DNA of 48,824 nucleotides from contig CASFQZ010000079.1 in the NCBI GenBank assembly GCA_949296825.1, positions 1 through 48,824 on the forward strand. Reading direction: 5' to 3'. Of this stretch, positions 1-48,824 are shown piece by piece. The translations under genes were made by a program, and so were the position numbers. Under the pieces are notes generated by a model, which saw only the letters and a program-made list of their open reading frames with translations, was not told the DNA's origin and did no database searches. How positions within the stretch are numbered: the first letter of the stretch is position 1; every line of letters starts with the position of its first letter. Origin of the DNA: an uncultured Eubacteriales bacterium. Lineage in GTDB: Bacteria; Bacillota; Clostridia; Oscillospirales; Acutalibacteraceae.

Positions 1-653
1 CCGCTGAACGCCAGCCAGTATTTATACATACCCAACCTTTTGTCGCCCCTTCTTCTGGTTACCGAAACCTGGAAGGTACGAGTGGTGGCAACATTGGCAG
101 GCACCTCATCCAGACTTGCATATTCAATGGAAAGATACGCCTGGGTTACATTGCGTTTGACAATGGTGGTAAAGGTCGCATCATTGACATTGCTCATGCC
201 TGCCGAAGGGTACCGGCTGGACTTATCATTCCGGTTTTTATACCGGGAATGCCCTTCCCCCTGCAATACCGCACGGATCAGGTTCTGTACATTACCGTTA
301 CCCGCGTAATTGGTGGCGTTGATAACCGCCTCCTGCAATTCCGCGTGATAGTTGGCGTATTCGTTGTCGCCGGTTTTGATTTTGGTGTTGGCGACGGCGC
401 GGATGTATTTTGCCGCGTCAAAAATGACGCCATGGGTACTATTGTCGGTAATGGTTTTTGTGGTCCCGCTCTGCGACGCGCTCCACTGGGTGATTTCACC
501 GTTGTTGATCGCATATTGCAGGATCTGATTGAGCTTGCTCAAATCATTGCCGGATAAAGCCGCATTGGCAATGGTCGGGAAAGCCGAAACACAGCAGGAC
601 ATTGCCATCAGCATGGCAAGAAATACACTGAGTATCTTTTTTGTGACTTTCAC
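1..653 (-). CDS. secreted protein of unknown function, cut by the window edge
   Basis: Open from a GTG codon at 653 to the left edge (217 codons visible, no stop). An AAAGGAGG site lies 7 bases upstream of the GTG, which decides the start; no ATG fits. The product begins with a typical signal peptide (MKVTKKILSVFLAML, then a hydrophobic stretch ending near ANA at about residues 29-31). The mature part is hydrophilic, rich in Asn, Thr and Ala, and has no motif I recognise. No membrane helix follows in the visible part. It lies 55 bases downstream of the ROK kinase on the same strand with no terminator between, so it may be the last gene of the nanE operon. Function unknown; it could be a surface or binding protein. 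The reading frame and signal peptide are well supported, the role is not. Confidence 0.75.
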   Translation of the reverse strand, partial: MKVTKKILSVFLAMLMAMSCCVSAFPTIANAALSGNDLSKLNQILQYAINNGEITQWSASQSGTTKTITDNSTHGVIFDAAKYIRAVANTKIKTGDNEYANYHAELQEAVINATNYAGNGNVQNLIRAVLQGEGHSRYKNRNDKSSRYPSAGMSNVNDATFTTIVKRNVTQAYLSIEYASLDEVPANVATTRTFQVSVTRRRGDKRLGMYKYWLAFS

Positions 654-708
654 AGAATTTCCTCCTTTTCTGCGCATCATTTACTTGTTCCCCCCGGGAA
701 CAGGGAAA

Positions 709-1674
709 TCAGCACTTTCCATTCGCTCCCTCCGTTTCCTCTTTTAACTTTGCGTATGTCTCATCCGAACCGGTTCCATTTTCGGGATTGGTTCGGCTTT
801 GCGCACGAATGAAATGAAGATAGGCGCCCAGCATACCTGCGTGATTGCGGTTCAGGGCAAAAGCCAGACGGGTATTTTCCGCCAAAATCGGCACCATATG
901 CCTTTTCATGGCGCCTTCCAGCCGCTCGCCGAGGTATTCGGTTTCTGTCATGATACCGCCGCCGAGCACCACCACTTCAGGATTGAGCACATAGCAGATA
1001 TTGGCGATGCCCAGCCCCAGCGCCTCGCACAACTCGTCGATGGCTTTGATACAATCGACATCCCCGGCGCGGGCGGCGTCGAAAATCGTTTTTCCGTTCC
1101 ATTCACCCTCGCCGCTCTTGCGATGACGCACATTCTCAACCAGCGCAGCGGCAGACGCCAGGCTCTGGAACTCGCCGCCGGGCTGCCGCATATAGCCGAC
1201 CTCGCAGCCGCAGCCGGAAAAGCCGTGGTACACCTCGCCTTTTCGGACAAAGGCGCCGCCGATGCCCGTGCCGATGGTCAGGCAGAGACAGCTTTCGCTT
1301 CCCCGGGCAGCGCCGCAGTAAAATTCAGCCAGCGCGGCGCAGTTCACATCGTTTTCCACCTCGCAGGGCAGGGAAGTTTCCCTCTCGATGATTGCCTTAA
1401 TCGCAGTGCCCTGATAGTGCGGGATCTGCGGTCCGGCGTGGATAATCTCTCCTTTTTCGCAATCCACCATGCCGGCGGTGGAAACCGCGACCCCTTCGGG
1501 CGCATAAGTTTTTCGATAAGTGGCAATGATGGAAAGGATTTTTTTCAAAATTCCCTCGCCGCCCTGCCATGCCTCGGTCGGCAGGGAACCGCAGACAAGG
1601 AAGGCGCCGTCTTCGCCCAGAACGCCGTGTTTGATCGCCGTCCCGCCGATATCAATACAAATATATGTTTTCAT
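709..1674 (-). CDS. nanK: ROK-family sugar kinase, probably N-acetylmannosamine kinase
   Basis: A 321-residue ROK (repressor/ORF/kinase) protein that should phosphorylate a hexose or N-acetylhexosamine with ATP in the cytoplasm. The N-terminal phosphate-binding motif DIGGTAIKHG starts at residue 8. The catalytic-base motif ENDVNCAA is at 107-114 (base Asp109) and the second ATP loop TIGTGIGG at 133-140. The usual ROK zinc motif (CxCGxxGCxE) is not seen; the region after His150 reads GFSGCGCEVG, so metal binding may differ. No helix-turn-helix precedes the kinase fold, so it is an enzyme and not a ROK repressor. It starts 9 bases after nanE, which argues for ManNAc as substrate; glucokinase is the alternative because ROK specificity cannot be read reliably from sequence. 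Confidence 0.8.
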   Translation of the reverse strand: MKTYICIDIGGTAIKHGVLGEDGAFLVCGSLPTEAWQGGEGILKKILSIIATYRKTYAPEGVAVSTAGMVDCEKGEIIHAGPQIPHYQGTAIKAIIERETSLPCEVENDVNCAALAEFYCGAARGSESCLCLTIGTGIGGAFVRKGEVYHGFSGCGCEVGYMRQPGGEFQSLASAAALVENVRHRKSGEGEWNGKTIFDAARAGDVDCIKAIDELCEALGLGIANICYVLNPEVVVLGGGIMTETEYLGERLEGAMKRHMVPILAENTRLAFALNRNHAGMLGAYLHFIRAQSRTNPENGTGSDETYAKLKEETEGANGKC

Positions 1675-1683
1675 CGCTTTTTC

Positions 1684-2427
1684 TTATTCTCCCCGGGCGG
1701 CGGCAGCCTCGGCGACCGCTTTGGCAAAGGGCACGGTGATCAGCTGCGGACGGGTAATGATGGAGCCGACCACCACGCAGAAGCAGCCCAGCTCGATCAC
1801 CCGCCGCGCCTTTTCCGGTGTGTTGATATTGCCCTCGGCAATGACCTTGGCGCGGCTTGCGCCGTCCAGAATGCGGCGCAGGATCGCAAAATCATCGGCG
1901 GCAATCTGGTCACCCCGACTCTGATCGGTATATCCCACCATGGTGGGACTGATAAAATCAAACCCGAGCCGGTCCGCATACAGCGCCTCTTCGGCGGTAG
2001 AACAATCCGCCATCAAAAGCTGATCGGGATATTTTTCCCGAACCGCGTGATAAAATTCATCCAGCGAAACACCGCCGGGTCTTGTGTCGCCGGTGGCGTC
2101 CAGCGCCAGAATTTCCGGCGGGGCGCTCATCAGCTCATCCACCTCCCGCATGGTCGGGGTGATATAGACCTTGCTGTCGGGATAATCCCGCTTGACGATG
2201 CCGATGATCGGCAAATCGACATTTTTGCGGATCTCGGCGATATCTTCTTTGGTATTGGCGCGAATGCCCTTTGCGCCGCCCTCGGCAGCGGCTTTCGCCA
2301 TTCTGCCCATAATAAAGGACGAATGCAGCGGCTCATGGGGCAGCGCCTGACAGGAAACAATCAATCCGCCGTTCAGGGCGGCAACTCTGGAATCGATCAA
2401 AACAGTCCCTCGCTTTTCAGGTTTCAT
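1684..2427 (-). CDS. nanE: putative N-acetylmannosamine-6-phosphate 2-epimerase
   Basis: TIM-barrel epimerase of the NanE family (247 residues from the ATG). It converts ManNAc-6-P to GlcNAc-6-P in sialic acid and ManNAc catabolism. Family signatures visible are GGLIVSCQALPHEP near residues 20-33, the conserved GIVKRDYP segment and the C-terminal phosphate-binding VVVGSIITRP. The ATG at 2427 has no good ribosome site; a TTG at 2400 is preceded by GAGG at about 8 bases and would give a 238-residue protein closer to the usual start, so the true start may be 2400. It has its own sigma-A promoter (2462-2490) and leads nanK and the secreted protein. No sialate lyase (nanA) or transporter is present here, so the source of ManNAc-6-P lies elsewhere. 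Confidence 0.88.
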   Translation of the reverse strand: MKPEKRGTVLIDSRVAALNGGLIVSCQALPHEPLHSSFIMGRMAKAAAEGGAKGIRANTKEDIAEIRKNVDLPIIGIVKRDYPDSKVYITPTMREVDELMSAPPEILALDATGDTRPGGVSLDEFYHAVREKYPDQLLMADCSTAEEALYADRLGFDFISPTMVGYTDQSRGDQIAADDFAILRRILDGASRAKVIAEGNINTPEKARRVIELGCFCVVVGSIITRPQLITVPFAKAVAEAAAARGE

Positions 2428-2461
2428 AATGATTCATAATAATTACAGTGATATACCATAT

Positions 2462-2490
2462 ATTTTATACAATATCCCTGCAAAATGCAA
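2462..2490 (-). promoter_or_regulatory. sigma-A promoter for nanE-nanK
   Basis: Reading leftward: -35 TTGCAT (2485-2490), 17-base spacer, -10 TAAAAT (2462-2467). It sits in a very AT-rich 240-base gap after the melA terminator and about 35 bases before the nanE ATG. A second register (TATAAA with a 15-base spacer) overlaps it. Confidence 0.5.
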
Positions 2491-2613
2491 GACTTTTTCG
2501 TTAAAAAATGAACAGTTTGTTTTAGTTTTTACAGATCGTTTACAATCTCAGAAAAAATTTATGAAAAATCCGGCAGTCGCCCTTTCATTCTTCCCTGCTT
2601 TCGGCGTTTTTTG

Positions 2614-2655
2614 TAAAAAAAGGACTGTTGCATTTAGATACAACAGCCCTTTTTG
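2614..2655 (-). terminator. intrinsic terminator after melA
   Basis: Read leftward, GGGCTGTTG (2641-2649) pairs with CAACAGTCC (2622-2630) around a 10-base loop and is followed by a run of seven T. It lies just past the melA stop at 2667 and separates melA from nanE. Confidence 0.85.
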
Positions 2656-2666
2656 CGAAATCAAAC

Positions 2667-3989
2667 TTAGTGATACGTCGGCAGCCAGCCGGTATGCGCC
2701 TCGATCAAATCGTCGCACAGGGAAATGATCTCATCAATGGTCAGCTGCGATGCGCAGAGCGGATCCAGCATGGCAGCCTGGTAAATATACTCTTTCTTTT
2801 TGGTTACTGCCGCTTCAATGGTCAAAAGATGGACATGGATCATATTCATATTCATCGCCGCCAGCTGCAAGGGAAGCTCGCCCACATAGCAGGGTTGGAT
2901 GCCGGCGCGGTTCACCAGACACGGCACCTCCACACAGGCGTTTTCGGGATAATTTTCGATCAGATGTCCCCGGTTGAGCACATTGCCGCCGATTTTATAG
3001 GCATGGTCGGTGACAATGGCTTCCATAATATAGGAAGCGTATTCCTTGGTCCGCGTGTGCGTCACATCACCGTGGACATATTTCTCCCGGTCATTTTTCC
3101 ACCGCGCAATCTGCTCGACACAGCGGCGGGGATACTCATCCAGCGGGATACGATAACGGTCAATCAGCTCCGGGTGATCCTTTTTAATGAAAAAGGCATT
3201 ATATTCGGCGTTATGCTCGCTGGATTCGGTGCAGTAATACCCGAAGCGGCGGATGTATTCCAGCCGCACCAGATCTTTGAACTCCGGCTTGGGGTTTTCC
3301 AGCATCGCGGCGGCGCGGCGGCGGATCTCGGGGTAGAGGTCGGTACCGTCGTTGTCGCGGATCTCCAACAGCCAGCCCATATGGTTGATGCCGGCGATTT
3401 TTTCATAAATCGGGTCGGTAAAGGGGATGTCCAGCTCCCGCAGCAGCCCCCGCGAGCAGCCCTGGACGCTATGGCAGAGACCAACGGACTTGACGCCGCC
3501 GTAGCGGCACAGATAGCCCGCCAGCTGCGCCATGGGGTTGGTATAGTTCAGAAAATAGGCGTCGGGGCAAACCTCCTGCATATCCCGGCAGAAATCCTCC
3601 AGCACCGGAATGGTGCGCAGCGCCCGGAAAATCCCGCCGATGCCGTTGGAGTCGGCGATGGTCTGCCGCAAGCCGTATTTTTTCGGCACCTCAAAATCGA
3701 TGACCGTGCAGGGCTCATACAGCCCGACCTGAATGGCGTTGACCACAAAATCCGCGCCCCGCAGCGCGTCCCTGCGCTGCTCGACTCCCAGGTATTTTTC
3801 GACCTTCGCCCGGGACTCGTTGATATTGCGGTTCAGGCTGTCTACCATGACGTAGGATTCCTCCAGCCGTTCGCCATCGATGTCATACAGCGCGATCTCG
3901 CATTCCCGCAGAGCGGGGGTACACATCACATCGCCCAACACATTTTTGGCAAACACCGTGCTGCCCGCACCCATAAAGGTAATCTTCAT
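2667..3989 (-). CDS. melA: alpha-galactosidase, glycoside hydrolase family 4
   Basis: 440-residue GH4 enzyme of the NAD+- and Mn2+-dependent type, which cleaves by oxidation-elimination in the cytoplasm. The Rossmann dinucleotide loop GAGSTVFAKNVLGD starts at residue 7. The metal/substrate motif CHSVQG is at 172-177; this CHSV form is typical of MelA alpha-galactosidases and alpha-glucuronidases, not of 6-phospho-glucosidases. NYTNPMA is at 148-154 and the INHMGW motif at 201-206. GGAGG lies upstream of the ATG. There is no signal peptide, so the substrate is a small imported galactoside. The gene sits 30 bases downstream of the cohesin-operon terminator with no convincing promoter between, so expression may depend on read-through. 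A galacturonidase or glucuronidase activity cannot be excluded. Confidence 0.88.
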   Translation of the reverse strand: MKITFMGAGSTVFAKNVLGDVMCTPALRECEIALYDIDGERLEESYVMVDSLNRNINESRAKVEKYLGVEQRRDALRGADFVVNAIQVGLYEPCTVIDFEVPKKYGLRQTIADSNGIGGIFRALRTIPVLEDFCRDMQEVCPDAYFLNYTNPMAQLAGYLCRYGGVKSVGLCHSVQGCSRGLLRELDIPFTDPIYEKIAGINHMGWLLEIRDNDGTDLYPEIRRRAAAMLENPKPEFKDLVRLEYIRRFGYYCTESSEHNAEYNAFFIKKDHPELIDRYRIPLDEYPRRCVEQIARWKNDREKYVHGDVTHTRTKEYASYIMEAIVTDHAYKIGGNVLNRGHLIENYPENACVEVPCLVNRAGIQPCYVGELPLQLAAMNMNMIHVHLLTIEAAVTKKKEYIYQAAMLDPLCASQLTIDEIISLCDDLIEAHTGWLPTYH

Positions 3990-4014
3990 TGCATTCCCTC
4001 CTGCTGTTATTTAT

Positions 4015-4052
4015 CAAAAGGACCCCGGCGAACCGGAATGTCTGCCGGGGTC
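4015..4052 (-). terminator. terminator of the cohesin operon
   Basis: Read leftward, GACCCCGGC (4044-4052) pairs perfectly with GCCGGGGTC (4021-4029) around a 14-base loop and is followed by CTTTTG. The T run is short, so it may be leaky. It lies between the last cohesin gene (stop at 4071) and melA (start 3989). Confidence 0.65.
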
Positions 4053-4070
4053 TGAATGCCGAAATGGTTT

Positions 4071-5015
4071 TTATTTTTCCGAGGACGGTTCATCCTTCGG
4101 CGGGTCCGTCTCTGCCTTTTCCGCGCCTTCGTCCTCCGGCGCCTCCTGCGGTGTGTCCGCCGGCTGCGCGTCATCGGCGCCCGGCGTCTGTGCCGCTTCA
4201 TCCTCTTCCTTTTTCGCGTCGCTCTCCGGTTCTTCTTCATCAGAAATATTCTTGCCGCGAGCAATCATAACCACCAGCAAAACGACCACCACAATAATCG
4301 CAAGGACAATCAGAACCTTCGCCACGGTAGAAAGCCCCCCGGAGGATTGCGCCACCTCATACGGACCGTCCGGCACCGTAACCAGCGGAACGGTATAGGC
4401 ATCATAATCCCAGGAGGAAGCCTCCGGCTCGCCCTCAATGACCGCAACGCCGCTGTGTACGCGCGGCGTAACGGATTCCATGTCAAAATCAAACTCTCGC
4501 GCGGTTACCTCCAAATCGCAGCTTCCGCCGGCGATGGCGCGGAAAGTAATGGTTCCGATATCGCAATTGGTCAGTTCCTTGGGAAATTCATCCATATGCA
4601 CCAATGCGATCCGCACGTCATGGGCAATAACCCCGTTTTCATCCTTGACATTCGCACCGGTTTCATCTGTTACGACATAAGAAACATTCGCGGCGAACAT
4701 CTGCGTGGAAAGCTGGAAGCCCTCATATTGCAGCATATACGGATTATATTGAATGATGAAGGATCCGTTGGTAAAGCCTGCCACATGTCCCAGCGAAAGC
4801 GTAACCGTAATCAGATCACCGACGCTTCCCTGCGCACTGTCAAGATACACCAGCGGGGAATCGTCTTCGTCCGCCAGAGAAATAAACTCCGAAGCCTGTG
4901 TGCCCGCCGACACCGCAGCGGTCGGCGCCGAGGCTGTGTCGGCGGCAAAGACCGGCTGCGCCAGCAGCGCCATAACGATAAACAGGACGAAAACCGAAGA
5001 AAGTCTCTTTTTCAT
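4071..5015 (-). CDS. membrane-anchored cohesin-domain protein C (third of three)
   Basis: 314 residues. A signal peptide covers about 1-25 (MKKRLSSVFVLF... ending VFAA). A cohesin-type beta-sandwich covers about 53-195: LVYLDSAQGSVGDLITVTLSL, then FIIQYNPYMLQYEG, then IGTITFRAIAGGS. One membrane helix lies at about 231-251, followed by ARGKNI (252-257) and a strongly acidic tail of about 60 residues rich in Asp, Glu, Ala and Pro. The expected topology is cohesin outside and acidic tail in the cytoplasm. Cohesins bind dockerins, and dockerin proteins are encoded at 20.9-22.0 and 28.7-31.1 kb. It shares SWDY, ARGKNI and the H-x3-FP...CD...TF-x-AI pattern with the gene upstream, so the two are paralogues. 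GGAGG lies upstream of the ATG. Last gene before a terminator. The dockerin partner is not known. Confidence 0.82.
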   Translation of the reverse strand: MKKRLSSVFVLFIVMALLAQPVFAADTASAPTAAVSAGTQASEFISLADEDDSPLVYLDSAQGSVGDLITVTLSLGHVAGFTNGSFIIQYNPYMLQYEGFQLSTQMFAANVSYVVTDETGANVKDENGVIAHDVRIALVHMDEFPKELTNCDIGTITFRAIAGGSCDLEVTAREFDFDMESVTPRVHSGVAVIEGEPEASSWDYDAYTVPLVTVPDGPYEVAQSSGGLSTVAKVLIVLAIIVVVVLLVVMIARGKNISDEEEPESDAKKEEDEAAQTPGADDAQPADTPQEAPEDEGAEKAETDPPKDEPSSEK

Positions 5016-5034
5016 TCCTTATCCTTCCTCCCAA

Positions 5035-5847
5035 TTACTGTTTTTTCTTTTTTTTGTCATCCACAATGTTTTTACCCCGCGCCCATAGGACAACGGAGAC
5101 CACAATGCCGACCGCCACAAGGCAGGCAACCACAATCAGGGCAATCTCGCCGCCGCTCATGCCCTCGTCAGAAGTCGAGCCGGCTTGCGTATCGTCTTTC
5201 GCCTGCGACGGCTCCTGCTCTTGCCGGGTGGAGGATTTCTCCGCCTTCTCCGTCTCCGGAACGGGATACGTATAATCTACGTCCGTATAAACAACATCCG
5301 CGCCGATATGAGCGGCATAATCCCAGGACTGCGCCTCAGACTGCGCACCGGATACCGTCACTTTACCGCCGTGCAAAAGCGGCAGCGTTTCTCTTTCCAT
5401 CATCTGAAACGATTTGGAGCCGAGTACCAATTGGCTGCTTCCTGTGCCGATCGCCTCAAAAGTCAGCGTAACCACATCGCAGCTGTCCAGCGATTGAGGG
5501 AACTGCTCCAGATGGAATAAGCCAATCACAAAAGAATGTCCGTCCGCATTTGCATAATCGCTTTCATCGGCAGGGTCGGTATAAAGCATGGAAATATCCT
5601 TGTCCGAGATCATCGCCTGGCTTTTCTCCACCTTTTCCAGCTTCAGAACATTCGGATTAAACTGCAGCTCCAGATCGATGCTGGTCAGCCCGGTGACATT
5701 TTCTAACGAAAGGGTCACGCTGACCTTGTCCCCAAGATTTGCGGAAGCGGAGGAAATAAAAACCTTCGGCTGATCCGCCGCCAGCGCCGGAACAGCGGAA
5801 ATCCCCACTATCAGCACCGACAAAATAAGAGCCATCCATTTTTTCAT
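5035..5847 (-). CDS. membrane-anchored cohesin-domain protein B (second of three)
   Basis: 270 residues from the ATG at 5847. An upstream in-frame ATG at 5865 overlaps the stop of the previous gene, but 5847 has GAGG at 9 bases and begins a clean signal peptide (MKKWMALILSVLIV...ALAA), so it is preferred. A cohesin domain runs from about residue 28 to 167 (VFISSASANLGDKVSVTLSL, then LELQFNPNVLKLE, then VVTLTFEAIG). A Ser/Gln/Asp-rich spacer and one membrane helix (about 235-255) follow, then WARGKNI and a short basic tail ending KKKKKQ. The basic tail contrasts with the acidic tails of cohesins A and C and could decide different inner partners or simply anchor topology. Translationally coupled to the gene upstream. 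Paralogue of cohesin C by shared SWDY and ARGKNI motifs. Confidence 0.82.
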   Translation of the reverse strand: MKKWMALILSVLIVGISAVPALAADQPKVFISSASANLGDKVSVTLSLENVTGLTSIDLELQFNPNVLKLEKVEKSQAMISDKDISMLYTDPADESDYANADGHSFVIGLFHLEQFPQSLDSCDVVTLTFEAIGTGSSQLVLGSKSFQMMERETLPLLHGGKVTVSGAQSEAQSWDYAAHIGADVVYTDVDYTYPVPETEKAEKSSTRQEQEPSQAKDDTQAGSTSDEGMSGGEIALIVVACLVAVGIVVSVVLWARGKNIVDDKKKKKQ

Positions 5848-5861
5848 TACGATTATCCTCT

Positions 5862-6764
5862 TCATTGATTTTCTTTTTTCTCCTGTGCGTTATCCGTTTT
5901 CTCTTCTAACTGCTGCACGCCGCCGTCTTCGGCAATCGGAGCGGCGTCCGTCGCCTCCTCTTCGGCTGTCGTCGCCTGCGCCGCCTGTTCGTCCGGCTCC
6001 TCAGGCTGTTCTTCGTTCTCTTCGGCAGCTTCCTCGTTGGCGGCAGTCTCCTCGGCGGCTGTTCCGTCCGCCGTCTCTGCATCTTCCGACGCCTCGGCTT
6101 CCGTCTCTGCGTCAGGCGCCGCATCCTCAAAGGGCTCCGGCGTCGGCATTTTCTTTTTGGTCTTGCGAATCATCGCCAGCAGCACAATCAGCACGATCAC
6201 CACAATGGCAATCACCGCGACAATCAGCAGCATAGAGCCGTTTTCGCGGAAAAAGGACGAAAAACCGGAGGAATATTTACAGGAGCCCAGCTTGGGAGAG
6301 GCTGCCTCTTCGTCAATGCGGAAGCTGATTGCTTCCGCTTTGACAGCGGAACGCCCCTGCGCGGTGCGAAACGCCAGCTCGCAAAACGCGCCGTTGCCCT
6401 CATAAACATCAAACCGATCCATATGGAAGAACGAAACGGCAACCCAGCCCTTCGCCTCGTCAGCGTCCGGGAAAGACACAATCACATCCGGGTCTGCGGC
6501 ACAGGCGCCGGTCAGAGAGGCGCCCAGATACGTCAGAACCTCCGGATCATAGGTAAAGCGCAGATCCGCGTCGGTCAGTCCCTCACAGCCCATCAAAGAA
6601 ACCGTCACGATCAAAATGTCGCCCTCTTCGGCTTCCTGGGTGACGGCAAGCTCCACCGAGGGACGGTCTGCGTTGGTCACTTCCACATCCGTCGCTCCGG
6701 CAAACACCGAAACCACCGGAAGAAGAAGCAGCACACAAAGCATCAGAGTGCATATCTTTTTCAT
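5862..6764 (-). CDS. membrane-anchored cohesin-domain protein A (first of three)
   Basis: 300 residues. A signal peptide covers about 1-24 (MKKICTLMLCVLLLLPVVSV). A cohesin-like domain runs from about 35 to 152: ELAVTQEAEEGDILIVTVSL, then LRFTYDPEVLTYLG, then FCELAFRTA. A strong membrane helix lies at about 177-199, followed by basic RKTKKK and then a tail of roughly 95 residues dominated by Glu, Ala, Asp and Thr. It is the most divergent of the three paralogues (no ARGKNI), but the FHMDRF segment at 113-118 matches the FHLEQF and VHMDEF segments of the other two. It starts 12 bases after the sugar isomerase-like gene, so all four genes appear to form one operon from the promoter at 7675-7703. 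The acidic tail may have no function beyond charge, or may bind a cytoplasmic partner. Confidence 0.8.
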   Translation of the reverse strand: MKKICTLMLCVLLLLPVVSVFAGATDVEVTNADRPSVELAVTQEAEEGDILIVTVSLMGCEGLTDADLRFTYDPEVLTYLGASLTGACAADPDVIVSFPDADEAKGWVAVSFFHMDRFDVYEGNGAFCELAFRTAQGRSAVKAEAISFRIDEEAASPKLGSCKYSSGFSSFFRENGSMLLIVAVIAIVVIVLIVLLAMIRKTKKKMPTPEPFEDAAPDAETEAEASEDAETADGTAAEETAANEEAAEENEEQPEEPDEQAAQATTAEEEATDAAPIAEDGGVQQLEEKTDNAQEKKENQ

Positions 6765-6776
6765 TGTTTCACCTCG

Positions 6777-7622
6777 TCATTGCGCCGCCATCGTGTCTTT
6801 CAGGAATCGGACCGCGTCGGCAATATCTCGCTGCGGGTTGTCGCCAACCTCGCGTTCAATGGTCAAAAAGCCATGATAACCGATATCCTCCAGCGCCTTG
6901 AGATAGGCAGGGAAATCTACGCTGCCTCTGCCCAGCGGCACCTCGGCAAAGGAGGAATCGGTCACAATGGTCTCCTGCTTTAATCCGTAAATGATCTCCG
7001 GATCTTTATAATACAGCATTACGCCGTCCTTGGCGTGGGTATGGACAATATAATCCTTCAAAACATAAACCGCCAGCACCGGATCGTCGTCGCAGACCAT
7101 CTTCAGGTTCGCCGGATCCAGATTGACCCCCAGCCCGTCGCTTGGGAGCGTATCCAGAAACATCCGCAGCACTTCCGCCGGCTCGGGACCGGTCTCCACC
7201 GCAAAGTGTGCGCCGACGCTTGCCGCATATTCGGCAAGCTCACCGCACGCCTGCTGCATCACGGCAAAGCGCGGATTGGACGAATCCCGCGGCACCACAC
7301 CGATGTGGGTGGTAACAATATCGGTACCCAGCTCCTTCGCCAAATCAACAATGCGCTTGGAACGCTCCACCTTGGCGGGATTGTTTTCGGCAAAGGAAAA
7401 ACCGCCGGAGCCCAGATCCCCGCAAAGAGCGCTGATGACCAGCCCGTTGCTTTGCACCATATCTCTTAATTCCGCCCGCTTCTCTGCGGACATTTCCGGG
7501 CAGATGTCCCCTTTGACCGCATAAATCTGTACGCCGTCGGCGCCCAGCTCCTTCGCGGTTTTCAGCGCGGAAGCAATATCCGTCCGGAAGGAATCGGCAA
7601 TAATTCCAATTGGGAAGTTCAT
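6777..7622 (-). CDS. sugar phosphate isomerase/epimerase-like TIM-barrel protein
   Basis: 281 residues of the xylose-isomerase-like AP-endonuclease 2 superfamily (sugar epimerases, hydroxypyruvate isomerase-like). Visible family features are LGADGVQIYAV near residue 27, VTTHIGVVP, HFAVETGPEP, LGVNLDPANL, HTHAKDG and the C-terminal FLTIEREVGDNP. The Glu, Asp, His and Glu residues in these segments are the usual metal-binding positions. No signal peptide, so cytoplasmic. GAAAGGAG lies upstream of the ATG. It is the first gene of the operon that continues into three membrane cohesins, an unusual pairing of a soluble sugar enzyme with surface anchors. The substrate cannot be deduced; this superfamily acts on many ketoses and inositols. 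Confidence 0.8.
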   Translation of the reverse strand: MNFPIGIIADSFRTDIASALKTAKELGADGVQIYAVKGDICPEMSAEKRAELRDMVQSNGLVISALCGDLGSGGFSFAENNPAKVERSKRIVDLAKELGTDIVTTHIGVVPRDSSNPRFAVMQQACGELAEYAASVGAHFAVETGPEPAEVLRMFLDTLPSDGLGVNLDPANLKMVCDDDPVLAVYVLKDYIVHTHAKDGVMLYYKDPEIIYGLKQETIVTDSSFAEVPLGRGSVDFPAYLKALEDIGYHGFLTIEREVGDNPQRDIADAVRFLKDTMAAQ

Positions 7623-7674
7623 AAGTTTTCTCCTTTCGGGAAAGGGAAAATCTCCCTTCTATCCATACAAAGAA

Positions 7675-7703
7675 AGTATATCTTATTTGCTGCGAATAGT
7701 CAA
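7675..7703 (-). promoter_or_regulatory. strong sigma-A promoter of the isomerase-cohesin operon
   Basis: Reading leftward: -35 TTGACT (7698-7703), 17-base spacer, -10 TATACT (7675-7680), about 50 bases before the ATG at 7622. Close to consensus in both boxes. Confidence 0.75.
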
Positions 7704-7767
7704 TGAATAATAAAGGAAAAAAATAGCGAAAAACGTCGGCATCCACTCTTTTTTCCGAAAATAGCGG

Positions 7768-7796
7768 TTTTCTTTTGGCGAAAGGTATGGTAGAAT
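7768..7796 (+). promoter_or_regulatory. candidate extended -10 promoter for the dnaD operon or its leader
   Basis: TGG followed by TAGAAT (-10 at 7791-7796) forms an extended -10. The -35 position (TTTTCT, 7768-7773) is poor at 17 bases. Transcripts would carry a roughly 195-base leader containing a TCAAGC/GCTTGA hairpin (7801-7818) and the four-way junction at 7881-7946 before the dnaD ATG. Confidence 0.35.
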
Positions 7797-7880
7797 AATC
7801 TCAAGCAGAACCGCTTGACGCGTATGACTCCCCGTTTCGCGGCGGTTGGTCATTTCACGCTCGTTTGAAAACATGGCATC

Positions 7881-7946
7881 ATGCATCCTTTTTTGCCTGC
7901 GGCAAAAGTGCGGCGCCCGCCGCCCCCTCTGAAGGGAAGGATGCAT
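7881..7946. other. compact palindromic element able to form a four-way junction
   Basis: An outer stem of 10 perfect pairs (7881-7890 with 7937-7946; ATGCATCCTT/AAGGATGCAT) encloses three hairpins almost without linkers. H1 is TTTTGCC/GGCAAAA (7891-7897/7901-7907, loop 3). H2 is GCGGC/GCCGC (7910-7914/7919-7923, loop 4). H3 is CCCT/AGGG (7925-7928/7933-7936, loop 4). Only three junction bases are unpaired. It can fold on either strand, as RNA in the leader of the dnaD operon or as a DNA cruciform. It lacks tRNA signatures. It may be a copy of a dispersed palindromic repeat of the kind common in gut Clostridia, or a structured leader RNA. The pairing is read directly; the role is unknown. Confidence 0.6.
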
Positions 7947-7996
7947 AAATCGTTTGATAAATATGTATTTTACAGGGAAAAGGAAGATAACCTCTG

Positions 7997-9031
7997 ATGT
8001 ATACCTTATTTCCGGCAGCCGGCGGATATTTTATGGTTCCTGCCGCCGCTGCCGATGGATTAAAGCTTGCCGGCGCATCACAGCTCAAATGCCTTCTGGC
8101 GGTCTGCCGGCGCATGGGTACGGCGGTGGATGCGGACCAAATCGCCAAAGAAACCGGACTTTCCCCGGAGGATGTGCGAGATGCCATGTACTTCTGGCTC
8201 GAAAAAGGGCTAATCACCGAAGACAATAAACCGCCTGCCGCCGAGCCTGCAAAACCGGCGAAGCCGGAAAAAGAAAAAGAACCGCAGCCGGAACAGCCCA
8301 AAGCGCCGCCGAAAAAAATTCCGAAAATCAAACCCACCACCGCCCAAATCAACAGCCGCTGCAACGAGGACCCGCAGATCCGCGAGCTGTTTTTGCAATC
8401 GCAGATGATCCTGGGGCGGACCATCGGTTATGACACCCAGGCGCAGCTTTTAATGTGCTGTGACTACCTGGGTCTGTCCGTCCCGGTGGTGCTGATGATC
8501 TGTGAATACGCCCGCTCGCTGGGACACTCGGGCATCGGCTATATCGTCCGCATGGCGGAGCGCTGGGCGCAGGATGGCATTACCACCCTGGAAGACGCCA
8601 ACGCGCGTATCGCCGCCCTGGAAAAACGGGACAGGCTGTGGAAATCCTTTTCCGAAGCTGTCGGCATCAGCCAGCCCTCGCCATCCGCCCGGATGTCCGA
8701 CTGTCTGCTGCGCTGGAGTCGGGACTTCGGCTATTCCACCGACGAGCTGGTCGCAGCCTATAACGAAATGGCGGACCATACAGCAAAATTCAGCCCCGCC
8801 TATATGGATAAGGTTCTGACCAGCTGGCACGAGCTGGGGCTGAAAAACATCGGTGAGATCAACGCCTATCTGCTGAACTATCAAAAACAGCAAGCGGAAA
8901 AGCACACCGGAAAATCTTCAGCCGCTCCGGCAAAAAAGAAAAAACCGGCTGCCGTGTCCTATGACATTCAAACAGCAGAGCAAAAAGCCGCGCTGGGCGC
9001 GCCGGTTTATAAAAGGAGAAAACAGAAATGA
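7997..9031 (+). CDS. DnaD-like replication initiation protein
   Basis: 344 residues of the DnaD/DnaB (PF07261-type) family, which helps load the replicative helicase at the origin and at stalled forks. The N-terminal ~75 residues look like a winged helix (GTAVDADQIAKETGLSPEDV, then MYFWLEKGLITED). A Pro/Lys/Glu-rich linker (about 75-115) follows. Then comes the helical DnaD C-terminal domain (about 120-295), seen as RTIGYDTQAQLLMCCDYLG, IGYIVRMAERWAQDGI and YMDKVLTSWHELGLKNIGEI. The C-terminus is basic (KKKKPA, KRRKQK). The stop overlaps the helicase loader by 4 bases (ATGA), so the two are translationally coupled. GGAAG lies about 11 bases upstream of the ATG. The match to the C-terminal domain pattern is good; the exact subfamily is less certain. 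Confidence 0.82.
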   Translation: MYTLFPAAGGYFMVPAAAADGLKLAGASQLKCLLAVCRRMGTAVDADQIAKETGLSPEDVRDAMYFWLEKGLITEDNKPPAAEPAKPAKPEKEKEPQPEQPKAPPKKIPKIKPTTAQINSRCNEDPQIRELFLQSQMILGRTIGYDTQAQLLMCCDYLGLSVPVVLMICEYARSLGHSGIGYIVRMAERWAQDGITTLEDANARIAALEKRDRLWKSFSEAVGISQPSPSARMSDCLLRWSRDFGYSTDELVAAYNEMADHTAKFSPAYMDKVLTSWHELGLKNIGEINAYLLNYQKQQAEKHTGKSSAAPAKKKKPAAVSYDIQTAEQKAALGAPVYKRRKQK

Positions 9032-9999
9032 GATATGCCCGCGCTACCTTACAGCGGGCGGCGGAAGAAATGGATCGCCGCCGCCGGAACGCTCAGGCGG
9101 AAGCAGAAAAACGCCGCAGCTGCCTGTTTGCCCAATGTCCGGAGGCTGCGCAGCTGTACCGGAAGATTACGTCCACCTCCTCCCGCTTTGCCGCCGTATT
9201 GGCGCTGCGGGACAAGGAAAAGATTCGCCGGGAAGTGGAAGCGCTGAAAAACGAAAACCTGCATTGGCAAAAACAGCTGGAAAACCTGCTGACACAGCAG
9301 AATCTGCCGCAGGATTATCTGGACGTGCGGTATACCTGTCCGATCTGCCGCGACACCGGTTCCCACGACGGACAGATGTGCGCCTGCTTCGAGCATCTGC
9401 TGCGGCAGACCGCCTTTCGGGAGCTTTGTGAATCCTCGCCGCTGGAGGTCTGCTCCTTCGACGAGTTTGACCTGCGCTATTATCCGGACGACGACGGCGA
9501 AGTCTCTTCCCGCACGGTCATGAAAAGCATTCTGGATTACTGCCGCTGCTACGCGGCGGATTTTTCCGAAGAAAGCCCCAATATCTGTATGTACGGCAGT
9601 ACGGGACTGGGAAAGACTCATCTTTCCCTTGCCATTGCCGCCGAGGTCATCAACAAGGGCTTCGGCGTGGTTTACGGCTCCTGTCCCAATCTGGTCTCCC
9701 GGATGGAACGGGAAAAATTCGGCAAAAGCAATGCGAATACCGAAGACTCGCTTTTGGCGTGCGAACTTTTGATTCTGGACGATCTGGGCGCGGAATTTTC
9801 GACCCAATTCACCGTCGCTGCCATCTATAATATCATCAACACCCGCCTGCTCAAACGACTGCCGACCATTATCAGCACCAATCTGGACATGGAAGGCATC
9901 CAGCAGCGGTATACCGAGCGCGTCGCCTCCCGCCTGATCGGCGAATACACCCTGCTGCGTTTTACCGGCAAAGACGTGCGCCAGATCAAGAACAGCTGA
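9028..9999 (+). CDS. DnaC/DnaI-type helicase loader AAA+ ATPase
   Basis: 323 residues. A helical N-terminal region of about 100 residues leads to a zinc-finger-like cluster C104, C107, C118, C120 (CPIC and CAC), as in Bacillus DnaI, where it contacts the helicase. The AAA+ core has Walker A GSTGLGKTH at 190-198, Walker B LLILDDLG at about 247-254 and STNLDM as sensor 1, followed by an arginine-rich ERVASRLIGEY segment that carries the expected Arg finger. It loads the DnaB/DnaC-family hexamer on DNA in the cytoplasm. It overlaps dnaD by 4 bases and is followed by rsmA, all on the plus strand, so a replication/ribosome-maturation operon is likely. Confidence 0.88.
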   Translation: MRYARATLQRAAEEMDRRRRNAQAEAEKRRSCLFAQCPEAAQLYRKITSTSSRFAAVLALRDKEKIRREVEALKNENLHWQKQLENLLTQQNLPQDYLDVRYTCPICRDTGSHDGQMCACFEHLLRQTAFRELCESSPLEVCSFDEFDLRYYPDDDGEVSSRTVMKSILDYCRCYAADFSEESPNICMYGSTGLGKTHLSLAIAAEVINKGFGVVYGSCPNLVSRMEREKFGKSNANTEDSLLACELLILDDLGAEFSTQFTVAAIYNIINTRLLKRLPTIISTNLDMEGIQQRYTERVASRLIGEYTLLRFTGKDVRQIKNS

Positions 10000-10008
10000 A
10001 CGGAGCAT

Positions 10009-10869
10009 ATGATGTACCAATTGACCGATACCGCCGTGATCAAACAACTGCTCGGCGGACAGGATTTTCATTTTTCTAAATCGCTGGGACAGAATTTTCT
10101 GATTGACCCCTCCGTCTGTCCCGCCATGGCGGAACAATCGGGGCTGACGAACGACGCCGGCGCGCTGGAAATCGGCGCGGGGATCGGCGTATTGACCGTG
10201 GAATTGGCGAAGCGGGCGAAAAAGGTCGTAACCTTTGAGATCGACGACCGGCTGCTGCCGGTACTCTCGCGCACCCTGTCGGACTGTCCCAACGCCGAAG
10301 TACGACACCAGGACATCTTGAAAACCGATCTGCCCGCACTGGTAAAGGAATCTTTCGGCGATCTGCCCCTTTATGTCTGCGCCAATCTGCCCTACTATAT
10401 CACCTCCCCGATCCTGATGTTTCTCCTGGAAAGCGGCGTGTCTTTCCGCGCCATCACCGTAATGGTGCAAAAGGAAGCGGCAGAGCGGATCTGCGCCCCG
10501 GTCGGCAGCCGGGAAGCCGGCGCCCTGACCGCAGCGGTCCACTACCGCGCCGAGGCAGAGCTGCTGTTTGAGGTAAAAAAAACAAGCTTTCTGCCGCCGC
10601 CCAAGGTGGACAGCGCCGTGATCCGCCTGACGCCCCGTCAGAAACCGCCGGTTCAGGTAACAGACGAGGGGTATTTTTTCCGCGTCATCAAAAGTGCCTT
10701 TGCCCAGCGGCGCAAAACCGCGCAAAACTCCCTTTCCGCCGGGCTTTCATTGCCGAAGGAGAAGGTCGCCGCCGCGTTGGAGGCGATGGGGCTGCCTCCG
10801 ACGGCGCGGGCGGAAACCTTTACGCTGGAGCAATTCGCCTTTCTTGCCGGCCGGCTGAAAGAACAATGA
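10009..10869 (+). CDS. rsmA: 16S rRNA dimethyladenosine transferase
   Basis: RsmA/KsgA (286 residues), which uses S-adenosylmethionine to N6,N6-dimethylate the two adjacent adenosines in the loop of 16S helix 45. Motifs are QNFLIDP near 28-34, the SAM loop EIGAGIGVLT at 54-63, the acidic FEID at about 76-79, and the catalytic NLPYYITSP at 126-134. The C-terminal helical domain ends in the expected RAETFTLEQFAFLAG. GGAG sits just upstream; two consecutive ATG codons (10009 and 10012) can serve as start. Length is normal. It is followed directly by an intrinsic terminator and converges on the hydrogenase gene. Confidence 0.95.
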   Translation: MMYQLTDTAVIKQLLGGQDFHFSKSLGQNFLIDPSVCPAMAEQSGLTNDAGALEIGAGIGVLTVELAKRAKKVVTFEIDDRLLPVLSRTLSDCPNAEVRHQDILKTDLPALVKESFGDLPLYVCANLPYYITSPILMFLLESGVSFRAITVMVQKEAAERICAPVGSREAGALTAAVHYRAEAELLFEVKKTSFLPPPKVDSAVIRLTPRQKPPVQVTDEGYFFRVIKSAFAQRRKTAQNSLSAGLSLPKEKVAAALEAMGLPPTARAETFTLEQFAFLAGRLKEQ

Positions 10870-10918
10870 AAGGGACCCGAGACGAGCTTTTCCGCTCCTC
10901 GGGTCCCTTCTTTTTTCC
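10868..10918 (+). terminator. intrinsic terminator after rsmA
   Basis: AAGGGACCCGAG (10870-10881) pairs with CTCGGGTCCCTT (10898-10909), a 12-base perfect stem with a 16-base loop, followed by CTTTTTT. It separates the converging rsmA and hydA2 genes; on the minus strand the T run is short. Confidence 0.85.
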
Positions 10919-10920
10919 GT

Positions 10921-12381
10921 TTATTTCTTGCCTTCGCTCGCCGCGCCCTGCGGCAGATTCAGCACCCGCAGCGCATCTCCGATGGTCTTTTCATAGGCTT
11001 CTCTGCCGTATTTATCGACCTCTGCCTTGTTCTTTTCTCCATGGGTCAGGCAACCCGCGCCGCCAATGCAGCCGCCAACACACGCCATGCCCTCGATAAA
11101 ATTATTGGGCAGCACATTTTTGGAGGCTTTCAAAAGCGCCATGCGGCACTGCTCAATCCCGTCGCAGGAAATCGCGTTGAGCGTAAAGCTTTCGTCCAAC
11201 CCGTTTTCCTTCAATCCCTGCGCCACCGCGTCCGCCAGACCGCCGCTGCGGGCGAAAATACGCCCAAAGTAAGAGGCGTTATCCAAAACATCCTCCGGCA
11301 GGGTGGTGATGTCGATATCGCGGCTGTCAAACAGCGCCTGTAATTCCTCAAAGGTGATAACGCTGTCGATCCACGGAGCGACCTCGGGCTTTTGAAACTC
11401 CGCCTTTTTCGCCGTACAGGGACCGATGCAGATGACCTTACAGCCCTCGTCCGTTTCCTTCAAATATTTGGAAATGGTCGCCATGGGCGACAGGTTATGG
11501 GAAATATGGGGCACCAGATCGGGGAAGTTTTTATGGATATAATCCACAAAGGCGGGACAGCAGGAGCTGGTCAAAAAGCCCTTTTCCGCCAATTCCCTTG
11601 CTTCCGCGTTGGCGACCATATCCGCGCCCAGCGCAGCCTCGACGACGGTAAAAAAGCCCAGCGCCTTGATGCCGGAGATCACCTGTCCCAGCTTGGCGTA
11701 AGTGAACTGGCTGGAAATGGAAGGGGCAACCACGGCGTAGACCTTATATTTGGTATTATTCTCACTTTTCTGGATAAAATCGATCACATTCAAAAGAAAG
11801 GATTTGTCGGTGATGGCGCCCCAGGGGCACTGGTACACGCAGGCGCCGCAGGCGATGCACTTGTTCTGATCGATGCTCGCCGCCTTTGTCTCAGTCATGG
11901 TGATTGCCTTAACCTTGCAGGCATTTTCGCAGGGGCGCTTATGGTTGGCGATGGCGCTGTACGGGCAAACCCGTGCGCAGGCGCCGCATTCGACACATTT
12001 GGTCTTGTCGATATGGGCTTTCTGCTGGTGGTCGAAGGTAATTGCGCCGCGCTTGCAGACGTCCTCGCAGCGGTGCGCCAGGCAGCCGCGGCAGGCGTCG
12101 GTCACCTCGTAACCGCCCATCGGACACTCGTCACAGGCGATATCGATGACCTCGATCACATTGGTGTTGGTGTGGTCACCGCCCATGGCAATTTTGACCC
12201 GCTCGGCAAGAATCGCACGCTCTTTGTATACACAGCAGCGCATGGTCGGTTCTTTGCCGGGGACAATGGTTTTCGGAATGTCCAGAAAACCGGTCAGAAG
12301 CTTATCGTTCCACGCCTGACGAGCCACTTCCCGCAGTACCTTATATTTTAGATATTGAACTTTTGTATCAAATTTTCTCAT
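10921..12381 (-). CDS. hydA2: [FeFe]-hydrogenase, HydA2-like (group B type)
   Basis: 486 residues. Several [4Fe-4S] Cys clusters occupy about 83-186, with ferredoxin-like CVECGACARVCP at 129-140 and CIACGACVYQCP at 175-186. The hydrogenase large domain has all three H-cluster motifs: L1 TSSCCPAF at 271-278, L2 GPCTAKKAE at 320-328 and L3 MACVGGCIGGAG at 432-443. The cysteines binding the H-cluster and the proton-transfer Cys are all present, so it should be catalytic, evolving or oxidising H2 with ferredoxin. L1 reads PAF instead of PGW, as in group B enzymes. It is the last gene of the rex-adhE-kinase-ferredoxin-hydS-phosphatase unit. The symbol rests on synteny with Ruminococcus albus 7, where hydA2 adjoins hydS. 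Confidence 0.88.
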   Translation of the reverse strand: MRKFDTKVQYLKYKVLREVARQAWNDKLLTGFLDIPKTIVPGKEPTMRCCVYKERAILAERVKIAMGGDHTNTNVIEVIDIACDECPMGGYEVTDACRGCLAHRCEDVCKRGAITFDHQQKAHIDKTKCVECGACARVCPYSAIANHKRPCENACKVKAITMTETKAASIDQNKCIACGACVYQCPWGAITDKSFLLNVIDFIQKSENNTKYKVYAVVAPSISSQFTYAKLGQVISGIKALGFFTVVEAALGADMVANAEARELAEKGFLTSSCCPAFVDYIHKNFPDLVPHISHNLSPMATISKYLKETDEGCKVICIGPCTAKKAEFQKPEVAPWIDSVITFEELQALFDSRDIDITTLPEDVLDNASYFGRIFARSGGLADAVAQGLKENGLDESFTLNAISCDGIEQCRMALLKASKNVLPNNFIEGMACVGGCIGGAGCLTHGEKNKAEVDKYGREAYEKTIGDALRVLNLPQGAASEGKK

Positions 12382-12438
12382 GGCGATCCGTCCTCTATCG
12401 TCATCGGCCGCAAAACAACGGCAGATATGTAAAATAAG

Positions 12439-13611
12439 TTAAAAATAACTGACCTTGACCCGCTTGCCCATTTTTTGCAGCGCCTCGGTCAATTCGCTGA
12501 CCAGCTGCATTTTGATATTAAAATTGATGGGCAGATTGGGGTTCTGGTGCGCCGGGTTGATCGCCCGACCGACAAAGAAATTGATGTCGGTCGCCTCCTC
12601 AAACAGGAGGCGGGCAATCTGCGACGCGCCGTCTCGCTTATAGCTCCAATCCTTATAGGATTCATTATCCTCCAGATAATCCTTGGCGTACTGCACGACC
12701 TTATTCATCGTGATAACGCCTTCTGTCACCAAATCCACACCCTCGATTTTTGCGATGGGCGGGATGTCCGGGTCGGGGAATTCCAACACCGGCACCAGCG
12801 GCTTGTGCAGATATTCCGCCGCCAGAGAGGAAGTGGTCCCGCCGCAGACGATATGCTTGCCCTCTTTGGAGAAAAACAGCGATTCCATTTTCTGTACATC
12901 ATCGCGGTTGGCGGGGGGGCCGATCATCAGGTTCATCGGCTCGCGCCGGCGGATGCGCACCACGCATACCGTGGTGTCGTCGCCCGGCTCGCCGCCGTAA
13001 AGCTTATAACACTCATCCAGCAAAATGGTCGTCAGTGTTTTGGCGGTAAAGCCCACATCGTACAGCGTCTCCATAAAGGGGATAATATCCTTGCGCTCCC
13101 AGCCGAAGTTCAGCGAAAGTCCGACTCCGGCATGGATACATCCGTCACTCATCATAATGAAAATATCGTTTTCCTTTAAGGTGACGGTTGAGCGATATAT
13201 GGTTTTTCCGCCGATCTCGGTAACGGTGACCGGCATCTCCAGATTTTTACCGTCCCGCAGCAGAATCACCATCGGATTATCGTATTGAATGATCTCGGCG
13301 TATTCATTGTTAACGATGCGCATGATCGTAAAGGTGGAATACGCCACCTGCCGCTCGGAACAGACCGGCAAGGTTGCCGCGATGGTGGCGACACACTCCT
13401 CCAGACTGATCTGCGCCGCCATCATGGTGGAAATGATTTTGGAGGTCAGCGTTGAAAGGATACACGCCTTGACCCCGCTGCCCAATCCATCCGCCAGCAC
13501 AATGACCTGGGAGTTTTCGCCCTGCTCGACAATCTCGATATGATCGCCGCAAAGCTCTTCGTCATGCTTCAACAGGCTGCGGTAGCCGATATCAGCGCAA
13601 AGATCATTCAT
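12439..13611 (-). CDS. SpoIIE/RsbU-type PP2C serine phosphatase
   Basis: 390 residues. The PP2C-like metal phosphatase core lies in the first ~230 residues: ADGLGSG at about 40-46 (metal Asp), SDGCIHAG in the middle, and GDDTTVCVVRI near 213-223. The C-terminal ~160 residues form an extra domain with no motif I recognise (contains HIVCGGTTSSLAAEYL). No membrane helices, unlike SpoIIE itself, so this is a soluble signalling phosphatase. Its ATG (13611) lies inside the hydS 3' end (8-base overlap) with AAAGGAG 10 bases upstream, giving tight coupling to the sensory hydrogenase. The counterpart in R. albus was annotated as a Ser/Thr phosphatase. Its phosphoprotein target is not visible nearby. 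Confidence 0.85.
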   Translation of the reverse strand: MNDLCADIGYRSLLKHDEELCGDHIEIVEQGENSQVIVLADGLGSGVKACILSTLTSKIISTMMAAQISLEECVATIAATLPVCSERQVAYSTFTIMRIVNNEYAEIIQYDNPMVILLRDGKNLEMPVTVTEIGGKTIYRSTVTLKENDIFIMMSDGCIHAGVGLSLNFGWERKDIIPFMETLYDVGFTAKTLTTILLDECYKLYGGEPGDDTTVCVVRIRRREPMNLMIGPPANRDDVQKMESLFFSKEGKHIVCGGTTSSLAAEYLHKPLVPVLEFPDPDIPPIAKIEGVDLVTEGVITMNKVVQYAKDYLEDNESYKDWSYKRDGASQIARLLFEEATDINFFVGRAINPAHQNPNLPINFNIKMQLVSELTEALQKMGKRVKVSYF

Positions 13612-15280
13612 CGGCGATCGACTCCTTTAATTTTGTTAAAGCAATTTTCGTTTCCGCTGCCGTTTCCCCCAGCAGGGAGGCAATCTCCTGGACAATGCGC
13701 ATCTGTTTATCGACCACATTGTCGGCAATCTCGGCGGTGTGACGGCTGATCTGCTCTTTCTTGCTGCGCTCCGATTCCTCGTTGGTCACATCGCGCATCA
13801 GACAGATCAGGATGCGGAAATCCCGATCGTACAGGATCGTCTCCTCCACATACTTTTTATACTCCGCCAGATACACCCGCTTATCCCGGACACTGACGCC
13901 GGTGTTGCGCACCTCCATAAAGTCCTTGGGCTCCAGAATGCGGATGATCTGCTCGCCCAGCACATCGCTTTCCGAACGCAGGTTCATGATTTTAAGGGCG
14001 GCGCGATTGATCTGCTGGACCTCCAGATTTTCGTTGGTCACAATGATGGCGTTGGGGGTATTGTTGATGATATTGTCCGAAAAGCTCTCCGCCCGATCTT
14101 TCAGGAAGGGGAGGCACATCGTCAGATCCGCCTTGCCCTGGAAAATGGCGACAGCTTTTTCGCGGCAGGTATTGTAGCCGCAGGAGCCGCAGTTCAGCTC
14201 CTGCGAAGGCTTCATCTTCCCCATCTTCCGCAGGATCGACTGGATCTCCGCTTCGTCAGGCATCACCTGCTTTTTGTCAATATACTCAAACTGCTTTTTG
14301 ATTTCCGCTTTAGCAACAGGCGCCACCTCGAAATCTTCTTTACCCGCGTAGGAAGTAACGGCGGCATAATTGCGCACCGGGCGGCGGTTGTATTTTTCCA
14401 TGACCGGACCGCCGACGCAGCTACCGATACAGGCGGACATCTCAATAAAGCAGTGATGTAAATTGCCGTTTTCGATGTCCCGCAGGGCGGCGATGCAGTT
14501 TTCGGTGCCGTCAATCGCCATATAGGTATAGCCTGCGGCGTCGCAATCCATCGATTTCAGGATACCGCCGGTGGTGGGAAACAGGCGCGTCCTGCTTTTT
14601 TCGGTGGCGTCCATTTCCTTTTCCAACGGGATGTTTTCCTCCGCCAGCCAGTCCGTCAGCTCCTCAAAGGTCAGCACCGCGTCCACAATACCGCGATAAT
14701 GATCCGCCTCATCCTTTTTGGAAAGGCAGGGACCGATAAAGACCGTCTTCGCCTCGGGGTTGCGCCGCTTGATGTCGCGGCAATGGGCTTGCATCGGGGA
14801 CATAATGTCCGCCAGATACTGCATGGAGCCGGGGAAATATTTCTGAACCAGAAGGTTGACGGAATGGCAGCAGGTGGAGATCAGGATATCCCGCTGATCC
14901 TCCCGCAGCATCCGGTCATATTCCTTCTTCACAATGGTCGCGCCGATGGCGGTCTCTTCCGCGCCGGCGAAGCCGAGCTTTTTCAGCGCCTTTTCCATGG
15001 CGCCGATGCCGCAGCCGTCATAATTGGCAATAAAGGAGGGCGCGATGCTGGCAATGACCGGCGCGCCGCTGCCGATAAAAACCTTGACCTTTTCCAACTC
15101 GGAAATGATCTCCTTGGCGTCCTGCGGGCAGACAACAAAGCACTGACCGCAGAGAATGCACTCCTCCGGCACGATATGCGCCTGATTGCCGGAAAACCGG
15201 ATGGATTTGACCGGACAGTGCCGGATGCATTTATAACAGTTTTTACAATTGGACTTTTTCAGCCTTAAAAATTCTGACAT
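13604..15280 (-). CDS. hydS: sensory [FeFe]-hydrogenase with PAS domain (HydS)
   Basis: 558 residues from the ATG at 15280; an upstream in-frame start at 15376 adds 32 residues that do not resemble protein of this family. Two N-terminal [4Fe-4S] motifs: CKNCYKCIRHCP (12-23) and CILCGQCFVVCP (41-52). The hydrogenase-like domain has L1 STCCHS at 135-140, L2 GPCLSKKDE at 183-191 and L3 MSACIGSCVGGP at 281-292. A four-Cys Fe-S domain follows (C364, C367, C372, C389), then a PAS domain at about 400-510 and a helical C-terminus. Cys-Cys is kept in L1 but the usual Pro is His. Group C/HydS proteins of this layout are proposed H2 or redox sensors that signal through the PAS domain. It sits between the ferredoxin and the phosphatase. 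H2 sensing is inference from the family. Confidence 0.87.
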   Translation of the reverse strand: MSEFLRLKKSNCKNCYKCIRHCPVKSIRFSGNQAHIVPEECILCGQCFVVCPQDAKEIISELEKVKVFIGSGAPVIASIAPSFIANYDGCGIGAMEKALKKLGFAGAEETAIGATIVKKEYDRMLREDQRDILISTCCHSVNLLVQKYFPGSMQYLADIMSPMQAHCRDIKRRNPEAKTVFIGPCLSKKDEADHYRGIVDAVLTFEELTDWLAEENIPLEKEMDATEKSRTRLFPTTGGILKSMDCDAAGYTYMAIDGTENCIAALRDIENGNLHHCFIEMSACIGSCVGGPVMEKYNRRPVRNYAAVTSYAGKEDFEVAPVAKAEIKKQFEYIDKKQVMPDEAEIQSILRKMGKMKPSQELNCGSCGYNTCREKAVAIFQGKADLTMCLPFLKDRAESFSDNIINNTPNAIIVTNENLEVQQINRAALKIMNLRSESDVLGEQIIRILEPKDFMEVRNTGVSVRDKRVYLAEYKKYVEETILYDRDFRILICLMRDVTNEESERSKKEQISRHTAEIADNVVDKQMRIVQEIASLLGETAAETKIALTKLKESIADE

Positions 15281-15403
15281 GGCAGCGCCCCCATTTTTTG
15301 TTTGGATTTTCGGGTTGACGGGGCTGTGCGCGATCCCCGTAAAACAAGCCGTCCCCGCGCCCTGCCCGACGGGCAAAGCGCAGGGGCTGGCATTTCCGAT
15401 GGT

Positions 15404-15643
15404 TTAAGCCTTGGGCAGGATCTCCGTCTCGAAAAACTGCTTGGTGGTCTCGGGCGAAAGAGAGTGGAACGCGCCGTCCACCGTGACGCAAACGCCCTCC
15501 TGGCACCTGCCCATACAGAAGGTGCCGCCCAGATCAACCTTATCCTGCAAATTATTTTTGGCAATCAGATATTGCAATTCCTCCACGATCTGTCTGGATC
15601 CCTTCAAATGGCAGGAACTGCCGATACAAACCGTAACTTTCAT
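15404..15643 (-). CDS. thioredoxin-like [2Fe-2S] ferredoxin (NuoE C-terminal type)
   Basis: 79 residues with the C-x4-C ... C-x3-C pattern of thioredoxin-fold [2Fe-2S] ferredoxins: C6, C11, C43 and C47 (VCIGSSCH and TFCMGRC). It resembles the C-terminal half of HydC/NuoE subunits standing alone. It lies between the kinase (15 bases upstream) and hydS, and probably passes electrons to or from a hydrogenase-like partner in the same operon, possibly HydS. Length is normal for the stand-alone form. The 120 bases between it and the hydS ATG hold a GC-rich region with a small GCCC/GGGC hairpin but no clear terminator. Confidence 0.88.
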   Translation of the reverse strand: MKVTVCIGSSCHLKGSRQIVEELQYLIAKNNLQDKVDLGGTFCMGRCQEGVCVTVDGAFHSLSPETTKQFFETEILPKA

Positions 15644-15658
15644 GCTTTGACCCTCTCT

Positions 15659-16408
15659 TTATTCGTAATCGACCACATCGACCCAGGACAGCAGGAACTG
15701 ACGCTCCTCGGGCTTGCCCTTGACCGACTGAGAAGCCGCAACAATGGGCAGCCATTTCTGCACATACTGCTTCGCGGTGTCGCTCTTTTTGCAGAACAGA
15801 TCCATATATTTTTCCGCCAGCTTCAACTCTCCCTTCAGATGAAAAAGCAGATAGGTACGCGCCGCGTCAGCGGAGGCGTTGCCCTGGGTGGCGTGGGACC
15901 AGTCGATGATATAGTATTTGCCCTCGGGGGTGACGATGATGTTGCCGGGGTTGAAGTCGCCGTGGCAGACCTTGCTGTGGCGGGGCATCGCTTCCAGCCG
16001 GGTGTGCAGATCGTACCGGGTGGTCGCATCCAGATCCGCCTCGCAGATCTTGCGGTTCATCTTATCCTTCAGGCGGTTGAGCATCGGGCATTTCTGGCTG
16101 AGGACTTCCAGCTGCAGGTCCACAAATACATCCAGATACTCATCGATTTTATCGGGGTTTTCATCCATCAGCTGCTGCAATGTTTTGCCGGGGATATAGT
16201 CGATGACGATCGCCCATTTTCCGTCGATCTTGGTCACCTCATGGATTTTGGGGATGTTCAGATCGGTCTCCTCGACCCGCGCCTGGTTGAGCGCTTCGTT
16301 CAGCACATCCGCCTTTGAGTAATCCTCGTTGAAAACCTTGATTGCCTTGTCTCCGTCCCGATATACGGTTTTCGTCGTTCGGACGGAAATCACTCTGTCG
16401 AGTTTCAT
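15659..16408 (-). CDS. APH-fold phosphotransferase (Ser/Thr kinase-like)
   Basis: 249 residues of the aminoglycoside phosphotransferase/choline kinase fold. The Brenner-type catalytic motif HGDFNPGN is at 149-156, and the metal-binding IIDW is at 167-170 (Asp169). The N-lobe starts with a short beta-rich segment (TKTVYRDGDKAIKVF), with Lys24 as a candidate ATP-binding lysine. It lies 34 bases after adhE. The R. albus operon includes a gene annotated as a serine/threonine protein kinase in this place, so the likely role is phosphorylation opposite to the PP2C phosphatase two genes downstream. Small-molecule kinase activity is the alternative, because this fold mostly acts on metabolites. Confidence 0.75.
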   Translation of the reverse strand: MKLDRVISVRTTKTVYRDGDKAIKVFNEDYSKADVLNEALNQARVEETDLNIPKIHEVTKIDGKWAIVIDYIPGKTLQQLMDENPDKIDEYLDVFVDLQLEVLSQKCPMLNRLKDKMNRKICEADLDATTRYDLHTRLEAMPRHSKVCHGDFNPGNIIVTPEGKYYIIDWSHATQGNASADAARTYLLFHLKGELKLAEKYMDLFCKKSDTAKQYVQKWLPIVAASQSVKGKPEERQFLLSWVDVVDYE

Positions 16409-16442
16409 AGTATTCCTCCTGCTCTCTTGCTCTATGGCTCTC

Positions 16443-19049
16443 TTACTTTCCGTAATACGCGTTCAGATACATCTGCTTGATCTCGCTCATCAGCGGATAG
16501 CGGGGATTTGCGCCGGTGCACTGATCGTCGAACGCCTGCTCGGTCATTTCATCCAGACGGTCCAGGAAATCCTTTTCATCGATGCCGTAGTCCCTGATGG
16601 TCTTCTTGATGCCGATCTTTTCCTTGAGATCATCGATGGCAGCGATCAGATTTTCGAGCTTTTCCTGATCGGTTTTGCCTTTCAAGCCCAGCTCGGTCGC
16701 AACCTGTGCGTAGCGCGCCAGGGTCTTCGGGTGATCATACTGCGGGAAGGTACCCATCTTGGGCGGCACCTCCTCGGCATTAAAGCGCAGCACCTGGTCG
16801 ATCATCAGCGCGTTGGCAACGCCGTGGGGCAGATGATGGAAGGCGCCCAGCTTATGCGCCATGGAATGGCAGACGCCCAAAAAGGCGTTGGCGAAAGCCA
16901 TGCCCGCCATGGTGGCGGCGTTTGCCATTTTTTCCCGCGCAACAGGATCGTTGGGACCGTTGTCGTAGGCGCGGGGCAGATATTCAAAGATCATTTGCAA
17001 AGCGCGGATGGCAAGACCGTCGGTGTAATCGGTCGCCATCATGGAGGCGTAAGCTTCCAGCGCGTGGGTTACCGCATCGATGCCGGACGCGGAGGTCAGC
17101 CCCTTGGGCGCGTTCATCATCATGTCCGCGTCCACAATCGCCATCTTGGGCATCAGCTCATAATCGGCAAGGGGATATTTGATGCCGCTGTCCTGATCGG
17201 TGATGACCGCGAAGGGGGTCACCTCGGAGCCGGTACCGGCGGAGGTGGGCACGGCGATGAAATACGCCTTATCGCCCATATGGGGGAAGGTATACACTCT
17301 CTTGCGGATATCCATGAAGCGCATTGCCATATCCATGAAATCCACTTCCGGATGCTCATACATCACCCACATGATCTTGCCGGCGTCCATGGCGGAGCCG
17401 CCGCCGACGGCGATGATGCAATCGGGCTTGAAGGCTGCCATCTGGGCAGCGCCTTCCTTGGCGCACGCCAGACTCGGGTCGGGTGCGACATTGGAGAAGG
17501 TTGTGTGGATAATGCCCAGCTCATCCAGTTTATCGGTAATGGGCTTGGTGTAGCCGTTTTCAAACAGGAAGGTATCGGTTACGATGAACGCCTTTTTCTT
17601 GTTCATCACATATTTCAGCTCTTCCAGAGCGACGGGCAGGCAGCCCTTTTTCAGATAGACCTTTTCGGGCGCGCGGAACCAGAGCATATTTTCTCTCCTC
17701 TCGGCAACGGTTTTAATGTTGATCAGGTGCTTGACGCCGACATTTTCGGACACGGAGTTGCCGCCCCAGCTGCCGCAGCCGAGGGTCAGGGAGGGAGCGA
17801 GCTTGAAGTTATACAGATCGCCGATGCCGCCCTGCGCCGAGGGGGTATTGATCAAAATACGGCAGGTCTTCATCGCTTCGGAGAATTGGGCGATCTTTTC
17901 CTTTTCGGTCACGGCGTTCAAATACACCGAGGAGGTATGACCGTAGCCGCCGTCCGCCACCAGACGCTCCGCCTTGCCGATGGCGTCGCTGAAGGTCTCG
18001 GCGTGGTACATGGCGAGCACCGGGGAGAGTTTTTCATGAGCAAATTCTTCGGAAATATCGACGCTTTCCACTTCGCCGATCAGAATCTTTGTGGTTTCCG
18101 GCACGGTGACGCCGGCGATCTGGGCGATCTTATACGCGCTCTGACCAACAATGCGGGCGTTGACCGAGCCGTTGATGATGATCGCCTTGCGCACCTTTTC
18201 GGTTTCCTCGTCGTTCAGGAAATAGCAGCCGCGCGCCATAAACTCCTTTTTGACCTGCTCATATATGCTGTTGAGCACGATCACCGACTGCTCGGAGGCG
18301 CAGATCATGCCGTTGTCAAAGGTCTTGGAATGAATCACGGAGCTGACCGCCAGAAGAATGTCGGCGGTGTCGTCAATGATAACCGGGGTGTTGCCGGGAC
18401 CGACGCCCAGAGCGGGCTTGCCGCTGGAATAGGCGGAGCGGACCATGCCGGGACCGCCGGTGGCAAGGATAATATCGGCTTCCTTCATCAAAAGGTTGGT
18501 CATATCCAGCGAGGGAATATCAATCCAGCCGATGATGCCCTCGGGCGCGCCGGCGGCAACAGCAGCCTCCAGCACAACCTTCGCCGCCGCAATCGTGCAT
18601 TTTTTCGCGCGGGGATGAGGGCTGATGATAATACCGTTTCTGGTCTTCAGCGAGATCAGCGTTTTGAAAATAGCGGTAGAGGTCGGGTTGGTGGTCGGGA
18701 TGACGGCGGCGACAACGCCCAAAGGCTCGGCAATCTTCTGAATGCCGTACTCCCTGTCTTCCTCGATCACGCCGCAGGTTTTGGTGTTTTTATATTTATT
18801 ATAAATATATTCAGCGGCATAGTGGTTTTTGATGACCTTATCTTCCACCACGCCCATGCCGGTTTCCTCCACCGCCAGCTTTGCCAGCGGAATGCGCTGC
18901 TGATTGGCGGCAACGGCGGCGGCAAAGAAGATCTTGTCCACCTGTTCCTGGGTATAGGTTGCAAAAACGCGCTGCGCTTCGCGCACCCGGGCAAGCATGG
19001 CTTCCAGCTTTTCGACGCTGTCTACGATGTCATACACTTTTTCTTTCAT
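16443..19049 (-). CDS. adhE: bifunctional acetaldehyde-CoA/alcohol dehydrogenase
   Basis: 868 residues from the ATG at 19049. The N-terminal half is a CoA-acylating aldehyde dehydrogenase with the nucleophile in NGMICASEQ (catalytic Cys near residue 246). The C-terminal half is an iron-dependent alcohol dehydrogenase with GGGSAMD and the metal site spread over [15 protein letters not shown]. It reduces acetyl-CoA to ethanol with two NADH and forms spirosomes in relatives. The rex stop and this ATG share one base (TGATG), with AAGGAG 8 bases upstream; a GTG one codon earlier is a less likely start. Length is that of full AdhE. It gives the cell an NADH sink when H2 is high, which fits co-expression with the H2-sensing genes downstream. 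Confidence 0.96.
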
Positions 19050-19702
19050 CACACAGTCTCCTTATTTTCAGCGGTTTTCAGTTTTTTCTTCAAATGACCG
19101 GACAGCAGCGCCAGCGCCGTCGCCATATTCTCATCCTGGATCAGGATCTCCTTCGGCGCCTCCAGATGGGCGGGCGCGAAGTTCAGAATGGCAAGTATGC
19201 CGTTGGCGATCATACGGTCGCAGACCTGCTGGGCTGCCACGGCGGGCACAGTGATGATTCCCATGCGGATGTTCAGCCTGCCGCACAGATCCTCAAAGCG
19301 GGACATATGAAAGATCTGTTTTCCGTTTTCGGTCTCGCCAACCACGGCGGGATCCTCATCAAAGGCGGCAACAATGTTCAGCCCGTAATTGTGAAAGCCC
19401 TCATACTCCAAAAGGGCTCTGCCCAATTTTCCGGCGCCGACAATCACGGCGTCATCCACATCGTTATACCCCAGAAAATCCTCCAGCTCCGCCATCAGAT
19501 CGCGCACCACATAGCCCACCTTGGGCTTGCCCGCGCCGCTGACGGACGCCAGATCCTTGCGCACCTGCACCTCGCCCATGCCCAGGGCGGCGGCGATGCC
19601 GGTCGCCGAGATGTACGGGCTGCCGGATTCGGGCAGGCTTTTCAGGTAGTTGAGATACACCGGAAGCCGGGCGAAAGTGGCTTTGGAAATTTTCTGCGTC
19701 AA
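19049..19702 (-). CDS. rex: redox-sensing transcriptional repressor Rex
   Basis: 217 residues. The N-terminal winged helix shows ISKATFARLPVYLNYL and ISATGIAAALGMGEVQVRKD (recognition helix). The Rossmann domain has VGAGKLGRALL, with Asp in AAFDEDP as the NAD(H)-discriminating acid, and the C-terminal domain-swap helix ends the protein. Rex binds DNA when NADH/NAD+ is low and releases with NADH, usually de-repressing adhE and hydrogenases. The start is TTG (19702): AGGAGG lies 8 bases upstream and no ATG fits. It heads the operon and couples to adhE. No full-consensus Rex operator is seen; a weak dyad (TGTGAT/ATTTTACA) overlaps the -35 region. Confidence 0.95.
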   Translation of the reverse strand: MTQKISKATFARLPVYLNYLKSLPESGSPYISATGIAAALGMGEVQVRKDLASVSGAGKPKVGYVVRDLMAELEDFLGYNDVDDAVIVGAGKLGRALLEYEGFHNYGLNIVAAFDEDPAVVGETENGKQIFHMSRFEDLCGRLNIRMGIITVPAVAAQQVCDRMIANGILAILNFAPAHLEAPKEILIQDENMATALALLSGHLKKKLKTAENKETV

Positions 19703-19752
19703 CGGGGGAACCTCCTTTCCCTTGGATGAAAAAACGTTCTGACCCTGCCCCT

Positions 19753-19781
19753 ATCATAGCAAATCGGGGAGGAGATGTAAA
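19753..19781 (-). promoter_or_regulatory. sigma-A promoter of the rex-adhE-hyd operon
   Basis: Reading leftward: -35 TTTACA (19776-19781), 17-base spacer, extended -10 TGC-TATGAT (19753-19758). It lies about 50 bases before the TTG start of rex. A weak Rex-like dyad overlaps the -35 box; the TATCGAT array sits directly upstream. Confidence 0.7.
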
Positions 19782-19791
19782 ATGCAAATCA

Positions 19792-19831
19792 CATATATCG
19801 ATATATGCTTATCGATATATCCCTATCGATT
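19792..19831. promoter_or_regulatory. array of three TATCGAT sites at 14-base intervals (candidate LysR operator)
   Basis: A perfect 16-base palindrome CATATATCGATATATG (19792-19807) is followed by TATCGATA (19810-19817) and TATCGATTA (19824-19832). The CG centres at 19799.5, 19813.5 and 19827.5 are exactly 14 bases apart. Relative to the inferred rex start of transcription near 19746 they centre around -54, -68 and -82, the usual activation zone of LysR-type proteins. The core ATATATCGA recurs at the lysR promoter (near 20790-20800). The third copy overlaps the lysR stop codon. Confidence 0.65.
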
Positions 19832-20764
19832 AGACGAAAAGCCCTGTAGCCGGGCAATAATTTTGTTGACATTCTCTAAAAACGCCCGGTCCAGTTCGCT
19901 CAACCGATAGCCCTTTCGGGTAATAAGCACATCGCGGTAAATTTTTTTATTCTCGGGGCTTTGCCGCTCGACAATACCGTACAGGCGGCGCACCTCTTCG
20001 GGCACGGGGGAGACCCACATAAAGGTGTTGGGCACGGTGGACAAAAGGTCCATCTGACTGCCGCGCTCAAAAACATAAATTCGTTTGTTGACATGCTCGG
20101 ACAGCTCCGCTTTTTTCACGTCCACCAGCGGCAGCGACGGCACATAGGGATCGGCATGGGCAATCTCAATGTAACCGGCAAGCTCCGCCAGCGAGAAGCT
20201 CTCCTTTTTTGCCAGGGGACTGTGCTCCGACACGGCGGCGACATAGGAAAATTCCCAGATCAGGCGACTGTCCAGCCCCTTATCCTGCAGCATTGCGTCG
20301 AAATAGGGCTGGAACACCTTCTGGTACCGGATGATACCCATCTGGTAATCGGCGTTCAGCACATTATTGATGGCGCGGGAGGTGTTGGTCTCTTTATAAA
20401 AAATCTCGGCGGGACGGGACATATCAATATGCTTGGCAAACTCGGCAAAGGCGCAGGAAATATACCCGGCGCGGGGCACGGAAACGGAAAAATGCTGCGT
20501 TTCGTTTTTCCCCCCGGCGTACAGCTGCTCGACCTCGTCGATCTGCCGCAGAATCTTTTTTGCATATTGCAAAAACTCCTCGCCCTCCGGCGTGACTTCG
20601 ATGCCCTTGGGCGTGCGCTTAAAGATGGTGATGCCCAGCGACTCCTCCAGCTCTCTGATGGCGCGGCTCAGATTGGGCTGCCCCATAAACAGGTTTTCCG
20701 CCGCCTTGCTGATGGAACGGGTCTTTTCGACCTCCACCGCGTACTTCCAATGCACAATATTCAT
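19823..20764 (-). CDS. LysR-family transcriptional regulator
   Basis: 313 residues from the ATG at 20764 (AAGGGGGG upstream); longer in-frame starts run back through the promoter and are rejected. The N-terminal winged helix-turn-helix reads ISKAAENLFMGQPNLSRAI (about 19-37), and RELEESLGITIFKRTPKG is the typical LysR wing. The C-terminal ~220 residues form the two-lobed effector-binding domain. It lies directly upstream of rex on the same strand. The 14-base-spaced TATCGAT sites lie between the two genes, and a related ATATATCGA site lies at its own promoter, so it probably controls itself and the rex-adhE-hyd operon. The effector is unknown. Read-through into rex is also possible, because no terminator separates them. 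Confidence 0.9.
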   Translation of the reverse strand: MNIVHWKYAVEVEKTRSISKAAENLFMGQPNLSRAIRELEESLGITIFKRTPKGIEVTPEGEEFLQYAKKILRQIDEVEQLYAGGKNETQHFSVSVPRAGYISCAFAEFAKHIDMSRPAEIFYKETNTSRAINNVLNADYQMGIIRYQKVFQPYFDAMLQDKGLDSRLIWEFSYVAAVSEHSPLAKKESFSLAELAGYIEIAHADPYVPSLPLVDVKKAELSEHVNKRIYVFERGSQMDLLSTVPNTFMWVSPVPEEVRRLYGIVERQSPENKKIYRDVLITRKGYRLSELDRAFLENVNKIIARLQGFSSNR

Positions 20765-20778
20765 ATCCGTCCCCCCTT

Positions 20779-20836
20779 GATATGCCATTTTCGATATATC
20801 TATATCAATTATAATATATATCCCCGTCAAAAGCAA
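20779..20836 (-). promoter_or_regulatory. lysR promoter with ATATATCGA element
   Basis: Reading leftward: -35 TTGCTT (20831-20836), 17-base spacer, -10 TATAAT (20808-20813). An overlapping register TTGACG-17-TGATAT also exists. Downstream of the -10 lies ATATATCGA inside a TTGATAT/ATATCAA inverted repeat, the same core as the array upstream of rex; a protein bound there would block this promoter. Confidence 0.65.
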
Positions 20837-20839
20837 CAA

Positions 20840-20887
20840 AAAAATAGAAAAAGCGCGGGCTTCCCCGAAAAAAGGAAGCCCGCTTAA
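20840..20887 (-). terminator. intrinsic terminator after the dockerin gene
   Basis: Read leftward, GCGGGCTTCC (20874-20883) pairs with GGAAGCCCGC (20855-20864) over 10 bases and is followed by GCTTTTTCTATTTTTTT. It ends the transcript of the dockerin protein and lies just upstream of the lysR -35 box. Confidence 0.88.
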
Positions 20888-20899
20888 AATCAAACCGAC

Positions 20900-22003
20900 T
20901 CAGACGCTGACATTAAAAGTATATTCCATCAAAAGCGTCTGCTTGGTTGTCATAACGATGCTAAAGGTATCGACGATGCCGACCTTCCCGAAGGCGGCGG
21001 GAATGACGAGCTCTGAGGTATAGCCATACCGGGCGCTGACAGGCTGTCCGCTGACGGCGTTGATCGTATATTCAAGATAAGCGCCGCTGACGGTGTCATG
21101 GACTTTTTGCCCTTTTACCTCCATCACAATATTGATATCCTCGGACAGACCGGAAAGCTCTGCGAATTTTTTGATTTGGTCCAGACTGTTGACATCCGAA
21201 ATCGCCTGGCGGATCGGGGAATCCTCCTTATCGTCGATATAGGTCGTATCATTTTTGAAATTGATGCGCACCGTGTAGGTATTGTCCTTCGCATGGAAGG
21301 CAAAGGAGGTGCCGGAAATGGCGTTTTCATCCACAGCGCCGATCATCTCGGTTTCATTGCCCTTGAGCTGTAAATTATTGATATAACTGCTCAAGCTGGT
21401 GGTGATCGTCGTCGTCCTGTCGATTTCCTCCTTGGCTGCATCCGCCTGCATATCCCGTATAATTTTCTGCAAATCTTCGTCGCTCATCAGCCCGCTCAAA
21501 GTGCCGCCGACTTTAATATCGGCTTCATAATCCTGATCGATATGATATTGATAAGGTTTGCGGTTTTCCTGGTTTGCAGGCTTGAGGATCGGGCTGAGCG
21601 CGCGGACCATCGCCAGCGCATCCGTTTTGGAAACGGAGGTTTTACTTGCATAAGGGTGCGCCGTCTGCGTGGGAGCGGCGTCCAATTTGGTCGCCACGCG
21701 CAGCGCCAGACGGGCGTCGCGGGTGGTCAGAACGCCGTCGCGGTCCACATCCGCCGTACCGTAGGTCATGGATGATATCTCGGGCTGTGCATCAAGATAA
21801 GCGGCGGCGCGCAAAATCGTACGGGCGTCGCCGGTCTCCACCTGACCGCTGCGGTCCATATCTCCGTATAAATACCAGGCGGCGGGATCGGTGGCGCTGG
21901 GCTGGGGGTAAGAAACCTCCGCCGCGCCGGCAGTCAGAGGCAGCGCGGAAAACGTCAGCACCGCAGCCATCACGCTGCTAAGCAGTTTTCTATAGGTTTT
22001 CAT
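20900..22003 (-). CDS. secreted protein with an N-terminal dockerin
   Basis: 367 residues from the ATG at 22003, chosen because AAAGG lies 9 bases upstream and a clean signal peptide follows (MKTYRKLLSSVMAAVL...AGA). A type-I-like dockerin with two EF-hand-style repeats follows at once: GDMDRSGQVETGDARTILRA (about 47-66) and TADVDRDGVLTTRDARLALR (about 83-102), each with the Asp/Asn/Ser calcium ligands and the following F-helix. The remaining ~250 residues form an all-purpose extracellular domain that I do not recognise: polar, with beta-like segments, and no catalytic motif. Dockerins are usually C-terminal, so the N-terminal position is unusual. The dockerin could attach to the membrane cohesins encoded at 4-6.8 kb. 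Confidence 0.82.
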   Translation of the reverse strand: MKTYRKLLSSVMAAVLTFSALPLTAGAAEVSYPQPSATDPAAWYLYGDMDRSGQVETGDARTILRAAAYLDAQPEISSMTYGTADVDRDGVLTTRDARLALRVATKLDAAPTQTAHPYASKTSVSKTDALAMVRALSPILKPANQENRKPYQYHIDQDYEADIKVGGTLSGLMSDEDLQKIIRDMQADAAKEEIDRTTTITTSLSSYINNLQLKGNETEMIGAVDENAISGTSFAFHAKDNTYTVRINFKNDTTYIDDKEDSPIRQAISDVNSLDQIKKFAELSGLSEDINIVMEVKGQKVHDTVSGAYLEYTINAVSGQPVSARYGYTSELVIPAAFGKVGIVDTFSIVMTTKQTLLMEYTFNVSV

Positions 22004-22054
22004 CCGTTTCATCCTTTCTTTTGTCCGCAAGCAAAGACAAAAATCACTAAATCC

Positions 22055-22083
22055 ATCATACCATAAGGTCGATATTTTGTAAA
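22055..22083 (-). promoter_or_regulatory. sigma-A promoter of the dockerin gene
   Basis: Reading leftward: -35 TTTACA (22078-22083), 17-base spacer, extended -10 TGG-TATGAT (22055-22060), about 50 bases before the ATG at 22003. It fires away from the promoter at 22117-22145. Confidence 0.72.
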
Positions 22084-22116
22084 CCTCTGAAATTATGGAT
22101 TTGTGTAAAAATTCTG

Positions 22117-22145
22117 TTGCATTGGGACAGGCTTTTGATTATAAT
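22117..22145 (+). promoter_or_regulatory. strong sigma-A promoter of the NifU-like/GGGtGRT operon
   Basis: -35 TTGCAT (22117-22122), 17-base spacer, -10 TATAAT (22140-22145), about 50 bases before the ATG at 22196. The near-consensus boxes suggest high expression. Confidence 0.78.
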
Positions 22146-22195
22146 AGAAGCTGTCTATGGATAATCCGTCTATTTCTGAAAGGAGATATACAAAC

Positions 22196-22888
22196 ATGAC
22201 GATTTCACACGAAGTAGAAACGATGTGCAAAGTCGCTAAGGGACCGCACCACGGTCCGGCGCCCATCCCCGAAGAGGGCAAATGGGTCAAAGCCTATGAG
22301 ATCAAGGACATTTCCGGCTTTACCCACGGTGTAGGCTGGTGCGCGCCGCAGCAGGGCGCCTGCAAGCTGACCCTGAACGTCAAGGAAGGCGTCATTCAGG
22401 AAGCGCTGGTTGAAACCCTCGGCTGCTCCGGCATGACCCATTCCGCCGCGATGGCTGCAGAGATCCTGCCCGGCAAAACCATTCTGGAAGCGCTGAACAC
22501 CGACCTGGTCTGCGACGCGATCAACGTCGCCATGCGCGAGCTGTTTTTACAAATCGTCTACGGCAGAAGCCAGTCCGCCTTCTCCGAGGACGGCCTTGCC
22601 ATCGGTGCGGGGCTGGAGGATCTGGGCAAGGGCCTTCGCTCACAGGTGGGCACCATGTTCAGCACCAAGGAAAAGGGCGTCCGCTATCTGGAAATGGCGG
22701 AAGGCTACGTCACCAAAATGGCGCTGGATGAGAACGACGAGGTCATCGGTTATCAGTTCATCAAGCTGGGCAAAATGCTCGAGGACATCCGTCACGGCGC
22801 CGCGCCCGAGGAAGCGCTGAAAAAGAACACCGGCTCCTACGGCCGCTTTGACAACGCCGCCAAATATATCGATCCGCGTGAGGAATAA
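22196..22888 (+). CDS. NifU/IscU-like iron-sulfur scaffold-type protein
   Basis: 230 residues from the ATG at 22196 (AGGAGA 10 bases upstream; an earlier in-frame ATG at 22157 lies at the promoter edge and is rejected). The central part resembles NifU_N scaffolds: GWCAPQQGACKLTLNVKEGVI, then LVETLGCSGMTHSAAMAAEI and GKTILEAL, with three Cys as candidate cluster ligands (one near the GxC-A position of IscU). A C-terminal ~100 residues (GAGLEDLGKGLRSQVGTMF onward) is not found in ordinary IscU. It is followed 16 bases later by the GGGtGRT protein, a pairing frequent in Clostridia. The role is presumed Fe-S handling for a GGGtGRT-linked process; no direct evidence. Confidence 0.8.
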   Translation: MTISHEVETMCKVAKGPHHGPAPIPEEGKWVKAYEIKDISGFTHGVGWCAPQQGACKLTLNVKEGVIQEALVETLGCSGMTHSAAMAAEILPGKTILEALNTDLVCDAINVAMRELFLQIVYGRSQSAFSEDGLAIGAGLEDLGKGLRSQVGTMFSTKEKGVRYLEMAEGYVTKMALDENDEVIGYQFIKLGKMLEDIRHGAAPEEALKKNTGSYGRFDNAAKYIDPREE

Positions 22889-22904
22889 GAAGGAGGACGG
22901 AAAA

Positions 22905-23912
22905 ATGGCAAACGATATGATGTTTGAAGGCAAGGAAAGAAGAATTGCCGGTATCGAAAAATGCCTCGCCGAATACGGCATGGCAAGCCTTGAGGAAGCC
23001 AGAGACCTCTGCCTTTCCAAGGGTATCGATGTAGAGAAGGAAGTCAAGAGCGTGCAGCCCATCGCCTTTGAAAACGCCGTCTGGGCATATACGCTGGGCG
23101 TTGCCGTCGCCATCAAGAGCGGCTGCACCAAAGCCGCCGACGCCGCCGCCAAGATCGGCGTGGGCTTACAGGCGTTCTGCATCCCCGGCTCCGTCGCCGA
23201 TCAGAGAAAGGTCGGTCTGGGTCACGGCAATCTGGGCGCCATGCTGCTGGATGACAACACCAAATGCTTCGCCTTTTTGGCAGGTCACGAATCCTTTGCC
23301 GCCGCGGAAGGCGCCATCGGCATTGCCCGCTCCGCCAACAAGGTGCGCAAGGAGCCCCTGCGCGTGATCCTGAACGGTCTGGGCAAGGACGCAGCGATGA
23401 TCATCTCCCGCATCAACGGCTTTACCTATGTTAAAACCAGCTACGATTATTACACCGGCGAACTGACCATCGTCTCCGAAACCAAATATTCGGACGGCGA
23501 GAGAAGCGAGGTTCGCTGCTATGGTGCGGACGATGTCAACGAAGGCGTCGCCATCATGCGTCATGAATCCGTGGATGTTTCCATCACCGGCAACTCCACC
23601 AACCCCACCCGCTTCCAGCATCCTGTGGCGGGCACCTATAAAAAATGGGCGATCGAAAACGGCAAGAAATATTTCTCCGTTGCGTCCGGCGGCGGCACCG
23701 GCAGAACCCTGCATCCCGACAATATGGCAGCCGGTCCCGCTTCCTATGGCATGACCGACACCATGGGCAGAATGCATTCCGACGCCCAGTTCGCCGGCTC
23801 CTCCTCCGTGCCCGCGCATGTGGAGATGATGGGTCTGATCGGCATGGGCAACAACCCGATGGTCGGCGCCACCGTCGCCTGCGCCGTCGCGGTGGAAGAA
23901 TCCTGCAAATAA
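22905..23912 (+). CDS. GGGtGRT family protein of unknown function
   Basis: 335 residues from the ATG at 22905 (AAGGAGG upstream). The family-naming motif GGGTGRT lies at about residues 262-268, followed by LHPDNMAAGPASYGMTDTMG and a conserved C-terminal MGNNPMVGATVACAVAVEE. Gly-rich loops suggest nucleotide or cofactor binding but no fold is certain. No signal peptide or membrane helix. Cys residues are few and not clustered, so it is not obviously an Fe-S protein itself. Codon use looks strongly biased and the promoter is near consensus, which points to an abundant protein. It ends in a strong terminator. Confidence 0.85.
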   Translation: MANDMMFEGKERRIAGIEKCLAEYGMASLEEARDLCLSKGIDVEKEVKSVQPIAFENAVWAYTLGVAVAIKSGCTKAADAAAKIGVGLQAFCIPGSVADQRKVGLGHGNLGAMLLDDNTKCFAFLAGHESFAAAEGAIGIARSANKVRKEPLRVILNGLGKDAAMIISRINGFTYVKTSYDYYTGELTIVSETKYSDGERSEVRCYGADDVNEGVAIMRHESVDVSITGNSTNPTRFQHPVAGTYKKWAIENGKKYFSVASGGGTGRTLHPDNMAAGPASYGMTDTMGRMHSDAQFAGSSSVPAHVEMMGLIGMGNNPMVGATVACAVAVEESCK

Positions 23913-23923
23913 TTTACCCGCTG

Positions 23924-23964
23924 AAAAACGCCGAAGGGGAGCCCTCCCTTCCGGCGTTTTTTTA
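23924..23964 (+). terminator. intrinsic terminator after the GGGtGRT gene
   Basis: AACGCCG (23927-23933) pairs with CGGCGTT (23952-23958), extended inside by AAGGG/CCCTT, followed by seven T. The flanking A run makes it usable from the minus strand as well, for the deacetylase. Confidence 0.85.
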
Positions 23965-24147
23965 TTCGTTCTCTTTTTCTTCTTCCGCTGTCCTGCGCCC
24001 TCCGGCGTTCTTCTCTCTCCGCTTTCCTCCTTTTTCTTTCGCCATTCTCTCTTTGCAAGCCTGGCTCTTCCGCCATTCCTTTTTCGTCCTTATTCTTCTG
24101 CCTTCATCCTTCGCCGCTCCTGTCTCCCTGCTCTTTTCTGCATGGGC

Positions 24148-25107
24148 TTATTGCGCCGGCAGATCGGTCAGGGCGTAAAATTCATAGCCCTGCGCCCGAG
24201 CGCCGTCGATAATGCGCGCCATGGCGGCGGCATTGTCGGAGGAGACGGAGTGCAGCAGGAGGATCGCGCCGGGATGCAGGCGGGATATTACCGTATCATA
24301 GGCATAATCCGCGCCCTTCTGGTTATTCTCATCCCAGTCGGCATACGCCAGCGACCAGAAGGCGGCGGTAAAGCCCTGGGCATTGACCTCAGACAGCGCG
24401 TATTCGCTGTAGGCGCCCTCGGGGAAGCGAAAATAGGGCGCGCAATAACCGAAGTTCTGACGCATATGATTGTCGAAGGCCTCCAGTTGGGCGGCAATCT
24501 GCGCGCCGGTCAGGGTCGAGAAATCCGGATGGGTGTCGGAATGATTACCGACAATATGCCCCTCGCGGATCATCCGGGCGGTCAGCTCCGGCTCCGATTC
24601 CACCTGATACAGCGTACAGAAAAAGGCTGCCGGGACATTTTTCTCCTTCAAGACATCCAGAATCTTGCCGGTATTGCCGTTCTCGTACCCACAGTCAAAG
24701 GTCAGATAGAGCCGCTTGCCCTCCGACACCGCGTCATAGGTGACGGCGCTGCAATCATGCGCGTCAAACCAGCGCTGACTTTCCACCGAAATCGAATGGG
24801 GCTTGCCGTCTTTGGCGACGCCGTAGCTGTGCTCGATCTTCTCCGTGGATCGCCCGGCAGCGTTTTCGGGATCGGCGGCGGTATAGTGTACGGTTGCCAG
24901 CGGCGCAAAACCGGTCAGCGTATCCGGATCCTCGACGGCTTCCCCGGTTAAAATTCCATTTTTGACCACGGGTGCGGCAATTGTTGTGGCAAAACGTTCG
25001 AGAACCTCAGAGGTCTGAAAAGCACTTAATTGCTGAGCTTTTCCAACCAGTGGCAAACTAAGAGAAAAAATGAACACGAAAAAAATCGTTAACATTCTTT
25101 TATACAC
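24148..25107 (-). CDS. polysaccharide deacetylase, PdaA-like (delta-lactam type)
   Basis: 319 residues with a signal peptide or N-terminal anchor (MYKRMLTIFFVFIFSLSLPL). The NodB domain has motif 1 TFDCGYENG at about 133-141 and motif 2 GNHSDTHPDF near 186-195 (zinc His pair), then FRFPEGAYSE as motif 3 and LLLHSVSSDN near the C-terminus (motif 5 His). The GYENG and HPDF context matches PdaA enzymes, which de-N-acetylate muramic acid for delta-lactam formation in spore cortex. In ordinary NodB enzymes motif 1 reads TFDDG; PdaA has Asn at the second Asp, and here it is Cys. GGAGG precedes the ATG. A role in the spore or vegetative wall cannot be chosen from sequence alone. Confidence 0.85.
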   Translation of the reverse strand: MYKRMLTIFFVFIFSLSLPLVGKAQQLSAFQTSEVLERFATTIAAPVVKNGILTGEAVEDPDTLTGFAPLATVHYTAADPENAAGRSTEKIEHSYGVAKDGKPHSISVESQRWFDAHDCSAVTYDAVSEGKRLYLTFDCGYENGNTGKILDVLKEKNVPAAFFCTLYQVESEPELTARMIREGHIVGNHSDTHPDFSTLTGAQIAAQLEAFDNHMRQNFGYCAPYFRFPEGAYSEYALSEVNAQGFTAAFWSLAYADWDENNQKGADYAYDTVISRLHPGAILLLHSVSSDNAAAMARIIDGARAQGYEFYALTDLPAQ

Positions 25108-25167
25108 ATATTTTTCCTCCTTTTTCTTTATCCAATATTATTTATTCCACCAATAAAAAAATTTATA

Positions 25168-25207
25168 CAAAAAATCACCGGCACCACTTTTTGCCGGTGA
25201 TTTCTCA
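25168..25207 (-). terminator. second of two tandem terminators after the RHH gene
   Basis: Read leftward, ATCACCGGC (25193-25201) pairs with GCCGGTGAT (25174-25182) over 9 bases around a 10-base loop, followed by TTTTTG and more T. It lies 35 bases beyond the first terminator and about 60 bases before the deacetylase start. Confidence 0.8.
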
Positions 25208-25232
25208 ATATAGAACAAAAATTCAAAGGAAA

Positions 25233-25268
25233 TAAAAAAACAGAAGGGAGGGTCACTCCTTTCTGTTT
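25233..25268 (-). terminator. first of two tandem terminators after the RHH gene
   Basis: Read leftward, ACAGAAAGGAG (25256-25266) pairs with CTCCCTTCTGT (25240-25250) with one G-T pair around a 5-base loop, followed by TTTTTTTATTT. Confidence 0.85.
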
Positions 25269-25303
25269 TTGCTTTCTCGCTTGTTCAGACCCGTCGAAAG
25301 GGC

Positions 25304-25507
25304 TTATTTTTCGACGTCGCGGATCTGCGCGTGTTCCAGCGCCCACTCCAGCAGCATATTGATCAGTTCATTTCTGGAGCGGTTACTTTTTTCACTCAAA
25401 CGATTCAAGCGGTTCGCAGTTGCGTCCTTGACGCGGATGGAAAAGGTTTTGTAGCCATCCTCGCCTTTGATTGCGGATTTTTTGGTGATAATCAATTTTT
25501 CATCCAT
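25304..25507 (-). CDS. small ribbon-helix-helix DNA-binding protein
   Basis: 67 residues from the ATG at 25507 (GAGGTG 6 bases upstream; the GTG at 25516 lies in the ribosome site itself). A beta strand TFSIRV near residue 23 and helices ATANRLNRLSEKSNRSRNEL and INMLLEWALEHA give the MetJ/Arc fold, which works as a dimer with the strand in the major groove. No toxin gene is adjacent, so it is not an obvious antitoxin. It lies alone between an AT-rich upstream region and two tandem terminators. An ACAGATTT/AAATCTGT inverted repeat in its promoter (25535-25568) may be its own operator. Confidence 0.8.
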   Translation of the reverse strand: MDEKLIITKKSAIKGEDGYKTFSIRVKDATANRLNRLSEKSNRSRNELINMLLEWALEHAQIRDVEK

Positions 25508-25525
25508 TTTAAACACCTCAATACT

Positions 25526-25568
25526 ATCATACCGACAGATTTTGAAAAATATATGTTAATAAATCTGT
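25526..25568 (-). promoter_or_regulatory. RHH promoter with inverted-repeat operator candidate
   Basis: The -10 TATGAT (25526-25531) is clear; the -35 position is not. Directly upstream, ACAGATTT (25535-25542) and AAATCTGT (25561-25568) form a perfect inverted repeat with an 18-base AT-rich spacer. Arm centres are 26 bases apart, about two and a half helix turns. The position suggests autoregulation by the RHH protein. The remaining bases to 25767 are AT-rich and hold nothing else that I recognise beyond a weak CAGTG/CGCTG hairpin near 25670-25690. Confidence 0.45.
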
Positions 25569-25767
25569 GAGAAACGTGAACAAAATCGTTTATTTTGATA
25601 AAACAGACAAATACCCATTAAAAACAGAGAAAATCTTTGTTGCTTATTAGAACTTTATTTTTCGTGAAAGCAGTGTCGCTTCGCTGTTTTTTCATCATTT
25701 CTTAACGATTTCGCGCCGTTTTCTCCGCAACGCAACTGACGTCAAATTCCCTGCCGCGCCGATGGCT

Positions 25768-27066
25768 TCACCCCAGAAGCACATCAATCACCGGCGTGAT
25801 TAAGCGGGGCTTCACCACCGGCAGACGGAAGGTCACCTCGCCGGATTCCCGGTTTTCCTCATACAGGATCTCGCTGTAATCGTGCAGGAAGCGGGCGTAG
25901 GTCAGCTTTCCCGCCAGGTTCTGCACCGTCAAATGGGCAAAGGGATAAACCTGCAGGTGGATATACAGATGGGTGCCGTCCTCCTTCTGAGTCAGACGGG
26001 TTCCGGCGGGCGCGGTGAATTCCGGCTCCGCCATGGTACAGCCGTAAATGGAATCGCTGTTATATTTCATCCAGCCGGCGTAGGCGGCGAGCGCCGCTTC
26101 AGCGCGGTCGTCAAAATATCCTCTGCCGGTAGGTCCGACATTCATCAACAGATTGCCGCCCAGCGACACGGTATTGATCAGCATATTGACCAGCATCTCC
26201 GGCGATTTCCAGCTCATTTCATCCCGATAATAGCCCCAGGAGCCGGAGAAGGTCTGACACGCCTCCCAGGTGACCAGCTCGCCGGTCGTCTCGTGGGTAA
26301 TCCAGCGGGTTGGCTGCACCTGCTCGGGGGTCCAGAGATCCTGCTCCAAATCGGCGCGGTTGTCGATGAGGATGCCGGGCTGCAAGGAGCGCGCCAGGGC
26401 GATCAGCTGCTCCGACTCCCACTGGTCCCTGCCCTTGCCGCCGCCGAACTGCATCCACGACGGAGCACTGGAGGTTTTGGGGTCGGCGGGGTAGGAAAAA
26501 TCAAACCAGAGGATATCGATTTTTCCGTAATTGGTCAGAAGCTCGCGCACCTGATTGCGCATATATTCCGCGTATTTTTTCATATTCCTGCCCCGGTCCT
26601 GCTGTTCGGCGTCAGGGTCATTGCGGCGGGGATGGAGAATATCAATCGGAAAATCCGGATGGTGCCAGTCGATCAGCGAATAATAAAACCCGATCTTTAG
26701 CCCCTCGGCGCGGAAAGCGTCCACATATTCGCGCACAATATCCCGCCCAAAGGGGGTGTTGGTGGCTTTATAGTCGGTATATGCCGTATCAAACAGACAG
26801 AAGCCCTCGTGGTGCTTGGTGGTCAGAACGGCGTATTTCATGCCCGCCGCCTTCGCCTGCTTGGCCCATTCCCGCGCGTCCAGCATATCGGGGTTAAACT
26901 GTTCAAAATACCGCTGGTATTTTTCTTCCGGCGTGCATTCCTGATGCTTGACCCACTCATGGCGGGCAGGCAGGGCATACAAGCCGAAATGGATGAACAT
27001 ACCGAAGCGGTCATGACGGAACCATTCGGTGCTGCCTGGGGTTTTCCGGACAACGTAACTTGACAT
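25768..27066 (-). CDS. alpha-L-fucosidase, glycoside hydrolase family 29
   Basis: 432 residues. The GH29 TIM barrel begins with WFRHDRFGMFIHFGLYALP at about 15-33, followed by KAAGMKYAVLTTKHHEGFCLFD and IDILWFDFSYP, where the Asp of WFDF is the expected catalytic nucleophile of this retaining family. NLLMNVGPTGRG is also typical. The C-terminus is a short beta domain. No signal peptide, so it acts on imported fucosylated oligosaccharides in the cytoplasm. AAGGAG lies upstream of the ATG. It starts 20 bases after the metallophosphoesterase and probably shares its promoter. The acid/base residue cannot be placed from sequence alone. Fucose is common in mucin and milk glycans, which fits the other glycosidases in the window. 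Confidence 0.92.
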   Translation of the reverse strand: MSSYVVRKTPGSTEWFRHDRFGMFIHFGLYALPARHEWVKHQECTPEEKYQRYFEQFNPDMLDAREWAKQAKAAGMKYAVLTTKHHEGFCLFDTAYTDYKATNTPFGRDIVREYVDAFRAEGLKIGFYYSLIDWHHPDFPIDILHPRRNDPDAEQQDRGRNMKKYAEYMRNQVRELLTNYGKIDILWFDFSYPADPKTSSAPSWMQFGGGKGRDQWESEQLIALARSLQPGILIDNRADLEQDLWTPEQVQPTRWITHETTGELVTWEACQTFSGSWGYYRDEMSWKSPEMLVNMLINTVSLGGNLLMNVGPTGRGYFDDRAEAALAAYAGWMKYNSDSIYGCTMAEPEFTAPAGTRLTQKEDGTHLYIHLQVYPFAHLTVQNLAGKLTYARFLHDYSEILYEENRESGEVTFRLPVVKPRLITPVIDVLLG

Positions 27067-27086
27067 GGGATATGCTCCTTTTCAGG

Positions 27087-28511
27087 TTATTTTGTTTTTC
27101 TTTCAAAAACCGCGTGATAATTGTTGAACGCGGGATTGACCAGCTCCTTGACCGTATGCTCGATGTCGGCGAGGGTACGCTGCACGCTGTCCTTTTTCAG
27201 CGCCTTTACCGGCAGGACGGCGCAGACCCGTCGGGGCAGGGACGCCGCGTCCGCCATCACCTGATAGAGGGGCGTGGAGGGAGCGTGGGGGTGCATGGTG
27301 CCGTCAAAGACCGAAAGGAAGATCTCATAAACCAGCGTAATCAGCTTCTCCTCCTTGCACTGGGCGGCGGCTTTTTTATCAATGCCCTTGCCGAGGGTAA
27401 AGAAATTGATGATGGAGGCGGCTTTTTTAACCGAATCGTTTTTCAGATGCCTGACCGCCACACGGATCAGGCCATAGGGCACCTTAACGGTCGAAAAATC
27501 CAGCCCGTAGCCGCGCAGCTGGTTGGTCAGCGCCTCTCTGCCCTTGTCGGCATTATCCACCAGATTTTTGACCACACCCAGCGTATGGTCGCGGATAAAA
27601 TCAGCGCCCAGCGTCTTCCCCTGATACGTAAAGCTCTTTAAGGTCATCACATCCATCTGCGCGCGCTTCTCATCCAGGGTAAAATAGGTATAGGGCGCGG
27701 GATAGCCGCAGATGGAGCCGAGGTTGATCTGATACAGGGTATTGCCCTTGGCAGTGGTGAGCTTGGCGGTGCGCTGCATATGGGAATGTCCGACAAAAAT
27801 ATATTCGAGCCCCGCATCCGCCAGCGTTTCCGCCATTTCCTGCCAATCGCCGATCAGCATCCCGCCGTTGACCAGCTTGGAAATGCAGGGCATGATCAGA
27901 TGGTGCTGCATGGCGACGATCTCATCGCCCGCCTCTTTGGCATCCCGGATCTGCTGTAAAATCCACGCCAGATGCTCCGGGCTGTAGCCAGCCTTGCCGC
28001 TGCCGTTCTGGTCGTCGTTCAGCCCCAGCAGCCGGAAGCCGTCCTTGATTTTGGCACAATAGGAGGACGAACCGTTGGGATGGACAAATTCCGAAATACA
28101 GCCCTTGACGCCGTATTCATAATAAAATTCCCGCAGCTCGGCGGGGGTCATGGTCTCCACATCGCCGGTGATAACCCGATCGCCCTCATAGCGAGCGGCA
28201 TCCTCGGAGCAGCACCAATCGTGCGTGGCATAGACCACAAAGACCGGTTTTTTCCTGGCGAGGGCGTCGATTTTTTCCTTCATCTCCCAATGGCTGACCT
28301 TTTCGCCATCGTTGGACAAATCGCCAGCCAAAAGCACCGCGTCACAGTCTCCGGCGCCAATTAGATGGAACGCGGCGTCGACAATCGCGCCGCTTTCCGC
28401 CAGACATTTCTGATCGGTGGAGCTGCGGGTCTCATAGGCGGAGCCGGTGATACCCAGGGAAGGGGAGTAGTAATGCATATCCGCTAAAAGCGCCAATTTA
28501 CAACGATTCAT
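27087..28511 (-). CDS. calcineurin-like metallophosphoesterase
   Basis: 474 residues. The phosphoesterase core (about 1-260) carries ADMHYY at 10-15 (DxH), AGDLSNDGEK near 61-70 (GDxxxDG), and ATHDW in the place of the usual GNHD, then AMQHHLIMP and GHSHMQR as the C-terminal metal sites. The Asn-to-Thr change in the third motif is a notable departure. The C-terminal ~210 residues form an additional mostly helical domain of unknown function. No signal peptide, so cytoplasmic; the substrate could be a phosphosugar, a nucleotide or a lipid. It is the first gene of a two-gene operon with the fucosidase. Confidence 0.83.
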   Translation of the reverse strand: MNRCKLALLADMHYYSPSLGITGSAYETRSSTDQKCLAESGAIVDAAFHLIGAGDCDAVLLAGDLSNDGEKVSHWEMKEKIDALARKKPVFVVYATHDWCCSEDAARYEGDRVITGDVETMTPAELREFYYEYGVKGCISEFVHPNGSSSYCAKIKDGFRLLGLNDDQNGSGKAGYSPEHLAWILQQIRDAKEAGDEIVAMQHHLIMPCISKLVNGGMLIGDWQEMAETLADAGLEYIFVGHSHMQRTAKLTTAKGNTLYQINLGSICGYPAPYTYFTLDEKRAQMDVMTLKSFTYQGKTLGADFIRDHTLGVVKNLVDNADKGREALTNQLRGYGLDFSTVKVPYGLIRVAVRHLKNDSVKKAASIINFFTLGKGIDKKAAAQCKEEKLITLVYEIFLSVFDGTMHPHAPSTPLYQVMADAASLPRRVCAVLPVKALKKDSVQRTLADIEHTVKELVNPAFNNYHAVFERKTK

Positions 28512-28548
28512 TATCTTTACCTCACGTTCTCTTCTTATACCAAAGGGT

Positions 28549-28577
28549 AGTTTACCATATTTTTCCCGCGCTTACAA
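28549..28577 (-). promoter_or_regulatory. sigma-A promoter of the phosphoesterase-fucosidase operon
   Basis: Reading leftward: -35 TTGTAA (28572-28577), 17-base spacer, extended -10 TGG-TAAACT (28549-28554), about 38 bases before the ATG at 28511. Confidence 0.55.
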
Positions 28578-28615
28578 TGGCGGTTCTTTGCCAAAAATTC
28601 AATGGATTTTCTATG

Positions 28616-28657
28616 AAAAAAGACGAAAAGAAGCCCGGAAGAGCTCCTCTTCCGGGC
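28616..28657 (-). terminator. intrinsic terminator after the cohesin-dockerin gene
   Basis: Read leftward, GCCCGGAAGAG (28647-28657) pairs with CTCTTCCGGGC (28633-28643), 11 perfect pairs with a 3-base loop, followed by TTCTTTTCGTCTTTTTT. Confidence 0.88.
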
Positions 28658-28665
28658 ATGATCTG

Positions 28666-31107
28666 TCAATCAAAGGTATCCAGCCTTACCGCCACACGCA
28701 AAATCATGCGCGCGTCGGAGGACAAGATTTTGCCGTCTTTGTCCACATCGCTGGACAGTGTCTGTATCTCATCCAGCGTCTGCAGCCGCACCGCAGCGCG
28801 CAGCGCCAGACGGGCATCGGCGGTGGTGACTTGCCCGTTGCCGTCCACATCACCGAGCATATAAACCGGCTCGGTCGGCGCAGGAACGGTGGGCTGGGTC
28901 GGCGCCGTCGGAAGGGTCGGCGCCGTGCTCGGCACGGTGGGTCGGGTCGGCGCCGTGCTCGGCTCCGTAGGACGAGTCGGCGCCGTGCTCGGCTCCGTTG
29001 TCGAGGGCTCCGTCGTCGAAGGCTCCGTTGTCGAGGGCTCCGTCGTCGAAGGCTCCGTCGTTGAGGGCTCCGTCGTTGAGGGCTCCGTCGTCGTTGGCGC
29101 TGTCGTCTCCGGCGGCAGGGTCGAAGGCGGCTCCGTGTTGGGGATATCGTCTACATAACTGGAAGACGGCTTGTTCCAAACGACACGATACTCGCCGCAG
29201 ATACTGCACCGCCACGCCAAGGGGCTGCCGGTCCAGATATGGGCATTGGAATCGTTATATTCCGCATCAAACTCCGTGCCGCAGACCGTGCAGGTATGGT
29301 GCTTTAAGCCGGCGGCTTTACAAGTCGCCGAGCGAACAACGGTACCCGTGTCCTTCGTATGTCCCTTGGCGGGGACTTCCTCCGTTTTCAGCACAACACC
29401 GCAGCGCATACAGGTAAAGGTTCTGACACCGGGCTCGGTGCAGGTCGGCTCTTTGGTCACCGAACCGGTATTGGTCAAATGTCCCAGCGCGGCAACCGGC
29501 TCTTTGAAGCTGTCGCCGCAAATGGTACAGGTAAAGGTTTTTTCACCAGCCTCGGTACAGGTAGGCGCTTTGGTCTGACTGCCGGTATCGTAAATATGCT
29601 CATGGGTCAGGCGGACCGTCACCGAATAGGTCTGCCCGTCGGAGACCGCGATGGAAACGACGAAGCTTGTCTTTCCGCTGTGCAGCGCGTCCCGCGCCGC
29701 CGCCTGTACCGCCTCCTGCGACAGCACAACACTGTCGCCCCGCTGAGTCAGACCGGCGCTGCTGCCGGAAATCAGCGTATGAGTATAAAAATACAGCGGA
29801 ATGACCAGCTCGCCGCCGCTATTATAATGATAAGAGACCTCGGAAACCGGCGCGGCGGAGCCGTAGCTGACACAGTGCAGCTGCGCATTCTGCACCGCGT
29901 CGCTTTCGTTCCTGTAGGTTATCTGCTGGCTGAAAATCTGTTTCTGGGAGGTTCCGCCGAAATCCACATTTTCAAAAACATGGAAAACCAGCCCGTTGAC
30001 CTGCTCTGCCGTCAGGGAGCGCAGCGCGCTGTCATTCGTGCCACCGTAAAAGCCTCTGACATTTTTGGAAAGATAAATATCCTTGGAGACTCTGCCGGCG
30101 GGAATATAATAGATCTGGCAGGTATCCAGCCGGTTGCCGTTTTCGTCCTCGTCCCAGCGGTAAATGATGCCGTCGTCGGTGAAATACCGGGAGCGATCCG
30201 AAAATTCTGCTTCGGTGAATTCCATCGCGATACTCTCAAGGGCTGGCAAACCGCTAAACGCCTCAACCGGATATTCCGCCACATCCTCCGCTTCACTGCG
30301 CAGGGCGACGCCAAAAACAATATGCTTCAAAAACTCCATTTTGGTCCCGGAAGCAGTGTTGCCGAAGGCGGTAGTGCTGATTGCCTGCGGATTTTGATGG
30401 GGCGGCGCAAAATAAGCGGTATCGACCGCCTGCGCCGGCTTCGTAAGCGCAAAACGGAGATCAATCGCCGTGTCGGTTCCGCCGGGGAAATATCCGACCG
30501 CCCCGCCCTCTTTATATTGCAGCGCCTTCGACACACGAACCGTCAAATCGTCACAGGAGGGTGTAAAGAGCTGCTCGTTGACCTCCACGCGATTTTCGAC
30601 CACCTGCATGGTATACGCTGCCGCGTCATCGCGGAGGGCCTTGAACGCAAATTTATACAGCGGCACCGTCCCCCGGGCGGGAATGGAAGCCTCCGTCACC
30701 TGCATCGCCTTGTCCTTCATCATAAAGGCGAAGGAAACATAGCCCATACCATCCTCTTTGTCCGGATACCCGGCGGCGGTCCCCGCCGCGAATTCCATCC
30801 GGTCGGCATAGGGGTTCACCTGCAAGCCGGCGCGCTTTGCCGGTTCGCTTTTCGCGGAAGCAAACTGAAAGACGTTCAAATCATACGCCAAAACCAGCGA
30901 ACCGCTTTGCAGCCCCTGGATTTGGTCGGCGTAAACATAAACATAGAAAAACTGCCCCTGGACTGCGTCCACGGTGCCGTTCGCCCCGTTTACATCGCCG
31001 AGCACAAAGCCTGCCCCTTCGTCCGCCGCCAGAGCGATCGGCAGACCGGCGACAAGCAAAACAAAAGCCAACAACAAAGCCAGCGGCTTTTTCCAGAAAC
31101 GTTTCAT
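28666..31107 (-). CDS. large secreted protein: cohesin-like, BspA-type repeat, CxxC repeats, Thr/Pro linker, dockerin
   Basis: 813 residues from the ATG at 31107; GGAGG lies 7 bases upstream, and the promoter at 31139-31167 rules out the earlier in-frame ATG. In order: signal peptide (MKRFWKKPLALLLAFVLLVA); cohesin-like beta domain, about 35-190; a middle region with a BspA-like leucine-rich motif (FTDDGIIYRWD, then CQIYYIPAGR, near 320-345); three repeats with TCTEAG...TFTC-x2-CG and a fourth CxxC, about 510-645, which look like small zinc-ribbon modules; a TTEPS linker of seven units, about 670-705, continuing as Pro/Thr-rich to ~745; and a C-terminal dockerin (GDVDGNGQVTTADARLALR and SSDVDKDGKILSSDARMILR). 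Cohesin and dockerin in one chain suggests an adaptor scaffoldin that could bridge surface and catalytic proteins. No catalytic domain seen. Confidence 0.83.
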   Translation of the reverse strand: MKRFWKKPLALLLAFVLLVAGLPIALAADEGAGFVLGDVNGANGTVDAVQGQFFYVYVYADQIQGLQSGSLVLAYDLNVFQFASAKSEPAKRAGLQVNPYADRMEFAAGTAAGYPDKEDGMGYVSFAFMMKDKAMQVTEASIPARGTVPLYKFAFKALRDDAAAYTMQVVENRVEVNEQLFTPSCDDLTVRVSKALQYKEGGAVGYFPGGTDTAIDLRFALTKPAQAVDTAYFAPPHQNPQAISTTAFGNTASGTKMEFLKHIVFGVALRSEAEDVAEYPVEAFSGLPALESIAMEFTEAEFSDRSRYFTDDGIIYRWDEDENGNRLDTCQIYYIPAGRVSKDIYLSKNVRGFYGGTNDSALRSLTAEQVNGLVFHVFENVDFGGTSQKQIFSQQITYRNESDAVQNAQLHCVSYGSAAPVSEVSYHYNSGGELVIPLYFYTHTLISGSSAGLTQRGDSVVLSQEAVQAAARDALHSGKTSFVVSIAVSDGQTYSVTVRLTHEHIYDTGSQTKAPTCTEAGEKTFTCTICGDSFKEPVAALGHLTNTGSVTKEPTCTEPGVRTFTCMRCGVVLKTEEVPAKGHTKDTGTVVRSATCKAAGLKHHTCTVCGTEFDAEYNDSNAHIWTGSPLAWRCSICGEYRVVWNKPSSSYVDDIPNTEPPSTLPPETTAPTTTEPSTTEPSTTEPSTTEPSTTEPSTTEPSTTEPSTAPTRPTEPSTAPTRPTVPSTAPTLPTAPTQPTVPAPTEPVYMLGDVDGNGQVTTADARLALRAAVRLQTLDEIQTLSSDVDKDGKILSSDARMILRVAVRLDTFD
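28880..29095 (-). repeat. 15-base minisatellite encoding the TTEPS linker
   Basis: Seven in-frame 15-base units (28991-29095) of the form GGCTCCGTCGTCGAA alternate between two sequence variants, giving a partial 30-base super-repeat. Degenerate 30-base units (GGCGCCGTGCTCGGC type) continue to about 28880. The region encodes a Thr/Pro/Ser/Glu linker typical between scaffoldin domains. Unit number could vary by slippage. Confidence 0.85.
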
Positions 31108-31138
31108 ACCGGAACCTCCACATTCTGTTCTAATACTA

Positions 31139-31167
31139 ATCATACTATATCTTCATCTATAATACAA
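31139..31167 (-). promoter_or_regulatory. sigma-A promoter of the cohesin-dockerin gene
   Basis: Reading leftward: -35 TTGTAT (31162-31167), 17-base spacer, -10 TATGAT (31139-31144). It places the transcription start near 31132, so translation must begin at 31107. The rest of the divergent gap up to 31358 holds the opposing leader and an ACAAAG/CTTTGT hairpin near 31198-31222. Confidence 0.75.
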
Positions 31168-31290
31168 GGGATAATTTTCGCTTTCCCGTCAGCCTGCACA
31201 AAGAAAGGGGCGCCGCTTTGTCAAAATAAGGAAATTTTCATATCATTTGCTGAAAAATTTGCGTGTTTTCTGTAGATTTTTTCTGCCGGA

Positions 31291-31361
31291 TATGATAAAA
31301 TAAGCGCACGGCTGCCGGCTGCGCCGGCGCCAGTTTGTGATCTACGAGGTGTCACACAATG
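31291..31361 (+). promoter_or_regulatory. candidate -10 and leader of the DRTGG operon
   Basis: TATGAT (31291-31296) followed by AAAATAAG is a plausible -10; no -35 of quality is seen. The leader holds a GCCGGC-tgc-GCCGGC hairpin. A second weak stem, TGTGA (31336-31340) with TCACA (31352-31356), places the GAGGTG ribosome site in its loop just before the ATG at 31359. Confidence 0.35.
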
Positions 31362-31709
31362 AAAATCAGCGAAATCGTCGATATTCTGGAAGCCGACGTC
31401 ATCACCGGTGCGGATGCACTGGAGCGGGAGGTCTTTACCGTCTGCGGCAGCGACCTGATGAGCGATGTTCTGGCTTTTGTCAAGGAACAGGCGGTGCTTT
31501 TGACCGGGCTTGTGAACCCGCAGGTGATCCGCACGGCGGAAATGATGGACATGACCTGTATTGTTTTTGTCAGAGGGAAAAAACCAGACCTGAATATGAT
31601 CGAGCTTGCCAACGAAATGGAAATCGTGCTGCTGGGCACGGATTACGAGATGTTCACCGCCTGCGGACGTCTTTATACCAATGGGCTGCGCGGAAGAAGC
31701 GGAAAATGA
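31359..31709 (+). CDS. DRTGG-domain protein
   Basis: 116 residues that align by eye with the DRTGG domain: ISEIVDILEADVITG at the N-terminus, VTGRDLMSDVL-like CGSDLMSDVLAFV near 30-42, LLTGLVNPQVIRTAEMMDM and IVLLGTDYEMFTACGRLY. DRTGG domains occur beside CBS and Fe-S signalling proteins and in phosphotransacetylase, and are thought to bind a small ligand. GAGGTG precedes the ATG. The stop overlaps the next gene by 4 bases (ATGA). First gene of a three-gene operon with a serine-kinase-like ATPase and a HydS-like protein, a context repeated in many Clostridia. The ligand is unknown. Confidence 0.83.
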   Translation: MKISEIVDILEADVITGADALEREVFTVCGSDLMSDVLAFVKEQAVLLTGLVNPQVIRTAEMMDMTCIVFVRGKKPDLNMIELANEMEIVLLGTDYEMFTACGRLYTNGLRGRSGK

Positions 31710-32134
31710 TGGAGCCTCTGCACCTGCATTATGACGTCAGCGGCACCGATTTTACCTGCGCAGGCGAAGCATCCGGTAAAATCAAGCGCACGCTGAAATC
31801 CCTCGGCTTTTCCCCGGCGGTGATCCGCAATGTCGCCATCGCGGTCTATGAGGCGGAGATCAATATGGTGATCCACGCCGGCGGCGGCGAGATCGACTGC
31901 ACCATCCAGCCCGACCGGATCGTGATCGTGCTCAAAGACAGCGGTCCCGGCATCCCGGACATTGAACAGGCGATGCAGGAGGGCTGGTCCACCGCACCGG
32001 AAAATATCCGCCAACTGGGCTTCGGCGCCGGGATGGGACTGCCGAACATCAAAAAATATTCCGACGAGCTGAACATCGACAGCACCGTCGGCGTCGGAAC
32101 CACCATGACCATTACGGTGCGCAACCGCGCGTAA
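31706..32134 (+). CDS. RsbW-like GHKL ATPase (anti-sigma factor/serine kinase type)
   Basis: 142 residues of the HATPase_c_2 type. N box NVAIAVYEAEINMVIHA (about 44-60), G1 box DSGPGIPD (about 79-86), a lid segment, then G2 box GFGAGMGLPNIKKYSD (about 104-119) and GTTMTITV at the end. Such small ATPases phosphorylate STAS proteins or bind sigma factors; alone they lack the dimerisation helices of histidine kinases. Overlaps the DRTGG gene by 4 bases and is followed 11 bases later by the HydS-like protein. No STAS protein or sigma factor gene is nearby, so the target is unknown. The SpoIIE-type phosphatase at 12.4-13.6 kb is a natural opposing enzyme. Confidence 0.87.
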   Translation: MMEPLHLHYDVSGTDFTCAGEASGKIKRTLKSLGFSPAVIRNVAIAVYEAEINMVIHAGGGEIDCTIQPDRIVIVLKDSGPGIPDIEQAMQEGWSTAPENIRQLGFGAGMGLPNIKKYSDELNIDSTVGVGTTMTITVRNRA

Positions 32135-32145
32135 GCGCACAAGGA

Positions 32146-33471
32146 TTGGAGGCGCGCGTTACGGAACAGTATTACCATTCGGTCCGTCTGGACAAGGAAA
32201 AATGCGAGGGCTGCATCCATTGCATCCAGCGCTGCCCGACCCAGGCGATCCGTGTCAGGAACGGAAAAGCCATCATCGTTGCCGAACGCTGCATCGACTG
32301 CGGCGAGTGCATCCGGGTCTGCCCCCATAAGGCGAAATATGCCGAGCGGGACGGGTTGGAGGAGCTTGCCCGCTTTGATTATACGGTGGCGCTGCCCGCC
32401 CCCTCGCTCTATGGGCAGATCGCCAATGTGAAAGATATCAATTCCCTGCTTTGCGCCCTGCGCGACATCGGCTTTGACGATGTGTTTGAAGTGTCGGCGG
32501 CGGCGGAGCGCATTTCCTCCGGCACAAAAAAATTCTTAAAGGAAAACCCCGGCTTCCCCCGGCCGGTCATTTCCTCCGCCTGTCCGGTGATCTGCCGGCT
32601 GATCAGCGTCTGTTACCCGAACCTGATCGAGCATATCCTGCCCCTGCACTCCCCCATGGAGGAGGCGGGACGCCTGGCAAGGGAAGCGGCGGTTAAAAAA
32701 ACCGGTCTGCCGCCGGAAAAAATCGGCATCTTTTTCATCACGCCCTGCCCGGCGAAGGTGACCGCCATCCGCCATCCGCTGGAATGCGAGACCTCCAACC
32801 TGGACGGCGCGCTGGCAATGAACGATATTTATCCCGCCCTGCTGAGCGCCCTCAAGCACGAGCAGGCAGGCGACGAACTGCAAAGCTCGGGGCTGATCGG
32901 TGTCTCCTGGGGAATGACCGGCGGCGAGGCGGCAGGTATTTTATCGGAGGACGCGCTGGCGGTGGACGGCATTGAAAACTGCATGAAGCTATTGGAGGAA
33001 ATCGAGGACGAAAAGCTGCGGGACATTTCCTTCATCGAGCTGAACGCCTGCTCCGGCGGCTGCGTCGGCGGCGTTCTGACGGCGGAAAACCCCTTTATCG
33101 CCAAAGCCCGCCTGCAGCATCTGCGCAAATACCTGCCCGTGTCGATGAATCGCGCCTCTCTGGAGGAAACCCGGGACGTTCTGACGGCGGAAAAGCTGCC
33201 CGAGCCGGTGCCCGCCCTGCGGCTGGCAGACAATGTAGAAGAAGCCATGGAAAAAATGAACCGGTTGAACAGCCTGCTGGAGACCTTCCCCCGGCTGGAC
33301 TGCGGCACCTGCGGCGCGCCAACCTGCCGGGCGCTGGCGGAGGACATCGTGCGCGGCTATACCACCGAACAGGACTGCATTTTCCGCATCAAGGAGGAGC
33401 TGGAAGGCGCGGGACTCGGCAAAGCCGCCGAGAACCTGATCCCCCCGCCGTTCCGTCAGAAGAAAGGCTGA
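32146..33471 (+). CDS. HydS-like sensory [FeFe]-hydrogenase homologue with L1 Cys-to-Ala change
   Basis: 441 residues. Two ferredoxin motifs, CEGCIHCIQRCP (20-31) and CIDCGECIRVCP (49-60), then a hydrogenase-like domain with degenerate motifs: L1 SSACPV at 143-148 (first Cys of the usual CC is Ala), L2 TPCPAK at 199-204 and L3 NACSGGCVGG at 300-309. A C-terminal four-Cys Fe-S domain (C386, C389, C394, C411) matches that of HydS, but there is no PAS domain. The Ala replaces the proton-transfer Cys, as reported for sensory hydrogenases, so slow or no turnover is expected. The start is uncertain: TTG at 32146 has its AAGGA only one base away, while a GGAGG at 32148-32152 points to a non-standard GTT at 32158. 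Last gene before a terminator. Confidence 0.85.
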   Translation: MEARVTEQYYHSVRLDKEKCEGCIHCIQRCPTQAIRVRNGKAIIVAERCIDCGECIRVCPHKAKYAERDGLEELARFDYTVALPAPSLYGQIANVKDINSLLCALRDIGFDDVFEVSAAAERISSGTKKFLKENPGFPRPVISSACPVICRLISVCYPNLIEHILPLHSPMEEAGRLAREAAVKKTGLPPEKIGIFFITPCPAKVTAIRHPLECETSNLDGALAMNDIYPALLSALKHEQAGDELQSSGLIGVSWGMTGGEAAGILSEDALAVDGIENCMKLLEEIEDEKLRDISFIELNACSGGCVGGVLTAENPFIAKARLQHLRKYLPVSMNRASLEETRDVLTAEKLPEPVPALRLADNVEEAMEKMNRLNSLLETFPRLDCGTCGAPTCRALAEDIVRGYTTEQDCIFRIKEELEGAGLGKAAENLIPPPFRQKKG

Positions 33472-33576
33472 CCGCAAAGCCGCAGGCAAAGACGCGGCAA
33501 AGCCCGCCGTGCCGCCGAAAAACGGCAAACCCCTTTTTCCGGCAAACCGCGGGGATCTTCCCGAGCATAAAACCAA

Positions 33577-33617
33577 AACGCATCTGCCGCCTTTTTGGCG
33601 CAGGTGCGTTTTTTGCC
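33577..33617 (+). terminator. intrinsic terminator after the HydS-like gene
   Basis: AACGCATCTGC plus GCC (33577-33591, one bulge) pairs with GGC plus GCAGGTGCGTT (33597-33610) around a TTTTT loop, followed by TTTT. The preceding 100 bases (33472-33576) hold only short GC-rich inverted repeats. Confidence 0.85.
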
Positions 33618-33652
33618 GCGCACTGCGAAGCCGCCATACTTTGGCAGAGGGT

Positions 33653-33681
33653 TTGACTTTTTCCGAAAAACGGGGTATAAT
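33653..33681 (+). promoter_or_regulatory. near-consensus sigma-A promoter of the ligase-racemase-synthetase operon
   Basis: -35 TTGACT (33653-33658), 17-base spacer, -10 TATAAT (33676-33681). The transcript should start near 33688, directly at a 5' hairpin GTTTTTC (33690-33696) with GAAAAAC (33712-33718), extended by CCC/GGG. Confidence 0.8.
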
Positions 33682-33740
33682 ACTATGAAGTTTTTCGCCC
33701 GTGTTGGGTGGGAAAAACATGGGAACGGAGCGTGGAACCG

Positions 33741-34982
33741 ATGGAATTTAAGGAATTGGAATTTATGCCCGTCATTCTGGGCGCGGATATCACCGCCTAC
33801 AGCCTGGTGCGCAGCTTTCACGAAGAATACGGCGTCAAATCGCTGGTGCTCAGCCGCTCGCAGGCGAAAATCATCTCTGAAAGCCGGCTGGTGGAAAACC
33901 GGGTGTTTCCCGAGCTGGAAAAAAAAGAAGTGCTGCTGGACACGCTGCTTCAGATCGGCAAAGAATTTGAAGGCAAAAAAAAGCTGCTGATTCTGGGCTG
34001 CGGCGACTGGTACGTGCGCATTCTGATCGAAAACAAAAAGCTGCTCTCTCCCTATTATATCATCCCCTATATCGATGAGGAACTGCTGAATCAAATTGTT
34101 CTGAAGGATAAATTCTATGCCATTTGTGAAGAGCTGGGCATCGGCCATCCGAAAACCTATGTCTATGAGTGCGGCAAAGAGAACGACTTATCCTTTGATT
34201 TTTCCTATCCGGTGATCGCCAAGCCCGCAAACTCCGCGCTGTACCATTACGCAAAGTTTCCTTCCAAAAAAAAGGTCTTCCGTTTTCAAAAAGAAGAAGA
34301 CCTGCGCGCCATGCTCAAGGAGCTGGAGGGCTCCTCCTATGATTATAAATTCCTGATCCAGGACTGCATTCCCGGCGACGACACCTATATGCACGTGCTG
34401 ACCTGCTACAGCGACCGCAACGGAAAGGTCAAATTCGCCGCACTCGGGCATTCGCTTTTGGAGGACCACACCCCCACCGCCATCGGCAATCCCGTCGCCA
34501 TCATCAACGAGGTGATCCCCGAGGTGATTGAGGCGGCGACCCGTTTTCTGGAGCATGTGGGCTATACCGGATTTTCCAATTTCGATATTAAATACGATAC
34601 CCGCAACGGCACCTATAATTTCTTTGAAATCAATGTCCGACTGGGCAGGAGCAATTTTTATGTCACCGGCAGCGGCTTTAACACGGTCAAATGGATCGTG
34701 GACGATCTGATTTACCATAAGGAGCTGGAATACACCGTCGCCGACCGGGAGCATCTGTTTACCGTGGTGCCCAAGGGCATCATTATGCGCTATGTTCACC
34801 AGCCGCAGCTGCGCGAGCAGGTCAATCGCCTGTACCGCGAAAAAAAGGTCAGCTATCCGCTGTGGTACCCCTGTGACCTTTCGCCCAAACGCCGGTTCTA
34901 TGTAATGGCGGCGCTTTTGAACCAGTACCGCAAATATCACCGGGTGGAGCAGGCGGAAAAGAAAAAAGCGCGCCAAGCATAA
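33741..34982 (+). CDS. ATP-grasp ligase, D-aspartate ligase (AslA)-like
   Basis: 413 residues from the ATG at 33741 (GGAG about 10 bases upstream; two earlier GTG codons lie in the leader hairpin or the ribosome site). The N-terminal preATP-grasp domain begins PVILGADITAYSLVRSFHEEYG, very like D-aspartate ligases and other carboxylate-amine ligases. The ATP-grasp core shows YPVIAKPANS, FLIQDCIPGDDTY and the metal-binding FFEINVRLGRSNFYVT. It ends in a basic helix (EKKKARQA). D-Asp ligases activate beta-carboxyl D-Asp as acyl phosphate and attach it to the Lys side chain of peptidoglycan precursors. Its operon partners, an Asp/Glu racemase and an AsnB/AsnH homologue, are those expected for making and amidating D-Asp. 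The substrate is inference from context; other amino-acid ligases share the fold. Confidence 0.8.
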   Translation: MEFKELEFMPVILGADITAYSLVRSFHEEYGVKSLVLSRSQAKIISESRLVENRVFPELEKKEVLLDTLLQIGKEFEGKKKLLILGCGDWYVRILIENKKLLSPYYIIPYIDEELLNQIVLKDKFYAICEELGIGHPKTYVYECGKENDLSFDFSYPVIAKPANSALYHYAKFPSKKKVFRFQKEEDLRAMLKELEGSSYDYKFLIQDCIPGDDTYMHVLTCYSDRNGKVKFAALGHSLLEDHTPTAIGNPVAIINEVIPEVIEAATRFLEHVGYTGFSNFDIKYDTRNGTYNFFEINVRLGRSNFYVTGSGFNTVKWIVDDLIYHKELEYTVADREHLFTVVPKGIIMRYVHQPQLREQVNRLYREKKVSYPLWYPCDLSPKRRFYVMAALLNQYRKYHRVEQAEKKKARQA

Positions 34983-34998
34983 AAAAGAGGCGGTCAGA

Positions 34999-35712
34999 AT
35001 GAAAGAAAAAATCCTCGGTGTTCTGGGCGGGATCGGGCCGCTGGCAACGGTCTATTTTATGGATATGCTGGTTAAAATGACCGACGCCGAAAGCGACCAG
35101 CAGCATATTCCGGTGCTGTGCTTCAACCATTCCACCATCCCGGACCGGACCGCCTATATCCTGGATCACCGCAGCCCCAACCCGCTGCCGGTGATGGAAG
35201 AGGACGCAAAGCTTCTGGAGCGGGCGGGCGCGTCCTGCATCGTCATCCCCTGCAACACCGCCCACTATTTTTACGAACAGCTGCAAAAAGCCGTTGGTGT
35301 TCCGATCATCAATATCATCACCGAAACCGTTGCCGCCATCACCAGCCGGCAGCCGGAGGTAAAAAAAATCGGCATCCTTGCCACCGAGGGCACCATCGCC
35401 GCCGGGTCGTACCAGAAAGCCTGCGCCGACCGGGGCGTCGCCTGCGCCGTGCCCGGCGAGGCGGACCGCCGCTCGCTGATGAACATCATCTACAACCAGG
35501 TCAAGGCGGGCAAAGAAGCGGATTTTGAAGAATTCATGCGCATCATCGGCGTGATGAAGCACGACGGCTGCGACGCGGTCATTCTGGGCTGTACGGAGCT
35601 GTCGATCATCCATCGGGATTTTCATATGAAGCGGGCGGACGTGGTGGATTCGCTGGAAGTGCTGGCGAAAAAAAGCATCGCCCTCTGCGGCAAAAAAGCC
35701 CTGGAAGAATAA
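34999..35712 (+). CDS. aspartate/glutamate racemase family protein
   Basis: 237 residues of the PLP-independent Asp/Glu racemase superfamily. The two catalytic cysteines are present: C85 in VIPCNTAHY and C198 in ILGCTELS. The start is VLGGIGPLATVYFMD, as in aspartate racemases (GGMGP-x-AT), not as in MurI. The GAG-type ribosome site (GAGGCGG) lies upstream, and the gene starts 16 bases after the ligase. It should supply D-Asp (or D-Glu) in the cytoplasm; in the D-Asp cross-bridge route the racemase makes the substrate of the ligase. Length is normal. Hydantoin racemase is unlikely, given the GGIGP start. Confidence 0.88.
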   Translation: MKEKILGVLGGIGPLATVYFMDMLVKMTDAESDQQHIPVLCFNHSTIPDRTAYILDHRSPNPLPVMEEDAKLLERAGASCIVIPCNTAHYFYEQLQKAVGVPIINIITETVAAITSRQPEVKKIGILATEGTIAAGSYQKACADRGVACAVPGEADRRSLMNIIYNQVKAGKEADFEEFMRIIGVMKHDGCDAVILGCTELSIIHRDFHMKRADVVDSLEVLAKKSIALCGKKALEE

Positions 35713-35727
35713 AGAAAGGATACGCCT

Positions 35728-37566
35728 ATGTGTGGTTTTGTTGGATTTTTGAACGATGAAGCAAACGGCGAAAAAAACACCGCCGTCATCCGCGATATGG
35801 CGGACAAAATCCGTCATCGCGGTCCCGATCAGGATGATTATTTTGTCGATTCCGATATTTCCCTCGGCTTTCGCCGCCTGAGCATCATTGACCTTGCCGG
35901 CGGCAGCCAGCCGATTCTGAACGAGGACGGCAGCAGGGTGCTGGTTTTTAACGGCGAAATCTATAACTTTCAGCCGCTGCGGGAGGAGTTGATCCAGAAG
36001 GGGCATATTTTCAAAACCCAGACCGATTCCGAGGTGCTGCTGCACGGTTATGAGGAATACGGCCCCGACTTTACCAAAAGGCTGCGGGGGATGTTCGCCT
36101 ACCTGATCTGGGATCGGAACAGCCGGACCCTCTTCGGCGCCCGGGACATCTTCGGCATCAAGCCCTTTTTCTATTACGACGACGGACAGACCCTGCTTTT
36201 CGCCTCCGAGATCAAAGCCTTCTGCGCCCATCCCCGGTTCAAAAAGGAGCTGAACCGCGAGCGCATTCCCGAATACCTCTGCTTTGAATATATCCCCTCC
36301 AACGAAACCTTATTCAAACACGTTTACAAAATGCCTCCCGCCTCCTATTTTATCTGTAAGGACGGCAAAATGGAGATCAGCGAATATTATCACCTGCAAT
36401 ACCACATCGACGAGAAAAAAACGCTGGGGGAGTGGGAGGACCTCATCGCCGAGACCTTCCGCGACTCCACCGAGGCGCACGGCATCGCCGACGTGGAGGT
36501 CGGCTGCTTTTTGTCCAGCGGCATGGATTCCAGCTATGCGGTCAAGGAGATGGCGAAGGGTAACCGGGTCAAGACCTTTTCGGTGGGCTTCGCCGAGGAA
36601 AAATACAGCGAGCTGAAATACGCCGAGGAATACGCCAAGACCATCGGCGTGGATATTTTCACCAAAAAAATCACCGCCGACGAATACTTTGACGCGGTGC
36701 CCACCGTCCAGTATTATATGGACGAGCCGCTGCCGAATCCCTCCGCCATCGCGCTGTACTTTTTAACCAAAACCGCCGCCGAGCAGGTCAAGGTGGTCCT
36801 GAGCGGCGAAGGCGCGGATGAGCTCTTCGGCGGATACTATTACTATCAGGACCCGCTGGCGCTGCAAAACTACCAGAAGCTGCCCCGCGCTCTGCGCAAG
36901 GGCATTGCCAAAATCGCCGAAAAAATGCCCGAGGGCACCCACGGCAAGCGTTTTCTGGTGCGCGGCGCCCAGACCATCGACGAATATTATATCCGCAACA
37001 ACTATAACTTCAACTGGCGCGAGCGTGCGAAATACCTGAGCCCCGACATCCCCGCGCCGGACCCCGCCGTGTTCACCAAGCCCTTTTTTGACGCCTGTCA
37101 GGGAGAGGACGACATCACCCGGATGCAGTATGTGGACATGAAAACCTGGCTGGTGCAGGATATTCTGGTCAAAGCCGACCGCATGAGCATGGCGAATTCG
37201 CTGGAATTGCGCGTACCGTTTTTAGACAAAAAAATGCTGGAGGTCGCCCTGTCCATCCCCTCCCGCTATCGTGTGTCGAAGGAAGTGACCAAAATCGCCC
37301 TGCGGGGCGCCGCCGCCAAACAGCTGCCGGAGAAGAACGCCAAAATGAAAAAAATGGGCTTCCCCGTCCCCCTAAACGACTGGCTCAAGCAGGAGAAATA
37401 TTATAACATGGTCGAACGCGTCTTCCAAAGCGACACCGCCGCCCAATTCTTCAACCGCGACGCCATCCTCCGCCTCCTGCGCGAACACCGCGAAGGCAAA
37501 CACAATATGAAACGAATCTGGACCGTCTATTGCTTCCTTTTATGGTACCAAGCGTATTTTTGCTGA
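35728..37566 (+). CDS. asnB: glutamine-hydrolysing asparagine synthetase homologue (AsnB/AsnH)
   Basis: 612 residues. Class II glutamine amidotransferase domain at 1-~190: nucleophile Cys2 in MCGFVGFL, RHRGPDQDDY and FNGEIYN. The synthetase domain has the PP-loop SSGMDSSYA at about 264-272, GEGADELFGGYYYY near 363 and DRMSMANSLELRVPFLD near 483-499. Glutamine-dependent amidation via an acyl-adenylate. In lactic acid bacteria, homologues (AsnH of Lactococcus, AsnB1 of L. plantarum) amidate peptidoglycan carboxyls instead of free Asp. Its place after an ATP-grasp ligase and an Asp racemase makes amidation of a D-Asp bridge a serious alternative to free asparagine synthesis. It starts 15 bases after the racemase with AAAGGA upstream. 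Ends in a strong terminator. Confidence 0.9.
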   Translation: MCGFVGFLNDEANGEKNTAVIRDMADKIRHRGPDQDDYFVDSDISLGFRRLSIIDLAGGSQPILNEDGSRVLVFNGEIYNFQPLREELIQKGHIFKTQTDSEVLLHGYEEYGPDFTKRLRGMFAYLIWDRNSRTLFGARDIFGIKPFFYYDDGQTLLFASEIKAFCAHPRFKKELNRERIPEYLCFEYIPSNETLFKHVYKMPPASYFICKDGKMEISEYYHLQYHIDEKKTLGEWEDLIAETFRDSTEAHGIADVEVGCFLSSGMDSSYAVKEMAKGNRVKTFSVGFAEEKYSELKYAEEYAKTIGVDIFTKKITADEYFDAVPTVQYYMDEPLPNPSAIALYFLTKTAAEQVKVVLSGEGADELFGGYYYYQDPLALQNYQKLPRALRKGIAKIAEKMPEGTHGKRFLVRGAQTIDEYYIRNNYNFNWRERAKYLSPDIPAPDPAVFTKPFFDACQGEDDITRMQYVDMKTWLVQDILVKADRMSMANSLELRVPFLDKKMLEVALSIPSRYRVSKEVTKIALRGAAAKQLPEKNAKMKKMGFPVPLNDWLKQEKYYNMVERVFQSDTAAQFFNRDAILRLLREHREGKHNMKRIWTVYCFLLWYQAYFC

Positions 37567-37568
37567 AC

Positions 37569-37604
37569 CAATCCCGCCGGAGAATAACCGGCGGGATTTT
37601 TTAT
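37569..37604 (+). terminator. intrinsic terminator after asnB
   Basis: ATCCCGCCGG (37571-37580) pairs perfectly with CCGGCGGGAT (37588-37597) around a 7-base loop, followed by TTTTTT. Confidence 0.9.
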
Positions 37605-37651
37605 GGAAAAACCGGCGAAAAGCTATCTCTATCCGCGCAGGGCGCCTTTGC

Positions 37652-37680
37652 TTGCTTTTTCCTCCGGCTTTTGGTATGAT
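37652..37680 (+). promoter_or_regulatory. sigma-A promoter of the amidohydrolase gene
   Basis: -35 TTGCTT (37652-37657), 17-base spacer, extended -10 TGG-like TTGG-TATGAT (37675-37680), about 28 bases before the ATG at 37709. Confidence 0.68.
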
Positions 37681-37708
37681 AGAGCAAAGAAGCAAAGGAG
37701 GGGTTTTG

Positions 37709-38524
37709 ATGCGGATCTTTGCCAATCATGCCCATGTCATTCCGGAGGAATTCCGCCCGAACTGCGGTTTGGCGGGGCTGCGGGCTTTGATGGAGGAATG
37801 CGGCATTGAAAGGGCGGTTTGCTTTGCGCCGTTTCCCTATCAGATGGAAAAAAGCAGGGAAAAGGACGCCTGCCGGTACCTTTATGAGCAAATGGAAGGC
37901 GATCCCGCTCTGGTCGGCTTCGGGACGGTGGATTTTGAGCGGGACGATCTGGAGGCGCAGGTGGAGCGAATCGTTTCTTACGGCTTCCGGGGCATCAAAA
38001 TTCACCCGGCGGCGCAGGAAGTGGCGGTCTTCGGCGATAAGGCGCAGCGCGTCTACGCCGCCGCTCAGGAGGCAGGGCTTTTCCTTTCGTTCCATACCGG
38101 CATCCACTGGCACCGTATTGCCGACTACCATCCGCTGCTGTTTGATCAGGTGGCGTGCAGCTTCCCCAAACTGAAATTCAGCATGGAGCATGTGGGCGGG
38201 TACCACTTTTTCAAAGACGCGCTGGCGGTGATGTGCAATCAGGCGCGCAATGAGGAGGGCGGCGGCGTGTACGCGGGCTGGACCAGCATCCATATGCCAA
38301 AGGACGGCATCGCCGACGAGTGGTCGCTGTCGGATCTGCAGCTGAAAACCCTTTTGTACCAGACCGACGACGAGCACAGCATCTTTGGGCTGGACTACCC
38401 CTATCGCCGGGGCGAAACCACAAAAGCAGACATCGACCGCATTTTGCAGCTGGATATCCCGGCAGAGAGTAAGGAAAAAATTCTGGGCAAAAATCTTGCC
38501 GCCGCGCTGGGAATGGACTGGTAA
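37709..38524 (+). CDS. amidohydrolase_2-type metal-dependent TIM-barrel hydrolase
   Basis: 271 residues from the ATG at 37709 (AAAGGAGG upstream; longer in-frame starts overlap the promoter). Metal-binding pattern of the amidohydrolase_2 family: HAH in FANHAHVIPEE at residues 7-9, GIKIHPAAQE (conserved KxHP), SFHTGIHWHR, the EHVGGYH segment and the terminal Asp in FGLDYPYRR. It resembles uronate isomerase- or decarboxylase-type members that act on small acids, but the substrate is not deducible. No signal peptide. It is a single-gene unit between the asnB terminator and the cysteine-synthase-like gene's promoter. Confidence 0.82.
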   Translation: MRIFANHAHVIPEEFRPNCGLAGLRALMEECGIERAVCFAPFPYQMEKSREKDACRYLYEQMEGDPALVGFGTVDFERDDLEAQVERIVSYGFRGIKIHPAAQEVAVFGDKAQRVYAAAQEAGLFLSFHTGIHWHRIADYHPLLFDQVACSFPKLKFSMEHVGGYHFFKDALAVMCNQARNEEGGGVYAGWTSIHMPKDGIADEWSLSDLQLKTLLYQTDDEHSIFGLDYPYRRGETTKADIDRILQLDIPAESKEKILGKNLAAALGMDW

Positions 38525-38544
38525 AAGAAAAAATATTTTTTCTA

Positions 38545-38573
38545 TTGCACAACCGGTTGATTTTGACTATACT
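38545..38573 (+). promoter_or_regulatory. sigma-A promoter of the cysteine-synthase-like gene
   Basis: -35 TTGCAC (38545-38550), 17-base spacer, -10 TATACT (38568-38573). The leader to the ATG at 38634 is about 55 bases and shows no riboswitch or T-box. Confidence 0.72.
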
Positions 38574-38633
38574 GTTTTATAAAGCTCAGGGATGGGTTTT
38601 TAGAAACGGTATTTTTTGGTGAGGCGAAATAAC

Positions 38634-39578
38634 ATGATATATGATACCATTCTGGACGCCGTCGGGCATACACCGATGATCCGCCTGCAGCGGATGGGCG
38701 ACCCGGAGGGCGCGCAGATTCTGGTAAAATACGAGGGGCTGAATGTTGGCGGCTCCATCAAGACCCGCACCGCGTATAATATGATCCTCGACGCGGAAAG
38801 ACAGGGGAAAATCCACAAAGACACCGTCATTGTGGAGCCGACCAGCGGCAATCAGGGCATCGGTCTGGCGCTGGTGGGGGCGGTCAGAGGGTATCGGACC
38901 GTGATCATCATGCCCGATTCGGTCAGCCGGGAGCGCAAGCTTCTGGTGGAGCATTACGGCGCAAAGGTGATTCTGGTCCACGACGCGGGCAATATCGGCG
39001 AGTGTATCGCCGAATGCGTGCGCACCGCCCAGAAAATGGCGGAGGATGACGAAAATGTTTTTATCCCCCAGCAGTTTGAAAATGAGGCGAATCCCCGGGT
39101 TCACCGCCACCGCACCGCGCTGGAAATCATGGAGCAGGTCGCCGGTCCGATCGACGGCTTCTGCTCCGGCATCGGCACCGGCGGCACCATCACCGGCATC
39201 GGCGAGGTGCTGAAGGCGCAGAACCCCTCCATCGTCATCTGGGCGGTGGAGCCGGAAAACGCCGCGATTCTGGCGGGCGGCACCGTGGGCACCCATTTGC
39301 AGATGGGCATCGGTGACGGTCTGATCCCGAAAATTTTGAACAAGGACATTTACGAAGATATCTGCGTGATTTCCGACCAGGAAGCCATCCGGACCGCCAA
39401 GGATCTGGCGCGGCTGGAGGGCTTGATGTGCGGCATTTCCAGCGGCACCAATGTGGCGGCTGCCATCCGGCTGGCGAAAAAGCTCGGCAGGGGTAAGACC
39501 GTGGTCACCGTGCTGCCCGACACCGCCGAGCGGTATTTTACCACCCCGCTGTTTGAAGAAGCCGCAGCGGAATCATAA
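38634..39578 (+). CDS. PLP-dependent cysteine synthase family protein
   Basis: 314 residues from the ATG at 38634 (GAGG upstream). Fold-type II PLP enzyme: the Schiff-base lysine is K43 in GGSIKTRTAYNM, the substrate-carboxylate loop is TSGNQG at 70-75, the phosphate loop is GIGTGGTITGIGEV and the C-terminal segment has SSGTNVAAA. It makes Cys from O-acetylserine and sulfide, or a related beta-replacement. SIKTR instead of SVKDR, and Gln instead of Thr in the TSGNTG loop, set it apart from classical CysK, so another nucleophile or O-phosphoserine as substrate is possible. No cysE next to it. Followed by a 12-pair hairpin without a T run. Confidence 0.85.
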   Translation: MIYDTILDAVGHTPMIRLQRMGDPEGAQILVKYEGLNVGGSIKTRTAYNMILDAERQGKIHKDTVIVEPTSGNQGIGLALVGAVRGYRTVIIMPDSVSRERKLLVEHYGAKVILVHDAGNIGECIAECVRTAQKMAEDDENVFIPQQFENEANPRVHRHRTALEIMEQVAGPIDGFCSGIGTGGTITGIGEVLKAQNPSIVIWAVEPENAAILAGGTVGTHLQMGIGDGLIPKILNKDIYEDICVISDQEAIRTAKDLARLEGLMCGISSGTNVAAAIRLAKKLGRGKTVVTVLPDTAERYFTTPLFEEAAAES

Positions 39579-39621
39579 ATTCTGTGTTTCCTTCGACGGG
39601 AAACCGTAACCCCTGTTTTCT

Positions 39622-39659
39622 ACAGAGCCGGCAGCGTCCTCTCCCTTTGCCGGCTCTGT
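39622..39659 (+). other. 12-pair perfect hairpin between the cysteine-synthase-like and glycosidase genes
   Basis: ACAGAGCCGGCA (39622-39633) pairs with TGCCGGCTCTGT (39648-39659) around a 14-base loop. Neither strand has a T run after it, so classic intrinsic termination is doubtful. It may be an RNA processing or stability element, or a weak terminator. Confidence 0.6.
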
Positions 39660-39686
39660 CAGTCTGAATGTAAAGGAAGATACCCG

Positions 39687-42452
39687 ATGAAATCCTTTTC
39701 TCCCTTTCCCCTGTGGGGACCCTACGGCAAAAAATATATGGGGCTGTCGCGCATTGTCGAGCATGGTCTCTGCGACGGCGTGCGGTTTGATTTCTGCACC
39801 GTGCCCGCCATTTTCGGCGGCGATATCCGCGTGCCCAACTGTACCCTGCCCTCCGGCTGCCATCCCTGGCGCTGCAGCCCCGATTATTCCCTGATCACCT
39901 ACCGGCACGATCTGGAATGGAAAGACCGGGTCTACGCCGAGGTCTCCTATGTGCGTCTCTCCGAGGAAAGCATTCTGGTGCGCACCGAGCTGGTCAACCA
40001 TTCCGACCTGATTCAGAATATGCTGATCAATTATTTTGAATCGCTGGAATTTCCGCGCCCGCGCTATGTCAAGGTCCGTCTGCCGGAAAAACACGACATT
40101 CTAAGCGCCACCGGCTATGTTCTTTATCAATACGCCACACCCCGCCCCTGGGACGGACAGAATGCCGACGGGTATAAAAAAGGGGAGTTTTGCGACCAGC
40201 GCTTTTCCGGCGGCTTCGGTCTGGGCGACCGGGCGGAAAAATGGCACCTGCCCCACCGGACCATCCAGCCCTTCGGTGGAGAAAGGGGCGATATGGTCCG
40301 CTGGGAGCTTCCCGTAACACACAGGTATGATAATGCCGTGCTGTGCATCCGCTACCGCACCAGCAGCATCCGGTACGAGCAGGGAAAAATGGTCGGCGTC
40401 CATTATACCAAAGGCGAAACGCCCGCCGTTTTCCGGATGAACGCAGCGCGGGAAATCACCTTTGCTCCGGCGGACGAGCTCTCCATCGCCGAAATTCCCG
40501 TCGGCCCGCTGACCGAGGGCGTTTTTCCCGTCGAGCTGATTTCCGAAGGCAAGGGCGCCATTGAATTTGATTTTTTAACTCTTGTTGAGAAAGAAGACGC
40601 CGGTCAGGTCAAAACGGAGACGGCAGCGTATGATTTTACGCCGGCTGTGACCTATCAGCCGCTGACCGAGGGCGGCGCGCTGACCCGGCTCTCCTATCCC
40701 GAAGTGGAAGGGTTTTTCGATTTTCGCACCTTTTCTGTAAATACCCGCTTCCGCGACATCGAGACCGGCGCGCTGGAGGACTGTATGACGGCGCGGCTCT
40801 CCAATTCGGATCCGAGCTTTGACGATGTGACCGAGAGCTTTACCGGCGCCTTTTCCCGCAAGCACAGCGACGACGGATTTTTCCGCAATACGCTGGTGCA
40901 TACCATCTTTGTTCCGCCGGGCGAAACCCATGTAGAATACGCGGTGCTTTCCTACGGCGAGACAAAAATTCAAAGCGCGGAGGAATACGAAAAAATCTAC
41001 CGGGAAAAATGCCGGCAGAACCCGCCCCTCTCCTACAACCGGGCGGGTCAGCCCTATCAACTGAGCACGGAAATTCTGAAGGCGACCCTTTTGACCAACG
41101 CGGTCTATCCCATCTACAAGCACGGCGAAAACATCATCCACCACACGCCGGGCAAGCGCTGGGACTGCCTTTATACCTGGGATTCGGGCTTTATCGGTCT
41201 GGGAATGCTGGAATGGGCACCTGCCTTCGCCGCTTACAGCCTTGACACCTACCTGAGCGACGAAAACAACCCGGATTATGCCTTTCTTCACCACGGCTCG
41301 CCGGTACCGGTACAGATGTATCTATATCTTGAAATGCTGCAGCGTGCCGGTGACAAACAGAAGCTTCTTTCTCTTTATCCGAGGCTGAAGCTGTATTATG
41401 ATTTTCTTGCCGGAAAAATCAGAGGCTCGACCACGGCGAAATTCCAAAGCGGACTGACCACCACCTACGATTATTTTTATTCTTCCAGCGGTATGGATGA
41501 TTACCCGGCGCAGGTGGCGATGATGGACCGGGGACTGCGGGACACCGCCGCACCGGTGATTTCCTCCTCTCAGGTCATCCGCTGCGCCAAAATCCTCGCC
41601 ATGGTCGCTTCGCAAACCGGACAGACAGACGACGTCGCCGTTTATCTTGCCGACATTGACCGGCTGACCGACGCGCTGAACCGGTATGCCTGGGACAAAG
41701 AAAGCGGCTATTACGGCTATGTGCTGCACGACGAAAAGTACCAGCCCACCGGCGCGCTTCTGCGTACCGAAGACGGCGAAAACCTTGACAAGGGGCTGGA
41801 CGGTGTCTATCCGCTCATTGCCGGCGCCTGCGATAAGGCACAGAAACGGGCGATTCTTTCCCATCTGAAAAACGAAAAGGAAATGCTTTCGCCTTACGGC
41901 ATCAGCGCGGTGGATCAGAGCGCCTCTTATTTCACCGTGAACGGCTACTGGAACGGCAATATCTGGTTCCCGCACCAGTGGTTCCTCTGGAAAACCATGC
42001 TCGATCTGGGCGAAGGGGATTTTGCCTATGAGATCGCCAAACGGGCTCTTTCGGTCTGGAAGCGGGAGGTGGACGCCTCCTACTATACCTTTGAGATGGT
42101 CAACGTGGTGACCGGCAGGGGCGGCTGGTTCCATAACTTCGGCGGACTGTCAACGCCCATCGGTATTTGGGCGGACGCCTATTTCAAGCCCGGCACCTTT
42201 ACCGCCGGCTTTGATACCTGGGTGGAAAACGCCCGCTTTTCCGACGGAAACCGCCGGTTTACGGCGACGCTGACCTCCTTCGCGAAACAGCCGGGCGGTA
42301 CGCTCCTTGCCGGTCTGGATGACGGCAGAGCATACCGCGCCTTCCTGGATGAAACGGAAATTCCGGTACTTTCCCGCTTTGCCGGCGAAGTTGAACTGTC
42401 CTTTTTACCGAAAGACCATCAGCCCCACCGGCTGCTGATCGAAGCTGTCTGA
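39687..42452 (+). CDS. large glycoside hydrolase with (alpha/alpha)6 barrel, GH63-like
   Basis: 921 residues. The N-terminal ~430 residues are a beta-rich domain (HPWRCSPDYSLITYRHDLEW and related). The C-terminal barrel shows GH63/MGH-type markers: YTWDSGFIGLGMLEW near 495-509 (general acid region), SSSGMDDYPAQ near 599-609, GYWNGNIWFPHQWFLWK near 753 and GGWFHNFGGLSTPIGIW near 812. These match the clan of mannosylglycerate hydrolases, YgjK and processing alpha-glucosidases, which invert at an alpha bond. No signal peptide, so it is cytoplasmic or released by lysis. AAGGAAG is upstream of the ATG. Linkage and sugar are not determined. It is followed by a terminator and then by the origin region. 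Confidence 0.8.
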   Translation: MKSFSPFPLWGPYGKKYMGLSRIVEHGLCDGVRFDFCTVPAIFGGDIRVPNCTLPSGCHPWRCSPDYSLITYRHDLEWKDRVYAEVSYVRLSEESILVRTELVNHSDLIQNMLINYFESLEFPRPRYVKVRLPEKHDILSATGYVLYQYATPRPWDGQNADGYKKGEFCDQRFSGGFGLGDRAEKWHLPHRTIQPFGGERGDMVRWELPVTHRYDNAVLCIRYRTSSIRYEQGKMVGVHYTKGETPAVFRMNAAREITFAPADELSIAEIPVGPLTEGVFPVELISEGKGAIEFDFLTLVEKEDAGQVKTETAAYDFTPAVTYQPLTEGGALTRLSYPEVEGFFDFRTFSVNTRFRDIETGALEDCMTARLSNSDPSFDDVTESFTGAFSRKHSDDGFFRNTLVHTIFVPPGETHVEYAVLSYGETKIQSAEEYEKIYREKCRQNPPLSYNRAGQPYQLSTEILKATLLTNAVYPIYKHGENIIHHTPGKRWDCLYTWDSGFIGLGMLEWAPAFAAYSLDTYLSDENNPDYAFLHHGSPVPVQMYLYLEMLQRAGDKQKLLSLYPRLKLYYDFLAGKIRGSTTAKFQSGLTTTYDYFYSSSGMDDYPAQVAMMDRGLRDTAAPVISSSQVIRCAKILAMVASQTGQTDDVAVYLADIDRLTDALNRYAWDKESGYYGYVLHDEKYQPTGALLRTEDGENLDKGLDGVYPLIAGACDKAQKRAILSHLKNEKEMLSPYGISAVDQSASYFTVNGYWNGNIWFPHQWFLWKTMLDLGEGDFAYEIAKRALSVWKREVDASYYTFEMVNVVTGRGGWFHNFGGLSTPIGIWADAYFKPGTFTAGFDTWVENARFSDGNRRFTATLTSFAKQPGGTLLAGLDDGRAYRAFLDETEIPVLSRFAGEVELSFLPKDHQPHRLLIEAV

Positions 42453-42463
42453 TCGTTTTATCA

Positions 42464-42500
42464 CCAAAGACCGACGCTGCGCCGCCGGTCTTTTTTATAC
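42464..42500 (+). terminator. intrinsic terminator after the GH63-like gene
   Basis: AAAGACCG (42466-42473) pairs with CGGTCTTT (42486-42493) around a GC-rich loop, followed by TTTT. Between here and the dnaA start (42501-42734) the DNA is very AT-rich and holds the dnaA promoter and a palindrome. Confidence 0.82.
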
Positions 42501-42529
42501 TCTTTTTATCGAAAATTTGTATTTTATTT

Positions 42530-42592
42530 AATACTCTATATATATAAAATATATAGATAAGTATTGTATTTTTCTTCGCTTTGTGCTACAAT
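42530..42592 (+). promoter_or_regulatory. dnaA promoter with upstream AT-rich palindrome
   Basis: -35 TTGTAT (42564-42569), 17-base spacer, -10 TACAAT (42587-42592). Directly upstream and overlapping the -35 is an imperfect palindrome: AATACT (42530-42535) with AGTATT (42560-42565), and CTATATA (42536-42542) with TATATAG (42550-42556). It could be a DNA-unwinding or regulatory site. No TTATCCACA box is seen here. Confidence 0.62.
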
Positions 42593-42734
42593 GGTTCCGT
42601 ACGCGGCAAACGAACCGCTGCCAGACGCCGGAAAACGCCCGTTTTTGCTTTTTTTCGTGGAACACGATAGAGAACACGCCTTTTGCCGGTTATTTGATTA
42701 CAGCCCGTTTTACGGCGCAGAAGGGATGGATGAT

Positions 42735-44042
42735 ATGGACTCCTTTCGCGATCTTTTTGAACAGGTCCTGCTTTTATGCAAAGCCGACGAAACCATCGCC
42801 GATGTGACCTATAACCTCTTTTTTCAGGATCTGGAACCGGTGGATTTTACCGATGACACCGCCGTATTGCAAACCGGCTCTGATTTTAAGCAGGGGATCC
42901 TGACCAGTAAATATGCGCAGCTGTTGCAAAAGAATTTTGAAAAGCTGCTCGGTTTTCCGGTCCGGCTGGAAATCCGCGTCAAAGACAAAGCAGCGGAAGA
43001 GACGGCGCCCGTCTTTACCCCCGAGAGCACCGCGGAAAAATATACCTTTGACACCTTCGTGGTGGGCGCGGAAAATAAATTCGCTTACGCCGCCTGTCAG
43101 CGGGTCGCCAGGGACCCGGGCGCCATCTATAATCCGCTGTTTATCTACGGGCGCTCCGGTCTGGGCAAGACCCACCTTTTGATGGCGACGCAGAACGAAA
43201 TTCTCAAAAACAATCCGAACGCCAATATTCTATACACGACCAGCGAAAATTTTACCAATGACATGGTCAGCTTTTTGGCGCAGAAGAATATGGAGGAATT
43301 TCACAACAAATACCGCACCGTTGACGTGCTGCTGATCGACGACGTACAGTTTCTGCAAAACAAAATGGGCATCCAGGAAGAGTTTTTCCATACCTTCAAC
43401 GCCCTGACGCAGGTCGGCAAGCAGGTCATCCTGACCTCCGACCGTCCCCCCCGGGAGATCGACACCCTGACCGACCGGCTGCGCAACCGGTTTGAAAGCG
43501 GACTTCTGGCGGATATTCAGCCCCCCGCCATTGAAACCAGAATGGCGATCGTCAAAAAGAAAGCCCAGCAGTACGATATGAACCTGTCGCCGCAGATTGT
43601 GGAATACATCGCCGAAAAGCTGAAGAACAATATCCGGCAGCTGGAAGGCGCGGTCAAAAAGATTTTCGCCATGACGTCGCTGACCGGCAGGGAGCCGACC
43701 ATCGACATGGCGGAGGACGCCATTAGGGACGTACAGACCGACAATATGCCCATCGGCGTCAAAACCGAAAAAATCATCGAGTATGTCGCGCAGTTTTACG
43801 GCATCACCCCGGCAGACATCACCTCCAACAAAAAGAACGCCAACATCGCTCTGGCGCGGCAGGTGACCGTCTATGTGCTGCGGGAGATTACCGGACAGAC
43901 GCTGCAGGTCATCGGCGAAGCCATCGGCGGCAAGAACCATTCCACCGTCAATTATTCCATCTCCCTGGTGGAAAAAAAGATGCGCAGCGAGCCGTCGTTC
44001 AAAAATACGGTCTTTGAGATCATCCATAATTTACAGGAATAA
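42735..44042 (+). CDS. dnaA: chromosomal replication initiator DnaA
   Basis: 435 residues from the ATG at 42735. The start rests on AGAAGGG 9 bases upstream; the ATG at 42726 abuts that site and the long upstream frame is promoter. Domain I is at about 1-85, a short linker follows, and the AAA+ domain has Walker A GRSGLGKTH near 138-146 and Walker B LLIDDVQF near 198-205. The initiator-specific DNA-binding domain IV signature is IALARQVTVYVLREITGQTL with GGKNHSTV near 397-404. It binds DnaA boxes and melts the origin. Length is normal for a short-linker DnaA. It is followed by a candidate origin and dnaN. Confidence 0.97.
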   Translation: MDSFRDLFEQVLLLCKADETIADVTYNLFFQDLEPVDFTDDTAVLQTGSDFKQGILTSKYAQLLQKNFEKLLGFPVRLEIRVKDKAAEETAPVFTPESTAEKYTFDTFVVGAENKFAYAACQRVARDPGAIYNPLFIYGRSGLGKTHLLMATQNEILKNNPNANILYTTSENFTNDMVSFLAQKNMEEFHNKYRTVDVLLIDDVQFLQNKMGIQEEFFHTFNALTQVGKQVILTSDRPPREIDTLTDRLRNRFESGLLADIQPPAIETRMAIVKKKAQQYDMNLSPQIVEYIAEKLKNNIRQLEGAVKKIFAMTSLTGREPTIDMAEDAIRDVQTDNMPIGVKTEKIIEYVAQFYGITPADITSNKKNANIALARQVTVYVLREITGQTLQVIGEAIGGKNHSTVNYSISLVEKKMRSEPSFKNTVFEIIHNLQE

Positions 44043-44275
44043 AATTCCTTCTTTGCTAAAAGTTTTCATCAAGTTTTTATTTATCAACAACCGTTTTTCG
44101 ACATTTTTGTCTTTTTTACCTCCGGCAAAAAAGCAATCAACAGTCCCCGACATTTCATCAACAACGGGCAAGGGACGGTTTTTCCGACGGGACAACGCGT
44201 TTCCCCGTTTTCATCAAAACTGACAGCCCCTAATATTACGACGAAATACAAGATTATTTTTACGGACGTGAGAGT
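44043..44275. other. dnaA-dnaN intergenic region, candidate part of oriC
   Basis: 233 bases, AT-rich in the first third. Three nine-base words end in ATCAACA on the plus strand: TTATCAACA (44081-44089, one mismatch to TTATCCACA), CAATCAACA (44134-44142) and TCATCAACA (44155-44163). They could be species-variant DnaA boxes. Position between dnaA and dnaN is the common Firmicutes origin site; replication start here is inference. Confidence 0.5.
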
Positions 44276-45391
44276 ATGAAAATCGTTTGCAACACCGCCG
44301 CTTTGACCGAAGCGAGCAGCAACGTGCAAAGAGCCGTGGCGGCAAAATCCATAAACCCTACCCTGGAGGGAATCCGCATCAAAACCACCGACCAGGGCAT
44401 CGAGCTTTCCGGCTATGACCTGGAGGTCGGCATCACCACCCTTCTGGACGCGGGAAAAGCAAAGGAAGGCGGCATCGTCTTAAACGCCAAAACCTTCTGC
44501 GATATCCTGCGCCGCCTGCCCGCCGACAATGTAACCGTCGAAACCGATGACAAGCAGCGCTGTACCATCCGAAGCGGCGATACGGAGTACCGCATCACCG
44601 GGATGGATATTGCGGAATATCCCGATCTGCCTTATGTCATGGGCGGCTCTCCCATGGTGCTGCCGCAATCGGTGCTGAAAAATATGATCCGCCAGGTCAT
44701 TTTCGCCGTTTCCACCGATGAGAGCAAAAATGTCCACCGGGGCGTAAAATTTGAGCTTTCCCCCGGGCATCTTTCTCTGGTGGCGCTGGACGGATACCGC
44801 CTTGCCATCCGTCGGGAAGAGGTGGAGTATACCGGCGAGGAGATGACCTTTGTCGTACCTGCCAAGACGCTTTCCGAGGTGATTAAAATCATTGAGGACG
44901 AGGATGGTTATCTTTCCATCAATCTGGATAAGAAGCATATCGTTTTCGGCTTAAACGGCTATCAGATTGTGTCACGTCTGCTGGAAGGGAATTTTCTGGA
45001 TTATGCCGGCGCGATTCCCAAACAGTTTGAAACCGAGGTCAGGGTCGATACCCGGGAATTTATCGAGAGCGTGGACCGGATGGCTCCCTTGAGCAATGAA
45101 AAATTCAAAACCCCGCTGCGCTGCGTCTTTGCCGACCAGTCCCTTCATTTTTACAGCAATACCACGCTGGGCAGCGCCAGCGACCGCATCAACGTGAATA
45201 TCAAGGGTCCCGATGTGGAAAAGGGCTTTAACAGCCGCTATCTTTCCGAGGCGTTCCGTGCGATTGATTCCGATCAGGCGCTGATCCGTACCAATCCGCA
45301 GGCTGTTTCCCCCGCCTGCGTCTTCCCGGTCAGCGGCGACAGCTTTTTTTACATGATCCTGCCGGTAAGGATGCCCAATGACAACGGGTAA
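44276..45391 (+). CDS. dnaN: DNA polymerase III beta subunit (sliding clamp)
   Basis: 371 residues, the normal length for the three-domain beta clamp. Starts [21 protein letters not shown] and shows the conserved [13 protein letters not shown] and SDGYRLA-like [13 protein letters not shown] of domain II, and ends with the hydrophobic MILPVRM typical of beta. It forms a dimeric ring around DNA and tethers the replicase and repair proteins. It overlaps the next gene by 14 bases, so the block dnaN-S4-recF is translationally coupled. GAG-type ribosome site just upstream of the ATG. Confidence 0.97.
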
Positions 45392-45674
45392 AAAGGTGAT
45401 CCGCCTGACGGCAAGGGCGGCGCATAAACAAGAAAAAAGCCTGAACATCGGCACGCCCTTTATCAAGCTGGAGTCTGCCCTGAAGCTGGCGGGGCTGGCG
45501 CAGACCGGCGGCCACGCAAAAATGATGATACAAAACGGGGAAGCAAAGGTCAACGGCGAGGTTTGTTATCAAAGAGGAAAAAAATTAAGAAACGGCGATG
45601 GGTTTTGTGTCGGAAGCGAGTATTTTTCCGTTGCCGCGCCGGTAACAACCGATCCAAAAAGAGAAACAGAATGA
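45378..45674 (+). CDS. yaaA: S4-domain RNA-binding protein, YaaA type
   Basis: 98 residues. The S4 fold is at about 28-80: [24 protein letters not shown] and [21 protein letters not shown], the usual RNA-binding helix-loop. The N-terminal ~28 residues are a basic extension. The ATG at 45378 lies inside dnaN, with AAGG 8 bases upstream, and its stop overlaps recF by 4 bases (ATGA). The YaaA position between dnaN and recF is conserved in Firmicutes; it is thought to bind rRNA or help ribosome assembly. Confidence 0.87.
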
Positions 45675-46738
45675 TACGCTCACTTATTTTGCGCGATTTC
45701 AGAAATATGGAAGCGCTGCGGCTCTGTCCCTCGGAGGGAATCAATATTCTCTGGGGAAAAAACGCCCAGGGAAAAACCAATATCATGGAGGGCATCTGGC
45801 TGTTCTGCGGCTGTAAAAGCTTTCGCGGCGCCAGAGACCGGGAGATGATCCGGTTCGGCAAAAAGGAAGCGGAGCTGTTTTGCGCCTTTACCGACGAAAA
45901 GGACGAGCGGGAAGCGAAAATCATAATCGCCGACCGCCGCCGGGCGTTTCTGGACGGGGAGGCGCTGCCCTCTCCGATGAAGCTGATGGGGCAGTTTTCC
46001 GCCGTGGTCTTTTCGCCGGCGCACCTGACGCTGATTCAAAACGGACCGCAGGAGCGGCGCAGGTTTATGGATACCGCCCTTTGTCAGCTGTATCCGGTCT
46101 ATGCCGGAATGCTGGCGGCATATTATCGGGTGCTGCGGCAGAGAAATTCGCTGTTAAAAAATATAACGCTTCAGCCCATGGGGCAGGAAACCCTGGACGC
46201 GCTGGACGCCTTACTGGCGCAGGCAGCGCGTCGGGTGATGAAGGCGCGGCAAAAATACGTGCTGCTTTTGGAAGAAAAGGCGGGAGAGATTTACGACGGT
46301 ATTTCCGGCGGGGAGAGCTTTCACTGCCGCTATCGTCTGTCGGCGCCGGAGGACGGACTGGAGGAAGCGCTGAAAAAATGCCGTCCGACGGATCTGCGGC
46401 GCAAAAGCACCGGCGTCGGTCCTCACAGGGACGATCTGGAAATCACCATCGGCGACCGGTCGGCGCGGATTTTCGCCTCCCAGGGGCAGCAGCGCAGTGC
46501 GGCGCTGGCGCTGAAAATGGCGGAAGCGCAGATTCTGTTTGAGCAGACCGGCGCGTATCCGGTGATCCTTTTGGACGATGTGATGAGCGAGCTGGACGCC
46601 AACCGGCAGAATTATATTTTAAATCAAATTGAGAATAAACAGGTCTTTATCACCTGCTGCGACCCACAGACGGTCCGCAAGGCGAAGGAAGGCAGGTTTT
46701 TTCACATACAGAACGGAACAAGCATAGAGGAACGATAG
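45671..46738 (+). CDS. recF: DNA replication and repair protein RecF
   Basis: 355 residues from the ATG at 45671. SMC-like ABC ATPase of recombinational repair: Walker [10 protein letters not shown] near 29-37, the signature [16 protein letters not shown] near 275-290 (usual SxGQxR), and Walker [15 protein letters not shown] near 303-316. With RecO and RecR it loads RecA at single-stranded gaps. The longer upstream frame is inside the S4 gene and is rejected. Normal length; C-terminus intact. Followed 3 bases later by remB. Confidence 0.96.
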
Positions 46739-46741
46739 CAT

Positions 46742-48824
<2,083 letters not shown>

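Follow-up and report, generated by a model that had tools for sequence, protein, structure and literature searches.

The window analyzed here, a stretch of 48,824 nucleotides from an uncultured Eubacteriales bacterium of the Acutalibacteraceae (contig CASFQZ010000079.1 of assembly GCA_949296825.1), contains an operon in which a DRTGG-domain protein and a kinase-type ATPase are encoded next to a hydrogenase homologue. What would such an operon sense, and which proteins would carry its signal? A preliminary description took the SpoIIE-type phosphatase of another hydrogenase operon in the window to be the natural opponent of the ATPase and joined the two loci into one split partner-switching circuit. 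Our analysis points elsewhere: the triad likely signals through two proteins encoded outside this locus, a PHP phosphoesterase and another DRTGG protein (DRTGG2), rather than through the nearby phosphatase.

The triad and its group D hydrogenase homologue

Open reading frames and family searches confirmed three co-directional genes on the plus strand at 31359-33471 (Table 1). At the level of sequence, the identities of the genes and the integrity of their motifs are established: family matches, the SSACP motif and the kinase residues all bear out the initial reading of a DRTGG protein, an RsbW-like ATPase and a HydS-like protein with alanine in L1. We call the third product HydD, a label coined here for the group D hydrogenase homologue. 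Its start may lie later than the TTG codon, since the matches to most relatives begin only at residue 5 to 8.

Table 1. Genes of the two hydrogenase-type operons in the window
Feature	Position	Strand	Evidence
HydA2, monomeric [FeFe]-hydrogenase	10921..12381	-	TIGR04105 550 bits, cut-off 450
HfsC-type SpoIIE phosphatase	12439..13611	-	PF07228 55.5 bits
HydS, group C type with PAS	13604..15376	-	PF02906 158 bits, PF04060, PAS 26.6 bits
2Fe-2S protein	15404-15643	-	ORF and family search
APH-like phosphotransferase	15659-16408	-	ORF and family search
AdhE	16443-19052	-	By eye and place in R. albus 7 operon
Rex	19049-19702	-	By eye and place in R. albus 7 operon
DRTGG1, 116-aa DRTGG-domain protein	31359..31709	+	PF07085 32.9 bits, cut-off 25.2
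SpoIIAB-like GHKL ATPase, 142 aa	31706..32134	+	HATPase_c_2 45.4 bits, cut-off 27.4
HydD, 441 aa from TTG	32146..33471	+	PF02906 108 bits, Fer4, C-terminal FeS PF04060

We compared the window with 80 relative loci, the best 80 of 191 relatives and hence close relatives only. All 81 loci have the ATPase gene and 80 have DRTGG1, on the same strand and in the same order; the only locus without DRTGG1 (L058) starts at its contig edge. The two genes overlap or abut in most loci, and in the window they share 4 bases (ATGA). This arrangement is not due to chance, and the proposed coupling of the three genes in a sensor operon holds. Rex control of the triad was considered and rejected: using a Rex consensus, we found no Rex-like site close to the triad, and the window held 2 matches with 3 mismatches against a chance mean of 1.0. 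Promoter and terminator scans of 31000-33800 also stayed near chance (2 versus 1.4 and 6 versus 4.3, respectively).

According to PMC3561251 and PMC8163306, group D (M2e) hydrogenases are a "sensory" class, known from the literature since 2012, that is encoded near kinases and the bifurcating hydrogenase HydABC, upstream of the latter; examples are TamHydS of T. mathranii (PMC8163306) and Cthe_0335 and Cphy_3798 (PMC3561251). Calling the triad an undescribed system was therefore too strong, as group D hydrogenases beside a kinase had already been published. Using the sequence traits given in PMC8163306 as our criteria, we found that HydD has the domain layout of known group D proteins, with an N-terminal 4Fe-4S pair, PF02906 and a C-terminal PF04060. 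The eight cysteines of the two N-terminal [4Fe-4S] motifs, where Fer4 families matched, are each kept in 81/81 loci, as are the four H-cluster cysteines (C146, C201, C302 and C306). Like known group D proteins, HydD has lost the proton-path cysteine: in its L1 motif, SSACP, alanine replaces the proton-transfer cysteine of group A. This residue, Ala145, is the equivalent of Cys299 by motif, not by structure, and the 81 loci have 79 Ala and 2 Ser there. Also shared is the Ser/Thr before the PC of L2, where the equivalent of Met353, again assigned by motif, is Thr199 in the window (64 Ser and 17 Thr overall). The C-terminal Cx2Cx4Cx16C pattern, a further common trait, occurs in the window and in 80 of the 81 loci, L068 being the nonmatching one. 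Further common traits are the adjoining kinase-like ATPase and the lack of a PAS domain: the family search found no PAS match in HydD, though it detected PAS in HydS of the same window. In PMC8163306, the T. mathranii gene is flanked by an AraC regulator, whereas the constant neighbors in our loci are DRTGG proteins and PHP. Slow, CO-tolerant H2 activity is a group D trait that HydD may share. The triad almost certainly belongs to the group D sensory-hydrogenase cassette.

The HydS operon and its SpoIIE phosphatase

The operon at 10921-19702 belongs with hydS-hydA2 of R. albus. Its gene order, rex-adhE-APH-2Fe2S-hydS-spoIIE-hydA2, in which we identified rex and adhE by eye, matches the annotated R. 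albus 7 plasmid pRUMAL01, apart from the two 2Fe-2S genes of the latter. A SpoIIE family phosphatase occupies the same place in both operons, and HydA2, the only product that we aligned, is 73% identical to its R. albus 7 counterpart. The hydA2-hydS operon of R. albus is of one type with the hfsABCD operon of Thermoanaerobacterium, combining a PAS-type HydS with a SpoIIE phosphatase; it includes neither a DRTGG protein nor a GHKL ATPase, and it occurs independently of the triad.

The phosphatase gene does lie 17.7 kb from the start of DRTGG1, as the preliminary description had it (about 18 kb). We considered that the ATPase and this phosphatase may share one phosphoprotein, so that two hydrogenase sensors would set one switch. 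What makes the idea attractive is that each of the two sensory-type hydrogenases has such an enzyme as its neighbor, of the kinase type in one operon and of the phosphatase type in the other, and in one of the 80 relative loci (L039) the triad and the HydS/SpoIIE genes are side by side on one strand. Among 197 genomes of the order, 98 have a group D match and 57 have the HydS-operon phosphatase, counted at E ≤ 1e-60; this threshold left out 3 weaker matches of 60 (G007, G024 and G042), none of them in a genome with a group D match. Both loci are present in 37 genomes, and the raw association is positive (odds ratio, 2.4; p = 0.008). Stratified by family, however, it falls to a Cochran-Mantel-Haenszel odds ratio of 1.8 (p = 0.20), with relatedness within families still included. 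Either locus is often alone, group D in 61 of its 98 genomes and the phosphatase in 20 of its 57. The two share a contig in only 3 of the 37 genomes, 20, 85 and 203 kb apart in these draft assemblies.

A shared phosphoprotein of the classical kind would be a STAS protein. The whole genome, which is 92% complete, has one STAS match at E ≤ 0.001, on another contig (C41), where the gene overlaps or abuts that of a SpoIIAB-type ATPase and adjoins an ORF that by visual inspection looks like a sporulation sigma factor. This is a spoIIAA-spoIIAB-sigF-like operon; we found no STAS-domain substrate for the triad outside it, which agrees with the earlier remark that no STAS protein was visible, and a STAS partner elsewhere in the genome was rejected. 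The genome has two further PF07228 matches, a SpoIIE-like and a PP2C-like protein; our cross-genome counts covered the HydS-operon phosphatase only. Neither co-occurrence nor linkage supports the phosphatase as opponent of the ATPase. We rejected the split circuit, which appears highly improbable, and judge that the HfsC-type phosphatase belongs to a system separate from the triad.

Constant companions of HydD

In related genomes the usual order is DRTGG1-ATPase-HydD-DRTGG2-PHP, often near the genes for a bifurcating hydrogenase (HydC, ATPase2, a 2Fe-2S protein, HydB and HydA). Of the 63 PHP-bearing loci, 60 have a DRTGG2-like ORF in the stretch from HydD to PHP. Here the parts are scattered over three contigs, with the triad on C79, DRTGG2-PHP on C44, and HydA and ATPase2 on C22. 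The three-gene operon is the front, or sensor, half of a known, poorly understood cassette of anaerobic bacteria.

The gene set is constant. All 98 group D genomes have the ATPase and 96 have PHP; among the 99 genomes where group D has no match, each was found in 2. HydD and PHP are within 4 kb of each other in 91 of the 98. The tie of group D to the bifurcating hydrogenase is seen in these relatives, with HydA within 12 kb of HydD in at least 62 of 98, a lower bound among the matches listed, with HydA typed for group D genomes and a few others only; the triad of this genome is not beside HydABC. Contig ends account for several apparent gaps: directly after HydD in G115, which has no PHP; directly after the ATPase in G098, which has no HydD; and in G166, which has no HydA. 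G113 has PHP and no group D match. G171 has a divergent HydD, with L1 and L2 patterns unmatched, and the ATPase without PHP. In G073, DRTGG1, ATPase, DRTGG2 and PHP lie beside hydrogenase genes and HydD is absent, so the input must at times be something other than HydD.

HydD co-occurs near-perfectly with a particular ATPase and a particular PHP protein, and DRTGG1 and DRTGG2 adjoin it in nearly all loci read. This yields a short list of testable partners, from which the SpoIIE phosphatase is struck off. Our searches of an open-licence library turned up no paper describing that DRTGG1, DRTGG2 and PHP are constant members; PMC3608648 (on Thermoanaerobacter) might describe the cluster. PMC13104023, on group D, makes no mention of kinase, phosphatase, operon or DRTGG. 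The same library yielded nothing on SpoIIE, GHKL or anti-sigma proteins with a hydrogenase or on hydrogenases lacking HydG.

A possible switch and its alternatives

The best NCBIfam model for the ATPase is SpoIIAB (58 bits, under that model's cut-off of 135), and its best PDB matches are structures of SpoIIAB, which is an anti-sigma F factor, followed by RsbW. In the alignment, E49 and N53 fall on positions 46 and 50 of SpoIIAB, and both are invariant in 81/81 loci; the Glu would be the catalytic base. Judged by these residues, the ATPase is proposed to be a serine/threonine kinase. DRTGG1, in which S35 and T59 are kept in 80/80 sequences and D36 in 79/80, is proposed to be either a ligand sensor or the phospho-acceptor of the ATPase; S35 occurs also in DRTGG2, so its role may lie in the fold or in ligand binding instead of in phosphorylation. 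PHP has metal-site-type residues that are invariant in 19 aligned sequences, and across 63 sequences its motifs are found as HxHS in 61, TDHN in 60, SDAH in 62 and GMEL in 44.

We reasoned that HydD would exchange electrons with H2 and ferredoxin at the H-cluster and Fe-S clusters, though slowly, as we propose, for want of the proton path. The ATPase would be turned on or off according to the redox state of the C-terminal [4Fe-4S] cluster of HydD. The ATPase would phosphorylate DRTGG1, which would stand in for the STAS protein of the SpoIIAA/SpoIIAB pair, or would alternatively bind it in a nucleotide-dependent manner. DRTGG2-PHP would reverse or read this state, and the output would adjust hydrogenases. 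We offer this mechanism tentatively. The best explanation as a whole, the sensor half of a group D cassette operating in this way, we hold at somewhat below an even chance. The strictest form, a STAS-free phosphoswitch running from a hydrogenase-type H2/redox sensor to a SpoIIAB-like kinase and its DRTGG substrate, with the metal-dependent PHP protein paired with DRTGG2 as the phosphatase, is rather unlikely. Such a switch would share with SpoIIAA/SpoIIAB/SpoIIE and RsbV/RsbW/RsbU an ATPase of the GHKL kinase type, in which the Glu and Asn align, and a small partner gene just upstream. Unlike those systems, the triad has a DRTGG partner in place of STAS and a hydrogenase homologue as the usual third gene, and the SpoIIE-type phosphatase of the HydS operon is no regular companion.

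GHKL domains can also work through ATP-dependent conformational change, and PHP enzymes hydrolyze nucleotides and RNA as well; among the weak, sub-cut-off NCBIfam matches of PHP are models for a nucleoside bisphosphate phosphatase and for RNase. The ATPase and DRTGG proteins may then be adenine-nucleotide sensors in a complex that gates HydD or HydABC allosterically, with no protein phosphorylation. The regulatory region of a CBS and DRTGG pyrophosphatase is reported to have been solved with AMP and with Ap4A. Against this reading, which is unlikely too, speaks the invariant Glu, which as a catalytic base would be needless for mere nucleotide binding.

The ATPase could instead be an anti-sigma factor and DRTGG1 its anti-anti-sigma factor, with H2 setting a regulon. 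The SpoIIAB and RsbW structures would fit, and the gene order resembles that of the STAS-ATPase pair on C41. However, inspection by eye of the 26 largest clusters of ORFs from the 80 loci revealed no sigma factor, and the ATPase scores under the cut-off of the SpoIIAB model, so we regard this as quite improbable.

If the phosphoswitch is true, it would explain the signal output of group D. How fermenters of the gut and rumen sense H2 matters for the way they divide their products between H2, ethanol and acetate. The linkage to HydA, together with A6-like HydA in 95 of the 98 genomes among the matches listed, would also suit a cassette that matures or assembles the bifurcating hydrogenase. That it is not signalling at all appears most improbable, as G009, 97% complete, has the triad and PHP and no other PF02906 protein was found in it. 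HydG is matched in G009, which fits an H-cluster in HydD; the match is absent from 48 of the 98 group D genomes, including G166, so loading of the H-cluster is not assured everywhere. Also against an assembly role, a Parabacteroides record, one of two in a plasmid collection that match HydD at E ≤ 1e-40, shows no HydABC over the 19 kb viewed around its cassette. This record carries DRTGG1-ATPase-HydD-DRTGG2-PHP-ATPase2 together, and the phosphoswitch would then belong to a cross-phylum cassette, reaching from Bacillota to at least one record of Bacteroidota. In the second record, from Subdoligranulum, the HydD match is accompanied by DRTGG1, ATPase and PHP.

A conserved operon of the group D hydrogenase class

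The preliminary description saw three coupled genes here, and ORF and Pfam analysis bore this out: a single run on one strand encodes DRTGG1, a GHKL ATPase and HydD, our label for a group D (M2e) [FeFe]-hydrogenase homologue. A Pfam search found no PAS domain in HydD. SpoIIAB is the top NCBIfam model for the ATPase, with a score under the model's cut-off; in a PDB alignment, ATPase E49 and N53 align with SpoIIAB residues 46 (Glu) and 50 (Asn), which we take to be the catalytic base and the Mg ligand.

Coordinates of the features discussed in the window
Feature	Position	Strand	Basis
Triad operon	31359-33471	+	ORFs, Pfam
DRTGG1, DRTGG protein	31359-31709	+	Pfam DRTGG match over cut-off
GHKL ATPase	31706-32134	+	Pfam HATPase_c_2 match over cut-off
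HydD, [FeFe]-hydrogenase homologue	32146-33471	+	Pfam Fe_hyd_lg_C and C-terminal FeS domain over cut-off
HydS operon	10921-19702	-	
Phosphatase C-terminal 169 residues	12442-12948	-	
Large secreted-looking protein	28666-31143	-	
ATP-grasp-type protein, amino-acid racemase, AsnB-like synthetase	33708-37566	+	

We sought HydD relatives in one genome per species (84,980 species), found 191 and fetched the best 80. All 81 loci (these 80 plus the window) have the ATPase and 80 have DRTGG1, with constant strand and order; the sole locus without DRTGG1 (L058) begins at a contig edge. The DRTGG1 and ATPase genes overlap or abut in most loci. ATPase E49 and N53 are unchanged in 81/81 loci, as are DRTGG1 S35 and T59 in 80/80. 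In HydD, each of the four H-cluster and eight N-terminal Fe-S cysteines is found in all 81; the L1 residue is Ala (79) or Ser (2), the L2 residue preceding PC is Ser (64) or Thr (17), and Cx2Cx4Cx16C occurs in 80 of 81.

According to Land et al. 2020 (PMC8163306), group D (M2e) has two N-terminal clusters, loss of Cys299, Met353 replaced by Ser/Thr, a C-terminal Cx2Cx4Cx16C and no PAS domain. HydD shows the traits described there. PMC3561251 (2012) places group D enzymes among the sensory hydrogenases on account of the kinases and bifurcating hydrogenases nearby. In each of six locus-tag pairs given there (Athe, Csac, TTE, Cphy, Cthe, Teth39), four tags separate the group D gene from the trimeric hydrogenase, for example Cthe_0335 from Cthe_0340-0342. 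Matched by tag number alone, this gap would correspond to the second DRTGG protein (DRTGG2), the PHP phosphoesterase (PHP), HydC and the second GHKL ATPase (ATPase2) of many loci studied here. Since HydD has the group D traits and the class has been in print since 2012, the triad operon belongs to a known kind. The proposal of an undescribed system therefore goes too far: the operon is real, conserved and biologically meaningful, yet belongs to a class already described.

Partners of HydD across the order

The preliminary description paired the triad ATPase with the SpoIIE phosphatase of the HydS operon, 18 kb away, in a split partner-switching circuit. We examined co-occurrence in 197 genomes from the window's order (requested completeness at least 80%), with a Cochran-Mantel-Haenszel (CMH) test stratified by family. 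HydD matched in 98 genomes, the ATPase in 100, PHP in 98 and the phosphatase in 57 (E <= 1e-60). Counted as both, HydD only, other only and neither, HydD and the ATPase gave 98/0/2/97 (Fisher p 4e-55, CMH 2e-30), and HydD and PHP 96/2/2/97 (Fisher p 2e-51, CMH 7e-29). For the phosphatase the table was 37/61/20/79; the raw association is positive (Fisher p 0.008), but p is 0.20 after stratification. Each locus thus often occurs without the other, an outcome that the preliminary description had itself named as refuting its circuit. In 91 of the 98 HydD genomes, the PHP gene is no more than 4 kb from HydD. Of the 37 genomes with both phosphatase and HydD, 3 carry the two on one contig. HydA is present in 95 of the 98, and within 12 kb of HydD in at least 62. 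The 18 kb spacing in the window speaks for the proposed pairing, and so does one further locus: in L039 (local 9142-17412), the triad, PHP, a 2Fe-2S protein, HydS, SpoIIE phosphatase and HydA2 form one co-directional run. It is, however, the only such case among the 80 loci (best 80 of 191 relatives). From the cross tables and linkage, the regular partners of HydD are the ATPase and PHP, not the HydS-operon phosphatase.

The HydS operon itself is already known, judging from its gene order in Ruminococcus albus 7 and from the published description of hfsABCD. The pRUMAL01 annotation lists rex, adhE, phosphotransferase, 2Fe-2S, [Fe-Fe] hydrogenase-like protein, SpoIIE family phosphatase and HydA2 in the window's order, though with two 2Fe-2S genes, unlike the window. 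The two HydA2 proteins are 73% identical; the other proteins were matched by gene order. PMC11837493 describes a matching hfsABCD operon whose HfsC resembles serine phosphatases, and PMC5707799 relays a proposal by Zheng et al. concerning HydS. Although the phosphatase can be aligned along all 390 residues in many genomes, its C-terminal 169 residues matched nothing in Pfam or NCBIfam.

The H-cluster maturase HydG (TIGR03955, E <= 1e-60) was found in 85 of the 197 genomes, against 177 for A6-like HydA (E <= 1e-100), leaving 99 HydA-positive genomes without a HydG match in the family search. In two of them (L104, L106), a tblastn control of the hydrogenase stretches, 17.5-19 kb long, found no HydG; for the rest of those genomes its absence rests on the family search.

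The cassette and a possible mechanism

For the 80 loci, excluding the window and counting loci at contig ends as they stand, we clustered the ORFs found up to about 11 kb from HydD. Beside the triad were PHP (63 loci), HydB (59), NuoE/HydC (59), a 125-aa 2Fe-2S protein (56) and ATPase2, of about 184 aa (54); PHP and ATPase2 were confirmed by Pfam, and HydB, HydC and the 2Fe-2S protein were named by eye. PHP is present in 59 of the 70 loci having at least 1.3 kb downstream, and a DRTGG2-like ORF lies between HydD and PHP in 60 of 63 PHP loci. A Parabacteroides distasonis record (L111, local 8197-11968, Bacteroidota) carries DRTGG1-ATPase-HydD-DRTGG2-PHP-ATPase2 as six contiguous genes, with no bifurcating hydrogenase (HydABC) in the 19 kb examined. 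Its first gene, annotated as hypothetical, matches the DRTGG1 profile at 130.9 bits; ATPase, HydD and PHP score 185, 367 and 198 bits, and the L1 residue of HydD is Phe. The most useful outcome is the evidence against the SpoIIE link and for a DRTGG1/ATPase/HydD/DRTGG2/PHP cassette.

The gene set, gene order, motifs and co-occurrence are established. HydD may read H2 or ferredoxin and switch the ATPase, for which DRTGG1 would be a substrate or nucleotide-dependent partner, occupying the place of a STAS protein. DRTGG2-PHP could oppose or read the DRTGG1/ATPase state, and the hydrogenases would be the target of signalling. Three observations point this way. The genes for DRTGG1 and the ATPase overlap or abut in most loci; PHP has residues, presumably of metal-site type, that are invariant in 19 aligned rows (the motif GMEL occurs in 44 of 63 sequences); and in one genome with triad, PHP and a HydG match (G009, locus C15:18000-30000), the search for PF02906 proteins found HydD and no other. 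Against it, G073 (C3:48000-62000, local 5903-7676) has DRTGG1-ATPase-DRTGG2-PHP in order before hydrogenase genes and naturally lacks HydD; PHP is missing from G171 in the search of 197 genomes, and 48 of 98 HydD genomes had no HydG match in the family search.

Surroundings of the triad in the window

In the window's own genome, DRTGG2-PHP is on contig C44, HydA and ATPase2 are on C22, and the triad is separate. The usual adjacency is absent because other genes flank the triad on both sides, though the contigs could be chromosomal neighbors. PHP is also missing beside HydD in the nearest relatives, L002 and L003. Downstream of the triad are an ATP-grasp-type protein (CPSase_L_D2, 20.9 bits, cut-off 19.8) and an amino-acid racemase, which scores 229 bits against the cysteate racemase model NF052483 (cut-off 190), followed in the list by an AsnB-like synthetase recognised by eye. 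In L002 and L003, too, the triad has relatives of these three proteins close by, inverted in L003. Judged by eye, the large secreted-looking protein has a Thr/Glu/Pro/Ser repeat linker and a C-terminal dockerin-like repeat pair.
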